64,000 bases of DNA from Lachnospiraceae bacterium MD308 (GTDB lineage Bacteria > Bacillota > Clostridia > Lachnospirales > Lachnospiraceae): assembly GCA_010206225.2 (NCBI GenBank), contig VIQU02000017.1:1-64000 (forward strand). Reading direction: 5' to 3'. How positions within the stretch are numbered: the stretch's first letter is position 1; the number at the start of each line of letters is the position of its first letter. The notes under the pieces were generated by a model. It was not told where the DNA came from. It did no database searches and saw only the letters and a program-made list of their open reading frames with translations. Shown here in pieces: positions 1 to 64,000 of the stretch. The position numbers and the translations under genes are program-made.

Positions 1-1
1 A

Positions 2-163
2 TCCATCCTCAGACGGCTGTACCGTGCAGACAGGATGCCGGTCAGAGGATTATTGCGGGGCAGGTTCTTCTTTGGCTGTAAAATCGGAGCATTGAACTTC
101 AGGAAGCTCTTCTCTTACAGAAAGGGCAGGGGACACTATGCGCAAAATCCGATATTAACGTAA
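2..163 (+). pseudogene. C-terminal fragment, probably of a transposase
   Basis: The plus strand is open from the window edge to TAA at 161-163 and encodes 53 residues rich in Arg and aromatic residues, including FFFGCKIGALNFRKLF. The style (basic, FFG-x-K-x-x-ALN-x-RK near the end) resembles the C-terminus of DDE-type IS transposases, but I name no family. It is the only plausible plus-strand coding sequence near the prophage end and reads toward it, so it probably marks the flanking DNA just outside the element. Only the C-terminus is in the window, so the gene may be intact beyond the edge. Confidence 0.35.
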
Positions 164-294
164 TGGTTAAGGAACAGACAGCCTGACTGTTGCCTAAGTA
201 TACAAAGCAAGCGGCTTTAAAACGGTTGTGTGAAATTTTCAAGGTACTATATGGAGGGTTATGGCGTTGTTTGTCAACTCTTTTGACCCTTACA

Positions 295-378
295 TCATAT
301 CAAATATATAAATGCCACTCTTTTCCACTGCAATATATTATACCCCAAAACCACCAAAGCCACAAGCACCCCGCTCAT
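295..378 (-). CDS. Small hydrophobic ORF after the serine recombinases
   Basis: A 27-codon minus-strand reading frame starts at ATG 378 with a GGAG-like sequence only 2-3 bases upstream and ends at TGA 295-297. The peptide begins MSGVLVALVVLGYNILQW and is one hydrophobic stretch with a short basic tail, as in a single-pass micro-membrane protein. It lies 27 bases after the last serine recombinase gene, in the same direction. It is below normal annotation length and could be chance. The stretch between it and the fragment ending at 163 shows no gene; it should contain one end of the prophage. Confidence 0.25.
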   Translation of the reverse strand: MSGVLVALVVLGYNILQWKRVAFIYLI

Positions 379-404
379 GGCTCCGTCAATCTTCCTACAA
401 ATTT

Positions 405-1967
405 TTACGAATCTCCCCCGCCGAACATATCCCCACCCTTCCAAACAACCTCAATCTGCCCTTCTCCAAACACTCTGATCCTCTCAATCCCCTTCCGCAA
501 CACCCCTTTATCAAATTCCTTCAAGACCGCAATCCCCTCCAGCGCAGCCTCCCCCTCCTGGGAGCCACACCCTTTCAGCCTCTCAATCCCATCCTCTGCC
601 TCCCCCATCTCCTTCCCAATCTCCTCAACCCTCACACCCATACTCCCCGTCCTCCCCACAAACTGCTCCCGCGACATCCCCCCAGACCGGTACTTATCAT
701 ACAAAAACATCTTCTCCGCCGAAATCCGCTCCTTCTCCCTCCGCAGAGACTCCAGCTTCCTCCCCAATGCCTCCCACTCCGCTTCCACATCTTTCCGCCT
801 GGAATTGCCCAGCATCACCTCCGCCGTCTTCCGCACATACTCCATAACACTCCCTTCCAGCTTCTCCATATCCTCCACCGCCCTCCTGCACTCCGTATCA
901 GTCCCGCAGGTCCGGTAACGGCAGCAATACTTATGGTTCTTCTTCACCATAGACCGCCCGCAGTACCCGCAAACAAACAGCACCTCCCGCTTAAAGCCGC
1001 TCATATCCACGCCGCTCCTGTCCCTCTTCTTCGGCTTCGCCCTCTCATTCGCCAAAGCAAACAATTCCTCCGACACCAGCGGCTCATGCTGCCCGTCCAC
1101 AACCACCCACTCCGAACGGTCATGCCACAGCATCCGCTTCCCCGTAGTGATAGACTTTTCCGAACGGTTCCACACCACCTTCCCGATATAAGTCTCATCC
1201 GACAAAATAGAGCGCACCGACTGGGGCCCCCACAGCTTCTTCACCCCGCCGCCCGGATGCTGATACCGGCTGTTCTTCCCCTGCTTATACTCCACGCAGG
1301 TAAGCACACCATTATCATTCAGATAACGCGCAATCCCCGAAACCGTAACCCCTTCCGCCGCCATGGTAAAAATCTTCCTCACCACCTCCGCCGCCTCCGA
1401 GTCAACCACCAACCGGTGCTTATCCTCCGGGGACTTCTCATACCCATACCTGGCAAACCCGCCCAGATACTCCCCTTTCCGCGCCCGCGCCATCTGCGCA
1501 GACCGTATCTTCTTAGACAAATCCCTGCTGTACAGCATATTAATCAGGTTCTTAAACGCCACATTCAGACCGCCAGCCGTCCCCAGCACACCCTCACTGT
1601 CATAATGGTCATTCACCGAAATACACCGCACCTCCATCAGCGGGAAAATCTGTTCCAGATAACTCCCCACCTCAATATAATCCCTCCCCAGACGGGAAAA
1701 ATCCTTCACAATGACACAGCCAATCTCCCCACGCTTCGCCGCCTCCATCATGCCCTCAAAACCGGGGCGCCGGAAATCGGTCCCGCTGAACCCGTCATCA
1801 CAAAATTCCAGCACCCGGCACCTTCTAAGCCCCGCATCCCCCTCAATAAACCCGTCCAGAAGCCGCCTCTGGGACACAACACTGTTGCTCTCCTGCTTCA
1901 CGCTCCTCCCGGTATCCACATCCTCATCCGACAGCCGGATATACTTAGCCACCACATCAACCTTCAT
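405..1967 (-). CDS. Large serine recombinase (third of three)
   Basis: This 520-residue site-specific DNA recombinase has the resolvase/invertase catalytic domain at about residues 5-155: the nucleophile Ser is in KYIRLSDED, and VIVKDFSRLGRDY carries the second catalytic segment with its Arg. A recombinase domain follows (about 170-290), then a zinc ribbon (CGYCGRSM with a later Cys cluster) and a coiled-coil C-terminus. Start ATG 1967 overlaps the end of the preceding recombinase gene by 11 bases and is preceded by GAGAAGG, implying translational coupling. It is probably part of the integration/excision machinery of the prophage. All visible catalytic residues are intact. Which of the three is the true integrase cannot be told from sequence. 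Confidence 0.9.
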   Translation of the reverse strand: MKVDVVAKYIRLSDEDVDTGRSVKQESNSVVSQRRLLDGFIEGDAGLRRCRVLEFCDDGFSGTDFRRPGFEGMMEAAKRGEIGCVIVKDFSRLGRDYIEVGSYLEQIFPLMEVRCISVNDHYDSEGVLGTAGGLNVAFKNLINMLYSRDLSKKIRSAQMARARKGEYLGGFARYGYEKSPEDKHRLVVDSEAAEVVRKIFTMAAEGVTVSGIARYLNDNGVLTCVEYKQGKNSRYQHPGGGVKKLWGPQSVRSILSDETYIGKVVWNRSEKSITTGKRMLWHDRSEWVVVDGQHEPLVSEELFALANERAKPKKRDRSGVDMSGFKREVLFVCGYCGRSMVKKNHKYCCRYRTCGTDTECRRAVEDMEKLEGSVMEYVRKTAEVMLGNSRRKDVEAEWEALGRKLESLRREKERISAEKMFLYDKYRSGGMSREQFVGRTGSMGVRVEEIGKEMGEAEDGIERLKGCGSQEGEAALEGIAVLKEFDKGVLRKGIERIRVFGEGQIEVVWKGGDMFGGGDS

Positions 1968-3642
1968 CCTTCTCCGCCTCCCTTTCCCTCACAGCTCCCA
2001 AAAGCTCCGCAAGCATATCATCATAGGCCAGGACCACCTCACAGTTCCCATCCCTGTCCACAGAAACCCTCGTCACAAAAGCGTCCACCATCCCCTGGGT
2101 CAACTCCCGCTCCCCCAGGGACCCGCGCACCGTCTTCTCCCAGCCTTCCTCTATATGAAAATCCCTCTCATACCTCTTCCGCTCCTCCAGCAGCCGCTCC
2201 AGCTCCGCAGAAAGCGCCTCCGCCTCCTTCGTATACCGCTCCGACAGCGCCGCATATTCCTCCCCGTCAATCAGCCGCTCCGCAAAATCCGCATACAGCC
2301 CCGCCTTCTTCCCAGCAGCCTGCCGCATCCTCTCCCGGATACGTTCCGCCTGCCTGGATATCAGCCTGTACCGCTCCATCCCCTGCCTCCCGGCATTCAG
2401 CTTCCGGACCAGCCGTTCCGCATCCAGACAGGCATCCATATGGCTCCTGATAACCCCGAACACCGCAGCCTCCAGATCCTCCAGCATGACCTTATGCCGG
2501 TACGGACACACCTTCCGGCTCCTGTTATGGGAACTGCAGCCATAAAAAAACTTATCCCCCTCCTGCGATACCGCCCGGAACAGATACATCGTCTTTCCAC
2601 AGTCACTGCACACCACCTTCTTCTTAAACTTATTCCTCCCCGCCGCACAGCGCCTGCCCTCCGCACGTTTCCCGTTATAAACCCGCACCTGTTCCGCCTT
2701 CATCTCCTGTACCCTGTCAAAATCAGCCCTAGAGACCAGCGCCTCATGGGTATCCCTTACCACATACCCGCCGGCGTCCGCTCCCCCGCCGGAGCCGCCC
2801 CCAAACAGCTTCCCGCCGGTCTTCCCATGGACAGAATCCCCCGTATAATACTCATTCGACAACAGCCGCTTCACCACGATCCCCGTCCATTCCACACACC
2901 CCTTATGCCCCGTCACCGGAAGCCCCCTTGACTTCCGGTAGACCTCCGGACATGGGATGCCCTCCCCGTTCAGGATTCCCGCAATCCTCCCATAGCCGTT
3001 ACCCTCCAGGAACAGCCGGAAAATACGCTTCACAACCCCCGCCGTCTCCCCGTCCACCACCAGGCTCTGCTTATCCTCCGGAGATTTCAGATACCCGTAA
3101 GGAGCCAGCTTGATCACAAACTTCCCCTCCGCCCGCGCCGTATTCAAGGCAGAAGTCACCTTCCGGGAAATATCCTTCGCATAATACTCATTTACGATAT
3201 TCTTCAAAGGCATGGACAAATCCGTCCCGCCCCGGAAAGAATCAAACCCGTCATTCACCGAAATAAACCGCACATTCAGAAACGGGAACACCCTCTCAAT
3301 ATAATTGCCGGCCTCCACATAATTCCTCCCAAGTCTGGACAGATCCTTAACAATGACACAATTAATCTTCCCGTCCCGGATATCCCCCATCATCCGCTCA
3401 AAACCCGGACGCTCAAACGTGATCCCCGTAAAAGAAGCGTCAGAATACGTCTCCTGCACCACGATATCCTCCGTCCCCTCCACAAAGCCCCTCATAAGCT
3501 CCATCTGCGTCTCAATAGTTCCCCGCTCCCGGTTCACCCCGGACTCATAAGAAAGCCTCGCATACAGCCCTGCCCGGAACAGCACAGCCTTCTCCACTTT
3601 CCCAACAGCCCCGTTCAGCTTCTTCCTGCTCTTCCTTGCCAT
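1957..3642 (-). CDS. Large serine recombinase (second of three)
   Basis: The protein has 561 residues from ATG 3642, one base after the stop of the preceding recombinase gene; a longer upstream frame exists but overlaps that gene. The catalytic Ser is in LYARLSYES, and VIVKDLSRLGRNYVEAG carries the conserved Arg segment. The recombinase domain contains APYGYLKSPEDK. The zinc ribbon is CSDCGKTM...CSSHNRSRKVCPY, followed by a long helical segment and a short C-terminal domain. It is divergent from its two neighbours (different N-terminal extension and C-terminus), so the trio is not a recent tandem duplication. Its role is inferred as DNA integration, excision or directionality alongside the other two. 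Confidence 0.9.
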   Translation of the reverse strand: MARKSRKKLNGAVGKVEKAVLFRAGLYARLSYESGVNRERGTIETQMELMRGFVEGTEDIVVQETYSDASFTGITFERPGFERMMGDIRDGKINCVIVKDLSRLGRNYVEAGNYIERVFPFLNVRFISVNDGFDSFRGGTDLSMPLKNIVNEYYAKDISRKVTSALNTARAEGKFVIKLAPYGYLKSPEDKQSLVVDGETAGVVKRIFRLFLEGNGYGRIAGILNGEGIPCPEVYRKSRGLPVTGHKGCVEWTGIVVKRLLSNEYYTGDSVHGKTGGKLFGGGSGGGADAGGYVVRDTHEALVSRADFDRVQEMKAEQVRVYNGKRAEGRRCAAGRNKFKKKVVCSDCGKTMYLFRAVSQEGDKFFYGCSSHNRSRKVCPYRHKVMLEDLEAAVFGVIRSHMDACLDAERLVRKLNAGRQGMERYRLISRQAERIRERMRQAAGKKAGLYADFAERLIDGEEYAALSERYTKEAEALSAELERLLEERKRYERDFHIEEGWEKTVRGSLGERELTQGMVDAFVTRVSVDRDGNCEVVLAYDDMLAELLGAVREREAEKDEG

Positions 3643-3643
3643 G

Positions 3644-5323
3644 TCAGACCGCCTCCCTTCCGGCAGACAACCCTTCCGGTCCCGGACACTCCCTGCCCTC
3701 CACATATTCCAAAGCCTGCCGGTACTGGTCCGCAAAATCAAACACCACCTCAATATTCTCCCTGTCATACACCCGCACTTCCGAAATCAGGGCCACCACC
3801 ACATTCCTGGTCAGCTCCCCGATATCCCGATACTCCTTAAAATAAGAAATCCACCGGTACTTGTCCTCATGCCCTTCCAGGACAGCCCGGATCTCCCTCT
3901 CCGCCTTCCCTGCCGCCTCCTGCGCCTCCTTCCCCCTGGCCTCATACGCGGCATGGAGCTCCACATAATCCTCCTTCGTGATCACCCCGTCCTTCATGTC
4001 CTCATAAAGCATCATACGCAGCTCCCGGCACCTCTCCGCCTCGCCTAACAGCTTCTCCCGCCGTTCCTCCAGCTTCCGGACATCCAAGTCCCTAAACGGC
4101 ACCGTCCCCGCATATTCCAGCACCCTCTCCAGATCCAGGATACACCCTATATGCCTCTTCAACAGGACAAACACCGCATCCTCCAGCGCCTGCACCGGAA
4201 TCCGGTGAGGGCCGCAGCTCCCGCCCGCCTTATGCCCGGAACAGATATAATAACAATACCTCTTCCCATTCACCGAAGACACCTTCCGCACCATCGGGGC
4301 CCCGCAGTCCCCGCACACGGCAATCCCGGACAGCAGATACACGCCCTCCCTGTCCGGCGCCGTCCTCGTATCCATCCCCAGCAGCTTCTGAACAACCGCA
4401 AAATCCCTCTCGCTGACCACCGGCTCATGGTTCTTCTCAACCCTCACCCAGTCCCCTTTATCCTTCCGTATGGATTTCTTCACCTTATGGTTCGGCGTGG
4501 ACTGCCTCCCCTGCACCAGATTTCCAATATAGACCTCATTTTCCAGAATACGCCTCACCGCCACCGGGCTCCACCCGGACGCCGCCTTCACCCGGAACGC
4601 CGTCCGGAAATTGATACCCCGGCTGTTCTTATACTCCATCGGAGAAAGGATACCGTCCCTATTCAGCTTCCCGGCAATGGCATCCTGGCTCATGCCGTGC
4701 AGCTTCATACGGAAAATATCCCGCACCACCCCGGCCGCATAAGCATCAACCACAAGCCTATGGCGGTCCTCACCGTCCTTCTGATACCCATAAGGCGCAA
4801 AAGCGCCGATAAACTCCCCGTTCCTCCGCTTCACTTCCAAATGGCTCCGGATCTTCACCGAAATATCCCGGCAGTAAGCGTCATTGATCAGGTTCTTAAA
4901 AGGAACCAGAATCTCGTCCCCCTGCCCGTCCCCTCTCAAACTGTCATAATGGTCATTCACCGCAATAAAGCGCACCCCAAGAGCCGGGAACAGCCGCTCA
5001 ATATAGCGTCCCGTATCAATGTACTCACGCCCGAACCTGGACAGATCCTTGACGATCACACAGTCCACCGCGCCCCGCCGTATATCCTCCAGCATCTGCT
5101 GGAACCCAGGCCGCTCAAAACTGGAACCGCTGTACCCGTCGTCCACCCGTTCCGAAACCACCACAATATCCTCTTTGTCCTTCAGGAAATCTCTGATAAG
5201 CTCTTTCTGATTAGAAATGCTGTTGCTCTCCGCCTTAGACGCGCCCGCAACATCGCCATCCTCCTTCGACAACCGGACATAGATGGCGGCATGATAGATC
5301 TTCTTGAATTGTTTGTTCTTCAT
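3644..5323 (-). CDS. Large serine recombinase (first of three)
   Basis: This 559-residue serine recombinase is the first gene of the trio. The start at 5323 has a good ribosome-binding site (GGAGCGGGAG). The catalytic Ser is in IYVRLSKED, with VIVKDLSRFGREYIDTG downstream in the resolvase domain. The recombinase domain includes FAPYGYQKDGEDRH, and the zinc ribbon is CGDCGAPMVRK with a later CSG-HK-GGSCG. The length fits phage and Tn4451/Tn5397-type integrases. It sits about 115 bp downstream of a small protein gene behind the lysis genes, the usual place for an integrase in such prophages. A hairpin at 5370-5424 separates it from the late genes, so it may use its own promoter. Confidence 0.92.
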   Translation of the reverse strand: MKNKQFKKIYHAAIYVRLSKEDGDVAGASKAESNSISNQKELIRDFLKDKEDIVVVSERVDDGYSGSSFERPGFQQMLEDIRRGAVDCVIVKDLSRFGREYIDTGRYIERLFPALGVRFIAVNDHYDSLRGDGQGDEILVPFKNLINDAYCRDISVKIRSHLEVKRRNGEFIGAFAPYGYQKDGEDRHRLVVDAYAAGVVRDIFRMKLHGMSQDAIAGKLNRDGILSPMEYKNSRGINFRTAFRVKAASGWSPVAVRRILENEVYIGNLVQGRQSTPNHKVKKSIRKDKGDWVRVEKNHEPVVSERDFAVVQKLLGMDTRTAPDREGVYLLSGIAVCGDCGAPMVRKVSSVNGKRYCYYICSGHKAGGSCGPHRIPVQALEDAVFVLLKRHIGCILDLERVLEYAGTVPFRDLDVRKLEERREKLLGEAERCRELRMMLYEDMKDGVITKEDYVELHAAYEARGKEAQEAAGKAEREIRAVLEGHEDKYRWISYFKEYRDIGELTRNVVVALISEVRVYDRENIEVVFDFADQYRQALEYVEGRECPGPEGLSAGREAV

Positions 5324-5369
5324 GTGCTCCCGCTCCTTTCTAATTTGCCAGAATCACCTGCAAAATCAA

Positions 5370-5424
5370 AAAGGCGGATGCACTAACTTGTCCCTAAGAC
5401 AATCATAGCGCCTCCGCCCCCAAA
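5370..5424 (-). terminator. Hairpin with T-run between late genes and recombinases
   Basis: On the minus strand GGCGGA (near 5418) pairs with TCCGCC and is followed by TTTTT at about 5369-5373, typical of a rho-independent terminator. The loop contains GGGACAAGTTAGTGCA, a 16-bp sequence that recurs in opposite orientation at 28971-28986. It would end the late transcript before the recombinase genes. Confidence 0.5.
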
Positions 5425-5438
5425 AGTCCAATGTTATT

Positions 5439-5717
5439 TTAAACATTCCGCAGCATATTTTCAAAAGCCTCTTCAAAAGAGCCTCCGCCCTCCATAAACC
5501 GCACCCTCACCTTCATATCCCCCACACGCACCGCATAAGGATTCCCCACCGCTTCCAGATAAGCCCTCTTCCTTTCCTCCAGCGGCAGGCTCCGGTCAAT
5601 CTCCACCTCCCGGATATCCACAAGCCCCTCCTTCTCCACAGTCCTCACATCCACGTCTTTCAGCGCGTCCAGCTCCATCACCGTCATAACCAATTCCCTT
5701 ACCTTTCCAAAATTCAT
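5439..5717 (-). CDS. Small conserved-looking protein (DUF6870-like)
   Basis: The 92-residue, charge-rich protein has predicted mixed alpha/beta structure and neither a signal peptide nor a membrane segment. It resembles short DUF6870-type proteins found in Firmicutes mobile elements, but this is from memory and is weak. It lies between the endolysin and the recombinases, on the same strand, about 130 bases after the endolysin stop. Function is unknown; a small DNA-binding or directionality role near the recombinases is only a guess. Confidence 0.55.
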   Translation of the reverse strand: MNFGKVRELVMTVMELDALKDVDVRTVEKEGLVDIREVEIDRSLPLEERKRAYLEAVGNPYAVRVGDMKVRVRFMEGGGSFEEAFENMLRNV

Positions 5718-5844
5718 ACCAACGGCATGGTATGTACCGCCGGGGAATCCCCCGGCCGACGCGCCGCCCAGACCTCAACAGCCCTCCGGCAGCATATAGC
5801 AAGACAAAAAAATAAGGCATCCCTGCCCCTCAACAAAAACGCCC

Positions 5845-7443
5845 TTACAGCCTCGTCACAAAATCCAGCGAAATCCACCCGTTCCGCTCCCTCTTATACG
5901 ACTTCAAAAGCCCCCATTTCCCGGCTCCCTTCCCGTCCGCTTCCTCCACAACCGTAAACACACCCACACCCGTAAACAGCCCCGTCCGGGCAAAATCCGT
6001 CCCCGGCCCCTTGCGGATATTCAGATCCGGGATATCCACCCGCACCAGATAAGAAGACTTCCCCGGCAGCCTCTCCATAAACATCACATACTCCGCATCC
6101 GCCGTGATAAAAAGCCCCGATTTCAGCCTGTACCACCGCCTGTCCGCGCTGATGCCCGTAACCGTATAAATCCCCTCATACACCACCTGGTCCACATTGT
6201 CCCCCATGCAGGGAGCAGTCCGCACATTCACCCCGTCCCTGCCCTTATAGAACACCTTCACAAACCCGGCCATAGGCTCCACCGGATTCCCCGGCACACC
6301 GCAACCGCTTCCGCCGCTCCCGGCCTCCCCGGTAATCTCCCTCAAAATCCCCAGGACCTTCTCCCCATACCCGGCTCCCGCAGCCCAGCCTTTCCCCTGG
6401 GGATTCTCCTGGACACCCAGCCACTCCACATAAGGCGCACACCCCCTTGCCACATACCTAAAGCGCGGGTCCACATTCCCATTCACCAAATCCTCCGTAC
6501 AGGCATAGGCTTTCAAATGCTGCACCTGGCACCGGATACCAAGCAGCGCCGTATTAAAACACAGCCCCTTCACCCCGTTTTTCACCACGCCCATCCCGGC
6601 AAAATTATTCTGCTCCAAAGAGACCGCCGAACCCGAAAACGTAAAATTCCCCGTCTCCAGGCACGACTGGGCAAAAGCCACATCCCCTCTCACGCCCTCG
6701 GCCTCCCCTTCCGACAGATACAGCGGCACCATATCCAAAACCGACTGCGCCACCCCCGGATTCTTCCCCTTCACATACTCCCGCATCTGCTCCGCCGTCG
6801 CCACAGCCTTCCCCATAATCCTTGTAAGCCCGGAAACACCCGCGCCAGAACCTCCATCCCCAGCACCGCCGCTCCCGCTTTCCGCGCCGTCCATAGCCGC
6901 CTTAATATCCTTCCGAAACTGCCCCATAGACAGCCCAAACCTCTTCCAGATATGCTCCACGTCCCCGTGATTGCTTGCAATCCCCCTCCTATGCCCCTCG
7001 GAATGGGAAACCACAACCCCGTCCGCCAGAGGGTCCAGCCCAAACATCCGGCACAGATAAGCAAACAGCTCCACCGCATACTGATAAGTAGCAAGCACAT
7101 GGCTCTCCGTATTCCTCCCGTCCCCGGTCTCCGTCCAGTCCGAACCGCCCGTATACCGGATCGTGGCAGGCTCCGTCATCTCCACCCCAATATGCGTCCC
7201 GTTCCCGTCACCGCCGCAGTGCCACCCACGGTAATCCCAGGGCAGGAGCTGGTACACATCCCCTCCCGGCTCCACAATGGCATGGACACAGGCCCCCGCA
7301 TCCGCCTTATCCCAGTTCTTCATAAACACAGAAGCCTTCGGCTGGGGACACCCCACCGAATGAATCATCAGCCCCTTCACCGCAATCTTCCTCCCCGCCC
7401 GGTAACACCCGGACTCCGTTAAAAATTTCTGAATCAGCTTCAT
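5845..7443 (-). CDS. Phage endolysin: amidase_2 + glucosaminidase + SH3
   Basis: This 532-residue modular peptidoglycan hydrolase should lyse the host at the end of the phage cycle. Residues ~20-165 form an N-acetylmuramoyl-L-alanine amidase (PGRP/amidase_2) domain with the zinc ligand His28 in MIHSVGCPQP, and a later His/Asp cluster in SHSEGHRRGIASNHGDVEHIW. Residues ~225-365 match a glucosaminidase domain (catalytic Glu in AQSCLETGNF, then QNNFAGMG). Two SH3-like wall-binding segments follow (VNVRTAPCMGDN; DLNIRKGPGTDF). There is no signal peptide, so export depends on the holin just upstream. Start 7443 has AAGGAG upstream. A Gly/Ser-rich linker at ~172-190 separates the first two domains. 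Confidence 0.93.
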   Translation of the reverse strand: MKLIQKFLTESGCYRAGRKIAVKGLMIHSVGCPQPKASVFMKNWDKADAGACVHAIVEPGGDVYQLLPWDYRGWHCGGDGNGTHIGVEMTEPATIRYTGGSDWTETGDGRNTESHVLATYQYAVELFAYLCRMFGLDPLADGVVVSHSEGHRRGIASNHGDVEHIWKRFGLSMGQFRKDIKAAMDGAESGSGGAGDGGSGAGVSGLTRIMGKAVATAEQMREYVKGKNPGVAQSVLDMVPLYLSEGEAEGVRGDVAFAQSCLETGNFTFSGSAVSLEQNNFAGMGVVKNGVKGLCFNTALLGIRCQVQHLKAYACTEDLVNGNVDPRFRYVARGCAPYVEWLGVQENPQGKGWAAGAGYGEKVLGILREITGEAGSGGSGCGVPGNPVEPMAGFVKVFYKGRDGVNVRTAPCMGDNVDQVVYEGIYTVTGISADRRWYRLKSGLFITADAEYVMFMERLPGKSSYLVRVDIPDLNIRKGPGTDFARTGLFTGVGVFTVVEEADGKGAGKWGLLKSYKRERNGWISLDFVTRL

Positions 7444-7502
7444 ACAAAATCACTCTCCTTCTCCCGTTCCCCGCCCGGAAACATTCTCCAATTCACTGCA
7501 CG

Positions 7503-7532
7503 AAAAAAGGCACCAGCTTTCACACTGATGCC
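7503..7532 (-). terminator. Rho-independent terminator between holin and endolysin
   Basis: On the minus strand GGCATCAG and CTGGTGCC form an 8-bp stem (one G-U pair) with an 8-base loop, followed by TTTTTT. A nearly identical hairpin lies at 11517-11545, so this is a repeated element as well as a terminator. Its place inside the lysis cassette implies partial readthrough, antitermination or an unseen promoter for the endolysin. Confidence 0.7.
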
Positions 7533-7597
7533 CGCTCACAAAAGACCTACAAAATATCACCCTCCGTACTTACCGCCCTTATCCTCCGTACCGTCTC

Positions 7598-8005
7598 CTA
7601 CTCCTTCCCTTTTTCCTCCCGCAACTGCGCCAGAACCCCTTTCAGCTTCTCCGGCACAGGCAGCCCAACCCTGGCCGCATTCTCCAGAATCGAAATCCCT
7701 TCATTGGACAGATAAAAGAAAATCACCGCCGTCCGCACCGCGCTCCCGTTCTGAATGATATGCGTGTCCAAAATATGCCCCAGCGCCACCAAACAGAAGA
7801 TCACAACCTTCTTAAAAATCCCCCGGAACCCCACACCGCTGGACAGCCTCTTCTCCACCGCCGCGGCCATCAGCCCCGTCACATAATCCACCGCCACAAA
7901 CACCACCAGGGCATACAAAAAACCGTCAAACCCTCCCATGGCCCAGCCCAGGTATCCGCCCATAGCCGCAAACCCACACTCTATCACACTCACAAACTCC
8001 TTCAT
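7598..8005 (-). CDS. Phage holin (toxin secretion/phage lysis type)
   Basis: The protein has 135 residues from ATG 8005 (GAGGGA upstream), with about three membrane segments: one near residues 10-45 (GYLGWAMGGFDGFLYALVVFVAVDYVTG), one near 60-80 and one near 90-110. The DYVTGLMAA motif and the charged C-terminal tail are hallmarks of the holin family that includes TcdE and Cph1-like holins. It forms the membrane lesion that releases the endolysin encoded next downstream. The reading frame extends further upstream, but the better ribosome-binding site supports 8005. Confidence 0.9.
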   Translation of the reverse strand: MKEFVSVIECGFAAMGGYLGWAMGGFDGFLYALVVFVAVDYVTGLMAAAVEKRLSSGVGFRGIFKKVVIFCLVALGHILDTHIIQNGSAVRTAVIFFYLSNEGISILENAARVGLPVPEKLKGVLAQLREEKGKE

Positions 8006-8102
8006 ACAAAATCCCTCGCTTCCTCTGATTTTTCTATGGAAAAAGCGGCCCGCTCCCAAAAGCCGCCGCCCTGTTCCCAATCCAATATCCGCACACCATT
8101 TC

Positions 8103-8228
8103 CTAACATTTCATCCCATTCCCACACACCTCAACCCATTTCCCTGACTCCATACCATTCTCCCATATCTCAAACCATTCCCTGCCGTCCCATCCCATTT
8201 CCACGCATCTCAAATCATTCTCCGGCAT
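8103..8228 (-). CDS. Possible 41-residue protein between receptor-binding protein and holin
   Basis: A small minus-strand frame starts at ATG 8228 with AAGGG about 6 bases upstream and stops at TAG 8103-8105. The peptide is rich in Trp, Gly and Glu (GREWFEIWENG, then GKWVEVCGNG), so the DNA reads as a degenerate purine-rich tandem repeat of roughly 40 bp. The position between tail fibre and holin is where many Firmicutes phages encode a short XkdX protein, but the sequence is not recognisably XkdX. It may be a real small protein or only repeat DNA. Confidence 0.35.
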   Translation of the reverse strand: MPENDLRCVEMGWDGREWFEIWENGMESGKWVEVCGNGMKC

Positions 8229-8240
8229 TCCATACCCTTC

Positions 8241-9647
8241 TCACCCCTCCCCACTCGCAGCCTCCGTCAGCGTATAAGTAATCTTCATGGTCTTATTCGC
8301 GTCCTTCACCACCGCCGAAGAAAGATTATTGATCGTAGCCAGATAAGGCGTCAACAGATACATATGCCGGTACTCATTCCCATAACTGCCTCCCCACCCC
8401 ACCAGAAACTGCTTATACTGGAACAGCGGCGTAGCCGCGCTCCCCAGCCTCGCGCTCCCCTGGGTATGGATAACAACATCCTCCGCCGTCACCTGAAAAT
8501 CCCCGCCCACAATCAAATCCCCAACCAAAGTCAAGAACAGCTCACAAGTCCCCGACTCACAAAGCGGCTTCATCTTAGACGTAAACCCAAAAGCAATCAG
8601 CGATACATCCGCCGTATTCGCCACATTGATCTTATAAATCCCCTTCTTGTCATAGGCCGGCACATACAGATACCCATTCCTCATACAACACCGGCACTTC
8701 CGCTCCGGATAACTCCCGCTCATATCCCGCTCCCCAACGGCCATCAGCTTCGCATTGGAAAGCGTCCACTCCCCCTCCGTCACCGAATAATCCGCCTTGG
8801 AAATCCTCACCCAAAGCACCCTGGCGCTCCCGGAAGAATTGCCCTCATTGGAAAACCCGTACCAATACCCGTCCTTCCCATCCAGAAACTCCCCATACAG
8901 CGTATAACTCCCCAGAAACAAAAACGTTTCCACCGGAACCGCATGGTCCTCCAGCACCCTGTAAGAAGAATCATCCAGCCTCTCATTCAGCCCCACACTG
9001 AAAACCGGCAGCCTCACCTTCCGCACCCTCACACTGGAATCCTCAAAACAAATCGAATACAGCAGGTCCCTCTCAAAATCCATCTCCACCGCCTCAAACA
9101 ACACAACCTGCCTCGCCTTCCCCAAATCCCCGATATCCAGCTTCTTGATCCGCAAAAACGCGCTGCCATCCCCCACCAGGCTCCCATACCCGTTCTGCCC
9201 GCCCTGGGCGCTGGTCAAAGCCACCGCCGCAATCGTCCCGTTCCCCTGGCTCGGCGTAAACTCCCACACAAACTTATACCCATCCTCCAAAACCTTGCTC
9301 TCCGTCTGGTTCAGACTCCCCCTGGCCGCATTGGCCGTAGTATTCACATTATTGGAAGCATAGGCCACCGGCAGATTGTCCGACAACTCATAAATATGCC
9401 CCGCATCCTCCTCCAGCGCCTTGGGAAACAACAGAATCCCCCCTATCATGTTCGGGCAGACCGGCAGCATGGTCCCGTTCCACGACATCACATCCGCCAG
9501 ATGCTTCTCCGAATAAAACACCCCCATGGGGTTCATCCCCAGGATATCATTCACAGCCTCCGTCACCATATTTTCCTCCGTGACCGTCTCCACCTCCCCC
9601 GTGGCCCCATCCGTCAGTTCCAGAACCATTGTCCCTTTCAGCCTCAT
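8241..9647 (-). CDS. Probable tail fibre / receptor-binding protein
   Basis: The gene encodes 468 residues from ATG 9647, preceded by AAGGAG; the frame is open further upstream but would run into the baseplate gene. The N-terminus (MRLKGTMVLELTDGATGEVE) resembles the short beta-rich head of tail-tip proteins, and the remainder is beta-rich without catalytic motifs, consistent with a propeller- or fibre-like adhesin. It is placed after the baseplate/hub gene and before the holin, the usual position for the host-recognition protein. Assignment rests mainly on position and composition. Confidence 0.6.
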   Translation of the reverse strand: MRLKGTMVLELTDGATGEVETVTEENMVTEAVNDILGMNPMGVFYSEKHLADVMSWNGTMLPVCPNMIGGILLFPKALEEDAGHIYELSDNLPVAYASNNVNTTANAARGSLNQTESKVLEDGYKFVWEFTPSQGNGTIAAVALTSAQGGQNGYGSLVGDGSAFLRIKKLDIGDLGKARQVVLFEAVEMDFERDLLYSICFEDSSVRVRKVRLPVFSVGLNERLDDSSYRVLEDHAVPVETFLFLGSYTLYGEFLDGKDGYWYGFSNEGNSSGSARVLWVRISKADYSVTEGEWTLSNAKLMAVGERDMSGSYPERKCRCCMRNGYLYVPAYDKKGIYKINVANTADVSLIAFGFTSKMKPLCESGTCELFLTLVGDLIVGGDFQVTAEDVVIHTQGSARLGSAATPLFQYKQFLVGWGGSYGNEYRHMYLLTPYLATINNLSSAVVKDANKTMKITYTLTEAASGEG

Positions 9648-9663
9648 ACACGCCCACTCCTTC

Positions 9664-11496
9664 CTAACCAATCTCAAAAGGTCTTCCAAACGCCCCAATC
9701 AGCGCCTTCCCAATACTATCACCATAACTCTTCTGCACCAGCTCCATAGTCTCAATCCCCATATCCCCGGCAAACACCTTCATCCCCAGGCCGCCGCCCA
9801 AAGCAAACCGCCCCACAGATTCCTCTACCGTAACCGTACCGCCCCAGGCAGCAGCCGCAGCCATGCCCTGCCCGCTAATAGAAGCAATACACCTGCCCGT
9901 CTCAATCTCCCCCGTGCCGCCCTCCATCCGCAGATACACATTGAACGTATTGGTAATGTTCGGCACAAGACCATCAATCGGATAATACAAAGACAGAATA
10001 TGCCTCCCGCTCCCCCAGGTCTCCACCGGCCGGTGGACCAGAATCTCCGAATCATTCAACTCATAAGTAACAAAAACAACCGCCTTCCCGTCCTCCGTCC
10101 AAATGACCGGAAGCTCCACCTCCACCGTGACATCCTCCGTACTTCCCCCGGTTCCGCCATCCGTTCCTCCGCCAGTCCCCGCCGGAATCGGAACCACGAT
10201 ACTCCCGGACGCACAAGCCCTCCGCTCCACCTGCGCCGCCCTCACATCCAAAACCACCTGCCCGAAAAACTGCACATGGGTCTCTTCCTTCGCCGCAAAC
10301 TCAATACTGATCACCCGCACCCTGTCCTCCGCCACCACATAAGCAGAAGCATTGGTAAACGTATGAATCCCCACCTTCCCGGCCTCAATCTGGTTCAAAA
10401 GCCCGGAAATATTCTTGTCATTCTTAGACTTCGCCTGGGCCAGCCTGGGATTCTTACCCACACATTTCAGGCTCTGCCTCCCGCCAATCCTGCACTGGAA
10501 AGACGTGATACAAGTCATCTGCTCCCCGTCCGCCTGCCCGCCCGTAAACGTCAGCACATCCCCCAGATCCAGCGCCGGATTCCCTATGGTACTGGAATCA
10601 AAAGGCACATACTTCACCACAGACAGGTCAGCCAATATATTCCCGCACAACTGCCTCCTGGTCTCCTCCAGCCCAAACTGCAAAAGCGGGTTCACCCCCA
10701 GATTCATGGTCAGCCCGTCGTCCACCTCCAGCCCATAATACTCCGCCGTCTGCGTCCGCAGGTTCGTAGAACTCACCGCCGTATACCTGGTAATAAAATC
10801 AGAAAAACTGCTGGAAAACCGGTGCCTCCCCTGCACCTCCAGCACCGGCTCCGCCCCGTACTTCCGAAGCTCCAGCCTCCCCCGCCGGTTGATACAGAAA
10901 AACCCGCCCAGCACCTGCCCCACAAAAAACAGCACGTCCCGGTACGTCCCAATATCATTCTCCGGGTAGATCGAAAGCAGCTCCCTCCCGTTGGGCATCC
11001 CCTCAATCTCCCCCTGCGTATTCTCCATCTCCACACCGCAGGCCTTACAGCACAGCTCCAGAAAAGCCCAGGCATTCCCCACAGACTCAAACCCGTTAAA
11101 ACTCTTCTCAAACCGCAGCATATAATCATAGGCTTTCAGTTCCAGGCAGTGCAACCTCCGGTTCGCCTCGCTCACCTCAAAAATCCCCATCGGCACTTCC
11201 TCAAACCCACCGCCCTCCACCCGCAAATGATAGAAAAGCTCCACCTTCGCCCCGTCCAGCGTATACCGATCCACCTGTGAAAACAACGTAACGCCCATCT
11301 CCGCCGCATACACCGTCCCCAGCTCAATCTCCGCGCTCCCGCAACACTGGGCGAAAATATACCCGCTCCCCTTCACAATATCCTCATACCCGAACGGATA
11401 GACCGCCCCGCCCTTCGTAGTGATCCGCCCCGTCCAATAATACCTCCGGGTATTCTCCTGCACCGCCCGCAGGAACGCCTCGCTCACCGGATACAT
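9664..11496 (-). CDS. Baseplate hub / tail-associated protein
   Basis: This protein of about 610 residues starts at ATG 11496 with GGGGGTG upstream. The N-terminal two-thirds resembles Tal/gp18-type baseplate hub proteins of siphoviruses (YYWTGRITTKGG, then a beta-rich body with LELKAYDYMLRFEK). Residues ~425-440 form a Gly-Thr-rich linker (PAGTGGGTDGGTGG), after which a separate beta-rich domain ends the protein, probably contacting the receptor-binding protein. The stop overlaps the start of that next gene. No peptidase or lysozyme motif is evident. It would sit at the tail tip, joining tail tube to adhesion apparatus. Confidence 0.65.
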   Translation of the reverse strand: MYPVSEAFLRAVQENTRRYYWTGRITTKGGAVYPFGYEDIVKGSGYIFAQCCGSAEIELGTVYAAEMGVTLFSQVDRYTLDGAKVELFYHLRVEGGGFEEVPMGIFEVSEANRRLHCLELKAYDYMLRFEKSFNGFESVGNAWAFLELCCKACGVEMENTQGEIEGMPNGRELLSIYPENDIGTYRDVLFFVGQVLGGFFCINRRGRLELRKYGAEPVLEVQGRHRFSSSFSDFITRYTAVSSTNLRTQTAEYYGLEVDDGLTMNLGVNPLLQFGLEETRRQLCGNILADLSVVKYVPFDSSTIGNPALDLGDVLTFTGGQADGEQMTCITSFQCRIGGRQSLKCVGKNPRLAQAKSKNDKNISGLLNQIEAGKVGIHTFTNASAYVVAEDRVRVISIEFAAKEETHVQFFGQVVLDVRAAQVERRACASGSIVVPIPAGTGGGTDGGTGGSTEDVTVEVELPVIWTEDGKAVVFVTYELNDSEILVHRPVETWGSGRHILSLYYPIDGLVPNITNTFNVYLRMEGGTGEIETGRCIASISGQGMAAAAAWGGTVTVEESVGRFALGGGLGMKVFAGDMGIETMELVQKSYGDSIGKALIGAFGRPFEIG

Positions 11497-11516
11497 GAAA
11501 ACACCCCCTTCCACGC

Positions 11517-11545
11517 AAAAAGCACCAGCCCTTTCAGACTGATGC
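11517..11545 (-). terminator. Rho-independent terminator after cargo cassette
   Basis: On the minus strand GCATCAG pairs with CTGGTGC around a 10-base loop, followed by TTTTT. It nearly duplicates the hairpin at 7503-7532. It lies between the YdeI-like cargo gene and the baseplate gene, so it would stop cargo transcription from entering the tail genes. Confidence 0.65.
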
Positions 11546-11624
11546 CTTCCCTAAAAACAATCATAATCTCCTTAAAAAATAAGAATCTTTCAAAACACAT
11601 TCTATCAATAAGCACATGTACCGA

Positions 11625-12188
11625 CTACATAGGTTTTAGATTTTTATTAAGTCTATCCACCATCCACGCAATCCGCTTTTCCCGTCCGGCATCCGTCTTT
11701 GCGTCAAGAAACGCCCGTGTATAAGTCTTCTTCACAGATAAAGACATCGCCTGAAAATTTGTGTAAGCTGGCTCATAGCTTTCCAATATCGCAGAAAGCC
11801 GCGCAATCTGCTCTTCCGTAATAACCGCCAGCGGATTTACCGCATCCCATTGGCCGTTCTTTTTGGCATCCTCTATTTTCTTTCTGCCATGATCAGTCAT
11901 ACGCCCCTGCTCTTCAAGCCTTTTGGCTAATTCCTTATTTTTGTCCGACCACTTGCTATTCTCCCTGCGCATCGAAAAATACTTTTTATAAGTTTTCTCG
12001 TCAATCTTTTCCATCTGGCCGTCAATCCATCCAAAGCAGAGCGCTTCTTCCAGCGCTTCTCCCGCCTTTATTGTTTTCGGTCCGCCAGCCTTGCCAAACA
12101 AAACCCAAATACCGGCACTTGAAAGACAGTTATCACAGAGCCATTTTCTAAACTCATCTCTGCTCCCAAATTCCATTAGATCGCTCAT
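11625..12188 (-). CDS. YdeI/OmpD-associated family protein
   Basis: The 187-residue protein has the hallmarks of the YdeI/OmpD-associated (bacteriocin-protection) family: SAGIWVLFGKAGG near the start, LEEALCFGWIDGQMEKIDE in the centre, YKKYFSMRRENSKWSDKNKE, and a C-terminal helical region ending in RIAWMVDRLNKN. Members are cytosolic; the biochemical role is poorly defined and was linked to stress or antimicrobial-peptide resistance in a few species. It has lower GC than the surrounding phage genes and lies at the downstream end of the cargo cassette, closed by the hairpin at 11517-11545, so it is a passenger gene and not a structural one. Confidence 0.8.
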   Translation of the reverse strand: MSDLMEFGSRDEFRKWLCDNCLSSAGIWVLFGKAGGPKTIKAGEALEEALCFGWIDGQMEKIDEKTYKKYFSMRRENSKWSDKNKELAKRLEEQGRMTDHGRKKIEDAKKNGQWDAVNPLAVITEEQIARLSAILESYEPAYTNFQAMSLSVKKTYTRAFLDAKTDAGREKRIAWMVDRLNKNLKPM

Positions 12189-12262
12189 TACGCGCCACCC
12201 CTTTCCTATGTCTCATCCGCAAAAGGCCCGCTATCTCCAACAAAAATGAATCGAAAATACCT

Positions 12263-12460
12263 TTAGATCAATTCCAGAGCCCTTTTATAAAGCGGGTCCA
12301 TCTCACAGCCGCAGCTCCCGCATTCCCTATCCGCCTGCTTGATTGCTGATATGAATGCTTCCCTGTCAAACTTCCCGTCTAACCATTGCTGTGCCGGAGC
12401 AGATATCAAATCCCACCTCGATGCAGCGAACTTCTCCATAATAGATTTTAATTCTTCCAT
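12263..12460 (-). CDS. Small cargo protein of unknown function
   Basis: The 65-residue protein has a helical N-terminus and a Cys-containing segment (ECGSCGCEMDPLYKRALELI). Three Cys in CGSCGC could bind a metal, but no family is recognised. It is about 75 bases upstream of the YdeI-like gene and probably cotranscribed with it. A promoter-like repeat lies about 45 bases before its start (12504-12528). Confidence 0.55.
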   Translation of the reverse strand: MEELKSIMEKFAASRWDLISAPAQQWLDGKFDREAFISAIKQADRECGSCGCEMDPLYKRALELI

Positions 12461-12503
12461 AATGTACTCCTTTCATAATAAAAGTTTTCGGCTCCTTGCC
12501 ACC

Positions 12504-12528
12504 ATTATACAGGACATCCCGCCAAAAG
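12504..12528 (-). promoter_or_regulatory. Repeated promoter-like motif, copy 1
   Basis: On the minus strand the sequence reads GGCGGGATGTCCTG directly followed by TATAAT. Copies with the same arrangement occur at 14219-14243 and, with a shifted -10, at 13138-13172. Each copy precedes one transcription unit of the cargo cassette. The -35 region is not consensus. GGGAT-A/G-TCC is nearly palindromic and could be an operator. Confidence 0.5.
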
Positions 12529-12575
12529 CTCCCGACTGCTGCCCATTGATACAACCATACCCGATACACAAAATC

Positions 12576-12992
12576 CTACCTGCCCCTGTGCTTCTCCTTC
12601 CGCTTCTGCTGTTTCAGCTCAAACATCCGCTGCTTCTCGGCCTCCTTCTGCTCCCTGCCGGCCTGCCTGCGCTCCGTCTTCCTCTCTTCCCTCTGCAACT
12701 GTAACGCCTGCTGGGACTTCGTGCCTATCCCCGCCTGCATGGTCTGCTTCCCGGCCTCCCTCTGCCTCCGCTTCGGGTTCACCCTCTCGTCCTTCACGAC
12801 TACCTCAACAGCCGGACTAAACTTCAAGCCATAATAATTTTTAAAGATAAACTCCCAAACCTCATAGTCCCTGGGTTCACTCCCAAAAACCACCCGGCAT
12901 ACCGAAAGTTTCCCGTCCTCAACACGCTCAAACACGCCAACCCAGAACGGCCCCTCAAAAAATACCGTCAAGCCTGCCTTTCCTCTGTCCAT
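12576..12992 (-). CDS. yjdF: YjdF family protein
   Basis: The 138-residue protein has the YjdF pattern: an N-terminal globular part (LTVFFEGPFWVGVFER, then RVVFGSEPRDYEVWEFI) and a very basic, Lys/Arg/Gln-rich helical tail (KRRQREAG, QQKRKEKHRGR). The family's function is unknown, but in Firmicutes it is typically controlled by the yjdF riboswitch, which binds azaaromatic compounds, suggesting a role in handling toxic heterocycles. Start 12992 has AGGAGGG seven bases upstream, and that site can pair with the leader (see 13000-13130). The gene is cargo inside the phage tail operon and is on the same strand. Confidence 0.88.
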   Translation of the reverse strand: MDRGKAGLTVFFEGPFWVGVFERVEDGKLSVCRVVFGSEPRDYEVWEFIFKNYYGLKFSPAVEVVVKDERVNPKRRQREAGKQTMQAGIGTKSQQALQLQREERKTERRQAGREQKEAEKQRMFELKQQKRKEKHRGR

Positions 12993-12999
12993 AACGAAA

Positions 13000-13130
13000 C
13001 CCTCCTTAAATGTGTTATGAACAAAGAACGGACAACCCAGGAGGGCAGGTTACTTACCCTGATACCATCAGGACGGCCGGGCTACCTACCGGCTCTGGCA
13101 CATCCAAAAGATGCACGTTGCGTTTTTATC
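13000..13130 (-). ncRNA. yjdF-type riboswitch leader
   Basis: The leader of yjdF folds into several local hairpins on the minus strand: GCCGG/CCGGC around GTAGGTAG, CCTGA/TCAGG with a 5-base loop, and a GCATC/GATGTGC stem-loop further upstream. A GGTAAGTAACC segment follows. The aptamer segment CCCTCCT (13039-13045) is the exact complement of the ribosome-binding site AGGAGGG (13000-13006), which gives a direct mechanism for translational control. Position before yjdF and sequence style agree with the known yjdF motif. I could not run a covariance model. Confidence 0.75.
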
Positions 13131-13137
13131 TTTGCTG

Positions 13138-13172
13138 TTTATATTTCCAGCAGGATAAACTCCCGCTAAAAA
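13138..13172 (-). promoter_or_regulatory. Repeated promoter-like motif, copy 2
   Basis: On the minus strand TTTTTAGCGGGAGTTTATCC is followed by TG and, a few bases later, by TATAAA at 13138-13143. It resembles the motifs at 12504-12528 and 14219-14243 but has a two-base insertion and a displaced -10. It lies just upstream of the yjdF leader and is its probable promoter. Confidence 0.4.
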
Positions 13173-13189
13173 CCAAAATCTATCCCTTC

Positions 13190-13639
13190 CTATAACTTCT
13201 GTATCTCCTTCAACGCCTTTTGAATATCCTTATAAACAAGCGGCTGCATACTGTCATCATAAAAAGATATATCCGCCCTCTCCAGCGCCGAACAAATATC
13301 ATTTCTCAACTCCGGCTTATCCTTCGCGATCATGGGCAGCAGCTTTATACACTGTCTTGCCGTGATCGGCTTCACGTCTGTTATATGCTTCAAATATCCG
13401 TCAATAATCTCATCAATCTTATTATCCTTATCCCATCTCGCATTATAGGCAATCAGCGTAAGCCCCCTGGTACGGATATAGGAATTGTCACTGTCAAGCA
13501 TATCACCCAGCCTGTCCATATAAGGATAGACCTTGTCCGTTTCCACGCTTTCTTTCTGCAATTCCTGTAATGCCCTGTATGCCGTCTTATTATTTTTATC
13601 AAACAGCAATTCAAATGCTTCTGCTGTATCCATCGACAT
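13190..13639 (-). CDS. HEAT-like helical repeat protein
   Basis: The protein has 149 residues from ATG 13639 (AAGGGTG upstream). It is almost entirely helical with repeated pairs of amphipathic helices (YRALQELQKES, YIRTRGLTLIAYNARWD, TARQCIKLLPMIAKDKPELRNDICSALERAD), as in the HEAT/SufBD-like proteins common in Clostridia. Such proteins are binding scaffolds without enzyme activity, so a specific role cannot be given. It follows the GNAT gene by about 60 bases in the same cargo cassette and has lower GC than the phage genes. Confidence 0.65.
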   Translation of the reverse strand: MSMDTAEAFELLFDKNNKTAYRALQELQKESVETDKVYPYMDRLGDMLDSDNSYIRTRGLTLIAYNARWDKDNKIDEIIDGYLKHITDVKPITARQCIKLLPMIAKDKPELRNDICSALERADISFYDDSMQPLVYKDIQKALKEIQKL

Positions 13640-13699
13640 AATAACACCCTTGCCTTTCACTGCCGCGTTTGGTCTATTCAAAGCCAAACGGACATTTAT

Positions 13700-14182
13700 C
13701 TATTTTTCCATAATCAATTCTTTGCACTTCCATTCTTCACCCAGAATACAATATTTTTCTGTTGTATCAAGAACTACATCGCTAAAACCGACTGCTTTAT
13801 AACAATAATAAGCCGGAAGATTATTCTCAAAAACGCCCAATGATACTTTTTTTGCCCCATATATTTCAAATACAAATTTCAGACCTAACCGGAGCATAGC
13901 TTTTCCATAGCCTTTTCCTCTCTTTTGAGGATTAACGATAACAAAGCCAAAGCGCAATTCATCCAGTGATCCATCAGGATTCCTTAGTGTAAAAAAGCCA
14001 ATAATTCCCGTTTCATCAAATGCAGTAAACGGCATTAGAGATTCAACAAAACAAAATTCATTTTGTGTTATAGGATAATTACCAAGTATACCTGCTGTCC
14101 ATTGATAAAATGCTTTTTCATCCTGGCACCACGATAATATCGTATCTGCATCCGAAGCTTTATATGGTCTTATTCTAATCAT
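13700..14182 (-). CDS. GNAT family N-acetyltransferase
   Basis: The 160-residue protein shows a full GNAT fold: MIRIRPYKASDADTILSW at the start, the acetyl-CoA-binding loop PQKRGKGYGKAMLRLGL (R/Q-x-x-G-x-G/A type), and the late motif ENNLPAYYCYKAVGFSDV. The substrate is unknown; related proteins acetylate small amines, antibiotics or protein N-termini. It is the first gene of the AT-rich cargo cassette, about 36 bases downstream of a TATAAT-containing motif, and is read in the same direction as the late phage genes. Confidence 0.85.
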   Translation of the reverse strand: MIRIRPYKASDADTILSWCQDEKAFYQWTAGILGNYPITQNEFCFVESLMPFTAFDETGIIGFFTLRNPDGSLDELRFGFVIVNPQKRGKGYGKAMLRLGLKFVFEIYGAKKVSLGVFENNLPAYYCYKAVGFSDVVLDTTEKYCILGEEWKCKELIMEK

Positions 14183-14218
14183 ACATTTTTCCTCACCAAA
14201 TTCTGATCCATGCTTCCC

Positions 14219-14243
14219 ATTATACAGGATATCCCGCTAAAAA
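14219..14243 (-). promoter_or_regulatory. Repeated promoter-like motif, copy 3
   Basis: On the minus strand TTTTTAGCGGGATATCCTG is immediately followed by TATAAT (14219-14224). It lies 37 bases before the GNAT start. It is nearly identical to the motif at 12504-12528. The central GGGATATCC is a perfect palindrome and may be a regulator site. Confidence 0.5.
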
Positions 14244-14258
14244 TCACTCTCTATTTTC

Positions 14259-14621
14259 TTAAAATTCCCTCAACGTAAAACTCACCTTCCAAAGCCCCTT
14301 AAAAGAAGTATCCTTCACCAGCACCGCCTTATACCCCTCAACAAACATCTCCGCCTCCTTCATCTCCAAAGTCTCCGTATTAAAATACCCCACAGAAATC
14401 TTCTCCCTCTGCTTAAACCCCGTCAGCACTTTCAGCCACCTCGGGGAAACCGAAAAACTCACCGCAATAGACACCACCCCCAGCCTAACCACATCCCTCT
14501 GGGTAGTCCCCGCCTCCGTCTCCCCGCCGGAATCTGCCTCCACGTCAACCATCTGCACCTCATAAGAATCCGGCAGAGGGAGCGGAACACCGTCAAACAC
14601 CAGATACTGTACAAACGCCAT
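14259..14621 (-). CDS. Small tail protein after tape measure (Dit-like position)
   Basis: The 120-residue beta-rich protein (VQYLVFDGVPLPLPDSYEV, VEGYKAVLVKDTSFKGLW) lies between the tape measure and the baseplate hub, where siphoviruses encode the distal tail protein or a small tail-tip protein. It is shorter than a typical Dit and no motif proves the assignment. Start 14621 is three bases after the tape-measure stop, with GGGAGG upstream. Confidence 0.55.
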   Translation of the reverse strand: MAFVQYLVFDGVPLPLPDSYEVQMVDVEADSGGETEAGTTQRDVVRLGVVSIAVSFSVSPRWLKVLTGFKQREKISVGYFNTETLEMKEAEMFVEGYKAVLVKDTSFKGLWKVSFTLREF

Positions 14622-14623
14622 CC

Positions 14624-17563
14624 CTATCTCCCTCCCGACCTAAGATTCTGCCTCGCCTGCGCGTCCACTACCACCTCATCCAGCAGCGTGCCGCCCACAT
14701 ACACTGGAATACAGATCGTCCCAAAATTCTCCCCGCTCTGCATCCCCGCAAACATCTCCCGCAGCCCCGAAACCATCTGCCGCACAGCCTCCAGAGAAGC
14801 CCCCTGCGCCTGGACCGCCTGCATATCCGCCAGCTTCGGGCTCACCACCATATCCCCGGCCACACCCTCCACGGCTTTCCGCACCAGCCCCCGCCTCCTC
14901 TCAATCCCTCTCGCCAGACCGCCCATAAAATCCGGCATCCAGCTCTCATAATCCGTCAAAGGCCCCTCGTCCGGCACAGAAAAATGCAGGAAAGAACGTA
15001 TCTTATCCGCCACGTCAGACACCGCGCTCACCACATTCCCTATGGCACTGCGGATACCCTCCGCAATCCCGTTGATAAAATCCATCCCCCACTGCAAAGC
15101 CCGCCCCGGCAAAGACGTAATAAACCCAATGGCCGACTGGAACCCATTCTGCACCACACTCCCCAGAGAAGCCAGCGCCGAACCAATCCCCGACACCATC
15201 CCCCGGAAAGCCTCCACCGCCGACTGCCTCAAATTCCCCGCCACGGAAACCACCAGATTTTTCAACCCGTTCCAGGCAACAACCGCCGCCGAAGACACCA
15301 CAGACCACAAATTCCCCATAAAATCCCGAAGCCCCGACAGCAGAATAGACACATGGTTCACCAGCCCCTGCACCGCAGAACCAACCATCTGCCCAATCCC
15401 CGTCCAGATAGCAGAAGCCGCCTGCTGGATATTCGTCCAGATATGCAGCGCATCCTCTTTCAGCTTCGTAAAATTCCCCGTCACCAAGTCAATCAGCAGC
15501 AGGACCGGCCCCAGCACCACATTCTTAATCAACTCCCAGGCCCCCGAAGCCGCAGCCTGAATCCCAGACCAGATCCCCTGCAACGTAACAGAAAGATTCT
15601 CCCACAAAGAGCGGATCATATCCACAATCCCGGCCAGCACCGGATTCTCCATCATGCCCGTCCAGACACTCCCGAAGAAATCCCCCACCGACTGCCAAAG
15701 CCCCGACCACCAGGCCGGAATCCCCTCAAAAAACGAAACCAGCGCCTCCCAGGCCGCCGGTATAGTCTCCGTAAAAAACGAACAGATAACCTCCCAGGCA
15801 GAAACAAAAAAGTCCCTCACCTGCGCCCAGACCGCATCCACCGCATCCCGGAACCACTCACACTTATTATAAAGCAGCACCACAGCCCCGATCACCGCAG
15901 CAATAGCAATGGGAACCCACCCGATAGCCGCCACCACTGCCGACAGCGCCGGAACCACCGTCCTCGACACAAACCCGATCACCCCGGAAACAGCCCCCGC
16001 AACCTTCGGAACCACCGTCAAAATCGTCCCGACAGCCCCGACAACTTTCCCGACCACAATCAGCACCGGCCCCAGAGCCGCCGCCACCAGAGCCACCGTC
16101 ACAATGACCTTCTTCGTCCCCTCGTCCAGACCGTTCAGCCAGTCCACAAGCCCCTGAATCCACCCGACAACCTGCCGGATAGACGGCATCAAAATCTCCC
16201 CTATGGAAATTGCCAGCTCCTCCAACTGGCTCTTCAAGATCGTAAGCTGCCCCGCCAGATTGTCCTGCATGGTCTCGGCCATCCGCTCCGCCGTACCGTC
16301 ACAGTTATTAATGGCACTGTTCAGCTTCTCAATATCCCCCGGAGCCGCGTTCATCACCGCCAGGAATCCGCTCATGGCATTCTTCCCCACCAGAGCCTCC
16401 GCATTGGCCGCCCTCTCCGCCTCCGACATCTGCGAAAACGCCGCCCGGCAGTCTCCCAGGATATCCCCCAGGCTTCTCATACTCCCGTCCGCATTGACCG
16501 TCTGCACCGTCAGCTCCCCAAAGGCATCCCCAACAAAAGTCACTTCCCCCGTCAGGCTCGTCAGCATAGTCCGCATAGCCGTACCCGCCTGGGAAGACTT
16601 AATCCCCGCATTTGCCATCAGCCCGATGGCTTCCGCCGTATCCTCCGCCGTGAACCCCAAAGCCCCGGCAACCGGCGCACAATACTTAAACGTCTCCCCC
16701 ATCATGGCAACATTCGTATTCGCATTAGAACTCGCCGCCGCCAAAATATCCGCAAAATGCCCCGAATCCGCCGCCGACAGCCCCAAAGCCGTCAGAGCGT
16801 CCGTCACAATATCCGAAGTAGTCGCCAGGTCCTCCCCGGAAGCCGCCGCCAGGTTCATGATTCCCTCAATCCCCTCCAGCATGTCCCCGGTCTTCCACCC
16901 GGCCATAGCCATATAATTCATAGCCTCCGCCGCCTCCGAAGCGGAGAACTTCGTCTTACTCCCCATCTCCCTGGCCTTGTCCCGCAGGGCATCCAGCTCC
17001 TTCCCCGCAGCCCCGGACACCGCCGCCACCTGGCTCATGGCAAAATCAAAATCAGAAGCCACCTTCACCGCAGCCACAGAAAGCCCGCCCACAGCCGCCG
17101 TCACCGGCATCAGCTTCCGCCCGGCCCCCTCAATAGCCGAACCCACATCCCGCAGCTTCTCCCCCGCGGCCCCAATCTTCTGCAAAGCCACCGAAGCCTG
17201 CTCCGCCTGCCTCTCCAAATTCCGCAGGGCCTGCTCCGTCTCCGCAATCTCCCTCTGCAAAGCATCATACTGGCTCCGGGAAATCTCCCCCTTCGCCAGA
17301 GCCTCATTCGCCTGCTGCCCCGCCAGCCTCAACGCCTCCAGCTTCTCCCTGGTCTCCCCCACAGCCTGGGCCAGAAGCCGCTGCTTCTGCGCCATCAGTT
17401 CCGCATTGCCGGGGTCCAACTTCAACAGCTTGTTCACGTCCTTCAACTGCGCCTGCGTGTCCCGGATTTCCTTATTCACCTTTGAAAGCGCCGTGGAGAG
17501 CTTCGTAGTATCCCCGCCAATCTCCACCGTAATCCCCTGAATCCTGGATGCCACAACCCTCAT
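14624..17563 (-). CDS. Phage tail tape measure protein
   Basis: This protein of 979 residues starts at ATG 17563 (GGAG upstream); the frame is open further but crosses a terminator hairpin. Residues ~10-135 are coiled coil (LSTALSKVNKEIRDTQAQLKDV). Then comes a TP901-type tape-measure domain with KVASDFDFAMSQVAAVSG and KTKFSASEAAEAMNYMAMAGW. Several hydrophobic helices near the middle (VTVALVAAALGPVLIVVGKVV) are followed by Trp-rich repeats (AWEALVSFFEGIPAWWSGLW) and a short C-terminal helix. It sets tail length and helps DNA ejection. By the usual ~1.5 angstrom per residue rule the tail would be about 150 nm, which is an inference. Confidence 0.93.
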   Translation of the reverse strand: MRVVASRIQGITVEIGGDTTKLSTALSKVNKEIRDTQAQLKDVNKLLKLDPGNAELMAQKQRLLAQAVGETREKLEALRLAGQQANEALAKGEISRSQYDALQREIAETEQALRNLERQAEQASVALQKIGAAGEKLRDVGSAIEGAGRKLMPVTAAVGGLSVAAVKVASDFDFAMSQVAAVSGAAGKELDALRDKAREMGSKTKFSASEAAEAMNYMAMAGWKTGDMLEGIEGIMNLAAASGEDLATTSDIVTDALTALGLSAADSGHFADILAAASSNANTNVAMMGETFKYCAPVAGALGFTAEDTAEAIGLMANAGIKSSQAGTAMRTMLTSLTGEVTFVGDAFGELTVQTVNADGSMRSLGDILGDCRAAFSQMSEAERAANAEALVGKNAMSGFLAVMNAAPGDIEKLNSAINNCDGTAERMAETMQDNLAGQLTILKSQLEELAISIGEILMPSIRQVVGWIQGLVDWLNGLDEGTKKVIVTVALVAAALGPVLIVVGKVVGAVGTILTVVPKVAGAVSGVIGFVSRTVVPALSAVVAAIGWVPIAIAAVIGAVVLLYNKCEWFRDAVDAVWAQVRDFFVSAWEVICSFFTETIPAAWEALVSFFEGIPAWWSGLWQSVGDFFGSVWTGMMENPVLAGIVDMIRSLWENLSVTLQGIWSGIQAAASGAWELIKNVVLGPVLLLIDLVTGNFTKLKEDALHIWTNIQQAASAIWTGIGQMVGSAVQGLVNHVSILLSGLRDFMGNLWSVVSSAAVVAWNGLKNLVVSVAGNLRQSAVEAFRGMVSGIGSALASLGSVVQNGFQSAIGFITSLPGRALQWGMDFINGIAEGIRSAIGNVVSAVSDVADKIRSFLHFSVPDEGPLTDYESWMPDFMGGLARGIERRRGLVRKAVEGVAGDMVVSPKLADMQAVQAQGASLEAVRQMVSGLREMFAGMQSGENFGTICIPVYVGGTLLDEVVVDAQARQNLRSGGR

Positions 17564-17579
17564 CCGCCTTTCTCCAACG

Positions 17580-17602
17580 AAAAAAGGAGCCACCCCGGCT
17601 CC
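17580..17602 (-). terminator. Rho-independent terminator before tape measure gene
   Basis: On the minus strand GGAGCC and GGCTCC form a 6-bp stem with a 5-base loop, followed by a T-run. It lies between the AT-rich two-gene cassette (17689-19052) and the tape measure gene, so it can end the cassette's transcript. Late transcription must pass it to express the rest of the tail. Confidence 0.65.
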
Positions 17603-17688
17603 CATAAAAATGCAACAAAAAGCGCCTGCCATTCCTGACAAACGCCTTATGTAAAAATCTTCCCTATTCTGTTTTCAATTCTTTATTG

Positions 17689-17979
17689 CTATTTATCCGA
17701 ACTTAAAGTCTCTTTTGCAAGTTCCGCTTCTTTTTCTCTTTTTAGTTTTTCTAAAAAACCATAGGCGTTACTTGCATTTTCCTGGATAGTGCTAGGCATA
17801 CTGGAACTCGCCATGTTATGAATACATTTCTCCACAAAATGCTTTTGCGTCAACTCGCCTCCCAAATAGTTCTCCAGCTCCTGCATATTATTCTCATTCA
17901 GAAGTTTATTAATATGTCCTTGTTCCTGTACAATATCATTTATTTCTTTCAATAATTTGGCTCTTTTATCCTGGCTCAT
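17689..17979 (-). CDS. Small helical cargo protein, partner of the upstream membrane protein
   Basis: The 96-residue, highly charged and helical protein (LLKEINDIVQEQGHINKLLNENN, EKLKREKEAELAKE) has no membrane segment or signal. Its start overlaps the stop of the membrane-protein gene by one base (TAATG-type overlap), a strong sign that the two are produced together and may interact. It is AT-rich relative to the flanking phage genes. I recognise no family. It could be a regulatory partner, an immunity subunit or an antitoxin, but sequence does not decide. Confidence 0.6.
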   Translation of the reverse strand: MSQDKRAKLLKEINDIVQEQGHINKLLNENNMQELENYLGGELTQKHFVEKCIHNMASSSMPSTIQENASNAYGFLEKLKREKEAELAKETLSSDK

Positions 17980-19052
17980 TAGTTATCCTCTCTTTCATCA
18001 TTTTCCCCATTATCTTCTTCCCATTGTTTTTGTAACCGCTGATAATATCCCGGTTTAGTACAAAGCATATATCTATTTTTCTCTGGAAATTCACCCATAT
18101 TAGCATTTCCATTCGCATACACCAATACCTGCACCATTTCCACAGCCAAATCAAAGCTGAACTGTTGATAATAACAGTTTTCGTCTTCACTAAGCAGACT
18201 ATCTTGGAGTTCCCATATAAAAGAACATTGTACTGCCCTATTTCCACCTTTCCCATCAAAATATAATTGAAAATGAAAATTCTTTTCTTTTATCAGCCTC
18301 ACTTCATTCAAAAGTCTTTGATACAGTTTTTCATATATACGATTACGAATAGATTTATTAGCAAAAAGAAAATCCATTTCCCCATATGCCGCTGTTAATG
18401 CATTCGTGCGCACTTCCTGAAATCTCAAAAATGATCTCATAGCATCTTCTAACTGTCTGCTATATTTTTCTATTTTCTTTTTACATTCTTCATCCAAATA
18501 TTCCTTAATTTGAAAAGGTTCCTTATAAACTTCTTTTGTTCTTTCATCCGTATTTTGCCATACATAATCTCTAAACGCATTTTGCGCATCATAATCTAAC
18601 TTCATATAATTACGACTGTATACTTCATCTGCTTTTTGTTGATTCTCAAACTTTGCAGTACCTTCTGCTAAATGTTTATTGAATCTCATATCACTTTCAT
18701 TATTATCCAATTCACCTAAAACACTTTGCACAAGTTCTTTCGGCTCATCTGGAAGAAAGTATTTTATTTTCAAAAACTCCCGTTCTAAATCCTCTGCCGT
18801 TAAATACATATTTTCCAAGGCTTCTACCCGTTCATTCCTATATTCAACAGCAGAAATCAAAAATGTAACCAAAGCACTTGTAAACAAACCACTTGTTATA
18901 ACTATCCCCAACTGTTTGAGATTAGATAAGAACTCTGTTCCGCCCGAAATACCTATCAACTCATAACAGCGAAACTGTAAAATAATAAATCCTACAATTC
19001 CTATTATAGCAATAACACCTGAAATATATAGTGTGCCTTTTTTATTTTTCAA
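17979..19052 (-). CDS. Two-pass membrane protein with cytosolic helical domain (cargo)
   Basis: The 357-residue protein probably starts with TTG at 19052 (AAAAGGGG upstream). Residues ~8-26 and ~46-67 form two transmembrane helices (YISGVIAIIGIVGFIIL; GIVITSGLFTSALVTFLISAV). The remaining ~290 residues are cytosolic, largely helical, with a more beta-rich C-terminal part (FHFQLYFDGKGGNRAVQCSF). I recognise no catalytic motif or family. It is much more AT-rich than the phage tail genes on both sides, has its own promoter (19117-19145) and is followed by a terminator. By layout it is a cargo gene expressed from the prophage; superinfection exclusion or defence is an inference. Confidence 0.7.
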   Translation of the reverse strand: MKNKKGTLYISGVIAIIGIVGFIILQFRCYELIGISGGTEFLSNLKQLGIVITSGLFTSALVTFLISAVEYRNERVEALENMYLTAEDLEREFLKIKYFLPDEPKELVQSVLGELDNNESDMRFNKHLAEGTAKFENQQKADEVYSRNYMKLDYDAQNAFRDYVWQNTDERTKEVYKEPFQIKEYLDEECKKKIEKYSRQLEDAMRSFLRFQEVRTNALTAAYGEMDFLFANKSIRNRIYEKLYQRLLNEVRLIKEKNFHFQLYFDGKGGNRAVQCSFIWELQDSLLSEDENCYYQQFSFDLAVEMVQVLVYANGNANMGEFPEKNRYMLCTKPGYYQRLQKQWEEDNGENDEREDN

Positions 19053-19116
19053 TTAAATTCCCCTTTTCACAATATAACAATTCCTTCTTTATTTATCAGC
19101 CTTTTTCCACCACCAA

Positions 19117-19145
19117 ATTATAGCAGAAAAAGGCCGCCATATCAA
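19117..19145 (-). promoter_or_regulatory. Sigma-70 promoter of the two-gene cassette
   Basis: On the minus strand TTGATA (19140-19145), a 17-base spacer and TATAAT (19117-19122) make a near-consensus promoter. It lies just after the stop of the frameshifted tail chaperone and about 65 bases before the membrane-protein start, so the cassette can be expressed independently of the late phage operon, including in the lysogen. Confidence 0.7.
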
Positions 19146-19152
19146 TCAGATT

Positions 19153-19691
19153 TCAAAACCGGTCCATATCCTCCTGCGTCCCAATCTCCGCATACCTGCA
19201 CTCGTCATTCCGGCTCTCCACAAACATATCATTCACCAGCCCAATAGACAAAAGCTCCATATCCGCCATAGAAATCCCAAGCTGCACACACCGGAGCAGG
19301 AACAGCGGCGTAGTCATCTCCCGCTCTGTTGGCCGAAGTTTTTTTTAGCCTCCGCATCCGTCTTCACATTCAGCCCCCACAGCTTGATCAGCTCCGGCAG
19401 CACCTGATAAATCGAAAACGTATTAAACCCGTCCAGCCATTCCTCCACATCGTCCGGGATAGCCGGGTCTGCGTGCTTCGCCATCGTATAAGCGATATTC
19501 TCAAACATCTCCAAAGAAAACAAATCCAAGTTGGAACGCTCCTCATCCCCCTCCCCAATGCTCTTCTCCAGAATCCGCAGATCCTTATAAATATCCCTCT
19601 GGAACTTCAACCGGTAAATCCTCGGGATCGCCGCCGATGCCTTAAACAGCACCTCCTTCCCGTCAATCCCGACCTTCCTCACAATACTCAT
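19153..19691 (-). CDS. Tail assembly chaperone, long -1 frameshift product
   Basis: The zero-frame product (19314-19691, 125 residues, beginning MSIVRKVGIDGKEVLFKASA) stops at TGA 19314. If the ribosome slips -1 at the A-run (19338-19344), translation continues in an otherwise open frame for 61 more codons (LRPTEREMTTPLFLLRCV...EDMDRF) to TGA 19153-19155. This reproduces the gpG/gpGT arrangement of siphoviruses, where both products coat the tape measure protein during tail assembly. The gene lies between the major tail protein and the tape measure gene, as expected, although a two-gene cassette now separates it from the latter. Confidence 0.85.
19338..19344 (-). other. Programmed -1 frameshift slippery site
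   Basis: On the minus strand the zero frame reads GCT AAA AAA AAC TTC, so the heptamer A AAA AAC has the canonical X-XXY-YYZ phase for -1 slippage. It occurs seven codons before the zero-frame stop, and the -1 frame beyond it is open for 61 codons. The position at the end of a tail chaperone gene matches the best-known use of such sites in phages. Confidence 0.85.
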
Positions 19692-19707
19692 ACCCTTTCA
19701 GCCTCCT

Positions 19708-20307
19708 TCAACCCTGTCCCTCTTCCTCGACACCGCCGCCGGCCTCCGCCCTCGGAACCGGCAGATATACACTCTTATACCAACCCTCATACGTCTCCGC
19801 CGAAGTCTTATTCCCCGTCTTCGCCTTCACATACCCGCTTGCCAGCGGCCTGGCCTTCACCGTCAGCGTCTCCGTCTGCACCTCCCGGCTTTCCTCATTG
19901 GTCTTCCCCTCAATCTTCGGCCTGCTGGCAGAACAATTATACAGCACATGCCGGATCTTCCTGATATCCCCGTCAAACTCAAACAAAAGCGCGAAAGCCC
20001 CCGTCTCCGAATTGGCGTTCTCCACCAGCACCTCATTCCCGTCCGCTTCCTCCTTCAACACATCCGTCCGGAAACTCTCCGGGATCAACGCCAGCTCCAG
20101 ATCCCCGTCATACCCCATATTGTTGGCAATAATATAATACTCAATCCCGTCCGCATAAAACGACTCCGGCTCCCCATTGGGGTCCAGCGCCAGCGAAACC
20201 GCCCCTGGCATCGCCACCGGCACGTCAAACGTCATCTCCCCGTCCTCCGCCACCCTCTGCAGCGCATAATGACAATTACAGATATTAAACTTCACCTTGT
20301 TATTCAT
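19708..20307 (-). CDS. Major tail protein (phi13 type)
   Basis: The 199-residue protein begins MNNKVKFNICNCHYALQRV, like phi13-family major tail proteins, and is beta-rich throughout (VALALDPN-type turns, YYIIANNMGYDGDLELALIPESF). It polymerises into the tail tube. It is followed 16 bases later by the tail chaperone gene and preceded by the tail completion gene, the normal siphovirus order. Its C-terminus is Gly/Glu-rich and likely flexible. Confidence 0.85.
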   Translation of the reverse strand: MNNKVKFNICNCHYALQRVAEDGEMTFDVPVAMPGAVSLALDPNGEPESFYADGIEYYIIANNMGYDGDLELALIPESFRTDVLKEEADGNEVLVENANSETGAFALLFEFDGDIRKIRHVLYNCSASRPKIEGKTNEESREVQTETLTVKARPLASGYVKAKTGNKTSAETYEGWYKSVYLPVPRAEAGGGVEEEGQG

Positions 20308-20312
20308 CCGCC

Positions 20313-20630
20313 CTAAACCTCCATCTCATACAAAACCTCATACAGCCGCTCCGACTCGATCCAGACCTCACTCTTCCCATAGAAAATCCCATGCCTCAAC
20401 AGCACCGCCTCTATGCCCTCCTCCAGCTCCGGGTCCTTCAAGTCCGTATACACCTCAATATCCAGCGCATTCCTCTTAAAATACGCCACCCCGTCCGCAG
20501 AAAAATTATCCGCCCTGGGATAAAGGAACACCGCAAACGGCGGCTCCGGCGCCTCCCCTTCCACAAAATGGTCATAGGCAAAAGGAAGCCCCAGTTCCTC
20601 CATCATTTTCAGCACATCCTCATGGTTCAT
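20313..20630 (-). CDS. Tail completion/terminator protein
   Basis: The 105-residue protein is compact and alpha/beta (LKMMEELGLPFAYDHF, FAVFLYPRADNFSADG, LDIEVYTDLKDPELEEGIEAVL). Its size, order and the pattern of an N-terminal helix followed by beta strands fit phage tail terminator proteins located between the gp10-like and major tail genes. It overlaps the upstream gene by four bases and precedes the major tail gene by five. Assignment is mainly by gene order. Confidence 0.7.
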   Translation of the reverse strand: MNHEDVLKMMEELGLPFAYDHFVEGEAPEPPFAVFLYPRADNFSADGVAYFKRNALDIEVYTDLKDPELEEGIEAVLLRHGIFYGKSEVWIESERLYEVLYEMEV

Positions 20631-21013
20631 CTGGACAGCCCCCTTTTTATCCCCTCTTCCAGCTCCCGGACACCCTTTTCCTCCGCCGGGGCAATATGCG
20701 GAATGGCCCTCACCCTCCCGCCGCCCCGCTTCGCATGACCCTTCTCCAGAAGATGGGTAAGCTGATACCGGTCCCTGCTATGCACCACCACCTCCAAAAC
20801 ATTGGAAGTCTCCCTCTGCCGCCTCACCGCCCAGCTCTTCTTATACCTCCCGGTCTTCACCGGCGCGCCCGTCTTTGCCTCCCGCTTCACCGTATCCCCG
20901 GCCTTCCTCACACAGTCCTTCATAACGTCCGCGGCAAGCTCCGCATACTCCGTAAGCCCCTCCATAATGACATCCGCCATCCGGTCCACAGACACCCTCT
21001 GATTCTCCGACAC
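20627..21013 (-). CDS. HK97 gp10-like head-tail/tail protein
   Basis: The 128-residue protein is of HK97 gp10 type: an N-terminal helix (VDRMADVIMEGLTEYAELAADVMKDCVRKA), then KTGAPVKTGRYKKSWAVR, the family signature of Lys/Thr-rich residues before a KSW strand, and a C-terminal His/Gly segment (THLLEKGHAKRGGGRVRAIPH). It acts in head-tail joining. It overlaps the next gene by four bases. Confidence 0.88.
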   Translation of the reverse strand: MSENQRVSVDRMADVIMEGLTEYAELAADVMKDCVRKAGDTVKREAKTGAPVKTGRYKKSWAVRRQRETSNVLEVVVHSRDRYQLTHLLEKGHAKRGGGRVRAIPHIAPAEEKGVRELEEGIKRGLSR

Positions 21014-21017
21014 CCAA

Positions 21018-21407
21018 TCACCTCTTCACCAAAGAAGCCCGCAGCTTCAACATCCTGTTCTGATACCGCACATTGTCAATAAACGTGATATTATACACCT
21101 GCCCCCGAAACAAAACCCGGTAATGCTCCGTGTCCATACCGGCCACCTCCGAACAATACCGGATAATAAAATAGACATCCCTCTGCGCGTTCACCTGCGC
21201 CGCCTCCCAATACTCCTTCCCGGAAAGACCGTTCACAAAAGCCGAACAGCAAAAATAATCCTCCCAGACCAGCACATGGTTCCCGGCCTTATCATTCCCC
21301 AGGGAACTTCTCTGGATCATGATCCGCTCCTTCCACTCCCCCAGAGGATACCCCTTCCGGAACCCTCCGCCGTCCCTGCTGCCGCTGCCCCCGCTCCACT
21401 CCGCCAT
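21018..21407 (-). CDS. Head closure / head-tail joining protein
   Basis: The 129-residue protein is of the SPP1 gp16 / HK97 gp9 stopper type by size, beta-rich composition and motifs (VLVWEDYFCCSAFVNGLSGKEYWEA, then HYRVLFRGQVYNITFIDNVR). It should close the capsid after DNA packaging and connect to the tail. Its start overlaps the stop of the connector gene (ATGA), and a second in-frame start (MIQRSSLGNDK) might be used instead. Confidence 0.8.
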   Translation of the reverse strand: MAEWSGGSGSRDGGGFRKGYPLGEWKERIMIQRSSLGNDKAGNHVLVWEDYFCCSAFVNGLSGKEYWEAAQVNAQRDVYFIIRYCSEVAGMDTEHYRVLFRGQVYNITFIDNVRYQNRMLKLRASLVKR

Positions 21408-21685
21408 CAGAACACTTCCCTCCTGATACCGAACAACAGAGAGCGCAGCGTCTGTACCAGTTCCTCATGGTCCGCCTGCTCCCTGTGCTCATACAGATAA
21501 GCAGTGACATACAGAACGGCAATCCGCGCCATAGGAAGATGCCCTTCTAACTCTTCCGCTTCCATCCGCGCCATATCCGCGCACATGCTCTCCCCAGTCT
21601 CCAACAGCCCGGAAATAAACCCATCCTCGTCCCCGCTGTCCACCCGGAGATACTGCTTCGCCTCTTCCAGCGTCACAACCGCCAT
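21407..21685 (-). CDS. Head-tail connector (gp6-like)
   Basis: The 92-residue helical protein begins MAVVTLEEAKQYLRVDSGDEDGFI, a strong match in style to gp6-like head-tail connectors (VTLEEAKxxLRID-x-DEDD). The C-terminal helices are rich in Glu and Leu. It forms a ring between portal and closure protein. It is the first complete structural gene after the truncated capsid gene; the portal partner is missing from the window. Confidence 0.9.
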   Translation of the reverse strand: MAVVTLEEAKQYLRVDSGDEDGFISGLLETGESMCADMARMEAEELEGHLPMARIAVLYVTAYLYEHREQADHEELVQTLRSLLFGIRREVF

Positions 21686-21726
21686 CCTGCATCCCTCCTG
21701 CCTTTAAAACCAAAACACCCCGAACC

Positions 21727-22350
21727 TTACGCCCCGGCGCTGCTCCCCTTGATCGCCATAGTCTTCACCGCCTCCGACAGAATCAGCTTCCCATCCACCC
21801 TCTGGCTCGCCAGGAAACCCACCTGCCCGTTAGCCGCAAACAGCTCATTCAGCCTCTTAAAAGACCTCCCCTGCCGGTCCGCGATCCAGTAATAAGAAAA
21901 ATCCCCGAAAGCCATCACCTTCGCCCCGGCCGCCACCTCCGGCACATAAGCCGAAGTATAATAAGGCCGGTTCAGGATCATATCCGGCTGCCCCGCCTGC
22001 ACCGACGGCTGCCAGATATAATTCCCGTTATTGTCCTTCAGCTTCCGCAGGGCCTTCACCGTCGTATCATTCAGCACCCAGACCGCCTTCCTCCGATACG
22101 GCGACTTCAAAGCATAAAACAGATCCATCACATCATCAAAAGAAATACCCGCCGCGGCCGTAGTCACCCCGTCAGAAGCCCCGCCCACGGCATTAAAAAT
22201 CCCCGTAGGCTTCCCCTTCCCGTCCCCGGTAAAGAACGCCTCTTCCTCCTTCGTCCCGATCCTGCGCCCGAACTCCTTAGAGATATACGCCTCCAGGTCA
22301 AACACACTGTCATTCAGAAGCTCATCCGACACCTTCAACATCGTAGCCAC
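21727..22350 (-). pseudogene. 3' half of HK97-type major capsid protein gene
   Basis: About 207 residues remain, starting with VATMLKVSDELLNDSVFDLE, the internal helix region of an HK97-fold capsid protein, and ending normally. Typical proteins have 390-420 residues, so the N-terminal half (scaffold-like delta domain and first part of the fold) is gone. Capsid hallmarks that remain include GTKEEEAFFTGDGKGKPTGIF and the C-terminal strand region. No terminase, portal or protease gene follows upstream. The truncation point (22350-22358) abuts a strong promoter, and an ATG at 22341 with AAAGGTGG upstream could start translation of the remnant. Confidence 0.88.
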
Positions 22351-22364
22351 CTTTATATAGTCCT

Positions 22365-22393
22365 ATTATAATTTGTTCGTACTATATTGACAA
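22365..22393 (-). promoter_or_regulatory. Near-consensus promoter reading into truncated capsid and tail operon
   Basis: On the minus strand TTGTCA (22388-22393), 17 bases, and TATAAT (22365-22370) form a near-perfect sigma-70 promoter, with predicted transcription start near 22358, only about 17 bases before the ATG at 22341. It would drive the capsid remnant and all tail and lysis genes downstream, replacing the lost phage late promoter. The DNA upstream is not phage coding sequence. Confidence 0.75.
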
Positions 22394-22633
22394 GCTTTTT
22401 TGACAATATTTTACAAGAATCCTGTCCCGTTTTAGAGAACCAAACGGGTTAAAAATGCTAAAATCAATAGATTCTTGCCGGACAACTGGCATTATCATGG
22501 AACCGTCAGTATCAATTGTCGGATTATAGGCAGTTTTCTATAGTCCGACAAACTGGGAAACTTTTATTTACTTTATTCGCCAAATTTATTCTTTGTAGGC
22601 TATTACAAAATTCATAATCCTACCATTTTCATT
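22394..22633. other. Non-coding junction DNA with a 14-bp inverted repeat
   Basis: This AT-rich stretch between the prophage remnant and the ParB module contains no gene. Two 14-bp arms at 22516-22529 and 22538-22551 (TTGTCGGATTATAG and its complement with one mismatch) enclose an 8-base spacer. They could be a regulator-binding site, a transposon end or a recombination site. TTGTC/GACAA words recur several times between 22380 and 22555. Confidence 0.5.
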
Positions 22634-22667
22634 AAAAACCCCAACACACATTAGTATGTCGGGGTTT
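22634..22667 (-). terminator. Terminator of the parA-parB transcript
   Basis: On the minus strand AAACCCCGACA pairs with TGTTGGGGTTT (11 bp, one G-U pair) around a 10-base loop and is followed by further T residues. It lies 30 bases after the last gene of the par operon. Confidence 0.75.
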
Positions 22668-22696
22668 CACTACAATCTTATAATAAATTCTATATC

Positions 22697-22972
22697 CTAC
22701 AAATACTTCCGCCCATTCATCTGAAACACATCATGCCCTTTGATACTCTTCACTGCCTGCCCCAGACTCCTGGCCCTCCCATGCTGATGATACGGCTGGG
22801 AAGCCCTGTGCTTATGGAAAATAATACACTCCCCCTCCCCCGGATACTCCGGATTATGGATATACCAGATATGCCCCGTATTCTTCGACTGGAGCGTCAC
22901 ATCATATTCCTCCGCCAGAATAATGTTAAAATAAGACCTATCCAGCCTCCCGATCTCTTCCGTCCGGAACAT
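22697..22972 (-). CDS. Small protein downstream of parB, unknown function
   Basis: From the likely start ATG 22972 (AAAGGGG upstream) the protein has 91 residues beginning MFRTEEIGRLDRSYFNIILAEEYDVTLQSK. It is compact alpha/beta with a His-rich central portion (IIFHKHRASQPYHQHGRARSLGQAVKSIKGHDVF). It resembles small accessory proteins of plasmids and integrative elements of Firmicutes, but I cannot name a family. It overlaps the 3' end of parB and shares its terminator. Confidence 0.65.
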   Translation of the reverse strand: MFRTEEIGRLDRSYFNIILAEEYDVTLQSKNTGHIWYIHNPEYPGEGECIIFHKHRASQPYHQHGRARSLGQAVKSIKGHDVFQMNGRKYL

Positions 22973-23939
22973 CAGCCACATCCCCTTTCCCGAACCACGC
23001 CGCCAGCGCGTCCTCCACGATACCCGCCACATCCGCAGGCTTCACACTCCCAAAATACCTCTCATACACCTCCGCCGACAGCTTCACGCTCCTTCCGTCA
23101 GCCGCTTTTTTGCTTTTCCCGCCGTCCAATGCCTCCAGCACAGCCTCTTCCGTCACCTTCCCCGCCATGCCCCTCACGCACTTCGCCGTCTTCGCATCCA
23201 GCTTAATCCTGCCCTTCTCCGCCAGCCCGGACACCACTTCCTGTTCCTTCTCCGACAGATAAGACAAGTCCACCGCCGCCACCAAAGGCAGCGTCCCCTC
23301 GTCCAGCCGCCCCTTCAAAGGCTCCTCCAGCTTCTGCACCCGCATATACCTGGCAATATTCCTCCCGGTCATCCCATACTCTTCCCCAATAGCATCCCGG
23401 CTCTTCAACCTGTGGACATCATGTCCACAAGTCCCCGCCGTGTCCTGCCCGTTCAGCCTTGCGATCTCCTCCAGAATATCATTCCGCCGCCCCTGGCTGC
23501 TGACCTTCTCATACCGCTCCGCCAGCACCGCCGCCTTCTCACTGGGCAGAAGCTCCGCAAATCCCCTCTGTATCACATTGGTCTCAATCACATACACATA
23601 AGCGTCCTCTTCCGTCAGATCCGTCTTCACAATGGCCGGAATCTCTGTCAAACCTGCCAGCCTCCCCGCCACCTGCCGGTTATGTCCCGCAAGCATCTCA
23701 TACCCGTCCCCCTCCTGCCACACGATCACCGGATTCAGGACCCCATGCTCCTTAATGCTCTCCACCATATCCTCCAGACGCTCCCCCTCATACAGCCGGA
23801 ACGGATGCCTCCGGAACGGCCAGATACTGTCAATCGGCAGCATCCTGATCCCATTCTCCACAGCAGAAACCTCTTCCGCCCCCGCCAGCAGGTCCACAGC
23901 GTCACTAAAAATCTTCCTCTTCGCCCCATTAGCCTTCAT
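22938..23939 (-). CDS. parB: ParB family partition protein
   Basis: The 333-residue protein contains an N-terminal ParB/Srx domain (PFRLYEGERLEDMVESIKEHGVLNPVIV, then the box YEMLAGHNRQVAGRLAGL) and a helix-turn-helix region with IGEEYGMTGRNIARYMRVQKL. The C-terminus is charged and probably dimerises. It binds parS-like sites and works with the ParA ATPase to segregate a plasmid or circular mobile element. Its start overlaps the end of the split parA gene by 11 bases. With parA broken by insertion, the partition function is probably lost unless another ParA substitutes. GC content is high, like the prophage and unlike the host genes. Confidence 0.9.
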   Translation of the reverse strand: MKANGAKRKIFSDAVDLLAGAEEVSAVENGIRMLPIDSIWPFRRHPFRLYEGERLEDMVESIKEHGVLNPVIVWQEGDGYEMLAGHNRQVAGRLAGLTEIPAIVKTDLTEEDAYVYVIETNVIQRGFAELLPSEKAAVLAERYEKVSSQGRRNDILEEIARLNGQDTAGTCGHDVHRLKSRDAIGEEYGMTGRNIARYMRVQKLEEPLKGRLDEGTLPLVAAVDLSYLSEKEQEVVSGLAEKGRIKLDAKTAKCVRGMAGKVTEEAVLEALDGGKSKKAADGRSVKLSAEVYERYFGSVKPADVAGIVEDALAAWFGKGDVADVPDGRDREAG

Positions 23940-24327
23940 ACGAAATCAACTCCTTTGCAAACTTCCTATAAGCCATCCCCGCGCTCGCCTTCGGGCTGTA
24001 CTCCGCCACCGGCAGGCTGTAATAAATACTCTCCCCCACCTTCACCGTACTGGGAATCCTCGTTTCAAACACCCGTATCTGCTCCTGGAAATTCTCCGTC
24101 ACTTCCTCCGTCAGCACCTTACACAGCTTCGTCCTGGACTCACACATGGTCATCAGAATCCCCGCAATCCCCAGCCCCGGATTGATCCGCTTCCGTATCT
24201 TCACCACCGTCCGCAGAAAATCCTGCATCCCCATCATAGCCAGAAGCTGGGGATTCACCGTAATAATCACCTCGTCCGCAGCAGCCAAAGCATTGATCGT
24301 CAAAGTCCCCAGTGACGGGCAGGTATC
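23929..24327 (-). pseudogene. parA: parA, 3' part, separated by RIT insertion
   Basis: This is the C-terminal portion of a ParA ATPase, resuming at DTCPSLGTLTINALAAADEVIITV (the DxxPSLG motif that follows Walker B) and running to TAG/TGA at 23929. The N-terminal portion is at 27787-28197; the sequence between is a mobile element. A start within the inserted element is possible but would give a protein lacking the Walker A box. The two halves join logically at LID|TCPSLG. Confidence 0.9.
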
Positions 24328-24357
24328 TAATGCGGAGTAAATTATTATGCGGAGTAA
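24328..24357. repeat. Left terminal inverted repeat of RIT element
   Basis: The 30-bp repeat contains TGCGGAGTAA at 24331-24340 and again at 24348-24357, possibly two recombinase-binding half-sites. Its inverted partner is at 27743-27772 with three differences. Confidence 0.88.
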
Positions 24358-24434
24358 ACCGCTGAATTCATTCATTTCGCTGTGATTGTGTCGTATTATA
24401 CTCTGCATAATAATTCTCCATTCTGTTGATCTCT

Positions 24435-25448
24435 TTAAATCATTTCCTTTAACCAATCAAGGAGTTCTTCTCTCTTTTTATCTTTGTATCGGCTTTCTGG
24501 AATGATTTTTTCGCTTGCCTTTTCAAGAGCTTCTCTTTTTGCGGCAGAATCAGCTTTCGCATATATTTCTGTTGTTTTGACTGATTCGTGCCCCAAGAAA
24601 TCGCGGATATAAATCAGATTTACATTTGCCTGCACCAAATGCATCGCTTTACTGTGGCGAAAAATATGAGGTGTCACATTTAAGATGGCTATTTCAGGGT
24701 GACTAACCTGAGCCTTTGCCACATATTTCGATATCACATATTCGACTCCGGATCTCGTCAGTTTCTGTTTCATTTTATTCACAAACAGGTACTGATCCGG
24801 CACTGTGATGCCATAGTTACTTGTATACTTTTCTATCAGCGCTCCCGTATCCGGCATCAATGGCACGATTCTTGCCTTGTTTCCTTTTCCTGTAAGCGTA
24901 ACAGTTGCAGGTTTTGTAAAGCGGATGTCTTTCAGTTTTAAATCTACAAGTTCCTGGACTCTTGCCCCGGAATCATATAAAAGTGAAAGCATGGTAAGAT
25001 CTCTTTGGCCATTTTTTCTTTTACTGTCAGGCTGTTCAAAAATGATTTTCAATTCATCGACAGTTAGATATTCAACTTCTCTTTTGGCGCATTTCTTAAA
25101 GTCTATTCCGAGTATTTCCTGACATTTGGACATGTACCGGGGATCTTCTACCGCGATATATCTCATCAATGCATGAATGACTGTAAGTCTATGATTCCTT
25201 GTACTAACAGCACAGCCTTTGTTTTCTTCCAGCCATAACAAATAGACTTCAACCATTTTTCTTGAAATCTGATCCATTGTTAACTTCTCTGGTTTAATCT
25301 TTAATTCATCACGACAGTACCGCAAAAATACAATAAAGGCATCTCTGTATGACCTGATAGTGTTGGGGCTTGCTCCTATCTGCAGAGGAAGGTATCTCGT
25401 GAGATAGTCAGTAAGATAATCCGATAAATATTTTTTACTCATCTGCAT
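24435..25448 (-). CDS. Tyrosine recombinase, third of RIT trio
   Basis: The 337-residue tyrosine recombinase has an N-terminal SAM-like core-binding domain (IRSYRDAFIVFLRYCRDE) and a catalytic domain at ~170-310. Catalytic Arg is in LYDSGARVQELVDL, the H-x-x-R box in TPHIFRHSKAMHLV, the next His in FLGHESVKTTEIY, and the nucleophile Tyr in the same motif. It acts with the two upstream recombinases to move the element. Start 25448 overlaps the previous gene by 14 bases. Confidence 0.92.
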   Translation of the reverse strand: MQMSKKYLSDYLTDYLTRYLPLQIGASPNTIRSYRDAFIVFLRYCRDELKIKPEKLTMDQISRKMVEVYLLWLEENKGCAVSTRNHRLTVIHALMRYIAVEDPRYMSKCQEILGIDFKKCAKREVEYLTVDELKIIFEQPDSKRKNGQRDLTMLSLLYDSGARVQELVDLKLKDIRFTKPATVTLTGKGNKARIVPLMPDTGALIEKYTSNYGITVPDQYLFVNKMKQKLTRSGVEYVISKYVAKAQVSHPEIAILNVTPHIFRHSKAMHLVQANVNLIYIRDFLGHESVKTTEIYAKADSAAKREALEKASEKIIPESRYKDKKREELLDWLKEMI

Positions 25449-26421
25449 CCCCTCCCTTGATCATGTCATTGTATAATGGTGTGAGTGCATCAATTATCCG
25501 ATCATAGGAGTCTGCTGTTAAGCGGAGGTATTTCTCTGTGCAGTTGATATTTCTATGCCCCATGTATTCCTCAAGATATGGTATGGAAACATACATATCA
25601 ATTCCTTGGGCAGCCATTCCCTCAAGTGCATGAACTGCAAATGTGTGCCTTAAGTCGTGCAGACGGGGAAGCTTTCCGCTTGCCGTACATGGAATACCGG
25701 CTTCTTCAAGCAGCTTCTTATACTTCTGAAGTATAGAGTTCGGCCGGTAAGCCTTACCCCATCGGTTTCTGAATAGAAGACCGGTATCATTTTCCGAGTA
25801 TCTGACCGCGTTCATATAGTTCCTTAAGCATGCGAACAGGGACTCCGACATAGGCACTAAGCGTGTGTTATTGTATTTTGACTGTCTTACCGTAATCACT
25901 TTATCTGTAAAATCTATATCAGATATCTTCAGGGATAAGGCCTCAGATATTCTCAAACCGCAGCAATAGAGCAGTCTGAGGAGGAAAGGGTAAACATTGT
26001 ACATATTAGGCGAACGATAAGCATACGGAAGGCTGTCTGCCGCCTTTAACAGACTGCAAATCTGTTCCCTTGTGAAAATATATGGAACAAATGAACACCT
26101 TTCATGCTGATGTTCCGGAAGAACATATGTAGGAACACCAATGCTGTTCAGATATGTTGCAAGCTGCCTTATCAGTGCTTCTCTACGCATTTGAGTCATA
26201 GGCTGTTCACCTTCTCTCTTAGCAGCAAATCCAAGAACCAATTCTTTTGTCAGATTTATAGTGTCATCTGCGGCATGCTCATTCAGATATCGGTTCAATT
26301 CCCTGATTGCACGGACGATTCTTCCCTCGTATTTATATCCAAGGCTTCGTCTGTATTCTATAAAGGCGATACACGTATCTCCATATAAACCATCGAATCC
26401 AGCCATCTCTTTTTCACTCAT
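25435..26421 (-). CDS. Tyrosine recombinase, second of RIT trio
   Basis: This is a 328-residue tyrosine recombinase. The catalytic Arg is in LYCCGLRISEALSL, H-x-x-R in LPRLHDLRHTFAVHAL, and the active Tyr in YMGHRNINCTEKYLRL. The N-terminal part contains the core-binding helices. Start 26421 overlaps the first gene by 8 bases and the stop overlaps the third, showing tight translational coupling. All catalytic residues are present, so the enzyme is probably active. Confidence 0.92.
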   Translation of the reverse strand: MSEKEMAGFDGLYGDTCIAFIEYRRSLGYKYEGRIVRAIRELNRYLNEHAADDTINLTKELVLGFAAKREGEQPMTQMRREALIRQLATYLNSIGVPTYVLPEHQHERCSFVPYIFTREQICSLLKAADSLPYAYRSPNMYNVYPFLLRLLYCCGLRISEALSLKISDIDFTDKVITVRQSKYNNTRLVPMSESLFACLRNYMNAVRYSENDTGLLFRNRWGKAYRPNSILQKYKKLLEEAGIPCTASGKLPRLHDLRHTFAVHALEGMAAQGIDMYVSIPYLEEYMGHRNINCTEKYLRLTADSYDRIIDALTPLYNDMIKGGDADE

Positions 26422-27640
26422 ACCTCGGCACCTCCAATGCGACTTTTCTTAGTCCTTCTAAATCGATTTTGATATATATCCCTGTCGTATCTGTATATTT
26501 ATGCCCTAATACATTTGAGATCACAGGAATAGGGACCTCACTTCTAAGCATGTTGCTTGCTAAAGAAGAACGCATGGAATGCATCCCATGCTTCTGGGCC
26601 TCTTTAAAAGTAATTTCTGCACGCTTAAAATATTTTTGCAGCATTTCATGGAAATTTCTGTGTTCAAAGGGTTTCACAGGCGCCCGGTTGCTGACCAATA
26701 CTTCTCTATAATCACATTCGGGACGTGCGTTTTTTATATAATCGATAAGAGCCATAAGCAATTCATCACTAATGGGTAATGAAACATATTCACCGGTTTT
26801 AGACTGTACAAAACCAATAGTTTTCCTTTTCCAATCAATGTCATCCAGAGTAAGCCGGCATATATCGATACACCTCATTCCAAGGGTTGCTGCCAAGAGG
26901 AGAATCAGGTAATCTCTTTTCCCATACAACGTTTCGGTATCGATGCTTTGAAGCAGTTTTGTTATACATTCCGGCGTGAAATACGAAGGATATGAATTCT
27001 TGGTGTGAATTGAAATAACCGGAAACATCTGAGCTAAATCCTTACTGCACAGTTCCTTTTGGCTCATATAAGCGAGAAGGCTCCTAAGCAAATACTGATA
27101 AGCCTCTTTTGTCGTTATAGAGTAGTAGGATCTGCTTGCCAAAAATCCATATGCATGCTCGGACCGTATGTCGCTGGTATTTTTTATCCCGATGCTTTCG
27201 AAATACTTAAATACTTTTCTCGCAGAAAATTCCTTGCCCTTTAAGGTTGTATCCTTAAGTCCTCTTTCTGTTTCATGTGCAATGTAGCCATCTAAAACAC
27301 CCTCAAAATATTCAAGTCTCATGTCTTTTGAAAGTCGTTTTTTCTGGCGGATTTCACCGTACAATTGAAATTCGTACAACATCCATATGTGACGCTGGAG
27401 ATAATTCTCAGCCATTGTCAGATTTTCAAAATCAACCCACTTATGCTTGTGATGTTCTAACAGAAACTGCTTTCCAAGATCAAGTGAAAAATAATCAATC
27501 TCCTTCTTTCTGCAGTACTTGATAAAGACTTTATAATAAGCCAAGTATCTTTCCCGGGTACTTTCTTTGTAGCCAATGAGCTTAAGGTGATCCATCAGCC
27601 CATTTACTAATTCTTCAATAGTTACCTCGTGTTGCTCCAT
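26414..27640 (-). CDS. Tyrosine recombinase, first of RIT trio
   Basis: The 408-residue recombinase is the largest and first of the trio, as in other RIT elements. Core-binding domains occupy about residues 1-190; the catalytic domain includes Arg in ATLGMRCIDICRL, H-x-x-R in GMHSMRSSLASNML, and Tyr in LGHKYTDTTGIYIK. It starts at 27640, about 100 bases inside the right inverted repeat. A promoter is likely in the 27641-27740 AT-rich stretch, but no strong consensus is visible. Confidence 0.92.
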   Translation of the reverse strand: MEQHEVTIEELVNGLMDHLKLIGYKESTRERYLAYYKVFIKYCRKKEIDYFSLDLGKQFLLEHHKHKWVDFENLTMAENYLQRHIWMLYEFQLYGEIRQKKRLSKDMRLEYFEGVLDGYIAHETERGLKDTTLKGKEFSARKVFKYFESIGIKNTSDIRSEHAYGFLASRSYYSITTKEAYQYLLRSLLAYMSQKELCSKDLAQMFPVISIHTKNSYPSYFTPECITKLLQSIDTETLYGKRDYLILLLAATLGMRCIDICRLTLDDIDWKRKTIGFVQSKTGEYVSLPISDELLMALIDYIKNARPECDYREVLVSNRAPVKPFEHRNFHEMLQKYFKRAEITFKEAQKHGMHSMRSSLASNMLRSEVPIPVISNVLGHKYTDTTGIYIKIDLEGLRKVALEVPRYE

Positions 27641-27742
27641 ATAGGAATCCCCTTTCTGTGATTTGTAAGAGGTATTCTATATGGAATATTATGCTGAGTA
27701 AACAGAAAGAAAATCATAGGTTTTATTAATGATTGCAGATAG

Positions 27743-27804
27743 TTACTCTGCATAATATTTAACTCCGCATTAGACTGTTTATGTGGTTATCCACATAAGC
27801 AGTC
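27743..27804. repeat. Right terminal inverted repeat and adjacent palindrome
   Basis: The right 30-bp repeat spans 27743-27772. Immediately outside, 27773-27804 forms an almost perfect palindrome (GACTGTTTATGTGG and its complement around the centre). The palindrome contains stop codons that end the parA 5' fragment at 27787. It is absent at the left end, so it is either part of the element's asymmetric right end or added at insertion. Confidence 0.8.
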
Positions 27805-28197
27805 AATCAGAATATAATCATACCTCTCCCGCAGCGGGTCCAGAATTCCGGACAGCATCCGCTCCGCCCCCATCTCCAGCCGCAGCTTCGCATCCACCAC
27901 CGACAGATAAATAGACGATGGGATGAAGTCCACCCCGTCCTTCGTCCGTATGTACCTCTTCGGGAACGGCATCTTCTCGTCCTCAATCTGCGCCATCATC
28001 AGATGCCCAATAGTATCCTCCAAAACCCCCGTATCCTCCACGCCGAAACACGTTGTCAAATTTGCCTGGCTGTCAAAATCCACAGCCAGAACCCGCTTCC
28101 CCATCTTCCGCAGGCAGTACGCCAGATTGAACGTAGTGGTAGTCTTCGCCGTACCCCCTTTTTGCGAACCAATCATATATATCTTTCCCATCCTCAA
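27787..28197 (-). pseudogene. parA: parA, 5' part, truncated by RIT insertion
   Basis: The first ~130 residues of a ParA ATPase remain: the deviant Walker A is GSQKGGTAKTTTTFNLAY (near residue 12), then VLAVDFDSQANLTTCFG (switch I/Walker A') and YDYILIDC before the break, where only CLCG follows before a stop supplied by the inserted palindrome. The intact gene would have had about 265 residues. The start overlaps the SymE-like gene by four bases, so the three genes formed one operon. Confidence 0.9.
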
Positions 28198-28436
28198 TAC
28201 CTCGCTTTCTTCTCCGCAACCATGCTCAACTGCTGTTCCTCAAACACATCAATATAATCCACTGTCTCCCTCGGAACAATGACCAGCTTCCCTTCCTCAC
28301 ACCGAACCGTCAAAAGCGTCCCCGCCCCGAACCCCAGCTCTTCCAGCCACAGCCCCTTCAACATGATCGTCGGCGTGGGCTTATAATTACGCCCGCTCTG
28401 CTCATACACCTTAATCTTCCGAACATCCTTCTTCAT
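28194..28436 (-). CDS. SymE-like / AbrB-fold small protein
   Basis: The 80-residue protein contains the SymE-type sequence YKPTPTIMLKGLWLEELGFGAGTLLTVRCEEGKLVIVPRE in overview: a swapped-hairpin AbrB-like beta-barrel. In Escherichia coli SymE is a type I toxin; in Firmicutes mobile elements such proteins usually head par or plasmid-maintenance operons and may act as DNA-binding regulators. It is the first gene of the symE-like - parA - parB unit, with a long leader upstream (28437-28970). Confidence 0.75.
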   Translation of the reverse strand: MKKDVRKIKVYEQSGRNYKPTPTIMLKGLWLEELGFGAGTLLTVRCEEGKLVIVPRETVDYIDVFEEQQLSMVAEKKARY

Positions 28437-28970
28437 CTATATCCCGTCCCTTCCACCGGCCCGCAGACCGGACTCTCCATTGCTTCTCCGTCACTGAACT
28501 AACCCTGGGATTTTACAGAGACCGCTCCAGGCGCAACAGCCCGTGCCTCTCCCTGTAAAACAGAACTATTTGTTTCCGAACGAAACGATATGCCATCTAC
28601 AAAAATCAAAAACTTCGCTACGCAAAAACTTCAAAACCATCACAACAATATGGGCGCTGTAAGTTCCCCGGCTTTCCGTAAATAAATCTCATTTGTTCCC
28701 ATGGTACAGAAACACAGGTTTAACCCTCCCATGGCGCCCGGTTCACATTAAACCCGGCCGAAACCTGTCAACCAATATTACAACGCCCCCGTTGCAATCC
28801 GTCAGCATTTATAAGGACTTCGGACCTTCAAATCCATCACCAGAGGATGGTATGGTTGCTTTAATCGCTATCAGACTTTCATACTGCTGGCCAGCAATAT
28901 ATGTACGGCTCCCGGACGGAAACCAGAAATGCGGTGATTCCGTTCGCCCTTTTAAGGGCAAAAAAATAAG
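28437..28970 (-). other. Long structured non-coding region upstream of the par operon
   Basis: No credible gene lies in these ~530 bases. The minus strand has several self-complementary segments: CCATGG occurs twice about 30 bases apart (28701 region), AACGGGGGCGTT, CCGGGTTTAATGTGAACCGG, GCTGGCCAGC, and GCCCTTAAAAGGGC near 28947-28960. Such density suggests a structured leader RNA, replication origin or transfer origin. No AT-rich iterons are obvious. The region shares the high GC of the par genes. Confidence 0.5.
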
Positions 28971-29024
28971 GGGACAAGTTAGTGCAACCCCTTGATTTTA
29001 CTGGGTTCCTCTAACTTGTCCCTA
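28971..29024 (-). terminator. Long hairpin at the end of the KTR gene
   Basis: The arms GGGACAAGTTAG (28971-28982) and CTAACTTGTCCC (29011-29022) are perfect 12-bp complements, with inner AACCC/GGGTT pairing. On the minus strand the hairpin is followed by a T-rich run (28961-28967), so it can terminate transcription from the gene ending at 29025. The arm plus TGCA is repeated inverted at 5379-5394, so it may also be a mobile-element end. Confidence 0.6.
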
Positions 29025-29228
29025 TTATAACACGGTCATCTGCGTCTGTGCGTCTGGCTCTTTGATGACTGTTATTTTTAATTTTTTCGCTTCAATCAAT
29101 GTTTCCTGCTTGCATTTGGGGCAATAGAGTGGATAATTTATTAGAACAGTATCCTCTCTAATCCTATTGCGTGTTTTGCTGCCACAAACTGGGCAGCGTA
29201 CCCATTCAATCCTACTGTTTATATTCAT
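29025..29228 (-). CDS. Cysteine-rich KTR-type zinc-ribbon protein
   Basis: The 67-residue protein has CPVCGSKTRNRIRED and YCPKCKQETLIEAKKLKITVIKEPDAQTQ, two CxxC knuckles forming a zinc ribbon with a KTR motif. Very similar small proteins are frequent cargo of Tn916/Tn1549-like conjugative elements. The function is unknown. It marks this region as mobile-element DNA and precedes the hairpin at 28971-29024. Confidence 0.85.
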   Translation of the reverse strand: MNINSRIEWVRCPVCGSKTRNRIREDTVLINYPLYCPKCKQETLIEAKKLKITVIKEPDAQTQMTVL

Positions 29229-29297
29229 AAAAACCTCACTGATAATACCATCTAAAAGTTCTATCTTGATAAATTCAAATAGATTAAAATATTGTTT

Positions 29298-29798
29298 TTA
29301 TCTCTCAGAAATCCCAACAGATTCAATCGCAACACTTCCGCCCCTTACAATCTCAATCCTATTCACAAATTTTCTTTTCAACAAAGCAATCAAATCATCA
29401 TTTCTGTTTTCTGTCTGGGTACATTGCAAAAGAACAGTAGTGCCATCATAGTCAATGATTGTAACCCCAAACACATTTGAAATCCGAAACAGCTCTGTTA
29501 TATCTTCATCGGAACAGTCATTAACCTTGACAAACAAAATTTCTTTCATGTGGATAGGCGTATTGGTATAGTCAACTAATTTAATAACCTCCACGCTTCT
29601 GCTTAACTGCTTCTTTATCTGTTCAAAAGTCTTATCATCGCTCGTTAGGCTGATTGTCATTCGTGATATGGTACTGTCCTCTGTAATACCAACTGTTAAA
29701 CTGTCTAAATTATATGATTTAGCAGAAAACAAGCCAGCGATACGGGCAAGGACACCTATTTCATTTTCTACAAATAAACAAATCCATCTCTTTTTCAT
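29298..29798 (-). CDS. ilvN: Acetolactate synthase, regulatory (small) subunit
   Basis: The 166-residue protein has an N-terminal ACT domain typical of IlvN/IlvH (WICLFVENEIGVLARIAGLFSAKSYNLDSLTVGITEDSTISRMTI), which binds valine for feedback control, and a C-terminal IlvN domain (LFVKVNDCSDEDITELFRIS). It partners the catalytic subunit encoded immediately upstream, with which it overlaps by four bases. Together they catalyse the first common step of branched-chain amino acid synthesis. The gene pair is AT-rich and isolated from other ilv/leu genes. Confidence 0.93.
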   Translation of the reverse strand: MKKRWICLFVENEIGVLARIAGLFSAKSYNLDSLTVGITEDSTISRMTISLTSDDKTFEQIKKQLSRSVEVIKLVDYTNTPIHMKEILFVKVNDCSDEDITELFRISNVFGVTIIDYDGTTVLLQCTQTENRNDDLIALLKRKFVNRIEIVRGGSVAIESVGISER

Positions 29799-31531
29799 TT
29801 TGTGATTTCCTCACTTTCTAAAATCATGTCATTAAGTGAGTTCCCTGGTGGAACAATCGGCATAACATTGATTTCTCTATCTATGATAAATTCAATAACC
29901 GTAGGCGTTTTCGTGTTCTGCTTCGCACTTATCAAAGCTGTTTTTATATCCTCTGCTTTTGTAACACGGATGCCTTTCGCCCCATAGCTTTCTGCCAGTG
30001 CAATAAAATTGGGCGTATATTCTGGGCAACAATGATTAGGGGTATTACAGCCTGTTTCACAACTTCTTCGGTAACGCATACAAGTACTTGAATAACGCCT
30101 GTCATAAAACATCTCCTGCCATTGGCGCACATTCCCCAAATATCCATTATTCAATATGCAGATAATGACAGGCAATTCATACACAATAGCAGTTGCCATT
30201 TCTTGAATGTTCATCTGCATACCGCCATCACCAGAGATAACAATAACATCTTTATCGGGATTACCAAGTTTTGCACCGATTGCCGCAGGAAAACCATATC
30301 CCATCGTTCCCAAGCCGCCAGAAGTCAGCATTTGCTTATTCTCGTCAATATCAAGGAATTGCGTTGTCCATAACTGATTTTGACCTACATCCGTGGTAAT
30401 AACAGCATCTTCAAAAACATCATTGATAGATTGAATAATCATCTGTGGTGTCAAACCGACTTTTCCCATGTCAATGGGGTATTCCATCTTCCAACGGTTT
30501 ATTTCATCTGTCCACTCTGAGATATGAAGTGGTTTTGCCTTTTCAAGCAAAGCACATATCGCTTTTTTCGCATCAGCTACAATAGGAACATCAACAACAA
30601 TATTGCGTGAAATGGATGCAGCATCAATGTCGATGTGGACAATCTTAGCGTTTGCTGCAAATTCTTCGATTTTTCCAGTAATACGGTCATTGAACCTTGT
30701 TCCTATTGAGAAAAGAACATCGCAATTACTGATAGCAGAATTGGCTGCATAACTTCCATGAATGCCTATATTTCCAACATACAAATTATTTGTTGTGGAA
30801 ATTGCCCCTTTGCCCATAATAGTCGTAATAACGGGAACTCCTGTCATCTCTGCAAGTTGTGTCATTTCCTTATTTGCATGGGCAATATTAACTCCTCCAC
30901 CTATCAGAAAAGCAGGCTTTTTTGCATGATTCAAAATATCCAATGCCTTATTTAATTGTCCCGCATGAACGGAAGTATTGGGCTTGTAACCTCTAACCGT
31001 TATTTCTTTTGGGTAAACATCACTGCCGTAGGCTCTCTGAACGTCTTTGGGCAAATCAACTACAACTACTCCCTGCTTTCCTGTCTTTGCAATATAAAAT
31101 GCCTTTCTGATTGTTTCTGCCAAATCCTCTCTTTTTCGCACAGTTACCGCATATTTGCTGATGCTTCTTGTGATGCCAACTATATCCACTTCCTGAAAAG
31201 CATCATTTCCAATAAGGTTTGTTGGCACTTGTCCTGTAAAGCATACCAGTGGAACACTGTCATAATTTGCAGTGGCAATACCCGTAACAAGATTGGTAGC
31301 TCCCGGTCCGCTTGTTACAAGGCAGACACCCACCTTTCCTGTGGAGCGGGCATATCCGTCCGCTGCATGGACTAATCCTTGCTCATGACGTGGCAAAATA
31401 ACATCTATATCCTTTTCTCCATATAATGCATTAAACAGGTCTATTGCCTGCCCTCCAGGATAAGCAAATAAAGTTGTAACAGATTCTTCCTTTAATGCTT
31501 TTACAAATAATTCAGCACCCGTTATATCCAT
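29795..31531 (-). CDS. ilvB: Acetolactate synthase, catalytic (large) subunit
   Basis: The ThDP-dependent enzyme condenses two pyruvates (or pyruvate and 2-oxobutyrate) to acetohydroxy acids. It has 578 residues from ATG 31531. The N-terminal domain carries the conserved Glu in LPRHEQGLVHAADGYARSTG, the centre binds FAD (GSYAANSAISNCDVLFSIGTRF), and the ThDP motif is SGDGGMQMNIQEM...ILNN. Residues ~485-505 hold an unusual Cys-rich insertion (CMRYRRSCETGCNTPNHCC) seen in some anaerobe homologues, possibly metal-binding. It is followed by ilvN and preceded by a TetR-type gene. No T-box or leader peptide fits in the short upstream gap. Confidence 0.93.
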   Translation of the reverse strand: MDITGAELFVKALKEESVTTLFAYPGGQAIDLFNALYGEKDIDVILPRHEQGLVHAADGYARSTGKVGVCLVTSGPGATNLVTGIATANYDSVPLVCFTGQVPTNLIGNDAFQEVDIVGITRSISKYAVTVRKREDLAETIRKAFYIAKTGKQGVVVVDLPKDVQRAYGSDVYPKEITVRGYKPNTSVHAGQLNKALDILNHAKKPAFLIGGGVNIAHANKEMTQLAEMTGVPVITTIMGKGAISTTNNLYVGNIGIHGSYAANSAISNCDVLFSIGTRFNDRITGKIEEFAANAKIVHIDIDAASISRNIVVDVPIVADAKKAICALLEKAKPLHISEWTDEINRWKMEYPIDMGKVGLTPQMIIQSINDVFEDAVITTDVGQNQLWTTQFLDIDENKQMLTSGGLGTMGYGFPAAIGAKLGNPDKDVIVISGDGGMQMNIQEMATAIVYELPVIICILNNGYLGNVRQWQEMFYDRRYSSTCMRYRRSCETGCNTPNHCCPEYTPNFIALAESYGAKGIRVTKAEDIKTALISAKQNTKTPTVIEFIIDREINVMPIVPPGNSLNDMILESEEITK

Positions 31532-31585
31532 AATATCATTCCTCCTCTTGTATGCGTGTGCTTGCATGCATACTGCTTATTTTTT

Positions 31586-31611
31586 TCGGTACTACCATAA
31601 GGCAGTACCGA
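31586..31611. promoter_or_regulatory. Palindrome between tetR-like gene and ilvB
   Basis: The 26-bp inverted repeat has arms TCGGTACT and AGTACCGA. It lies just after the regulator gene and 55 bases before the ilvB start. On the plus strand it is followed by a T-run, but no plus-strand gene needs a terminator there. An operator for the adjacent TetR-type regulator or an attenuating hairpin is plausible. Confidence 0.45.
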
Positions 31612-31614
31612 TTT

Positions 31615-32190
31615 TTACTGTTCTAATCCTTTTATAAACATTTGTACACTGCTTTTTATATATTCATCTTTTTCTACTTTAGATAATTCATTACCAAAGG
31701 ATGCCTTTAAAAATGTATATCCAAATGTTGATGAAAAAACTGTTAGAGCCAAAGCATCAAAATCTGCTTTTGGTATTTTCCCCATTTCAAACATCTTATT
31801 AAGATACTCCGTAAATGACGCTAAAAAAGCCTGTGGAACTTTCATAATAAGGGAAGATGTTTCTTCATATAACTGCGGTGCTCTCAAACCGATAGACAAA
31901 TTTACAAAATCTGGCGTCATCCTATCCATATATGCCCTCATAAACATCTCTATGTCTGCCTGCAAATCCCATTGTACATTTTCAAAAATCTCTGGCGTGA
32001 CATTTGCCCTCCACTCAGCTTGGTTTACACCTTGCAACACAATATCTTTTTTATTTTTAAATTTCCGAAACAGGGTACATTCATTCACACCTGCAGCTTT
32101 TGCAATCGCTTTTGTAGTAGTAGCAACGTACCCTTTATCTCGCACTAACATCATTGTTGCATCAATGATTCTTTGACTTGTTTCATCCAA
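31615..32190 (-). CDS. TetR/AcrR family regulator
   Basis: The protein has about 191 residues from a TTG at 32190, which has GGAGGTGATAAC just before it; an upstream ATG at 32229 in the same frame lacks such a site. The N-terminal helix-turn-helix is RIIDATMMLVRDKGYVATTTKAIAKAAGVNECTLFRKF, typical of TetR. The C-terminal ligand-binding domain is helical. It is a dimeric repressor that may control itself and the ilvBN operon downstream; the effector is unknown. TetR-type control of acetolactate synthase would be unusual. Confidence 0.88.
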   Translation of the reverse strand: MDETSQRIIDATMMLVRDKGYVATTTKAIAKAAGVNECTLFRKFKNKKDIVLQGVNQAEWRANVTPEIFENVQWDLQADIEMFMRAYMDRMTPDFVNLSIGLRAPQLYEETSSLIMKVPQAFLASFTEYLNKMFEMGKIPKADFDALALTVFSSTFGYTFLKASFGNELSKVEKDEYIKSSVQMFIKGLEQ

Positions 32191-32220
32191 GTTATCACCT
32201 CCATGCAAGTGAATACTCTC

Positions 32221-32249
32221 ATTATACATAAACTTCGCATATATTGCAA
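32221..32249 (-). promoter_or_regulatory. Promoter of the TetR-type regulator
   Basis: On the minus strand TTGCAA (32244-32249), 17 bases and TATAAT (32221-32226) form a strong promoter. An imperfect dyad (ACTTGCAATA / TATGCGAAGT) overlaps the -35 and may be the autoregulatory operator. Confidence 0.7.
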
Positions 32250-32438
32250 GTAGACAAATAGATAATTAACAAAAAATTGTTTTCTGCATTTATATCTCTG
32301 CAAACGAGAAATTAAATCTCCTATATGTGGAAATCATACATCGTTTAAGCAGAACTTTCACTTCTGTAAAATATAAAAGAACAAAATCAACATGAACAGG
32401 TGGTGAAAAAATGAACGAAATTATAGAAATTTTTGACT

Positions 32439-32563
32439 TTATGGAATAAGCTCTTTCCAATCCTTTTCTATTCTTTTAAGTTCACACCCAAAAGTATAAA
32501 AATGCTTTTGATGATTGAAGATTTCCCAGTCTTATTCCCACCTAAAATAATATTCAATCCGCA
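32439..32563 (-). pseudogene. P-loop ATPase fragment
   Basis: In a second frame overlapping the abiEii stub, the minus strand encodes LNIILGGNKTGKSSIIKSIF, with a clear Walker A motif GGNKTGKSS, the style of the N-terminus of SMC/RecF-like AAA ATPases. The frame breaks at a stop (32468-32470), and a one-base shift would continue as RIEKDWKELIP to 32439. Only about 40 residues survive, so this is a relic of another gene, possibly from a defence locus, fused by deletion to the AbiE locus. Confidence 0.6.
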
Positions 32564-32669
32564 AAAATTCCTCCTGCATAAACAACTGCAAACACTGCTG
32601 ATAGCTGATTCCAGAAATCTTAGCTTTGTTTTTCAATTTCGCAAGAACGGACGCTGCCTTATCTGCCAT
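32532..32669 (-). pseudogene. abiEii toxin gene, 5' stub
   Basis: The frame starts at ATG 32669, overlapping the antitoxin stop (TAATG), and encodes MADKAASVLAKLKNKAKISG, then ISYQQCLQLFMQEEFL, the standard N-terminus of AbiEii nucleotidyltransferase toxins. After ~38 residues the homology stops and the frame ends at TAA 32532-32534. A full protein has about 280-300 residues including a GSD nucleotidyltransferase motif, so the toxin is lost. Confidence 0.8.
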
Positions 32670-33277
32670 TACAACCACACTCCAATCAAATCCTTGACAC
32701 GCTTTTGCACCCGCAAAGCCTTTGCGTACTGCATAAGGTTCGGAATATTTTTTTTCTGGTCTTTTACATAGCCCTGTACTGCCTTATTAAAAATCTCTTT
32801 ATCCATCTTATTCATATTCCTCAGCACATCGCAAATGGTACGGTCACGGTCATAAATATGAACTTCTTGGAAGTCAATTTCCCCTTTTGTTTTTCCAATG
32901 GAAAGCAGCTCTGGCTCAACCCGATAAGCCTTAATGAAAGGATAATCTATATTTGTACGCTTTCTGGAAGTATTTTTGTCAATGGCAATATTCCATTCAG
33001 CGGGATTCCTGTCACTGTATCTATAATAGAAAAGGGCTGTTTCCATACAAAGAACTGCATCGGGGAACAGGCGGTTGACAATAACCACCTCACTCGTACC
33101 ATAGTCATCCACCCAATGGTAACAGCCCCTTTTTATTCTTTCAATCAATCCTTGTTCCAGCATACGTTGAATATCTCTATAAAACAACTTTTCATTTGTA
33201 AGCTGTGCCGTTGTCATGACATAGCCATAATCAGAAAATATTTTGCTTAGTATTCTTATATCATTCTGTGTTAGCAT
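32669..33277 (-). CDS. AbiEi-type antitoxin (type IV TA), orphaned
   Basis: The protein has about 202 residues from ATG 33277 (AAGGAGG upstream). The N-terminal winged helix-turn-helix (ILSKIFSDYGYVMTTAQLTNEKLFYRDIQRMLEQGLIERIKRGCYH) and the C-terminal AbiEi domain (DRDRTICDVLRNMNKMDKEIFNKAVQGYVKDQKKN) are both present. In intact systems AbiEi represses its operon and counteracts the AbiEii nucleotidyltransferase; phage infection triggers abortive response. The toxin here is truncated, leaving an orphan antitoxin, which may still repress or neutralise AbiEii of incoming elements. Confidence 0.88.
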   Translation of the reverse strand: MLTQNDIRILSKIFSDYGYVMTTAQLTNEKLFYRDIQRMLEQGLIERIKRGCYHWVDDYGTSEVVIVNRLFPDAVLCMETALFYYRYSDRNPAEWNIAIDKNTSRKRTNIDYPFIKAYRVEPELLSIGKTKGEIDFQEVHIYDRDRTICDVLRNMNKMDKEIFNKAVQGYVKDQKKNIPNLMQYAKALRVQKRVKDLIGVWL

Positions 33278-33319
33278 TATTTCCTCCTTCTGACGCATTT
33301 ACTGCGTCATTCAGGTAGA

Positions 33320-33339
33320 TTTGGAAGTTTACTTCCAAA
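33320..33339. promoter_or_regulatory. Palindrome upstream of abiEi, probable operator
   Basis: TTTGGAAG and CTTCCAAA form a perfect 8-bp inverted repeat separated by TTTA. It lies 43 bases before the abiEi start and downstream of the promoter at 33397-33425, the position where AbiEi proteins bind inverted repeats to autoregulate. Confidence 0.6.
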
Positions 33340-33396
33340 CTTTCACCTCTGCACTAAAATACGCATAAATTTTTTATCTCTTGTGTGCTTTACTAC

Positions 33397-33425
33397 ATTA
33401 TATCTATTCAACGCAAAACAATCAA
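33397..33425 (-). promoter_or_regulatory. Promoter of abiEi
   Basis: On the minus strand TTGATT (33420-33425), 17 bases and TATAAT (33397-33402) form a good promoter. The word TGTAGTAAAGCACAC recurs directly downstream and again near 33457-33471, a 15-bp direct repeat that may be a second regulator site. Confidence 0.7.
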
Positions 33426-33473
33426 GCGAATCAAATCGAACAACTTCAAATCTTATACTCGTGTGCTTTACTA

Positions 33474-33517
33474 CAAAAAATCAGACCTGCTTGTCCACAA
33501 TAAAACAAATAGGTCTG
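33474..33517 (-). terminator. Terminator after gene fragment
   Basis: On the minus strand CAGACCT (33511-33517) pairs with AGGTCTG (33482-33488), and the second arm is followed by ATTTTTT. The hairpin directly follows the stop of the fragment at 33525. Confidence 0.6.
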
Positions 33518-33524
33518 AAACATT

Positions 33525-33730
33525 TTAACCTGCTATATCAAACCTCGTTGAAGCAATGCCATATATAGTTATCGTTCTTTCCGTATCTCTAACCTCGATA
33601 GAATAAGGCTTCCCGACATCCCCCGTATCTTCGTTTTCATCATATTTCTTTATCCTCTCAAACGTCGAGAAACTATGTATCGGAAATCCCACCGTTTCAT
33701 ACCCGTCCCAAAATACAGTAAGTGGAACAT
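33525..33730 (-). pseudogene. C-terminal fragment of an unidentified protein
   Basis: A minus-strand frame without a start encodes SSGNVPLTVFWDGYETVGFP, IHSFSTFERIKKYDENEDTG and SIEVRDTERTITIYGIASTR before TAA 33525-33527, followed by a good terminator. The composition is that of a real protein, not a chance frame. The upstream portion is replaced by an unrelated plus-strand catalase fragment, so the gene is truncated. I do not recognise it. Confidence 0.4.
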
Positions 33731-33743
33731 TACCGCTGCTTCT

Positions 33744-34175
33744 CTGGGTACAGAAGAATTAGCCCACATGGAAATCATTTGTGCAATCGTCCACCAGCTC
33801 ACAAGAGACCTCACCCTTGAACAACTGGAAAAATCCGGTTTTGACAAGTATTATGTGGATCATACGCTGGCTCTCTGGCCGCAGTCTGCGGGCGGCACCC
33901 CTTGGACGGCAACCTATTTCCAATCCAAAGGGGATCCGATTACAGATTTGCATGAAGATATGGCGGCAGAGCAGAAAGCTCGCACAACCTACGACAACAT
34001 CCTGCGGCTTGTAAAAGACCCGGAAATCTGCGACCCGATCAAATTCCTGCGGGAACGTGAAGTCGTGCATTATCAGAGGTTCGGCGAATCCTTAAGGATT
34101 GTTCAGGATCACTTAGACAGTAAAAACTTCTACGCTATCAATCCAGAATTTGATCTGAATCCCAAGTGCAGATAA
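33744..34175 (+). pseudogene. cotJC: Manganese catalase / CotJC-type protein, N-terminally truncated
   Basis: The plus strand encodes the C-terminal two-thirds of a manganese catalase-like spore-coat protein: LGTEELAHMEIICAIVHQLT, FQSKGDPITDLHEDMAAEQK, and FLREREVVHYQRFGESL with Glu/His metal ligands. A normal CotJC has about 190-200 residues and begins about 60 residues earlier; here the upstream sequence (33675-33743) is unrelated. An ATG at 33675 keeps the frame open but would give a protein missing the first ligand helix. Probably a deletion product, inactive. Confidence 0.8.
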
Positions 34176-34198
34176 TCGTATTCATTATTCTTGAGAAA

Positions 34199-34223
34199 GC
34201 GGACCGGAGTAGCTCCGGCCCGC
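34199..34223. terminator. Bidirectional terminator hairpin
   Basis: GCGGaCCGGAG and CTCCGGcCCGC form an 11-bp stem around TAG with one A-C mismatch. It lies between the convergent catalase fragment and the LRR-protein gene; a T-run at 34232-34237 on the plus strand follows after a gap, and TTTC follows on the minus strand. Confidence 0.6.
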
Positions 34224-34265
34224 AAAATCAATCTTTTTTCCATTACACTTTGCCGTACATCATAT

Positions 34266-36614
34266 TTACTTTTTGATCCTGCCGCTTAGTTGAACTTTAC
34301 TCCATGTTCCATACAATGTTTCTCTGCCGTACTTCTTATAACTGCGCACCCTTACATAATACTTCTTTCCTGCTTTCAGCTTTGTGACCGTGCAGGGGGG
34401 CTTTGTCAGTTTCTTGAACTTCACATTTTTCCTGAATTTTTTATCTGTACTCACCTGCACTTGATATCCCGATGCCGTCTTATCCTTTGCCCATCTCACT
34501 GTCAGCTTTTTACCCTTTTTTGCTTTTACTGACTTTACAGACTGCTTCTTCGGGCTTACTTTGATCGTCACCTTTTTAGACACTTTCTCTGCCTTGATGG
34601 TTATGACCGCAATTCCAGTGTTTTTAATCGTAACTTTTCCAGTATCCTTATTTACAGATGCAATCTTAGGCTTAGAACTTGTAAAGGTCATCCTGCTTCT
34701 GGATGAGGCATTGATTTTAAATGGCTTCACACCGTATGAAACTTTATACAAAGTCTTCTTACAGACAATGGATGCGGCCGGCTTTTGATCTGCCGCCTTT
34801 ACAATGATAAAGCTGACCGTGCTGCTGCCAGTATAATTTCCCTTGCCAATGATTGTTACTTTTGCTGTTCCCGCTTTGATATTGTCACTATAAGAAACTG
34901 TATAGTCTGTATTTAAAACCAATGTCTTACCATCCAGCTTCACGGTTACCGATGGAATTTTAGCTTTTCCATCGTAGGTATAAATTGTTTGAGCCAGCGT
35001 CACGGCCGCATTGGAAAGATTCCCGCGGCTTTCCAAATTGCCGATGTCTCCTGAATTGCCGCCGTCGTTGTTATCGCCGTCATTGCCTTCATCAGGATTG
35101 GTACCGGCGGGAGGAATGTAATTATAATGTATCGTCGCCTTTGACACTGCTGTTGCCGTATCGCCCAGTTTCCTTATACCTTCCCACTGCGCTTTAGTGC
35201 CAGTATAATATATATCAGCCAGACCGCAGGCTGAGAATGCGGCTATCCCGATTGTCGTTACGCTTGCAGGAATTACGACGGTCGTAAAACCAGAGCAGGA
35301 AGCAAATGCTGACGCTCCGATACTATCTGCGCCATCCGGAATCTCCACTCCTGAAAGCATGAGGCAATCCTGAAACATTCCCTCGCCAATGCGGTCTATA
35401 CTTCGAGGCAGCGTTACACGCATCAGATAGCGGCACTGTGTAAACATATTATCGCCCAGCTTTACCTTCTTGCCACCAGAAGTAAATGCCGCGCTTTTCA
35501 TTGCCTGACATTGAAAAAACGCAGCGGCGCCTACTTCCTCGACACTGGCCGGCAGTGCTATAGAGGTAAGACTTGCACAGGCGCGGAAAGCATTTTGCCC
35601 GATTACTTCCACACCTTCGGAGACAAATACCGAACTAAGATTTTTACATTCGCAAAAAGCACTGTCACCGATCGTCTTCACACTAGAAGGAATCGTTACG
35701 GAAATAAGCGAAGAACCACGGAAAGCGCTGTTTCCGATTGCTGTCACCCCCGAGGAAATCTCGGCGCTAAGCACCTCGCAGTTCCAAAAAGCACAAGCTC
35801 CGATACTGGTAACTCCCTTTTCGATTACAACCTTCTGAATCTGGCCGCGGTATTCGCTCCACGGCTGTTCCTGAGCACTGCTAAAATCCGGCATACTCCC
35901 CTTTCCAGAGATGGTCATCGTGCCGGCTTTTGTCAGATTCCATGCAAGTCCTCCGACCGTCCCGCTTGCACATGATACATCGGCTTCTGGATCATCCGGC
36001 GGAACATAACCTTCCGGATAACGGGTAATATAATGACTCGTATCTGCCATCACCTCTGCTTTGGATATCGCCCGTCCCCAGTGAACCACACCCTTTTTTG
36101 CTTCGCTGCTGACGTTTCCCTCTGCAACGATCACACCTGACTCATCAGCCTTAAGCACGATCACAGTGTGGACATCATTGCTCACACGGAGGATATCCCC
36201 GGATTTTATATCCTCATATTCAAATTCATCTGCCGCATACATTCTGGCCGGAAGATCGCCGAATGCCTCATCGCTGAGTATAAAAGCAAAAGCTACACAA
36301 CCAACGGCGCTAATATTCACCCCGCCAAGGGTTCCGCCCTTCCAATGGTAATTACCCTTTGAGTCTGAATACGGCTCATCATTGGTCCATGTCGCTCCTT
36401 CCTGATAGCCATCCTGATTTTTCAATGCGATTATAGATGCATAGACTTCCTTCGGAGACGGAATTGAACTGTTGCTGGAACCCAGTCCGGATGCGGCTTC
36501 TTCCTTAAGAACATCCTCCTGTCCCGAAGAGCTTTCCTGCCGTGCGTATGACACTGACTTTGAAGAAACGCATAAACACAGCGCTAAAACAATTGAAATC
36601 ATTCGCTTTTTCAA
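34266..36614 (-). CDS. Secreted BspA-type LRR protein with papain-like N-terminal domain
   Basis: The 782-residue protein starts with a signal peptide (MKKRMISIVLALCLCVSS). Residues ~55-200 form a CHAP/NlpC-like cysteine-peptidase or amidase domain with candidate Cys106 (NISAVGCVAFAF) and His149 (NDVHTVIVLKADE). Residues ~225-500 hold BspA-type leucine-rich repeats of about 23 residues (VTAIGNSAFRGSSLISVTIP). A linker rich in Asp/Gly/Asn (~505-530) leads to a bacterial Ig-like domain, a Lys-rich segment and a fibronectin-III-like C-terminus. No LPXTG is seen, so it is secreted or held by charge. It may bind host or wall ligands. It stands alone between terminators. Confidence 0.85.
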   Translation of the reverse strand: MKKRMISIVLALCLCVSSKSVSYARQESSSGQEDVLKEEAASGLGSSNSSIPSPKEVYASIIALKNQDGYQEGATWTNDEPYSDSKGNYHWKGGTLGGVNISAVGCVAFAFILSDEAFGDLPARMYAADEFEYEDIKSGDILRVSNDVHTVIVLKADESGVIVAEGNVSSEAKKGVVHWGRAISKAEVMADTSHYITRYPEGYVPPDDPEADVSCASGTVGGLAWNLTKAGTMTISGKGSMPDFSSAQEQPWSEYRGQIQKVVIEKGVTSIGACAFWNCEVLSAEISSGVTAIGNSAFRGSSLISVTIPSSVKTIGDSAFCECKNLSSVFVSEGVEVIGQNAFRACASLTSIALPASVEEVGAAAFFQCQAMKSAAFTSGGKKVKLGDNMFTQCRYLMRVTLPRSIDRIGEGMFQDCLMLSGVEIPDGADSIGASAFASCSGFTTVVIPASVTTIGIAAFSACGLADIYYTGTKAQWEGIRKLGDTATAVSKATIHYNYIPPAGTNPDEGNDGDNNDGGNSGDIGNLESRGNLSNAAVTLAQTIYTYDGKAKIPSVTVKLDGKTLVLNTDYTVSYSDNIKAGTAKVTIIGKGNYTGSSTVSFIIVKAADQKPAASIVCKKTLYKVSYGVKPFKINASSRSRMTFTSSKPKIASVNKDTGKVTIKNTGIAVITIKAEKVSKKVTIKVSPKKQSVKSVKAKKGKKLTVRWAKDKTASGYQVQVSTDKKFRKNVKFKKLTKPPCTVTKLKAGKKYYVRVRSYKKYGRETLYGTWSKVQLSGRIKK

Positions 36615-36651
36615 TTTTATAACCTCCTCATCATCTGATAAACGACAAATG

Positions 36652-36682
36652 CGGACCGAAAAATCTCAGGCTTTTCGGTCCG
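36652..36682 (-). terminator. Terminator after zinc-ribbon gene
   Basis: CGGACCGAAAA and its complement form an 11-bp stem with a 9-base loop between the zinc-ribbon gene (ends 36700) and the LRR-protein gene. The following T-run is weak. Confidence 0.6.
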
Positions 36683-36699
36683 TATGAAATATTGCAATA

Positions 36700-37188
36700 T
36701 TATTTTTTAATAAGGATCATATATGCGATCACTGCCGCTACCACTAAGATCGCAATTGCAAGAATGATAATCGGCGCTTTGGACACCCTGTCATCGTCAT
36801 CATAATAATCATCGTCATCGTAGTAATCATCCTCGTAATCTCTCAGACGCTTTTTTGTGCTTACTTTATCTTTTGACTTTTTCTTTTTGCTTCTTCCGTC
36901 ACCTACCGCAAGCATCTCATCATAAGCTCTGCGCATCTCATCTTCACGCTTATCCCGTACTTTCTTGGGCGGAAGATTCGAGTATACCTGCTCCTCATCC
37001 TCTTCCTGCATCTTCACCTTCTTGACTTTCGGTTTTTGCTTCGGTGCACTGGCTTTTGAAACCTTTGTCTCCTTTTTCGGCGCGCTGCTTTGCGGAGCTT
37101 TGTATTTCTTTTTACAATTATAACACAACAAATAATTCGGATCTTTCTTTCCCGGCCGTAATTGTTCACCACATATCGGACACTTCAT
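36700..37188 (-). CDS. Zinc-ribbon membrane protein
   Basis: The 162-residue protein begins MKCPICGEQLRPGKKDPNYL followed by LCYNCKKKYKA, a zinc ribbon with two CxxC pairs. A long Lys-rich disordered stretch and an acidic Tyr/Asp run (DYEDDYYDDDDYYDDDD, ~118-134) lead to one C-terminal transmembrane helix (APIIILAIAILVVAAVIAYMILI), so the ribbon faces the cytosol. Such proteins are common in Clostridia and uncharacterised. It is just downstream of the htrA gene in the same direction. Confidence 0.8.
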   Translation of the reverse strand: MKCPICGEQLRPGKKDPNYLLCYNCKKKYKAPQSSAPKKETKVSKASAPKQKPKVKKVKMQEEDEEQVYSNLPPKKVRDKREDEMRRAYDEMLAVGDGRSKKKKSKDKVSTKKRLRDYEDDYYDDDDYYDDDDRVSKAPIIILAIAILVVAAVIAYMILIKK

Positions 37189-37269
37189 TTGTACTTTCTG
37201 CCTCCTCGCCTCATAATCTGTTATAGATTATACTACAAGAACATAAAAATAGCAAACTTTTGTATGATT

Positions 37270-38517
37270 TTATCGATTCTTTCCAAGCCGGACTTCCACC
37301 GTCTGGGATTTGTATTCACCATTATTCTTCGGAACCTGAACCGTAACTTTAATCGTCTCTCCCGCTCTATAATACTGAAGCTGCTCCTTGAGCGCTACTG
37401 TACTGTTGATCTGCGTACCTTCAATTGCTGTAATGATACAGCCCTTTGTAATACCCGCTGCCTGTGCTCCGCTGCCGCTTACCACATCAGATACATAGAC
37501 TCCGGTCGGCATTCCATACATCTGGGCGCTGTCTTCCGATACATCCACCGGCTGAATCCCGAGATATCCCTGCTCACTTTCGGATACCTTAGTCTTTGTC
37601 TTCTGATTCATCAGATTCGTAATGACATCCTGTGCATCGGAAATCGGGATTGCATATCCCATCCCCTCCACTACATCCGTAGCGACTTTGATCGTATTGA
37701 TTCCGATCACTTCACCATTTGCATTCAGAAGAGCTCCGCCGCTGTTTCCCGGATTGATCGCCGCATCTGTCTGGATCAGTTCACTGTCAAACCCATCCAG
37801 CGTTCTCTGGGTTGCAGAGACAATTCCTGTTGTCACAGACTGTCCGTATCCTAACGCATTTCCGATCGCGATGACCTGTTCTCCTACCTGAAGCTGCGTG
37901 GAATCACCCATCTGCGCCACTGCGATCTTTCCTTTTGTAGATTCTTTGATATCCTTCATCTGAACTGCGATCACTGCAAGATCACGCACGGAATCTGTAC
38001 CTTTAATATTAGCCGTCACACTTTCCTCGTCAATAAATGATACTGTCAGCGTATCGTTTCCTTCTACAACATGATTATTGGTCAAAATCAGAAGTTCTGT
38101 ATCATTCTGCGCGATGATAATTCCAGAACCTGCACTCTCGCTCTCCTGCTCGTGGATTCCCCCGAAGAAGTTCTGCACCTGCTTCACACTCATATTTGTG
38201 ATCGATACTACAGAAGGCATCGCATTTTTCGCTATCGCGGAAATATCGGATGTTACTGCCTTTCCAGATCCGGTCGTAAGCTGTGTGTTACCAACCGTCT
38301 CCGTTTTTTGTTCTGCCACTTTCGGGGCAGTTTTAAGAAGTTTCCCTGCTATAATATTACTCGTTTGAAATGCGGCGCTTGCCACGATTCCGAAAATCAC
38401 TCCCAGGCCGATTACCTTGATAACCGTCGGAATTTTTTTATTCCTTTTCCGTCCGTGCCTATCTCCATAATTCATATTGTCCTGATCCGGTGTGTAATAA
38501 CTATACTGATTATCCAT
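37270..38517 (-). CDS. htrA: HtrA/DegP-type serine protease
   Basis: The 415-residue protein has a membrane anchor at ~30-55 (IPTVIKVIGLGVIFGIVASA), then a trypsin-like domain with catalytic His149 (LTNNHVVEG), Asp179 (SVRDLAVIAV) and Ser259 (NPGNSGGALLN). A PDZ domain follows at ~315-410 (YLGIQPVDVSEDSAQMYGMP; GAQAAGITKGCIITAIEG). It degrades misfolded proteins on the outer face of the membrane and contributes to envelope stress resistance. It has a divergent basic N-terminus, as in Gram-positive HtrA. The zinc-ribbon gene follows about 80 bases later. Confidence 0.95.
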   Translation of the reverse strand: MDNQYSYYTPDQDNMNYGDRHGRKRNKKIPTVIKVIGLGVIFGIVASAAFQTSNIIAGKLLKTAPKVAEQKTETVGNTQLTTGSGKAVTSDISAIAKNAMPSVVSITNMSVKQVQNFFGGIHEQESESAGSGIIIAQNDTELLILTNNHVVEGNDTLTVSFIDEESVTANIKGTDSVRDLAVIAVQMKDIKESTKGKIAVAQMGDSTQLQVGEQVIAIGNALGYGQSVTTGIVSATQRTLDGFDSELIQTDAAINPGNSGGALLNANGEVIGINTIKVATDVVEGMGYAIPISDAQDVITNLMNQKTKTKVSESEQGYLGIQPVDVSEDSAQMYGMPTGVYVSDVVSGSGAQAAGITKGCIITAIEGTQINSTVALKEQLQYYRAGETIKVTVQVPKNNGEYKSQTVEVRLGKNR

Positions 38518-38629
38518 ATACTATGTCTCCCTTCATCAACTGTTGTCATGAGTAGTATTTTTAATCTTATGTATGATATCTTATACTGTAATTGTGTTTA
38601 AAATGTGATAAAACCTTGACAAAATTATA

Positions 38630-38660
38630 AAATCAGGTCTCCTTTCCAGAGACCTGATTT
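38630..38660 (-). terminator. Terminator upstream of htrA
   Basis: A perfect 12-bp stem (AAATCAGGTCTC and complement) with a 7-base loop ends the transcript of the gene at 38682-39320; TATAATTTT follows on the minus strand, and T-rich sequence also follows on the plus strand. Confidence 0.8.
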
Positions 38661-38681
38661 TTCTATTCTGTATCCATCCTG

Positions 38682-39320
38682 TTAACCGGTATATGCACTG
38701 TACGCTTCCTTAAGATCTGCCAACGCCTCTCTCAGCAATGCATCCGAACGTACCGCCAGATTAAATTCATCTTCTGTCTGCCGAAGCATCTCCTGAACGT
38801 CCATATGTCCCGTAATCACCCGAAGCTGCTCTTCCTTCTGCTCCTTGGGAGCGGCCGTATCTATCTGATACTCTCCGCTTTTTTCATCCTTCGACACATA
38901 CAGCGTAACCAGTCCGGGAACTTCCGTATATATCTCTTTTATCTTCATGTGATATTCTGCAAATGCAATATAAGTGCCTCTATATTGTCCGACTTTTGTA
39001 TATACATGAAGATCATCATACTTTTCTACAAAAGTCTCGCCTTTCGTAAGCCCTTCAAAGTATTCTGCTATCGCCCTGTTAATCTCCGGATGCTCGTCTT
39101 TCCTGAGAGGATTCAGCTCCTTTATATCACAGCCGATATTCTGAACTCTTATATTCTCTGCGCGGTTTATCTTACGTACCTCTCTTATCTGCGCCTTTTC
39201 TTTGGTCAATCCCAATCCGGCCGCTCCTGCCGCAAAAGCCACCAGTGCAAGAAGAATCAAAAGATTCCTGCCCTTGTGTCTTCCAAGCTTTGCAAGACAG
39301 CCCTCAAAGACATTCTTCAT
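38682..39320 (-). CDS. Membrane-anchored protein of unknown function
   Basis: From ATG 39320 (GGAGGAGG upstream) the protein has 212 residues: a basic N-terminus and one transmembrane helix (GRNLLILLALVAFAAGAAGLGL), then an extracytoplasmic helical part with YVSKDEKSGEYQIDTAAP. No catalytic motif or known family is evident. It lies just downstream of tRNA-Arg and before a strong terminator, apparently as a single gene. Confidence 0.7.
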   Translation of the reverse strand: MKNVFEGCLAKLGRHKGRNLLILLALVAFAAGAAGLGLTKEKAQIREVRKINRAENIRVQNIGCDIKELNPLRKDEHPEINRAIAEYFEGLTKGETFVEKYDDLHVYTKVGQYRGTYIAFAEYHMKIKEIYTEVPGLVTLYVSKDEKSGEYQIDTAAPKEQKEEQLRVITGHMDVQEMLRQTEDEFNLAVRSDALLREALADLKEAYSAYTG

Positions 39321-39356
39321 AGACCTCCTCCAAATATCTGCGCATTTTTTAAGGTA

Positions 39357-39428
39357 CACACCCGGGCGGATTCGAACCGCCGCTCCCGCCTCCGGAGGGC
39401 GGTGCTCTATCCCCTGAGCTACGGGTGC
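39357..39428 (-). tRNA. tRNA-Arg (anticodon CCG)
   Basis: A full cloverleaf is visible on the minus strand: acceptor GCACCCG with CGGGTGT (ending in a G-U pair), D arm GCTC-AGGGGATA-GAGC, anticodon arm CCGCC-CTCCGGA-GGCGG giving anticodon CCG, and T arm GGCGG-TTCGAAT-CCGCC. CCA is not encoded. It reads the rare arginine codon CGG. tRNA genes are frequent integration targets, but no integrase or duplicated 3' end is next to this one. Confidence 0.95.
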
Positions 39429-39456
39429 ATATAATATTCATGAAATCGCATTTGTA

Positions 39457-39485
39457 ATGTTAACACATTTTCCACATAAAGTAAA
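39457..39485 (-). promoter_or_regulatory. Promoter of tRNA-Arg
   Basis: On the minus strand TTTACT (39480-39485), 17 bases and TAACAT (39457-39462) form a plausible sigma-70 promoter about 28 bases before the tRNA. Confidence 0.5.
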
Positions 39486-39542
39486 GAATTTATTTTTTGA
39501 GTTTCACCATTTTAGCATATCATAAACTCTTTTGCTGCCTGT

Positions 39543-40208
39543 TTATGAACTATAGCCGCCCGAAAATTCGACTAATACAGCACTTTTCACACCTTTTATC
39601 TCAGAAAGAGTGTTAACAAAAGAAGTATCCCCTTCGTTCATGTGCATCTCATAAGTCAGCTCCGTGTAGTCTTTAACAACCGTTTTATTTTTCAGCACTT
39701 TTTTCTTAGACTCCATCTCTTTTTCAACCACTTCTGCAGCCTCATCTAAATATTTGATAACTAGAAGATATTGCCGTTTCCCAACCTTGCATTTTACTAA
39801 TATGATAAAAATAGCCGCAATAAATACTGTTCCCAACAGGGATATTATGTACAGACTTGCTCCGCTGGTCACACCTACTGCTACCGTCCAAAAAAGGAAC
39901 CCTACGTCCAACGGGTCCTTTACTGCCGTGCGATATCTTACAATCGACAATGCTCCTACCATACCTAATGAAAGTACTACATTAGAACTGATTACAATAA
40001 CCATAAAACAAGTAATCAAACTGGTCATAACAAGTAAAATATTAAAATTATTGTTATAAATCACTCCTCTGTAAAAGTTTCGATATACTGCAAACACGAT
40101 CATTCCACAGATAAATGCTACCAGCATAGACAAAACAAATTTCTCAATTGTAAGGTCTCCTGCCTCTTCCAAGAAACTTTTTTTAAAGATGTCTGCAAAT
40201 GTAGTCAT
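39543..40208 (-). CDS. DUF4956 membrane protein
   Basis: The protein has 221 residues from ATG 40208 (GGGAGG upstream; four-base gap or overlap with the VTC gene). Three to four membrane helices are at ~18-40, 50-75 and 100-130 (YNNNFNILLVMTSLITCFMVIVISS; GALSIVRYRTAVKDPLDVGFLFWTV in overview). The conserved GALSIVRYRTAVKDPLD is the signature of DUF4956 proteins, which are almost always encoded with VTC-domain proteins and often CotH. A cytosolic C-terminal domain follows. Role unknown; transport or anchoring for the associated polymerase or kinase is an inference. Confidence 0.9.
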   Translation of the reverse strand: MTTFADIFKKSFLEEAGDLTIEKFVLSMLVAFICGMIVFAVYRNFYRGVIYNNNFNILLVMTSLITCFMVIVISSNVVLSLGMVGALSIVRYRTAVKDPLDVGFLFWTVAVGVTSGASLYIISLLGTVFIAAIFIILVKCKVGKRQYLLVIKYLDEAAEVVEKEMESKKKVLKNKTVVKDYTELTYEMHMNEGDTSFVNTLSEIKGVKSAVLVEFSGGYSS

Positions 40209-40209
40209 T

Positions 40210-40908
40210 TTACATATACCTCCCTTTCTCATTTAAACACATCGTATATTTTGAAATCGCGCATCTATCTATTGTTACAGAACGCAGCGTCTGCAAAAAA
40301 GCGCTCGGCAAGAATTCATCATATTTTACTTCCATAACTACAACTCCCGTCTGTAACGCTCGACAAACGCTGTAATATTCCGAAAACACATCGTAATCAC
40401 CAATAGAAAAAGAAATGCCCTTATCAAAGGTAATTCGCACATTCCCCACTTTAAAAATATACGCTTCACGAAAATACTCCACTGCTATTACCGGCTTTAA
40501 TAAACGCGAATGATGAACTGCATAGAGTTCTCTGCATATATTTCCCTTTTCCAAAAGGAAATCATATTCGTCTTTTAAAATTGCATCATACTCTGTCCTA
40601 TTGAATTCCTCACTCTCTTTAGCCGTATAGTCCCCGTATTTCTGTTTACATTCTAACCGAATCAGCTTGTCTTCTCGATTATAACATCGCAATCTGTATT
40701 TTTTTCGAAATTGTACTCCTGCCCGCTTTTCTTCCAACGCAGAATGATAAATATCGTCAAAGTACACACTGCTGACCAGATAGCCCTCTTCTTTCATATT
40801 CACATCCGGCTCTGCAATAACCTGTAATAGCTTACGCAAATTAAAATAATCCCTTTCACAGATATAATATTTTATCTCATGTCTAACTGTCCGCCCCAGA
40901 TATTTCAT
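40210..40908 (-). CDS. VTC domain protein (polyphosphate polymerase-like)
   Basis: The 232-residue protein contains a VTC tunnel-fold domain: VRHEIKYYICERDY at the N-terminus (the RHExKY signature), FRKKYRLRCYN, RLECKQKYGDY, VRITFDKGISF and VVMEVKYDEFLP carry the basic and acidic residues that line the nucleotide/polyphosphate tunnel. In yeast Vtc4 this fold makes polyphosphate from ATP; bacterial homologues are poorly studied. It is read together with the DUF4956 gene downstream and the CotH gene upstream (10-base gap), implying a shared phosphate-related activity. Confidence 0.92.
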   Translation of the reverse strand: MKYLGRTVRHEIKYYICERDYFNLRKLLQVIAEPDVNMKEEGYLVSSVYFDDIYHSALEEKRAGVQFRKKYRLRCYNREDKLIRLECKQKYGDYTAKESEEFNRTEYDAILKDEYDFLLEKGNICRELYAVHHSRLLKPVIAVEYFREAYIFKVGNVRITFDKGISFSIGDYDVFSEYYSVCRALQTGVVVMEVKYDEFLPSAFLQTLRSVTIDRCAISKYTMCLNEKGRYM

Positions 40909-40918
40909 AAATCCACCA

Positions 40919-42595
40919 TTATTCTATTCTAAATTCCAACAGACCATATACATTGGTTTCCCTGCCATCCACTAATTGTCCAATAAAATGCTCAAAATCA
41001 ATCTGCTCATGCCCTTCACTGTCTATTGCAGATACCCGTACAAAATAAACGCCTGGCTCTAGTTCTTCCCTTAAAATCCAGCTGGTATCTTCAATTCCCT
41101 CCTGCCAGAATATCGGCCCATTCATGGCGGCATCAAAAACCTCTACCTTATAAGTAATGGGAAGTCCCTGATAAGAGTAGGATGAATCCCATGCAAATCT
41201 CAATGAGCCGTCTTCCTGTTTTTCTGGTTTAGCTACAAACATAGGAGCAGGATAGAGAATATTTTCCTTATATAATTCATAACACCCTTCCATTCCCTCG
41301 TAAAGACTAGCCAGACTCACTCCTAACTCCTGCATCGTCATGTCTATTTGCTCTACATCTGACGGCGTAAACAATATTTTCCCTAAAACCCCTTTATAGG
41401 AATCTACAAGCGCTGTTACCTTTTCTTTTGTGATAACTTCATTTAGTAATTCCTTCATTTTTTTCTGAAGTTTTTCTATACTGCCCTCCAGTCTGAAATA
41501 TCTGCGATGCAACACCGACATATTAAAACCTTGTATACTTCTCAGCGAAAGCCGATGATTCCACGTATCCTTATATTTCTCAAAATCCAATGCTCCATCA
41601 AAATCCCACGGAAGGAAATACCATGTCTTAGATTCAGCGGGACTGAAAAAAATGTAATTATGACTTATTACATCTTCATTTCCCATCAATAAATTAAATG
41701 CAAGCCATGTTAAATAATTGTCCTCATCAAAATAAGTCTGAAAAACCTTTTCAAAATCTAACGACATATCGTTGACTGCTGTAAGCATCTCCAACAATTT
41801 TTCATGACTGTTACCTGATTGAATCCTAAGTACAGTTTCAAATTCCTCTTTATTATATTGAGGATCATCTACATTCCTTAACTTATCAGAAAGTCCAAAT
41901 GCAAAATTGTTCGCTTTATACATAACTGCTTTTTTCCCGAAACCTCTTGCTCTCAGATAGTCCTCGTTCGGCTGTTCTACTTCTGTATAAAGTCCATGAT
42001 ATTGAAATTCCTGCTCCTCTTCCGGCAGTGAAACATCTTTAATCCATACTCTCATGAAATATGTACGATAACTAAAAATATCATCCATATCCGCCAGTAA
42101 ATCTGTCTGCAGCTTTGTTGCGATTTTATATGAATCCTGAGTATGCTTATTAATATTCAAATTAGTCTGACCAAAAAAAGGTTCTGTATTATTTTCTAAT
42201 TTCACTTTATAACTTTTATATTCAGCACTTCTTGTAGACCCTCCCCTGACTCGTATAGTTGCGTTTTTATGATCTATATCTTTTTTTAAATCCGGTGCTT
42301 CTCCTTCGTTCAATATCTGTACATTACAGTCCAAAGTAGGATTATAATATGTACGGTTTTTTGATGTACACTGAGAAAATGCCGAAAAATCAAGGATATT
42401 TCCTGCATCATCCTTTGTCGGAAACACACTTATATAAACATCATAAATACTATTATCACGCTCATAAATATCTTTATTTTCCACTATTTTTTCAGACGTT
42501 GTTCTTCTTCCCAAATCAACATATAGAATAAAAAACAACACAACTGCCATCAATACCATCAAAATAAGAATTACTTCTTTTTTGTTTTGCTTCAT
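40919..42595 (-). CDS. CotH-type kinase, membrane anchored
   Basis: From ATG 42595, which has AAAGGAG upstream, the protein has 558 residues; the frame extends further up but would run into the glycosyltransferase gene. A transmembrane helix (EVILILMVLMAVVLFFILYVDLG) anchors it outside the cell. The CotH domain covers ~70-430, with RVRGGSTRSAEYKSYKVKL (ATP-binding strand), NEDVISHNYIFF and the metal motif WYFLPWDFDGALDFEKY. The C-terminal ~100 residues form a fibronectin-like domain. CotH enzymes are secreted kinases that phosphorylate Ser in spore-coat proteins; here the context suggests a polysaccharide or wall substrate. Confidence 0.9.
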   Translation of the reverse strand: MKQNKKEVILILMVLMAVVLFFILYVDLGRRTTSEKIVENKDIYERDNSIYDVYISVFPTKDDAGNILDFSAFSQCTSKNRTYYNPTLDCNVQILNEGEAPDLKKDIDHKNATIRVRGGSTRSAEYKSYKVKLENNTEPFFGQTNLNINKHTQDSYKIATKLQTDLLADMDDIFSYRTYFMRVWIKDVSLPEEEQEFQYHGLYTEVEQPNEDYLRARGFGKKAVMYKANNFAFGLSDKLRNVDDPQYNKEEFETVLRIQSGNSHEKLLEMLTAVNDMSLDFEKVFQTYFDEDNYLTWLAFNLLMGNEDVISHNYIFFSPAESKTWYFLPWDFDGALDFEKYKDTWNHRLSLRSIQGFNMSVLHRRYFRLEGSIEKLQKKMKELLNEVITKEKVTALVDSYKGVLGKILFTPSDVEQIDMTMQELGVSLASLYEGMEGCYELYKENILYPAPMFVAKPEKQEDGSLRFAWDSSYSYQGLPITYKVEVFDAAMNGPIFWQEGIEDTSWILREELEPGVYFVRVSAIDSEGHEQIDFEHFIGQLVDGRETNVYGLLEFRIE

Positions 42596-42683
42596 ATATT
42601 TTGCCGTCTCCTTTATAAATAACATTCCGATTCTTTTAGATACGGATGATCTTGGTATTTTTAGTGTATCATATACATTTTCC

Positions 42684-43724
42684 TTAAAACAGATCGCAAA
42701 ATAGCCGCCGGATTGTGTTAGCGAATCGGTCCATGGAATCTCTGTAAACCGGATATACATATTTTATCACCCATGTATTTTCAAGACATATCCATACAGA
42801 ATCTTTCAGCAGCCTGAAAATACTGATCTGACCATGCCAGTGCAATTGACGCATCTGACGGCAGGAACTGATGATCCGGCATATGCATCTGTATTTTACG
42901 GCAAGTATGTATCTGCGCCTGAGTTTCCAGTAAGCAATCCTGTCTCTTGAAGTTCTGTCGTCGATGCCGCAAAGATCCGCAATTTCATCTATCAAATCCT
43001 CATACTCCCGATATCTTTCTTCCTCTTCTTCCTGTGTCAGCCGCATTCTGGAATGGCTCCCCTGCCTGACGCACACCCCGTACAGTTTTTTTGGAATGGT
43101 AGGGCATCTGTGCCGGTACAGAAAGGGAAGAAGCATCTGGAAATTCTGTCCCACATGGTATTCCGGTATACGGCGTTCTGGATAAATCTGAAAGAACGGC
43201 TCCGTTCTCAGCATGTAACACCCGCAGCAGACATATGTCCGATTCTCCAGAATATCCCAGAAAAGCTCTTCATTGGAATAATCTTCCATATTTTCATCTG
43301 CCCGCACGTATTTTTCTGAATTCTCTTCATAATAGTAAGCAAGCGTCCTGACGCACTGATACTCCGAATGTTTTTTCAGAAATTCAACTCTTTTTTCTAC
43401 CGAATCTTTCTCCAGCCTGTCGTCAGCATCCGGCCAGATCAGATACTCTCCCGTCACAAAAGGAAGCCCCTCATTTATTGCCGCCGCCGCACATTTATGT
43501 TCCGCGCATACGATACGGTATTTATACCCTCTGGCAGCAAATCTATCCTGATAGCTTTCTGCCGCCTGTACCGTGCCATCTGTTGAGCCGTCGTCAACCA
43601 GAATCATCTCCATCTCTTTGTAGGTCTGTGAAAGGACGGAATCCAGCATTGGTAAAAGATACTGCTCTCCATTATACACGGGCATGACAATGGATACTCT
43701 CCCTTTAACAAACATCTGGACCAT
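42684..43724 (-). CDS. Family 2 glycosyltransferase
   Basis: The 346-residue protein has a GT-A domain with VSIVMPVYNGEQYLLPMLDS, DDGSTDGTVQAAESY and the metal-binding DADDRLEKDS (~90-100). The C-terminal ~100 residues are basic and amphipathic, probably membrane associated. It transfers a sugar from a nucleotide donor to a growing glycan. The donor cannot be predicted. It overlaps the DUF1919 gene upstream by 20 bases. Confidence 0.92.
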   Translation of the reverse strand: MVQMFVKGRVSIVMPVYNGEQYLLPMLDSVLSQTYKEMEMILVDDGSTDGTVQAAESYQDRFAARGYKYRIVCAEHKCAAAAINEGLPFVTGEYLIWPDADDRLEKDSVEKRVEFLKKHSEYQCVRTLAYYYEENSEKYVRADENMEDYSNEELFWDILENRTYVCCGCYMLRTEPFFQIYPERRIPEYHVGQNFQMLLPFLYRHRCPTIPKKLYGVCVRQGSHSRMRLTQEEEEERYREYEDLIDEIADLCGIDDRTSRDRIAYWKLRRRYILAVKYRCICRIISSCRQMRQLHWHGQISIFRLLKDSVWICLENTWVIKYVYPVYRDSMDRFANTIRRLFCDLF

Positions 43725-44325
43725 TCAGGAATTTCACATAATCAAAGTCATCCAGATACCGTCTTTTAAAAAACTGTTCTTTGAAAAATGTAATAACTCC
43801 CACCTCCTTTTCTTCCTCAAATCCCTTTATATAATATGCTGACGGAAACTCCGGGTATCTTACATGCGTAAATATAACTTTATTCTTATACGGAAGCTGT
43901 TGAAAACGTCTGATCGTCTCATAAGTGCACCCATCTTTTTCCACTCCTGCTATGAACAGATTATCCCAGTTTATTCTTTTCTTTCTCTCTTCCCATTTCC
44001 AGACCGCTTCCTCAAATGTGCCGTAATGTATAAAACGAATTTCCACGTCTCCAAGAAATCCAACCGGATAACCCTCCTTCGTTTCAGCCTGAGTAATCTT
44101 CTGCTCCATGTACCATCTTAGATTCTCCGCCATTTTAACAAAGTCATTCATAGGGATGCTTAAGTTGATTGTCGGGGAAAGGTACGGCAATTCCATATCC
44201 TTATACATAAACATTCCGATGCAGTTAGATGATATTATGGAAAAGTCACTATTTTTCAGCTTTCTCCGTCTTTTTTGCTTATATGCCGACCATTCTAAAT
44301 CCCTGATTCCATTTCTTAGGAGCAT
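43705..44325 (-). CDS. DUF1919 family protein
   Basis: The 206-residue protein carries the DUF1919 pattern: LKNSDFSIISSNCIGMFMYK near the start, LPYLSPTINLSIPMNDFVKM, then YPVGFLGDVEIRFIHYGTFEEA and VIFTHVRYPEFPSAYYIKGF. The family occurs in capsule and exopolysaccharide loci and is thought to modify glycans; the reaction is not established. It lies between the ABC transporter and a glycosyltransferase gene, all on the minus strand. Confidence 0.88.
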   Translation of the reverse strand: MLLRNGIRDLEWSAYKQKRRRKLKNSDFSIISSNCIGMFMYKDMELPYLSPTINLSIPMNDFVKMAENLRWYMEQKITQAETKEGYPVGFLGDVEIRFIHYGTFEEAVWKWEERKKRINWDNLFIAGVEKDGCTYETIRRFQQLPYKNKVIFTHVRYPEFPSAYYIKGFEEEKEVGVITFFKEQFFKRRYLDDFDYVKFLNGPDVC

Positions 44326-44352
44326 CCTTCTTTCCTGCCTCCTTCCCAGATC

Positions 44353-46092
44353 TCATTTCACCTGTATGATTTTTTGATTTTCAATCTTATATATCCGGTC
44401 ACACTCATTTGCCAGACTCCTGTGGTGGGTTGCGATCAGTATTGTTTTATCCCCCTTTATCCTGCGGATAGAATCTATCACCGCTTTTTCTGTTTCCAGA
44501 TCCAGCGCTGCCGTCGCCTCATCCATTACTAAAAGCTCGAATTCTTTATATAAAGCCCGCGCCAATGCAATCCTCTGCCGCTGTCCTCCGGAAAGCGCGG
44601 TTCCGTTCTCCCCGATCAAGGTATGGATCCCTTCCGGCATCCTTTCAACGTCCTCCCAAATCTGCGCACATTTCAGACACTCCATGACCTTTCTATCATC
44701 TATCTCATCCTCACGTGTAAAAAATGCCACATTGTTCCGGATGGTTTCCCCATTCAGATACACAATCTGCGGGATATAACTAACAACTGTCCCAAGCTTT
44801 GCCTGACAGTTCCCTGCCGCATCACTTTGTGTGACAATGTCATAATCATCGTACAAAATACTTCCAGACTGCGGTTTCAACAGACCAAGCACCAGATCCA
44901 GAAAAGTTGTCTTCCCCGCGCCCGACATCCCCATAACAGCAACCGAGCAGCCTTTTGGGATATCTATGGAAGCCTCTTTAAATATTTCCGCGTATTTATG
45001 ATATTGAAACGAAAGATTTCTAACCCGAATTCCTTTTTGAAACGTTATCTTTTTTTGTCTGATCTGGCCGTCCAGCTTCTCCTTTTGCCGCATCTCATCA
45101 TACCGCTTTAAATTCTCCCTTAATGCCTCGTAAGATTCCTTTTTAAATTCTATGCTGTTCATCCCGTCTACCAAAAAATAAGCCAGCGGTATGACGCGAA
45201 TCAAAACCGTAATATAAACTACCATTGATACAAGAATATGAATCAATGCCTCCTTCTGGCCCCACATAAGAAACGCAAGAATAAAGAAAAGAAAACTCAT
45301 AACCGAATTTTGCATGATCACGCCGATTACGCTGGTTCTATATTTAAACTTTCTCTGTACTTTCGCATATTCGCTGCTTGCGTTCTGATAGCGCTCCAGC
45401 ACAAGTTCCGGGTTGTCAGAAAGTTTCATTTCCTTGAAAACTCCATATGTGATCGTAACCTGCGCATTCGTTTTAATCAGATTTTTCCTGCTTCTTATGC
45501 CATAGTCTTTAATCTGCGTGCGAAATTTGCAAAACATCACAGCCATAAATACGAGTAATAAAATACAGCTTATAACACCGATCCATTTTGACACATAAAT
45601 CAAAACAAGAAAACAGCCTGCCATTGTAATAAAATTCGGTCCCAACCGGATTCCTGTTATCAGAATATCAATACAGTTCTGAGTGTCCGTCCGCACCATG
45701 GACAACGCCTGCATAACGCTCTTCTGATTATGATAAAGCAAATCCTCTTTTATTAACAGCTCGCAAACCTTCACAGACAATCTGTGAGCTCCATAATATT
45801 CCAACTGATTCGATATCTCACATTTGTACAGTTCAAAAAGTCCTGCAAGGAGCGAGGCAATCCCCATAAAGAGAGCAAACCGCATCATTTCCGTCGAAAC
45901 CTGTTCTTCACTGACAATTGTATTAACGATATAAATAAGCGATGAGAAACTAAAAACATCTATGACCGGACTGAAAAAGCAAAAAATAATCAGTATTCTC
46001 CATGTCTTTTTATCTTCTTTTTCCAGAATACCTGTTAAATATCTAAACATTTCCATACTATTTTCCATTTGTTTTATTATCGTTTTTTCCAT
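44353..46092 (-). CDS. ABC transporter (fused membrane and ATPase domains)
   Basis: The protein of about 579 residues has six membrane helices in the first ~330 residues and an ATPase domain after ~350, with Walker A GMSGAGKTTFLD, signature ALSGGQRQRIALARAL and Walker B LLVMDEATAALD. It is an exporter half-transporter that works as a homodimer, in the style of MsbA/PglK-type flippases. In this locus it is a candidate to flip a lipid-linked oligosaccharide. The exact start is uncertain (ATG 46092 or 46065), as none has a strong ribosome site; the gene overlaps the end of the glycosyltransferase gene upstream. Confidence 0.9.
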   Translation of the reverse strand: MEKTIIKQMENSMEMFRYLTGILEKEDKKTWRILIIFCFFSPVIDVFSFSSLIYIVNTIVSEEQVSTEMMRFALFMGIASLLAGLFELYKCEISNQLEYYGAHRLSVKVCELLIKEDLLYHNQKSVMQALSMVRTDTQNCIDILITGIRLGPNFITMAGCFLVLIYVSKWIGVISCILLLVFMAVMFCKFRTQIKDYGIRSRKNLIKTNAQVTITYGVFKEMKLSDNPELVLERYQNASSEYAKVQRKFKYRTSVIGVIMQNSVMSFLFFILAFLMWGQKEALIHILVSMVVYITVLIRVIPLAYFLVDGMNSIEFKKESYEALRENLKRYDEMRQKEKLDGQIRQKKITFQKGIRVRNLSFQYHKYAEIFKEASIDIPKGCSVAVMGMSGAGKTTFLDLVLGLLKPQSGSILYDDYDIVTQSDAAGNCQAKLGTVVSYIPQIVYLNGETIRNNVAFFTREDEIDDRKVMECLKCAQIWEDVERMPEGIHTLIGENGTALSGGQRQRIALARALYKEFELLVMDEATAALDLETEKAVIDSIRRIKGDKTILIATHHRSLANECDRIYKIENQKIIQVK

Positions 46093-47144
46093 TTCATCCG
46101 AATATGCCCGATGCGGCAAATTAGTCCCACAACGGGATAACAACGAAACCGAAAGAAAAAAAGCAATACTTTCCTTGTCCAGTCTCCTGTTTTCCGGTTC
46201 GAATATTTCACTGCACGTTCAACCATCTGCAATCCGCGAATCTTGCGGCACAATTTATATTTTTTACTGGTCGAATCAGAATTTTGCGGATGAAAGATAC
46301 CCATTACCAGTATCCCTTTTAAATTAGAAAGCACTGCGTCATAATACCCTTCTTTCCAGACCGGATAACATGGATAGCTCTTCAGAACATCTTTCAGATG
46401 CCTGAGAAAATATAAATAATGCTTCCATGTATCTGCCTGATAACGCTGCGTTGCAGAATCTGGATGAGTCTCTATAAAGTAAACCGCCTTTTTTAAATAC
46501 ATACAGCGCTTCACCTTCATCTGATAGCCAATCTGGAAGATCTGATCCTCCCCCATAATAAGCTCCGCAGGGAACTCCAGAAAATATTGCTGTATTATCT
46601 TTCTTTTATAGGCTTTTGCCCAGACCGAACGCAAATCTGTATGCCCGCCTTTCATAAGCTGATGACAGCGCAGCATTTTATCTACCAAAAGCAAATTGTC
46701 TTTTTCATTATATTGCCTTTCCATAATCGCCTTTTGAGAGCTTTGTCTTCTTCTCAAATAGCGTCTTCTCTTGTCCGCGCCGACAAAATCAAAAATCAAA
46801 AGATCCTGAGCTTCGCATTCTTTCCGCATAATAAGACTGAAAAAATCATCCGTAATAAAATCGTCAGAATCTACAAAGACAATCCACTCCCCGCTGCTTT
46901 CGCAGATTCCCCGGTTCCGTGCAGCGGATACCCCCAGATGTTCCTGTTCAATCAATCTTACCCGCCTGTCTTTCTTTTCATACCATTTACAGATCGAACG
47001 GCTTTGATCAACAGATCCATCATTCACCAAAAGCAATTCAAATTTTTTAAATTGCGAACAAAGAATAGACTCTATGCATCTACGCAAATATACTTCTGCA
47101 TTAAAAACCGGTACGATAACCGAAATATTGACTTTTGTGTTCAT
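46077..47144 (-). CDS. Family 2 glycosyltransferase
   Basis: This is a 355-residue GT-A enzyme: ISVIVPVFNAEVYLRRCIES, NDGSVDQSRSICKWY and DSDDFITDDFF (~90-100) are the nucleotide-sugar and metal-binding motifs. The second half is helical and basic (KMRCYPVVGLICRIGH-type tail). The first bases overlap the downstream end of the next glycosyltransferase gene by four bases (ATGA), so translation is coupled. It is paralogous to the genes at 47141-48241 and 49364-50389. Confidence 0.92.
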   Translation of the reverse strand: MNTKVNISVIVPVFNAEVYLRRCIESILCSQFKKFELLLVNDGSVDQSRSICKWYEKKDRRVRLIEQEHLGVSAARNRGICESSGEWIVFVDSDDFITDDFFSLIMRKECEAQDLLIFDFVGADKRRRYLRRRQSSQKAIMERQYNEKDNLLLVDKMLRCHQLMKGGHTDLRSVWAKAYKRKIIQQYFLEFPAELIMGEDQIFQIGYQMKVKRCMYLKKAVYFIETHPDSATQRYQADTWKHYLYFLRHLKDVLKSYPCYPVWKEGYYDAVLSNLKGILVMGIFHPQNSDSTSKKYKLCRKIRGLQMVERAVKYSNRKTGDWTRKVLLFFFRFRCYPVVGLICRIGHIRMKWKKR

Positions 47145-48241
47145 TTTGCACTATCCCCCGAGTTTCTTATCCTGCTTTCCTTTCTTTCCGTGCCCAGTCC
47201 CTGCAAAAGAAAAATGCCCCATGCAACCAGTCTATACAGCCTCATACAAAACAGAACCGACGCGCCCTGCAACAATATTCTCCACACAGGAGCGCGCACT
47301 TCTTTCAGGTATTTGCCCTTTGCCAAAGCCTGAATCGTGCAGTGTACCAGATTATTTTCCCCGTATCTCTTCAAGATTTTTGCTGTCTCTTTTCCCTTCT
47401 TTCTTCCGGTCTTAAGGTTCTGTCTTCCAATTGTAAAAATCCCGCAAAAAATATGGAAAGCCAGCAGATCTCCAAACTGTTCCAATTTCCGGTGTTCTTT
47501 CAAATACCTGTATAAATATACCGACACACGAATCCAGTCTCTTTCCAAGACTTCTATATTTCTCCGATACTGGCTGGTAATCGAACCTTCCGTGATACGG
47601 TATAAATAAACGCAATCATCCACAAATGCGTACACCGGTTCACAGACGCAGCACATCATATTGCGCAGCTTATCTTCCATATGAATCTGTCTTTTACACC
47701 ACAGATGATTCTGCAGCAGGAAATCTTTCCGATAGAGCTTTCCCCAGTCCATAATCAGATGCCCTTCCGTCAGGAACCCCCGAAAGCGGAAGTCGGCTGT
47801 TTTTGTATAATCTCCGCTCTGCAGATGGTGCCGATTTACTGCTCCGTACCTTTTCCCCTGAAAACGCCTGAAATTGCCTGTCACAATATCTGCATTTTCC
47901 CTGACGGCTGTTCCTGCCAGCGTTCGGATCGTATTCTGCTGACTTAAGAGATCATCTGAATCCAGAAACAGTACAAAGTCTCCTTTCGCCTCCTTAAGTC
48001 CCGCATTTCTGGCCGCGCCAAGTCCCTGATTTTCCTGATGGATAACTCTGACCTGGCCGTATCCTTCTGCATACCAGTCACACAAACCTGAACACCCGTC
48101 CGGTGAGCCGTCATTCACCAATATGATTTCCAGATTGTTATAATCCTGCGCCAATACGCTTTCCACACATTCTCTCAGGTAGACTTCTGTCTGATACACG
48201 GGAATAATCACACTGACTTTTGAAAATCTCTGCCCTTTCAT
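47141..48241 (-). CDS. Family 2 glycosyltransferase
   Basis: From ATG 48241 the protein has 366 residues, beginning MKGQRFSKVSVIIPVYQTEV. Motifs: EIILVNDGSPDGCSGLCDWY, the metal site FVLFLDSDDLLSQQN, and AKGDFV before it. The C-terminal segment is basic with amphipathic helices. The start overlaps the stop of the pyruvyl transferase gene by four bases. It transfers an unidentified sugar in the assembly of the surface polysaccharide. Confidence 0.92.
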   Translation of the reverse strand: MKGQRFSKVSVIIPVYQTEVYLRECVESVLAQDYNNLEIILVNDGSPDGCSGLCDWYAEGYGQVRVIHQENQGLGAARNAGLKEAKGDFVLFLDSDDLLSQQNTIRTLAGTAVRENADIVTGNFRRFQGKRYGAVNRHHLQSGDYTKTADFRFRGFLTEGHLIMDWGKLYRKDFLLQNHLWCKRQIHMEDKLRNMMCCVCEPVYAFVDDCVYLYRITEGSITSQYRRNIEVLERDWIRVSVYLYRYLKEHRKLEQFGDLLAFHIFCGIFTIGRQNLKTGRKKGKETAKILKRYGENNLVHCTIQALAKGKYLKEVRAPVWRILLQGASVLFCMRLYRLVAWGIFLLQGLGTERKESRIRNSGDSAK

Positions 48242-49359
48242 ATTTCTTTTATTCCTTCTCTTATAAATTTCTCTGAATGCTCTCGTTCCTCCTGCAGGCA
48301 TCTCCTGACAGCCGGCCAGTCTATTTCCTTGTCCATACAAGCCAAATCTGCCGTCTCTCCCTGTTTTATGAGACGTTGTTCCAGCGAAAACTTCTCAAGC
48401 AGATTTTGAAGTCTGGTATGGTAAACGCTGCGCTGAAATACAAGAAACTGTTTTTCAAACAATATGGAAAAAGCCAGTCCATGAAAGGAATTTGTAATCA
48501 CGCAGGACGCATACTGAAAATAGCCGACGAATTCCTCTGGCCCTGCATCCATACGAAGCAAAAAACTCTTCTCTTGCTTCCCCTTAAACGGGCAGGATAA
48601 CTGTACCACCGGCATGCCGGATGTTTCTGAAAGTCTGTTTGTAAACCAGAGCATGAATTCCTGCGGTTCTGTAATATAAAAAAGAATGTATTTTTTTTCT
48701 TGTGGTTTTCTGCCCAGATTCCGCCATACATCTTTGTCCAGAAGAAATATCGGATCCAAAACATCTACCACCGGCCTTTTTAAAAGTCGTTCTACAAAAT
48801 CTGCCCCTTCTCTTTCACGAAGGGAAACTGCCGTAAAATTATTGCTGATCGCATTCTTGAATTCCCGCCATTCCCGTCTTGGAGGTTTCTCTCTTCCAAA
48901 GCTTGCTCCATAAGCAATCAGCCGGCATGATTCCCCTCTTTCGATATTTCCCATATAAGCGTCATCTAATCCAAAAGTAATTGCCGAATTCCAGACTTGG
49001 TCGCTTCCGACAAACACCACTTTATATGGCTGCAGCCGCAGCTTCCGCGCATCTTCGATCGGTTTTTTCCCGCTCAAATAATTTTTTCGGAAACAGCACA
49101 TAGACATCCGCCTTTTGTAAAACTGCCTCGCATAACTCAGCTTATGGAAAAAGCTTAAAAAGTTTCTGAAAAATATCCATTTTCCGCACTTATATGCTGC
49201 ATTCACAGGTATAAGCTGATATCTTCCCCGCAGTCTCAAAGGCGCATAGGGAATTATCTCTGCGGTCTCTCCCTGTCCTTCTAGATATGTTCTCAATGCA
49301 TATACCTGCAGCATCGCTCCATAATCATCCGCCCAGTAAAATGTCAAAATTCCTGTCAA
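48238..49359 (-). CDS. Polysaccharide pyruvyl transferase family protein
   Basis: The 373-residue protein belongs to the CsaB/WcaK-type family: GILTFYWADDYGAMLQVYAL at the start, PYKVVFVGSDQVWNSAITFG in the middle, and SCVITNSFHGLAFSILFEKQ near the C-terminus. These enzymes transfer pyruvate from phosphoenolpyruvate as a ketal on sugars, adding negative charge. The FrhB-like gene two positions upstream commonly accompanies it in gut bacteria. It would decorate the glycan made by the neighbouring transferases. Confidence 0.92.
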   Translation of the reverse strand: MTGILTFYWADDYGAMLQVYALRTYLEGQGETAEIIPYAPLRLRGRYQLIPVNAAYKCGKWIFFRNFLSFFHKLSYARQFYKRRMSMCCFRKNYLSGKKPIEDARKLRLQPYKVVFVGSDQVWNSAITFGLDDAYMGNIERGESCRLIAYGASFGREKPPRREWREFKNAISNNFTAVSLREREGADFVERLLKRPVVDVLDPIFLLDKDVWRNLGRKPQEKKYILFYITEPQEFMLWFTNRLSETSGMPVVQLSCPFKGKQEKSFLLRMDAGPEEFVGYFQYASCVITNSFHGLAFSILFEKQFLVFQRSVYHTRLQNLLEKFSLEQRLIKQGETADLACMDKEIDWPAVRRCLQEEREHSEKFIREGIKEI

Positions 49360-49363
49360 ACTA

Positions 49364-50389
49364 TCACCTCTTCCATAGCTTTGCCCCTATACTATCAAAA
49401 AAATCAAGCATCTTATAACAAGGCTGATATGCCGGATAACAATAAAATGCCAGCCAGTACTCAAGCTCTGCCCTCCACCCCATCCGTTTTTTTGCCGGAC
49501 AGTCCCTTTCTTTTTTCACAAGCTTACATGTGTACTGTATCAGGGGACAGTTTTGTTTCATACGAGCCGCCGCATGCCATGCACAAAGTCTTCTCACAGT
49601 TTTTTCTGTCTGCTTTTGCGCATGTAATTCTCTCCCTTTCCTTTTTTCTTGCAACCAGATATACTTATTACATGCATACATGCTCTTGCAAGCTTCTGCC
49701 GTCCGCTCCGCACTTCTGCTTCGCCAATGCTTTCTGTAGTAATAAGACTTCTCATCAAGTGCTGCTACATCTGCCCCCTCTGCCAGAAGTTGATACATAT
49801 ACTTTGTATCCTCGCCGCTTCGCAGCGCCTCGTCAAACCTGATTTTCTGAGCCTCCGTTCTCTCAATCAGCTTCCCTCCTATCGCGTATAACCGTCCCTG
49901 CGGCCGGTCAAATATAATATAATCCAGCGCTTCCCGTGATTCCAGATGCTGATAAGTCTCTTTCAAAAAACGTCCTGAAGAAGCCGACAGCCGAAATACC
50001 TTTCTCTCAAACTGTCCGGATTGGATCATGCGGAAATCTTCTGCGATGATCACTGCCTTCGTTTTTTCCTCCACTCGCATTAGCTTTTCCAGAAGCTGCG
50101 GATGAATGGCGTCGTCGCTGTCTAAAAAAAACAGATATTCCCCCGCCGCCTGTTCAAGTCCTACATTCCGCGCAGCGGAAACCCCTCTATGCTTTTGCGG
50201 CAGAAAGCGGATCCGGCGATCCTTACGGGCATACCTTGCGCAAAGTTCGTCTGATCCGTCCGTGGGACCGTCCGTTATGAAAAGCAGCTCAAAATTTTTG
50301 TAAGTCTGTTTTAGTACCGATGCAACGCACCCTTTCAAATATGGCGCGGAATTGTAGACCGGAACAATAATTGAAATCATCTTATCCAT
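49364..50389 (-). CDS. Family 2 glycosyltransferase
   Basis: The 341-residue GT-A enzyme begins MDKMISIIVPVYNSAPYLKG. FITDGPTDGSDELCARYARK replaces the usual NDGSxDxS with TDGPTDGS, and EYLFFLDSDDAIHPQLLE carries the metal site. The C-terminal ~80 residues are basic and Cys-containing. Its start overlaps the FrhB gene's end by 13 bases. Substrate unknown. Confidence 0.92.
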   Translation of the reverse strand: MDKMISIIVPVYNSAPYLKGCVASVLKQTYKNFELLFITDGPTDGSDELCARYARKDRRIRFLPQKHRGVSAARNVGLEQAAGEYLFFLDSDDAIHPQLLEKLMRVEEKTKAVIIAEDFRMIQSGQFERKVFRLSASSGRFLKETYQHLESREALDYIIFDRPQGRLYAIGGKLIERTEAQKIRFDEALRSGEDTKYMYQLLAEGADVAALDEKSYYYRKHWRSRSAERTAEACKSMYACNKYIWLQEKRKGRELHAQKQTEKTVRRLCAWHAAARMKQNCPLIQYTCKLVKKERDCPAKKRMGWRAELEYWLAFYCYPAYQPCYKMLDFFDSIGAKLWKR

Positions 50390-51468
50390 CGTCCGCCTCC
50401 TATTTTTGCCGCTAACCAGAACGGCAGCGTTTGATATGCTTTCATAAAAAGTTTCCGGTACTTTGCCGGCTTTGTGGGTTCTATGAGCCGAGGCTGAAGC
50501 GCCTCCTCTTTATTACAGGCAAACCATCTGACGGATTCCCTGACAGACTGCCAGATCTCTTCTGCCTTTTTTGTATGCAGCATGACAAGAGAGGTTCCTA
50601 TCCCGTCGTTCCATGCAGGATTACAGTTCTCGATTCCCCAGAAATCCCCGAGCGTAACATCACTGTCTCTCTCTGCCGTACAAAACCTGCAGGTATGACA
50701 GGCAGGACGCAGCATACAATTTCCAAAATACAGCCGGCAATAAAGATTCCTTCCCATCGCCTCCATTTTCTCTTTCCCGTTTATCACATAAGAGCAGCTC
50801 CTCCCTGAATTCTTACTTCTCTTATCCCGGAAAGAAAAGCGCTCAAGCTTCCCCTTATCCTTACGTTCCAGATCGCCCACATAAGCTTTCCATACCCCCG
50901 GAGAGGCCGCCCCGTAGCAAATGAGATCTGCAAGGATCAGATTAGAAAAATCTTTTCCCAGAAAAAGCTTCATCCCGCGCACCTGGCAGGGTGTTCCACA
51001 GAACAGTACCCATCTCCCCTCTTCCAGATGCTTTTGTACCTCGCGGTAAATTCCGCTCATATCACTCTGAACATATTTTGATTTCAAAATATCCCTCAGA
51101 CTTCCATCATCATAAATTCCTTTATGGACTACCGCCATCTCCTGATTGAATCCCGCCCCATACACGACCCCCTGCTTTTTCAGCACAAAATCTGCAAGAA
51201 CCGAAAACATTCCTCCGGATGAACTGGCAAACCGTACTTCGTCTTTTTTTGCCTGCACACCGATGTAAAGGCGCTCTCCCCGTTTTTCCTCCGGATGCTT
51301 CATCGGACATACCCTCTCGCAAGCCATGCAATGGGTGCAGCGCTCTTCCTCTTTTACCGGATACCAAAAGCCTTCTGAATCCAGATGCATGTGAACCGCC
51401 CCCGCCGGGCAGACGTCCTGACAGGCCTGACAGCCGCAGCACTCTTCCTTCCTCACGATCCATTTCAT
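50377..51468 (-). CDS. FrhB-like iron-sulfur protein of polysaccharide locus
   Basis: From ATG 51468 (AAGGAAAGGGAG upstream) the protein has 363 residues. Two ferredoxin-type clusters lie at the start (CCGCQACQDVCP and CTHCMACERVCP), followed by the coenzyme F420 hydrogenase/dehydrogenase beta-subunit domains with SSSGGMFSVLADFVL and CGTPCQVRGMKLFLG; more Cys follow in CHTCRFCTAERDSD. The organism is not expected to use F420. Such genes sit beside pyruvyl transferase genes in many capsule loci and may act as flavin- or iron-sulfur-dependent redox enzymes on sugars; this is inference. Confidence 0.9.
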   Translation of the reverse strand: MKWIVRKEECCGCQACQDVCPAGAVHMHLDSEGFWYPVKEEERCTHCMACERVCPMKHPEEKRGERLYIGVQAKKDEVRFASSSGGMFSVLADFVLKKQGVVYGAGFNQEMAVVHKGIYDDGSLRDILKSKYVQSDMSGIYREVQKHLEEGRWVLFCGTPCQVRGMKLFLGKDFSNLILADLICYGAASPGVWKAYVGDLERKDKGKLERFSFRDKRSKNSGRSCSYVINGKEKMEAMGRNLYCRLYFGNCMLRPACHTCRFCTAERDSDVTLGDFWGIENCNPAWNDGIGTSLVMLHTKKAEEIWQSVRESVRWFACNKEEALQPRLIEPTKPAKYRKLFMKAYQTLPFWLAAKIGGGRWIR

Positions 51469-51521
51469 CTCCCTTTCCTTATAGGTTCTGACTCTTTTGG
51501 AGAAATCCGCAGCCATGCTTT

Positions 51522-52952
51522 CTATGACCGTCTGACCTTTCCAATTCGGTATCCGTACCATTCCGCATCCTCCTCGTTCGCTAATAAAATAAGCTCTCCC
51601 GTATCTGAATCCATGATTGAAAAATATACGGTATATTCTCTCTCCGAAAGTTCGTGAAAAGGAATATTTACCGAAAGCGTAAGCGTATCTTCTTTTTCAG
51701 TCCCACCGGCCAGCGTTCGTAGATTCTGTGCGACTGGATAGGAAAACGTCTGTCTATTCTTTTCATTATAAAGAATAATCTGGACTTTTGTCTCTTTGTA
51801 CAGAGGAGCAAACCCGATATTTTTTAATGTCACCTCTGCCGTCAGCGTTTCCTCTTTACTCTGATAATGAAGATTAGTATGTTCAATCATAAGACGGTAT
51901 CCCAGATGCCGCTCCATATAAGTCAATCCGTCCATCCCTTTAAAGCATCCCGTTTCCGTTATGACTGTATCGGCCCATTTTTTTAATACTTCCTGATCAT
52001 ACACTTTATTCAGATATGTCACATGCATAGTCTCAAAATCCTTTATGGCGCTATCCAAATCATTGTATACATTACTATGGATCACCTCTCCTCCATTCGG
52101 GACCTCACTGCACAATCCATTCTGAAATTTTAGCTCTTCCTCTCTTTCCAGACGCGGAAAAGGCATGCCGTCATCTGCATTTTCTCCTGTCTCGTAAGTT
52201 CCATAGTCACTTCTATTCCCAAGCATTCCATCATTAAAGAGTCCCAGTCGATCTGCCAGTGTCTTCTTTGACTGCCATGAATGCGACCGCATGATACTTC
52301 TCCATTGCGCCGGCGAACGGACAGCCAGATAGGTCGATTGTTCTGTCGCATCTGCCAGTTTCTCCGCCAGTCTTCTCAAATCTTTGTCAGAGTTGAACTT
52401 CGTTCCGTTCATTTCCCCCCAATTACCGATGAACAGCCCCTGTAGACTGAAAATCTCATGATTGTATTTCTGCAGAATATGAGATAACTGTTCCATATGC
52501 GTCAGAATAATGTCCAGACTGTCCGGCTCGTACTTTTCATTCTGTCCCTCAATATCATAGGTAAACCGGACAATCAACTGCTTATCCAAAGCTTCCAGTG
52601 CTTCAAACAGCGCTTCAATATTGGAAAGCCCTTCTTTTGTAATGCTTCCCTCCCGGTAAGACATAAGACAGATCTGAACCAAAGTCAGCCTCGTATTCCC
52701 GTCTCCTTGATAAACCGCTGAAACTTCTTCTGGATAATCCTGTTTTTCATCTGTAATCAGGAAACTATACAGCTTATAAAATCCCCTGTTTGGATTCGGA
52801 AGCTCTCTGGGAGATTCTGTAAATAAATTACTCTCAACTCTTACTTCCCGTTCCTCGCTCTTTGTCATGGAAAACAGAAGTCCTGCCGCCCATACTGTTA
52901 CGATCAGGATGCAGCAAGAAAATATGAATTTAGCGTTGTGCTTTTGCATCAT
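51522..52952 (-). CDS. DUF4832 / DUF4874 secreted protein, copy 1
   Basis: The 476-residue protein has an N-terminal membrane anchor (FIFSCCILIVTVWAAGLLFSM). The DUF4874-type domain follows (PNPNRGFYKLYSFLI, LIVRFTYDIEGQ), then FIGNWGEMNGTKFNSDKDL, a TIM-barrel-like region with candidate acidic residues, and a C-terminal beta domain (TAEVTLKNIGFAPLYKETKV) typical of DUF4832. It resembles glycoside hydrolases in fold, but the activity is unknown. It is similar along its length to the protein at 55168-56451, suggesting a diverged duplicate. It lies outside the membrane and may trim or modify the polymer. Confidence 0.88.
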   Translation of the reverse strand: MMQKHNAKFIFSCCILIVTVWAAGLLFSMTKSEEREVRVESNLFTESPRELPNPNRGFYKLYSFLITDEKQDYPEEVSAVYQGDGNTRLTLVQICLMSYREGSITKEGLSNIEALFEALEALDKQLIVRFTYDIEGQNEKYEPDSLDIILTHMEQLSHILQKYNHEIFSLQGLFIGNWGEMNGTKFNSDKDLRRLAEKLADATEQSTYLAVRSPAQWRSIMRSHSWQSKKTLADRLGLFNDGMLGNRSDYGTYETGENADDGMPFPRLEREEELKFQNGLCSEVPNGGEVIHSNVYNDLDSAIKDFETMHVTYLNKVYDQEVLKKWADTVITETGCFKGMDGLTYMERHLGYRLMIEHTNLHYQSKEETLTAEVTLKNIGFAPLYKETKVQIILYNEKNRQTFSYPVAQNLRTLAGGTEKEDTLTLSVNIPFHELSEREYTVYFSIMDSDTGELILLANEEDAEWYGYRIGKVRRS

Positions 52953-52953
52953 T

Positions 52954-55146
52954 TTACTCTTCCCTCAGATGATATTGCGAGCCTTCAATCTGGCTGAAAT
53001 AGTAACAGACAAAATCATCATCCTCATAATATATTTCTGTATTTTCCGGATAAAGCTCTGCGAATTTCCGGCACCAGTCATATGCCTTTGCTTCCAGAAT
53101 CGTGCGGTCCGGAAGTCTCGTATAAGAAAACCACGAATTTTCAGAGACGGTCAGGTCTTTCCCCGCCTCTTCTTCCGATATTTCTGAAGCATTGATCTTC
53201 GGCGCCTGAGCCGCCCCGGTATCCGGATATTTTTTTGCATATTTGTCCCAATATATATCTTTATACTTCGCCTTAGCTAACCACGGTGGACCGTCAAAAA
53301 AATAGGCCTGCGCATACTGAAGAGGTCTTTTTTCTACGAAAAAAAACGCCTGCTCCGGTGCGAATTCGTACCCCTCGGTGCCGATATTCGTTACAAATGT
53401 GAGCAATTCCTCATGCCATCCGTCTTCAATCACCGGATAAAGTTCATCGGTCGGCGATACGATCACATAGCTTTTCTTGGGAAATTCTTCTATAATCTGG
53501 TTTGTCACTTTAACTGCTGCGTTATACCTTGATAATTCAAAAAACAAATATCCGTGAAACCGCCCTGTTAATATCGTCAATATATAAATCCCCGCAGCGC
53601 AAGAATAAGAGACTGCTTTTAAAATCCCGCCCCTGAAAAACCGGAGAAAAACGGAGAAACCAACGTCTGCGGGCAGCATCATAAGAGCCATAAGCAGCAG
53701 ATGCCCCACTGAGCAATAACGGGAATCCGATATGATTTCCGGGAATCCCAGACGCGGCGCGGCATAGAGAGCCACAAACACAAATGTAAACAGAATCAAA
53801 GGCGGATATCCGGAACATATTTCCCCCATCCAATCCGGCAGTCTCTTTCCGGACAAGAAACACAATGTGATTCCCGCCGCCGTTACAAAGAGAATCATTC
53901 CGGCTCTGAATCTGCCGTAAAGTTCCGCATATCCTTTCATGTACACTCCCGCCGCTGTCTCTAATGCAGCGGCAAAAACGGGTCTCTCCCTTTTTTTCAT
54001 CTTGTCTGCGGAAGTTTTTTCTTCCAGCGCTCTGGTTTCTTCACCATTCATAGCGCCCACCGCCCAATTGATCGAAGCGTTAAACTGCGTACCCGATATC
54101 ATCGCACCCGCCATGGGAGTCCCTGCAATGACACATGCACACAATACAGAACATGCCAATGGGATAAAATGTTCTTTTGAAAACAGTCTTCTAAGCAGGA
54201 ACACCGCAAAAGATCCGCACAATATAAATGCCATGATGACCGCATAATAATGGATCGAAATCGCTGCCGTCAGGGACAGAAAAAACAAAAACAGATTTTC
54301 ATCCCAGCAGTATCGGGAAAGACCTTCTTTTCTCACAACCCTGTGATTACTTTTCAGATAACGGATCAGATAGAAGGCACACAAAAATTGCGTGTACAAT
54401 CCGAACTCCAGCGGGAGCGTAATCTGCAGGCGGAACATACTGTAGACCAAATCCGCGCTGACTACGTCCAGCGTCAGAAACAGCGTCAGCGCAAGAAGCG
54501 GCGTATACCGCCAGTGGAAGATCTCCCGCATCAGCAGATACCCTGCAAGCAAAAATACAGATACATGAATCCCCTGTAAAAACATCAGACTACTGTACAC
54601 CCGGATCCCGAATAACGTATCCAGACAGTAAATAAAGCAGTGCATCGCCTCAGGATACACCCCGCCGGAAAAAATCTTCCCCTCTTTCAGACCGTAAATC
54701 CACTCATGATGGGTGTACAAATCCCCGAAACCATAGGAATGTATCTGAAATGCCCCGTAAGAAAAATAAATCATCCCAAATATCAGAACTATGGCAAGAA
54801 CGCCATACTCCCCGATATATTCACGTTTTTTTCTCCATGCCTTTTGCACGGCTCCTTTCACCTGAAAGAAAAAGGAATGCTTCAAGATTCCTTTCAAGAG
54901 TGCGTGCAAAAAAATCCCATAGAACAAAACAATAATCACCCTCGGATGAAGACAGTGAAACAATCCCAGCATCAAAACCACCGTACTGGCAATTACAACC
55001 TGCACCGTGACACAAAAGCTGAAACGGTACGTCCTGCCCCTCCCCTTTAAATGGCTGTAAAATACAACAGAAGGCCAGAGAAACATCATAAATATGTACC
55101 CCGAAAATACCTTTCCATATTCCAAAACCCAATACCATGTATCCAT
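52954..55146 (-). CDS. Large polytopic membrane protein (GT-C-like)
   Basis: The 730-residue protein has about 12 hydrophobic helices in the first ~560 residues and an extracellular C-terminal domain of ~170. An outward loop after the third or fourth helix has GFGDLYTHHEWIYGLKEGKI, with Asp and Glu placed like the catalytic acidic residues of GT-C glycosyltransferases using lipid-linked sugars. The assignment is tentative; a polymerase or flippase function is also possible. It is sandwiched between the two DUF4832 genes, 1 base after one of them and about 20 bases from the other. Confidence 0.65.
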   Translation of the reverse strand: MDTWYWVLEYGKVFSGYIFMMFLWPSVVFYSHLKGRGRTYRFSFCVTVQVVIASTVVLMLGLFHCLHPRVIIVLFYGIFLHALLKGILKHSFFFQVKGAVQKAWRKKREYIGEYGVLAIVLIFGMIYFSYGAFQIHSYGFGDLYTHHEWIYGLKEGKIFSGGVYPEAMHCFIYCLDTLFGIRVYSSLMFLQGIHVSVFLLAGYLLMREIFHWRYTPLLALTLFLTLDVVSADLVYSMFRLQITLPLEFGLYTQFLCAFYLIRYLKSNHRVVRKEGLSRYCWDENLFLFFLSLTAAISIHYYAVIMAFILCGSFAVFLLRRLFSKEHFIPLACSVLCACVIAGTPMAGAMISGTQFNASINWAVGAMNGEETRALEEKTSADKMKKRERPVFAAALETAAGVYMKGYAELYGRFRAGMILFVTAAGITLCFLSGKRLPDWMGEICSGYPPLILFTFVFVALYAAPRLGFPEIISDSRYCSVGHLLLMALMMLPADVGFSVFLRFFRGGILKAVSYSCAAGIYILTILTGRFHGYLFFELSRYNAAVKVTNQIIEEFPKKSYVIVSPTDELYPVIEDGWHEELLTFVTNIGTEGYEFAPEQAFFFVEKRPLQYAQAYFFDGPPWLAKAKYKDIYWDKYAKKYPDTGAAQAPKINASEISEEEAGKDLTVSENSWFSYTRLPDRTILEAKAYDWCRKFAELYPENTEIYYEDDDFVCYYFSQIEGSQYHLREE

Positions 55147-55167
55147 GCAGCCGGCTCCTCTCTCAAT

Positions 55168-56451
55168 TTATCTATACTTACATATTCCCAGCAATACTCT
55201 GTCATCCGCCCCCTCATTCGCAAAGCGAATCACCTTATGATCTCTTTTTCGCCTCATCTGAAAGAAAACCTTGCTTTCCGTTGCTTCTGTTTCTATATCC
55301 GACAAGGGAATCCATAGTACGATTCTTTTTTCACTTTTCCATTCAGAATCATTCATCTTAATGTTCCTTAAAACTGTCTTTCCCGTATTTTCCTCTATGA
55401 TTAAAAAAAGTTCCGCTTCTTCATAAAAACCAGAAAATCCATGATTTTCAATCACGACCTCCAGATATCTCTGAGAAACTCTTCTCCGGGAAACTCTTAC
55501 ACGGCAGATTACAAAACGGCTGCCCAGATGACGCCCGATATACTCATAACCGCTTAAGCCCTTCCAACAGCCCGTCTCCTCTACCCGTTCATTTTTCCAA
55601 TGATCCAGCTGCCTTTGCTGATAACTGCTGTTTAAATAACTCAGATGCATGCTTTGCATCTCCTCCGCCGCCTGCCGGTATCCGACCGGCCGCTCTCCGG
55701 CGATGACCTCTCCCCCATTGGGAGCAGAATCAGCAAAATACTTCTGCCACATAAGCTCTTTCTCTCTGGTGCCCTCCCGATAAGTTCCCAGATCTGTAGA
55801 GGAACCGAATATTCCGTCATTAAACAGACCCATTCTTTTTTTTAAGCCCTGCTCTGCTCTTTTATAATCTGTAATATTTCGCCATTGCTCTGGCGTACGC
55901 ACTGCCAGATAGCATTCTCCTCTTACAGCACGATACAAACTGCATATCAGTTCTGACATGTCAGAAACCGTGAGAAATTTGGAATGATGCATCTCTCCCC
56001 AGCTCCCGACAAAAATCCCCTGCAGTATCAGGATATCTGTCGCAAACTTGCAGATAACCTCTCCTAACTGCTCCATATGTTTTTTTATCAAATCTATACT
56101 CTGCGGCTCTTTTTCCATTCCTCTTCCTTTGGAATCATAGGTAAACCGTACGATCATCTGTTTCTGACTGACACGAAACAAATGAAAAATATCAGAGACC
56201 GTCTCCAGCGCCTCCTTTGGAATTTCACATGACTGAAACGCACCGATATCAATCCGCACCAATACAAGATTCTCTTCCCTGCTGATGTCCAAAATACAAC
56301 TCCTCGTTTCCTCAAGCGAAAACTCCGGCGGATTCTGAATCACAAAAGGATAGATATGATACCAGCCGCGGCCGGGATTCCCTAATTCCTTACTGCTTTC
56401 CAGAAACTTTGCCTTCTGGAACCGGATCCTTTTTTTATCTTTCATCCACAT
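55168..56451 (-). CDS. DUF4832 / DUF4874 protein, copy 2
   Basis: The protein has about 427 residues from ATG 56451. It shares with copy 1 the sequence NPGRGWYHIYPFVIQNPPEF, MIVRFTYDSKGRG, LQGIFVGSWGEMHHSKFLT, YLAVRTPEQWRNI and GLFNDGIFGSSTDLGTYREG. The C-terminal beta domain is present. Unlike copy 1 it lacks a clear signal or membrane anchor at this start. It overlaps the GT2 gene upstream by 17 bases. Shared motifs WGEM and NDG may line an active site of a glycoside-hydrolase-like barrel. Confidence 0.85.
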   Translation of the reverse strand: MWMKDKKRIRFQKAKFLESSKELGNPGRGWYHIYPFVIQNPPEFSLEETRSCILDISREENLVLVRIDIGAFQSCEIPKEALETVSDIFHLFRVSQKQMIVRFTYDSKGRGMEKEPQSIDLIKKHMEQLGEVICKFATDILILQGIFVGSWGEMHHSKFLTVSDMSELICSLYRAVRGECYLAVRTPEQWRNITDYKRAEQGLKKRMGLFNDGIFGSSTDLGTYREGTREKELMWQKYFADSAPNGGEVIAGERPVGYRQAAEEMQSMHLSYLNSSYQQRQLDHWKNERVEETGCWKGLSGYEYIGRHLGSRFVICRVRVSRRRVSQRYLEVVIENHGFSGFYEEAELFLIIEENTGKTVLRNIKMNDSEWKSEKRIVLWIPLSDIETEATESKVFFQMRRKRDHKVIRFANEGADDRVLLGICKYR

Positions 56452-57220
56452 TCTGTAAACCCGCCTCAACATCTTCCTTCAATACCCTTATCCGGAAAAT
56501 AACTGCCGGAATCTCAAAAAACATCCGGCACATATACCAAACGGCCGAAACCCCTTTATGCATGCTGCTCCCTCCCGTCCTCGCATGCATGACTGCCGGA
56601 ATCTCTACTATAACAAACTTAAGCAGCAACATCTGAATGATCATATTTGCATCCGGATATTTATCATCAAAATGCCGAAAATCAGAATAATAACAAAACG
56701 CTTTCCGGCTGAGCCCCTGAAGGCCCGTGGTCGGATCCGCTATTTTTCTTCCTGCCGCCGTATAGACCAATAGCCGAAACCACGCATAGGCAATTTTCTT
56801 GAACAAGCTGACCGGAAACGGAGAACTTTCTTTCATAAATCTCGAAGCCAGCACGATATCCGGAGCATGGCCGTTAACATCTGTCTCAAGCAATCTTTTA
56901 TAGATGACTGGAATATTGCATACGTCATGCTGGCCATCTGCATCCATCTGGATCACATGCCGATAATTTTCTTTCACCGCATATTGATAACCCACCCGCA
57001 GGGCATTCCCATATCCCAGCCTGTATATGTTTCTAATCAGGCGATAATGTCCGTCCTGCACGATCCGGGCAGTGGAATCCCAGGAGGCGTCGTCTATGAC
57101 AAGAACATCCGCCAGTTCCTCAATCCGCTGACTTCTGATCTGCTTTAATACTTCCTTTATATTTTTCTCTTCGTTATAAGCCGGTATGATCACCAGTAAT
57201 TCTTTCTGTCTGCTCATCAT
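56435..57220 (-). CDS. Polyprenyl-phosphate glycosyltransferase (DPM1-like GT2)
   Basis: The 261-residue GT2 enzyme is of dolichyl-phosphate-mannose-synthase type: LLVIIPAYNEEKNIKEVLKQ, VIDDASWDSTARIVQ, the metal motif HVIQMDADGQHDVCNIP, and a C-terminal part with KIADPTTGLQGLSRKAFCYY. It probably loads a sugar onto undecaprenyl phosphate for transfer outside the cell, which fits the GT-C-like membrane protein and the DUF2304 protein next to it. Genes overlap on both sides. Confidence 0.9.
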   Translation of the reverse strand: MMSRQKELLVIIPAYNEEKNIKEVLKQIRSQRIEELADVLVIDDASWDSTARIVQDGHYRLIRNIYRLGYGNALRVGYQYAVKENYRHVIQMDADGQHDVCNIPVIYKRLLETDVNGHAPDIVLASRFMKESSPFPVSLFKKIAYAWFRLLVYTAAGRKIADPTTGLQGLSRKAFCYYSDFRHFDDKYPDANMIIQMLLLKFVIVEIPAVMHARTGGSSMHKGVSAVWYMCRMFFEIPAVIFRIRVLKEDVEAGLQNVDER

Positions 57221-58433
57221 CTCTTTCTTCCAGCAACTCCTTTAAAAGCAAATTCTGCTCCTGTGGTATTCTCCTTTTTTCTGCCATATGCCCCAGCCAT
57301 TTTCGTTTCCCTTCGTCCTCCAAAAGCACGGCGATACTGTCTGCAACAGCCACAGGTGTAAGCGCACAGATGATTCCGTCCTCTCCATCCGTCAATAACT
57401 CCCGGTTGCCGTTACAATCTGAGACGACAATTGCACAGCCTAATGTCTGGGCCTCCTGTACTGCAATACTTTTTCCCTCAAACCGGGTTGCATGCACATA
57501 AATATCCGCCTGTACATAAAAAGGATAAGGATTTAAAACGGCTCCCAAAAGTACAAAGTCATCCTGAAGTCCAAGGCATGCAATTTTTTTCTCCAGCTGC
57601 CTCCTTAACTCTCCCTCGCCCAATACATACCATCTGACTTTCTTCCCTGACGTTTTCAAAATGCGCATGGCCTCTATCGCAATATCGTATCCCTTCTGAT
57701 AAGTCAGCCTTCCCACCGTTAACAGCCTGATTCCGTCAAAATTGTCTGAAAATCCTCCCGGCTCCTTTGCCAAAAGACGAATCGCCTCTTGATTCATATA
57801 ATTATGAAAGACAGAAACCTTTTTCGCATATTCCGGATAAAAAGCCTGAAAATGTTCCTTCACTTCACCGGAAATTGCAAAAATACGATGATACTGCCCC
57901 CAGCATGCACGATCCATCTCCTTTGTATATCCTGCGTTTTCATAATCAATGTGTACGAACGCCGCCTTTCTCTTTGCTTTTACGTAATCCGCCACATAAT
58001 AAGCGGAACCGCCCTCCAGCCATGCAACTGCCAGATCAAATTCTGTTTCAAAACGCTCCGCTCCGTCGGAAATCGTCCGCCAGAATAATTTGCTGAACTG
58101 GAACCTTTTCTTTCTTGCCATGTCAGTGAGATTGAGAAAAATGAAGCCTAGCTTCCTGCACCATCTTCCATGGCTCCAGAATGCGTGCAAAACAGTGCGC
58201 GCCATTTTCCTTCTTCCCTCATTTGTAAAGACTGACAGGTCAGAGATCGACTTGTTTAACACACGGACACAGGATGGCAATCCGCGGATCATTTCCCCCT
58301 GTCCCATAAGCACATAGAGAAACATCTCATATTCATCACTGTCTATCTGCCTTAAAAGCTCCAGCAGAGCCTTCTCCGCCCCTGCCCGCCCCAGTGTGTT
58401 GATGACAAACAGAATCTTTTTGCGCTCTTCCAT
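57174..58433 (-). CDS. Family 4 glycosyltransferase
   Basis: The 419-residue GT-B enzyme has an N-terminal donor-acceptor groove (ILFVINTLGRAGAEKALLELL, the GGAE-like loop) and a C-terminal domain with IRLLTVGRLTYQKGYDIAIEAM and the E-x7-E motif in EGKSIAVQE. It uses a nucleotide-activated sugar with retention of configuration. Its 3' end overlaps the GT2 gene by 47 bases, and its start lies within the end of the DUF2304 frame. Confidence 0.92.
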   Translation of the reverse strand: MEERKKILFVINTLGRAGAEKALLELLRQIDSDEYEMFLYVLMGQGEMIRGLPSCVRVLNKSISDLSVFTNEGRRKMARTVLHAFWSHGRWCRKLGFIFLNLTDMARKKRFQFSKLFWRTISDGAERFETEFDLAVAWLEGGSAYYVADYVKAKRKAAFVHIDYENAGYTKEMDRACWGQYHRIFAISGEVKEHFQAFYPEYAKKVSVFHNYMNQEAIRLLAKEPGGFSDNFDGIRLLTVGRLTYQKGYDIAIEAMRILKTSGKKVRWYVLGEGELRRQLEKKIACLGLQDDFVLLGAVLNPYPFYVQADIYVHATRFEGKSIAVQEAQTLGCAIVVSDCNGNRELLTDGEDGIICALTPVAVADSIAVLLEDEGKRKWLGHMAEKRRIPQEQNLLLKELLEERDDEQTERITGDHTGL

Positions 58434-58764
58434 CTGATTCAGACATTATCCTTTCATTTTCTCCTAACAGTAAAGATACACAGATCGCCAATTCCTGATT
58501 TTTCATCTTCAGCTCTGAAAGCTTTACGCTTACGAAAAATCCCCCTGCAAAAAATAAGATACTGGCAGCTAACAATCCTGCATCCGACTTCTTACATACC
58601 TTTCTGACCAGACCGAAAAAGGGGGACACTGCTCCTCCTACTATAAGAAGCGTCCCCAAAATCCCCCATAGCCCTGCATAATCCGCCGTCAGTTTTTTTT
58701 CAGCGCGAAACCATAAAACGGCCAGTACGGTCACGACTCCCGCAATGATCATTACCAGTCTCAT
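58336..58764 (-). CDS. DUF2304 membrane protein
   Basis: The 142-residue protein has three membrane helices at about residues 1-17, 30-50 and 63-82 (MIIAGVVTVLAVLWF; LWGILGTLLIVGGAVSPFFG; AASILFFAGGFFVSVKL), the normal DUF2304 layout, ending near residue 105. The last ~36 residues overlap the GT4 gene and look like readthrough in a non-selected frame (QHTGAGRGGEGSAG). DUF2304 proteins accompany DPM1-like GT2 enzymes; a helper role for the lipid-linked sugar step is likely. Confidence 0.82.
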   Translation of the reverse strand: MRLVMIIAGVVTVLAVLWFRAEKKLTADYAGLWGILGTLLIVGGAVSPFFGLVRKVCKKSDAGLLAASILFFAGGFFVSVKLSELKMKNQELAICVSLLLGENERIMSESDGRAQKDSVCHQHTGAGRGGEGSAGAFKADRQ

Positions 58765-60230
58765 CTCTCTGCCGCTTCTTTCGCACTCTCATCTTCTCTT
58801 TTATAGACCATTCCGGACGGCATCGGAACATTCTCCTGCTTTAAGATAAAGCCCTGACAGAAAATATGCGTATCCAGATTTCTTTCCACCCAGCGCAGCC
58901 GCAAATACGCGACCGTCCATCCAAGGAAAGAACCCACGACCAGACCGATCCCGTACCAGATCTCCGGCAGTCTCATTGACAAGATACTCCCAAAGAACGT
59001 AAAAAAGAAAAAGCTGAGTACTGTCATGACGGCTCCCTTAAGATCGCTGAAATAATATAAAAGCAAAAGCGCCGCATACATCAGGAACATTATGAAATAC
59101 CCTGCGGCCAGACAAGGGTAGATACGCATAACGCTTCCTGCGAATCCAAACTGAGGCAGGAATACGACACAGAGCAGATACGCTACCACAGAAATAATGA
59201 ACTGCACACGCACAAGATTCATCAGCTCATTTCCCAGCTGACGGAACAGCCTCTTCTTGGCATTCTCGATATCCGCCTTTTTCCCGCCGATAACCGCCTC
59301 TGAATATGCTTTATACTTTTCAAAGAAATGCATTTCCATATGCGTGATAAAGATAACTGTAGCAGACAGATTCGTGAACAGTGCAAGACAGGTTGCCATA
59401 TCATACGGCTGATTAAACACGAAGCTTTTTACAAGCACTCTCCTGTCATCTCCTGTCCAGAACACAAAATTATGGACATACAATCCGCAGACGTAAAAAA
59501 AGTTTGTAATTACAAGCTGCCACCATCTTACAAAATATCCAAGAACCGGTTTATACCGGTTGCTGTTCTTAAGGAAATACCTTTTTACCGCGGCAAACTC
59601 CATCACTGCGATCAGCAAAAAGCCTGCCGTAAGCGCCGTAAGCATACTCTCTGAAATTCCCCACCGGCACAGGAATCTAAGTACAAGAGAAATAAGAAAT
59701 GCTGCCACCATACCTAAAAAGAAAAACAGAGAGATACGCTCATAATCCTTGCAGATCGACAGGTAGATCATTGAATAAAATACCAGTATCATACAGATAT
59801 AAGCGCAAAATTCCAAAAAGACATAAAAAATACCGACTCCGCCCACAAAATGCTCCCACAGGCAGAAGGCAGCTCCAAGTATACTGCCCGGTACCAGATT
59901 CAAGATCAATCCTATATAATAGCAGGGCAGAATATCCTGATAACGCTCCTCATAAATGGCATCCTGCACATACTTGGATAACACTGCATTAAATGCAGAC
60001 ACTACTAAAAGAGAAAAGATAAACACATACAATACCGTACAGGAAAACAATTCTCTTTCCAGATAAGATATTTCATCAAACCCAAGCACCCACCCCATCA
60101 GCAGGATGCCTAAAATGACCACCAGCGTCGGAGCTATCGTAATGATAATACTGTAAGTAAATCCTGCAATATCTGCCGCAATCGACTTTTTTTCAAATAT
60201 CCGGTTTAATCTGACGCCTACGCCTGCCAT
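58761..60230 (-). CDS. pelG: PelG-type polysaccharide transporter
   Basis: The 489-residue integral membrane protein has about 12 helices and the PelG signature near the start (MAGVGVRLNRIFEKKSIAAD, YSIIITIAPTLVVILGIL). PelG is a MOP-superfamily flippase-like protein that forms the inner-membrane polymerase/export complex with PelD, PelE and PelF. Its start overlaps the pelF gene by 13 bases. The C-terminus is charged and cytosolic. Confidence 0.92.
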   Translation of the reverse strand: MAGVGVRLNRIFEKKSIAADIAGFTYSIIITIAPTLVVILGILLMGWVLGFDEISYLERELFSCTVLYVFIFSLLVVSAFNAVLSKYVQDAIYEERYQDILPCYYIGLILNLVPGSILGAAFCLWEHFVGGVGIFYVFLEFCAYICMILVFYSMIYLSICKDYERISLFFFLGMVAAFLISLVLRFLCRWGISESMLTALTAGFLLIAVMEFAAVKRYFLKNSNRYKPVLGYFVRWWQLVITNFFYVCGLYVHNFVFWTGDDRRVLVKSFVFNQPYDMATCLALFTNLSATVIFITHMEMHFFEKYKAYSEAVIGGKKADIENAKKRLFRQLGNELMNLVRVQFIISVVAYLLCVVFLPQFGFAGSVMRIYPCLAAGYFIMFLMYAALLLLYYFSDLKGAVMTVLSFFFFTFFGSILSMRLPEIWYGIGLVVGSFLGWTVAYLRLRWVERNLDTHIFCQGFILKQENVPMPSGMVYKREDESAKEAAER

Positions 60231-61678
60231 TTTTCCATTCCTCCGTTTTCTGTCCCATTCGTTTCTTCTTCTCCTGCAAGTTTTTTATAGAGGTCTCTGT
60301 ATGCATCCTGCAAATATTCAAAACGGTATCGGGATACTACCCGTCTTAAGCCGTTCTCTCCCATACGGCTGCGCAGCGTTTCATCATGAGCTAATGTAAG
60401 GATTGCTTGGGCAATCTCTTCAACATGCATAATACGCGTAATAATGCCTGCCTCTCCATAATCGTCATTCTCTCCAAGTATCAGCCCCCGACAGTTCCCC
60501 ACATCTGTAGCTATGACTGGCTTACACGACGCAAAACCTTCAAGAATCGTCAGCGGCTGTCCCTCGCTGATACTAGTCAGGATCAGCATATCCATCTTCC
60601 CGTAATATTCCGTGACATCCACCCGTCCTGTGAATACGACATCTGAAATACCCATGATCCGCACCAGTTCATAACAGTCCTTTGCATACTCATCTTCTTC
60701 CTCACAGGTACCCATGATCCAAAGCTTTAAGGAAGGCTCCATCTCCTTCGCAAATCCAAATGCCTGGATCATCGTCATGATATCTTTAATCGGAGTCACA
60801 CGCACAACTGCTCCAATGTTGACGTATTTTTTCTCATTCTCTGTCTTTCCCGGAAGATTTTGAAACTTCTCTACTTCAATCCCATTTGGCACAATCCGTA
60901 TTTTATTCGGATCACATCCCAGCTCCGTCTGAAGCTCTCTCGCATGCTCATAAAGACATGTGACTGCATCTGCCCTGTCATATGCCAGTGCAGACATTTT
61001 CCGAAACTGCTCGATCCATATGTCTTTATAGATTCCCTGCACCCACTTTGCCTTAATCAGTTCTTCTTCGCGCTCTCTTGTATAGACGCCATGCTCTGAT
61101 ATAAGCAGACGCCCTCCATACATATATTTCGCCATACTCCCCAACACGCCTGCATAACCAGTACATGTACAATGGTAGATATCTGCTTTCGGTATCTTCA
61201 TCCTGAGCGCCATAAACAAAGGCAGATAGATGGAACGCAGCATCCACAGAAAATCGGCAAATACCATCTGATTGTAATTTAATTTATAATACTCTGTAAC
61301 TGCATTCAGGAAATCAGGGCCCATCAGCATGTCGTTTAAAGAGATTCCGGATTTTTGGAAAAAGTCAAATAAAAGCTCCCACTTTATCTGCTCTCCAAGC
61401 AAGAGACTAAGCAGAGCCTGATGTTCCCTTTTATTCATTCGCACTCTGCGCCGCGCCCGCCTTTTCCCCCAATCGGAATCATTCAGATACAGTTCATGTA
61501 TCTCTGTCACATTTTCAGGTATTTCATATACATATTTCCCCCGCATGGAACGATCTGCCACGATCGACAGTATCACAAACTCGTGTTCGGGATAAGAGTG
61601 TATCAGCCCGTTCAGCCATTCAGACACACCCCCTACAATATATGGATAACATCCTTCCGCTATTATACAAATTCTCAT
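60218..61678 (-). CDS. pelF: PelF-type glycosyltransferase
   Basis: From ATG 61678 (AAGGGAAGG upstream) the protein has 486 residues. It begins MRICIIAEGCYPYIVGGVSE, the characteristic PelF start, and continues with ISEHGVYTREREEELIKAKW and VNIGAVVRVTPIKDIMTMIQ. The C-terminal donor site shows E-x7-E in EGQPLTILE. PelF is the soluble UDP-sugar-dependent glycosyltransferase that makes Pel polysaccharide (GalNAc-rich in characterised cases). The donor here is inferred only. Confidence 0.95.
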   Translation of the reverse strand: MRICIIAEGCYPYIVGGVSEWLNGLIHSYPEHEFVILSIVADRSMRGKYVYEIPENVTEIHELYLNDSDWGKRRARRRVRMNKREHQALLSLLLGEQIKWELLFDFFQKSGISLNDMLMGPDFLNAVTEYYKLNYNQMVFADFLWMLRSIYLPLFMALRMKIPKADIYHCTCTGYAGVLGSMAKYMYGGRLLISEHGVYTREREEELIKAKWVQGIYKDIWIEQFRKMSALAYDRADAVTCLYEHARELQTELGCDPNKIRIVPNGIEVEKFQNLPGKTENEKKYVNIGAVVRVTPIKDIMTMIQAFGFAKEMEPSLKLWIMGTCEEEDEYAKDCYELVRIMGISDVVFTGRVDVTEYYGKMDMLILTSISEGQPLTILEGFASCKPVIATDVGNCRGLILGENDDYGEAGIITRIMHVEEIAQAILTLAHDETLRSRMGENGLRRVVSRYRFEYLQDAYRDLYKKLAGEEETNGTENGGMEKWQA

Positions 61679-61706
61679 TGCATTCCTTCCCTTTCGGCAA
61701 TATGCT

Positions 61707-63536
61707 CTATTCTTCCAAAGGCGCAAGATCGATCGTCACCTGATCTTCTTTTGCCTCAATCAAATACACGCCTTTCTCCAACCGCTGACACTCTCCGCCT
61801 TCTACGCGGTTCACCGACTCCTGCTCCGTCCTGAGGAGAAACCATACCGAACTCTCCATGCTGGTATACTCAAGAGTAATCTTATTATCTTCCCGCTTCT
61901 GCGTATAATCAACCGCCATAAAATTGCGGATTCTCTGATCGCACTCTGATACGGTCGTACCTGAGAAAGCATGAAAATTTTTCCAGTAGTACCGGATGTT
62001 CCAATTAAAATCAGAAGCCAGCTCATCGATTCCCTCTTGTCCTTCCTCCGGATAAACTCCCTCGCTTACATCCATCCGGACACTGGTATAAGCAAGCGCT
62101 GTCTCCACACTTCTAACCCGGAAATCCTCCATATATGTATGTCTTGTTCCATCGCTAAGTACGCTCTGTTTTGTAATACTGTCTGAAAGGTATCCGATAA
62201 CCTCGCTGCTTCCGCTATAATCACCCACGATGGTCCGCACAGATTCAAGCAGCTCTTCCTGCAGAGCCGACTCTACCTCTGCCTCTGTCATCTCTCCCGC
62301 ATAAAAGGAAGTGAACTTATAACTGGGAAGCGCCTTGTTCATAAAACGCCAATCCTCCTGAAGCTTCTGTCCGACAGGAGTATCTGACACACTCTCGCCG
62401 GACAGCCCGGTCTCCGCACTCTGCTCTTTGATCCGCTTCATATAAAACTCAAGATTTGTCTGACTGGGGATATTGTCCTCCTCATAATCATATTGCGGCG
62501 TTATCATACAGGAAAGTCCCAGCGTATTCTTCCGATACGCAGATATGACCGACGGCCATGCAATATTCCAAAGCACATCCGACATCGACTGCCCGTAACG
62601 CCGCCTCATCTCTTCCTCATTTTCTGAAGCAAGGGAAGGATAGTTTACGATCAGCATATTCTGTGCGTTCACTACCGGATATATGTCATACTTCCTGATC
62701 TTTGCAGACATTGCAGACAACAGCCCAAGTCCAGCCGCATCCTCCATATAACTTCCATTTACAGCAAACACATGAGCGCTCCCGCACGGATTTTCCCAAA
62801 TAACCGCAGGATATTCCTCTTCCTTCATTTCTTTCTCTGGAAGTCCCTGCATATATGCCTCGGCCTTAGGATCCAGCGTATACCACGGAAATGTAAGCTC
62901 CATATCCTGACGCTTCTTTGTTTCTTCTTTATCTTCACTTTGATATACTGTTTCTCCTCCAATCAGAAAGCCTTCCTTGAGACGAATTCCTTCTACAGAT
63001 GCAGTTGCTTCCTTAACCTCTTTGATTCCCAAAAGCCGCTTTAACTCCGGCATTTCCTCTATCACAGATGTATCCGGCAAATTACAGAAGATGAGATTGA
63101 TTCCCTTTTTTGTATATTCCGTTAAAAGCGAACACAAATCCTCCTGCCGCCAGTCAATTCCCGCGGCATCCATGATCAGAAACTCTGGATTTTGCGTCTC
63201 CTCCTCTTCTCCTGCCGCCTGATACTCCTCTATTGTCCCAAACTTATGAATCTCACGTTTTGTATAGACAGCCCAGTTATAGACAACCATACCGATCGGC
63301 TCACTTCCGCCGCCGATATAGATCACTCTTCTGCGGGTTTCATCGCCGATACCCCCGCCCTCTTTCCCGCCCGTCTCATAGGCGGTACTGCGTGTGGAAA
63401 GCTGCTCTCTGTCAAGCGCATACGGATTTTTCTCATATCCTTTCCAACTCTCTAACACAACGTTCGTAAACTGAAACAGTAAGAACAAAATAAACATTAC
63501 GATCGTAATAGTAAAATAATTTCTACGTGATACCAT
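61707..63536 (-). CDS. PelA-like DUF2194 protein
   Basis: The 609-residue protein has an N-terminal membrane anchor (NYFTITIVMFILFLLFQF), a Rossmann-like domain (RVIYIGGGSEPIGMVVYNWA; KGINLIFCNLPDTSV) and a C-terminal DUF2194-type domain with LGLSCMITPQYDYEEDN, comparable to the deacetylase part of PelA in Gram-positive pel loci. I do not see the HxxxH motif of active NodB-type deacetylases, so enzymatic activity is doubtful. It precedes pelF by 28 bases and is likely extracytoplasmic, helping to modify or guide the polymer. Confidence 0.75.
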   Translation of the reverse strand: MVSRRNYFTITIVMFILFLLFQFTNVVLESWKGYEKNPYALDREQLSTRSTAYETGGKEGGGIGDETRRRVIYIGGGSEPIGMVVYNWAVYTKREIHKFGTIEEYQAAGEEEETQNPEFLIMDAAGIDWRQEDLCSLLTEYTKKGINLIFCNLPDTSVIEEMPELKRLLGIKEVKEATASVEGIRLKEGFLIGGETVYQSEDKEETKKRQDMELTFPWYTLDPKAEAYMQGLPEKEMKEEEYPAVIWENPCGSAHVFAVNGSYMEDAAGLGLLSAMSAKIRKYDIYPVVNAQNMLIVNYPSLASENEEEMRRRYGQSMSDVLWNIAWPSVISAYRKNTLGLSCMITPQYDYEEDNIPSQTNLEFYMKRIKEQSAETGLSGESVSDTPVGQKLQEDWRFMNKALPSYKFTSFYAGEMTEAEVESALQEELLESVRTIVGDYSGSSEVIGYLSDSITKQSVLSDGTRHTYMEDFRVRSVETALAYTSVRMDVSEGVYPEEGQEGIDELASDFNWNIRYYWKNFHAFSGTTVSECDQRIRNFMAVDYTQKREDNKITLEYTSMESSVWFLLRTEQESVNRVEGGECQRLEKGVYLIEAKEDQVTIDLAPLEE

Positions 63537-63549
63537 CTTTACTCTCTCC

Positions 63550-64000
63550 TCAACTGAAAATCCGAATCATTTCCAGTGTCTCGCTGTCAATGACCACATC
63601 TGATTTTTTCAGGGCGTTCAGCGTCTCAAAAAAAGCTTCCCTGTCTTTTAACAAAAAATAAAGCTTCAGTCTGCATGTATAGGCGCACAACTCCTCCGGG
63701 AACTGCTCCGCAAGCCTCATGCACCATTTTCTGGCGCTTTCAAACTCCCCAATCTCCATCAGCCGCAGACACAGACCTTCGTATCGTTCTCCGGTCATCA
63801 CTGCAGCATTCTTACTATATAAGATCTCTGCGGTCTCTTCCATCATCCTGACAAAACCGCTTTGCTCTAATTCTGTAAACACCTTCTCTTTCAAAGTATG
63901 ATTCATATAATCTATCAGTTTTTCCTCGTATTCCGTCTGTTCAGAATTTTCCTCCCATATCTTCGTATACATCTTTCTCACATTCATACGGAATTCATTC
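63550..64000 (-). CDS. PelE-like helical-repeat protein (5' end outside window)
   Basis: The frame is open to the right edge of the window without a stop, so the start may be outside; ATG 63987 would be an internal option. About 145 residues are helical with TPR-like pairs (YEGLCLRLMEIGEFESARKW, LAEQFPEELCAYTCRLKLYFL). PelE proteins of Gram-positive pel loci have N-terminal membrane helices followed by TPRs and lie just before PelA, exactly this position. It ends 13 bases before the PelA-like gene. Confidence 0.6.
   Translation of the reverse strand, partial: NEFRMNVRKMYTKIWEENSEQTEYEEKLIDYMNHTLKEKVFTELEQSGFVRMMEETAEILYSKNAAVMTGERYEGLCLRLMEIGEFESARKWCMRLAEQFPEELCAYTCRLKLYFLLKDREAFFETLNALKKSDVVIDSETLEMIRIFS

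Follow-up and report, generated by a model that had tools for sequence, protein, structure and literature searches.

What a CotH-family kinase, a VTC-type polyphosphate polymerase and a DUF4956 membrane protein do together at the end of a Pel-type polysaccharide locus was addressed in a 64,000-nucleotide stretch of Lachnospiraceae bacterium MD308 (contig VIQU02000017.1, hereafter the window; coordinates are those of the window unless given as contig positions). The initial annotation had proposed that the trio phosphorylates the exported polymer or a wall protein, or attaches polyphosphate to it.

Layout of the pel locus

Pfam matches located the three families on successive ORFs of the minus strand, where they had first been annotated: the CotH-family kinase (40919..42760, longest ORF 613 aa; PF08757, E 6.6e-47), a predicted VTC-type (triphosphate tunnel) polyphosphate polymerase (40210..40908, 232 aa; PF09359, E 2.3e-32) and the DUF4956 membrane protein (39543..40232, 229 aa; PF16316, E 2e-8, 34.6 bits, cut-off 30.6). 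They are the last genes of a minus-strand operon of 22 packed ORFs, in which the longest ORFs are spaced by −103 to +27 bases. Nineteen ORFs precede the trio on the same strand, from pelD to a GT2 gene, so the earlier description of a tight operon following about 20 polysaccharide genes was right. A terminator-like minus-strand hairpin (38661-38629) was found only past the next ORF after the trio; such hairpins occurred at 5 sites, with 5.1 expected by chance.

The first gene, pelD (contig 64506-66686; L107:2507-4687), lies outside the window and encodes an N-terminal epimerase domain of the clostridial type (PF01370, E 1.6e-10). It is followed, all on the minus strand, by a 319-aa ORF without family match in the pelE position (63550..64000, continuing to contig 64509), a PelA-like DUF2194 protein in the pelA position (61707..63536; PF09960), the PelF glycosyltransferase (60218..61726; NCBIfam NF038011, 352 bits, cut-off 100) and the PelG exporter (58761..60230; PF16933, E 1.3e-141). 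PelF and PelG, with the epimerase-PelD upstream, are features of the Gram-positive pelDEADAFG arrangement.

A decoration cassette on the same strand opens directly after pelG with a DUF2304 protein (58336..58764). It continues with a GT4 (57174..58433), a GT2 (56435..57220), one of two DUF4874-DUF4832 proteins (55168..56472), a 730-aa protein without family match in Pfam or NCBIfam (52954..55146), the other DUF4874-DUF4832 protein (51522..52952; Pfam), an FrhB/FdhB-C protein with 4Fe-4S domains (50377..51561; PF04432), a GT2 (49364..50389) and a polysaccharide pyruvyl transferase (48238..49359; PF04230). Two further GT2 genes (47141..48340 and 46077..47144) are followed by a PglK/MsbA-like ABC exporter (44353..46143; PF00005), for which NCBIfam PglK was the best match, under its cut-off, then by a DUF1919 protein (43705..44325; PF08942) and the final GT2 (42684..43724; PF00535). 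With 14 ORFs between pelG and cotH, the trio is not contiguous with pelG, and CotH starts 16 kb past PelG.

The initial annotation had suggested a new type of surface-glycan modification, but the trio at pel loci is not new: it is described beside Gram-positive pel genes in the accessible parts of PMC7112168 (2020) and PMC12345266 (2025). There, the cotH-PPP-DUF4956-DUF4832 group of S. intermedius (SIR_1594-1591) has the same families in the same order after pel, with a DUF4832 gene in the locus; its DUF4832 protein, SIR_1591, is given as an active glycoside hydrolase (PMC12345266). The window differs from that group in its 14 intervening ORFs and in having its DUF4832 genes within the cassette, not past the trio. 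Roseburia pel loci within capsule-like clusters likewise combine pel with further polysaccharide genes (PMC7112168, accessible text).

The VTC, DUF4956 and CotH proteins

The VTC profile matches yeast Vtc4 (PDB 3g3q, E 2.2e-19). Residues K13, K70, R72, R74, E86, K88, K97, R147, R158, D162, E193 and K195 are invariant in alignments of 24 and 74 sequences and correspond to those of active yeast Vtc4; we take them to line the enzyme tunnel. The eukaryotic VTC complex (Vtc4, PDB 3g3q and 7ytj) shares its catalytic-domain residues and, likewise, a membrane partner in the unit. In the window, by contrast, the membrane part stands apart as the DUF4956 protein (hydropathy detected no membrane segment in VTC itself), and the bacterial module adds an exported CotH or Cthe_2159 protein. 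No VTC-DUF4956 fusion was seen, the longest VTC open frame in the survey being 316 aa. The host genome also encodes PPK1, which rules out VTC as its sole polyphosphate synthase; Ppx-GppA was not found in this genome.

The DUF4956 protein comprises a membrane half (residues 29-148) with five long predicted helices, of which the number spanning the membrane is uncertain (hydropathy gave 3-5 segments across six relatives), and an ACT-like domain (residues 150-226). The AF2 model had a pLDDT of 81, and R99-x-R101 was invariant in the alignment. In a fold search with the whole protein the ACT part was the only match. It resembles MgtC C-terminal domain structures (7qa5, 2lqj), with a VIA Z of 9.6 against 7qa5 (rmsd 2.9, 81 aligned), a score that many other ACT/ferredoxin-like folds equalled or exceeded. 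In MgtC/SapB proteins, too, an ACT-like domain comes after membrane helices; the NCBIfam MgtC-type model gave 23.3 bits, far under its cut-off of 214. The ACT-like domain of DUF4956 points to a regulatory role as well. Searched alone, the membrane half gave no clear fold (Foldseek best E 2.4; VIA best Z 6.1, to CdsA, rmsd 3.9, 107 aligned), and the VTC membrane domain was absent among the structure matches listed for it. A channel role for the membrane half is therefore no more than putative.

CotH matches spore coat protein H (PDB 5jd9, E 2.2e-14) through a kinase domain at approximately residues 169-463, followed by a C-terminal domain at approximately 506-613. Residues 63-81, numbered on the longest ORF, are its single hydrophobic segment and form an N-terminal anchor. 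An ATG at 42595, codon 56 of the longest ORF, lies directly ahead of this anchor and is a plausible start; no lipobox was seen on inspection by eye. The protein had been annotated as secreted, which holds in the sense that it is membrane-anchored, with its kinase domain probably outside the cell.

D363, D386, E262 and G256, which we take to be the CotH catalytic residues, are retained in the window protein. Exported CotH proteins mostly retain W385 (0.92) and Y281 (0.86), presumably adenine-contacting residues, near the presumed nucleotide pocket, and carry group-specific residues (K185, K282 and L at column 280). The spore-coat CotH of Bacillus is alike in kinase domain and catalytic residues; the window CotH differs in its anchor, its probable extracellular position, its extra C-terminal domain and group residues such as K185 and K282. 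CotH from pel loci form one clade in the tree, with a C-terminal domain of their own that was present in 30/31 pel CotH and 1/69 standalone CotH. Pfam fn3 matched this domain at E 0.11, under the cut-off; that of the S. intermedius relative is called FN3-like in the accessible text of PMC12345266.

The VTC-DUF4956 core and its exported partners

The surroundings of 75 other VTC loci were examined in a phylum sample. Of 78 VTC rows, the window and a 40-position fragment (G386) were dropped and two G308 fragments shared one stretch, which gives the 75 loci; several of the stretches end at contig ends. DUF4956 was present in 72 loci, always on the same strand as VTC and with a gap of ≤100 bases in 68 of these pairs. 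CotH accompanied 40 of the 75, exported Cthe_2159 22, a two-component system 31 and PelG 2. One or other of CotH and Cthe_2159 was near VTC in 61 loci and neither in 14. On the VTC tree, the partner label must have changed at least 3 to 4 times to fit the well-supported branches. All trees were built quickly, with SH-aLRT as the only branch support, from 50 to 102 rows that were in part sampled at random; long branches were flagged.

The partners are also linked to VTC at the level of whole genomes. VTC was found in 64 of 398 genomes, and an exported CotH or a Cthe_2159 protein occurred in 64/64 of these against 9/334 genomes lacking VTC, Cthe_2159 being counted by Pfam match (E ≤ 1e-3) and its export tested only for copies beside VTC, where 35/36 had an export segment. 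Exported CotH was present in 49 of the 64 and Cthe_2159 in the other 15. Among genomes with exported CotH, 49/50 had VTC; the exceptions among VTC-less genomes were an exported CotH in one (G072) and a Cthe_2159 match in eight. The Fisher p values (4e-48, and 1e-64 for confinement of partners to VTC genomes) ignore kinship, the 64 VTC genomes falling into 33 family codes.

An N-terminal hydrophobic segment above 1.9 was present in 39/42 VTC-adjacent CotH (1.72-1.86 in the remaining three), and 4/5 CotH inspected from VTC-less genomes had none (≤1.05); values ran up to 1.05 or from 1.49 upward, and the split was chosen after inspection. At the stricter 1.9, G206, G255, G297 and G376 lose their exported CotH, and since all four have Cthe_2159 the 64/64 count is unchanged. 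One CotH hit with an internal stop (G176) was entered as not exported. Scored for presence only, VTC occurred in three of 14 named control genomes, C. glutamicum and M. acetivorans with CotH and Bacteroides ihuae with Cthe_2159; B. subtilis, also a named control, has CotH and lacks VTC. No printed account of a VTC-Cthe_2159 partnership was found in literature searched without most subscription journals and all preprints.

The initial annotation had treated the trio as belonging to polysaccharide loci. Outside the window, 40 trio loci were counted, of which 34 had no match to any of ten models for polysaccharide genes within the sequence examined. Families in the locus survey were called not by Pfam but by profiles built on window or L032 seeds, and distant polysaccharide genes can escape detection. 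The count of 34, together with PelG near only 2/75 VTC loci, rules out the trio families as specific to polysaccharide loci: the same three families also recur widely as a module standing on its own, not tied to Pel. As most trios lie far from PelG, Pel is not the module's general target. Although by count the trio occurs mostly without polysaccharide genes, the outcome that the initial annotation had named as refuting, loci with exactly the order CotH-VTC-DUF4956 all had PelF or PelG genes. The accessible text of PMC12345266 states that synteny of the three genes is not found outside pel; this is therefore qualified, not contradicted: the exact order seems confined to Pel, and other orders are frequent without it.

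A set of named relatives was also drawn on, the 80 ranked highest by likeness to the window DUF4956 out of at least 587; this set overlaps the phylum sample (L190 and L078, for example, have an identical VTC protein). In one Paenibacillaceae-like family (f33), all 34 pel loci have VTC-DUF4956 downstream, and in 20 of them CotH is fused to PelG, with a kept lipobox ahead of the CotH part and the tested catalytic residues intact in 20/20. The same literature search returned no printed account of a PelG-CotH fusion. From these sequences, a kinase positioned where the exporter opens outward, next to a putative polyphosphate maker, may fairly be inferred, and to this extent the initial proposal is partly supported. 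Outside this family, seven pel loci were without the trio, one of which (L288) extends just 0.5 kb downstream.

The window PelG is of the decorated type, and the trio was seen in only 2/18 members of this clade (the window and L303), while the window CotH and VTC group among pel rows in their trees. The window combines a decorated Pel type with a trio from another Pel lineage. Twenty-three PelG stretches of its own family were without the trio; five stop <6 kb from PelG, and such short stretches cannot exclude CotH because that of the window starts so far downstream. All eight genomes with decorated loci have VTC, on contigs other than that of PelG, one hit being partial (E 2.5e-7).

Possible roles of the module

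The explanation that we favour, tentatively and as something not far short of probable, is that of a portable envelope module, in which a fixed VTC-DUF4956 polyphosphate core is combined with an exchangeable outside partner; in pel loci, CotH would act at PelG. Cytosolic VTC would make polyphosphate from ATP. The membrane DUF4956 would anchor VTC and probably move the chain across the membrane, by comparison with the eukaryotic VTC complex and its own channel. Outside, either an exported CotH kinase or, in its place, an exported beta-helix Cthe_2159 protein would use or bind the polyphosphate. In pel loci the dedicated CotH type would sit at PelG, where the polymer emerges, and phosphorylate new Pel-like polymer or a polymer-handling protein, so tuning polymer amount and stickiness without being needed for synthesis. 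Enzymatic activity, transport through DUF4956, and the phosphate donor and target are what we infer here.

Deletion data come from S. intermedius, as given in the accessible parts of PMC12345266. Pel is made there without any of the four extra genes; deletion of CotH lowered and deletion of DUF4956 raised Pel, and with either deletion aggregation in sputum medium fell to less than half. For the VTC deletion the account mentions no change in Pel or in aggregation, so the VTC product would not be strictly needed by CotH in that assay, and this speaks against a strict donor model. Retention of W385 and Y281 is as expected if exported CotH still bind nucleotide and, as a sequence argument, would count against the favoured explanation. 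Also counted against it were the 14 VTC loci without a nearby partner, and G072 and the eight other VTC-less genomes with one.

Polyphosphate might instead serve as a glue, with VTC-DUF4956 exporting a polyanion that, with metal ions, cross-links an amino-sugar polymer and the surface; CotH and Cthe_2159 would hold or trim it, and polymer phosphorylation would be beside the point. Cthe_2159 proteins are described as beta-helices with affinity for celluloses and for acid sugars, polygalacturonic acid among them (PMC6712302, accessible text), and the repeated exchange of CotH and Cthe_2159 on the same core suits this idea. We consider it unlikely: CotH has kept its kinase catalytic residues, S. 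intermedius Pel is judged mostly GalNAc, and therefore neutral, in the accessible text of PMC12345266, and no effect is reported there for the VTC deletion.

Regulation from inside the cell is unlikely to a like degree. VTC and the MgtC-like, ACT-bearing DUF4956 would then sense ATP or phosphate and set export or envelope output, with CotH as a target-modifying arm and polyphosphate staying in the cell. The match of the ACT-like domain to MgtC C-terminal domains, the two-component systems beside 31 of the 75 VTC loci and the rise in Pel on DUF4956 deletion in the accessible S. intermedius account all fit, but the near-confinement of two unrelated exported partners to VTC genomes and the fusion of CotH to PelG behind an export signal would be left unexplained.

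Rather doubtful is an ATP-free kinase: extracellular CotH, where ATP is scarce, would be powered by VTC polyphosphate delivered via DUF4956 and would phosphorylate polymers leaving PelG; in Paenibacillaceae, kinase and exporter would form a single chain. The linkage of exported CotH to VTC in 49 of 50 genomes speaks for this, and the quiet VTC deletion in the accessible S. intermedius account against it. That CotH phosphorylates PelG-side or wall proteins and not the polymer, the Pel link being scaffolding by analogy with the Bacillus spore coat, where CotH is described as the Ser/Thr kinase of coat protein CotB (PMC7821199, accessible text), agrees with the 34 trio loci lacking a polysaccharide match and appears improbable, as a separate, domain-distinct Pel CotH clade and a Pel-only gene order suggest a Pel-specific target.

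If the portable module is the right reading, bacteria would have their own equivalent of the eukaryotic VTC complex, linked to exported effectors. This would account for the purpose of the many bacterial VTC-DUF4956 pairs and give CotH-family ecto-kinases a possible phosphate source. It would also offer a handle on the modification of Pel, a biofilm polymer, and the PelG-CotH fusions render the link between CotH and the exporter directly testable.

Operon and protein content

The trio was located on the minus strand (39543-42760) in the transcription order CotH (40919-42760), VTC (40210-40908), DUF4956 (39543-40232). It closes a tightly packed run of 22 ORFs (spacing between the longest ORFs -103 to +27 bases), in agreement with the initial annotation of a tight same-strand operon behind polysaccharide genes. 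The operon starts with pelD, pelE, a DUF2194 pelA-like gene, pelF and pelG, and the 14 ORFs between pelG and the trio encode DUF2304, GT4, GT2, DUF4874-DUF4832, a 730-aa protein, DUF4874-DUF4832, FrhB-like, GT2, pyruvyl transferase, GT2, GT2, ABC exporter, DUF1919 and GT2 proteins. The 730-aa ORF (52954-55146, minus strand), flanked by the two DUF4874-DUF4832 genes, had no match in Pfam or NCBIfam; ORFs of similar size (731-899 aa) follow the first DUF4832 gene in loci L296, L299, L301 and L314. The ORF 183 bases after DUF4956 (38682-39359, minus strand) encodes 225 aa without a family assignment and, by eye, with a single hydrophobic segment; as a terminator-like hairpin (38661-38629) follows, this ORF may be the last of the operon. 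Translations inspected by eye downstream of the operon gave a putative HtrA-like serine protease (37270-38517) and a putative large exported repeat protein (34266-36614), both minus strand.

VTC has no membrane segment, DUF4956 has several and CotH has one at its N-terminus, which fits its earlier description as secreted in the sense of membrane-anchored with the kinase domain probably outside. A profile of 24 bacterial VTC sequences retrieved yeast Vtc4 from the PDB (E 2e-19), with Vtc2 and Vtc3 scoring worse. Twelve basic or acidic VTC residues, K13 to K195, were invariant in 24 and in 74 sequences; the matching Vtc4 residues line its tunnel. The window CotH resembled the spore-coat protein H structure 5jd9 (E 2.2e-14) and carries G256, E262, D363 and D386, nearly invariant across the CotH family. 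DUF4956, modelled from 75 sequences (pLDDT 81), consists of long helices (residues 29-148) followed by an ACT-like domain, for which the top Foldseek row was the MgtC C-terminal domain (E 0.008). The membrane half, searched alone by fold, gave no clear match; one of its helices contains the invariant pair R99-x-R101.

The position beside Pel had already been described. According to PMC7112168, pelDEADAFG of streptococci and clostridia is directly adjoined by an accessory group made up of cotH, a poly-phosphate polymerase, DUF4956 and DUF4832; in Roseburia, pel lies within larger capsule-like clusters. PMC12345266 also has the group at pel loci. In C. perfringens, PMC2879425 lists a chitin-synthase-like gene with VTC-domain, membrane and CotH proteins encoded nearby.

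The families away from Pel loci

In an even sample of 398 genomes from the window's phylum, VTC was found in 64, CotH in 56 and PelG over the cut-off in 13. With the window excluded, 75 VTC loci were read; DUF4956 was present at 72, on the same strand every time, CotH within 4 kb at 40, the exported beta-helix family Cthe_2159 at 22 (together with CotH at 1), and an OmpR-type regulator with a histidine kinase at 31. Cthe_2159 corresponds to PF14262, confirmed by Pfam in 13 of 20 neighbour proteins scanned. The initial annotation had proposed a survey of the trio beside pel-like loci and named occurrence mostly without polysaccharide genes as the refuting outcome; PelG stood at 2/75 VTC loci, and 34 of the 40 trio loci gave zero matches to ten polysaccharide-gene models within the stretch examined, which by count is that outcome.

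A second set of 79 scored, named loci, picked by likeness to the window's DUF4956 and partly overlapping the phylum sample, agreed in layout (PelF or PelG 14, CotH 49, Cthe_2159 17). The order CotH-VTC-DUF4956 was confined to loci with PelF or PelG genes; away from Pel, most loci had VTC-DUF4956-CotH (32/38 non-Pel trios of the phylum set) or VTC-DUF4956-Cthe_2159. Given this split, the statement in PMC12345266 that no such synteny was found away from the Pel locus is valid for the exact order but does not extend to the three families taken together. The Dethiobacter MAG locus L217 has CotH-VTC-DUF4956 followed by a PelF-like GT4 (DUF3492), with no PelG model match in the stretch; another export system possibly employs the module there. 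The Cthe_2159 layout is also present in the actinobacterium Atopobium (L177).

VTC-adjacent CotH carried an N-terminal hydrophobic segment in 42/42 cases (>1.7; 39 above the script's 1.9), whereas four of five CotH examined from genomes without VTC were short and lacked it, as does spore-coat CotH. Of 50 genomes with an exported CotH, 49 had VTC. Cthe_2159 was present in each of the 15 remaining VTC genomes; one or the other was present in 64/64 VTC genomes vs 9/334 VTC-less genomes. Three of 14 named controls had VTC, with CotH in C. glutamicum and the archaeon M. acetivorans and with Cthe_2159 in Bacteroides ihuae. An export segment was present in 35/36 VTC-adjacent Cthe_2159. What these genomes share is a protein outside the cell that serves a product of the pair inside. 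Partner labels clustered on the VTC tree (16 changes among four labels vs 47.9 in shuffles), and its well-supported branches require at least 3 to 4 changes, which indicates that one core can take either CotH or Cthe_2159 as its partner. At L060, L068, L086, L087, L122, L124-L126 and L128-L132 the exported CotH is very long (843-1068 aa); that of L060, the only one scanned, additionally contains Lamin Tail and Fn3-associated domains.

CotH of pel loci and candidate mechanism

In the CotH tree, the 29 rows from pel loci were separated from 40 sampled standalone CotH by a branch with support 100. A C-terminal domain was common to 30/31 pel CotH and 1/69 standalone CotH; a C-terminal membrane segment was absent from the former and present in 40/69 of the latter. 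The exporter PelG and CotH form a single protein in three named Paenibacillus records (L166, with PelG at 1-453 and CotH at 596-915; L167; L184). Across 197 genomes of family f33, PelG over the cut-off was found in 34, fused to CotH in 20 and with a separate CotH in 14, and VTC and DUF4956 lay downstream at 34/34 of these loci. All 20 fusion junctions combine one basic and one hydrophobic stretch with a lipobox-like Cys (19 by pattern, 1 by eye); judged from sequence, this would place CotH outside, and lipoprotein signal peptidase may cleave the chain, a possible polyprotein. Within the fused frames (L254-L273) the junction is near residue 490, and later in L263, L270, L271 and L273. Tandem CotH pairs occur in the pel loci L064, L208, L276-L278, L280-L282, L284, L317, L320 and L324. 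In 31 separate pel CotH, D386 was kept in 28 (2 N, 1 unread letter) and D363 in 28 (2 E, 1 unread); by these replacements a few may be pseudokinases.

Most likely, VTC-DUF4956 would make and export polyphosphate, and CotH, held at PelG, would modify the emerging polymer or the proteins handling it. Coupling of polyphosphate synthesis to membrane passage is described for the eukaryotic VTC complex in the available part of PMC9911596. In the S. intermedius results included in the excerpt of PMC12345266, Pel production persisted after single deletion of each gene; Pel was lower in the CotH mutant and higher in the DUF4956 mutant, aggregation in sputum medium fell by more than half in these two mutants, and a phosphate-metabolism role was proposed. 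The VTC deletion, with no change reported in that excerpt, counts against the favoured mechanism, as does the ACT-like domain of DUF4956, which hints at regulation and so favours the rival of internal sensing. Other rivals are that polyphosphate acts as glue and that CotH targets protein only.

The window locus as a probable hybrid

Twelve phylum-sample genomes had a strong PelG match, with the trio in the locus in 3, VTC elsewhere in 1 (G136) and no VTC in 8; the trio is therefore optional for Pel. Among 35 PelG stretches of the window's own family outside the window, 12 had the trio, 11 directly after pelG. Thirteen of the 23 trio-less stretches were of the decorated type, with PelG-DUF2304-GT4 and further genes in this order, and the trio was found in none of these 13 within the stretch examined. 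The window PelG fell inside the decorated clade (support 99), and among its 18 rows the trio was confined to the window and L303. The window CotH grouped with L303 (97) and then to L144-L147 (100); its VTC also grouped with L144-L147 (99; L303 absent from this tree), and the PelG of L144-L147 was distant. Eight decorated-locus genomes had VTC, on other contigs. The simplest reading is that a trio was transferred to a Pel locus of the decorated type, or the other way round, which again marks the trio as a portable add-on to Pel.
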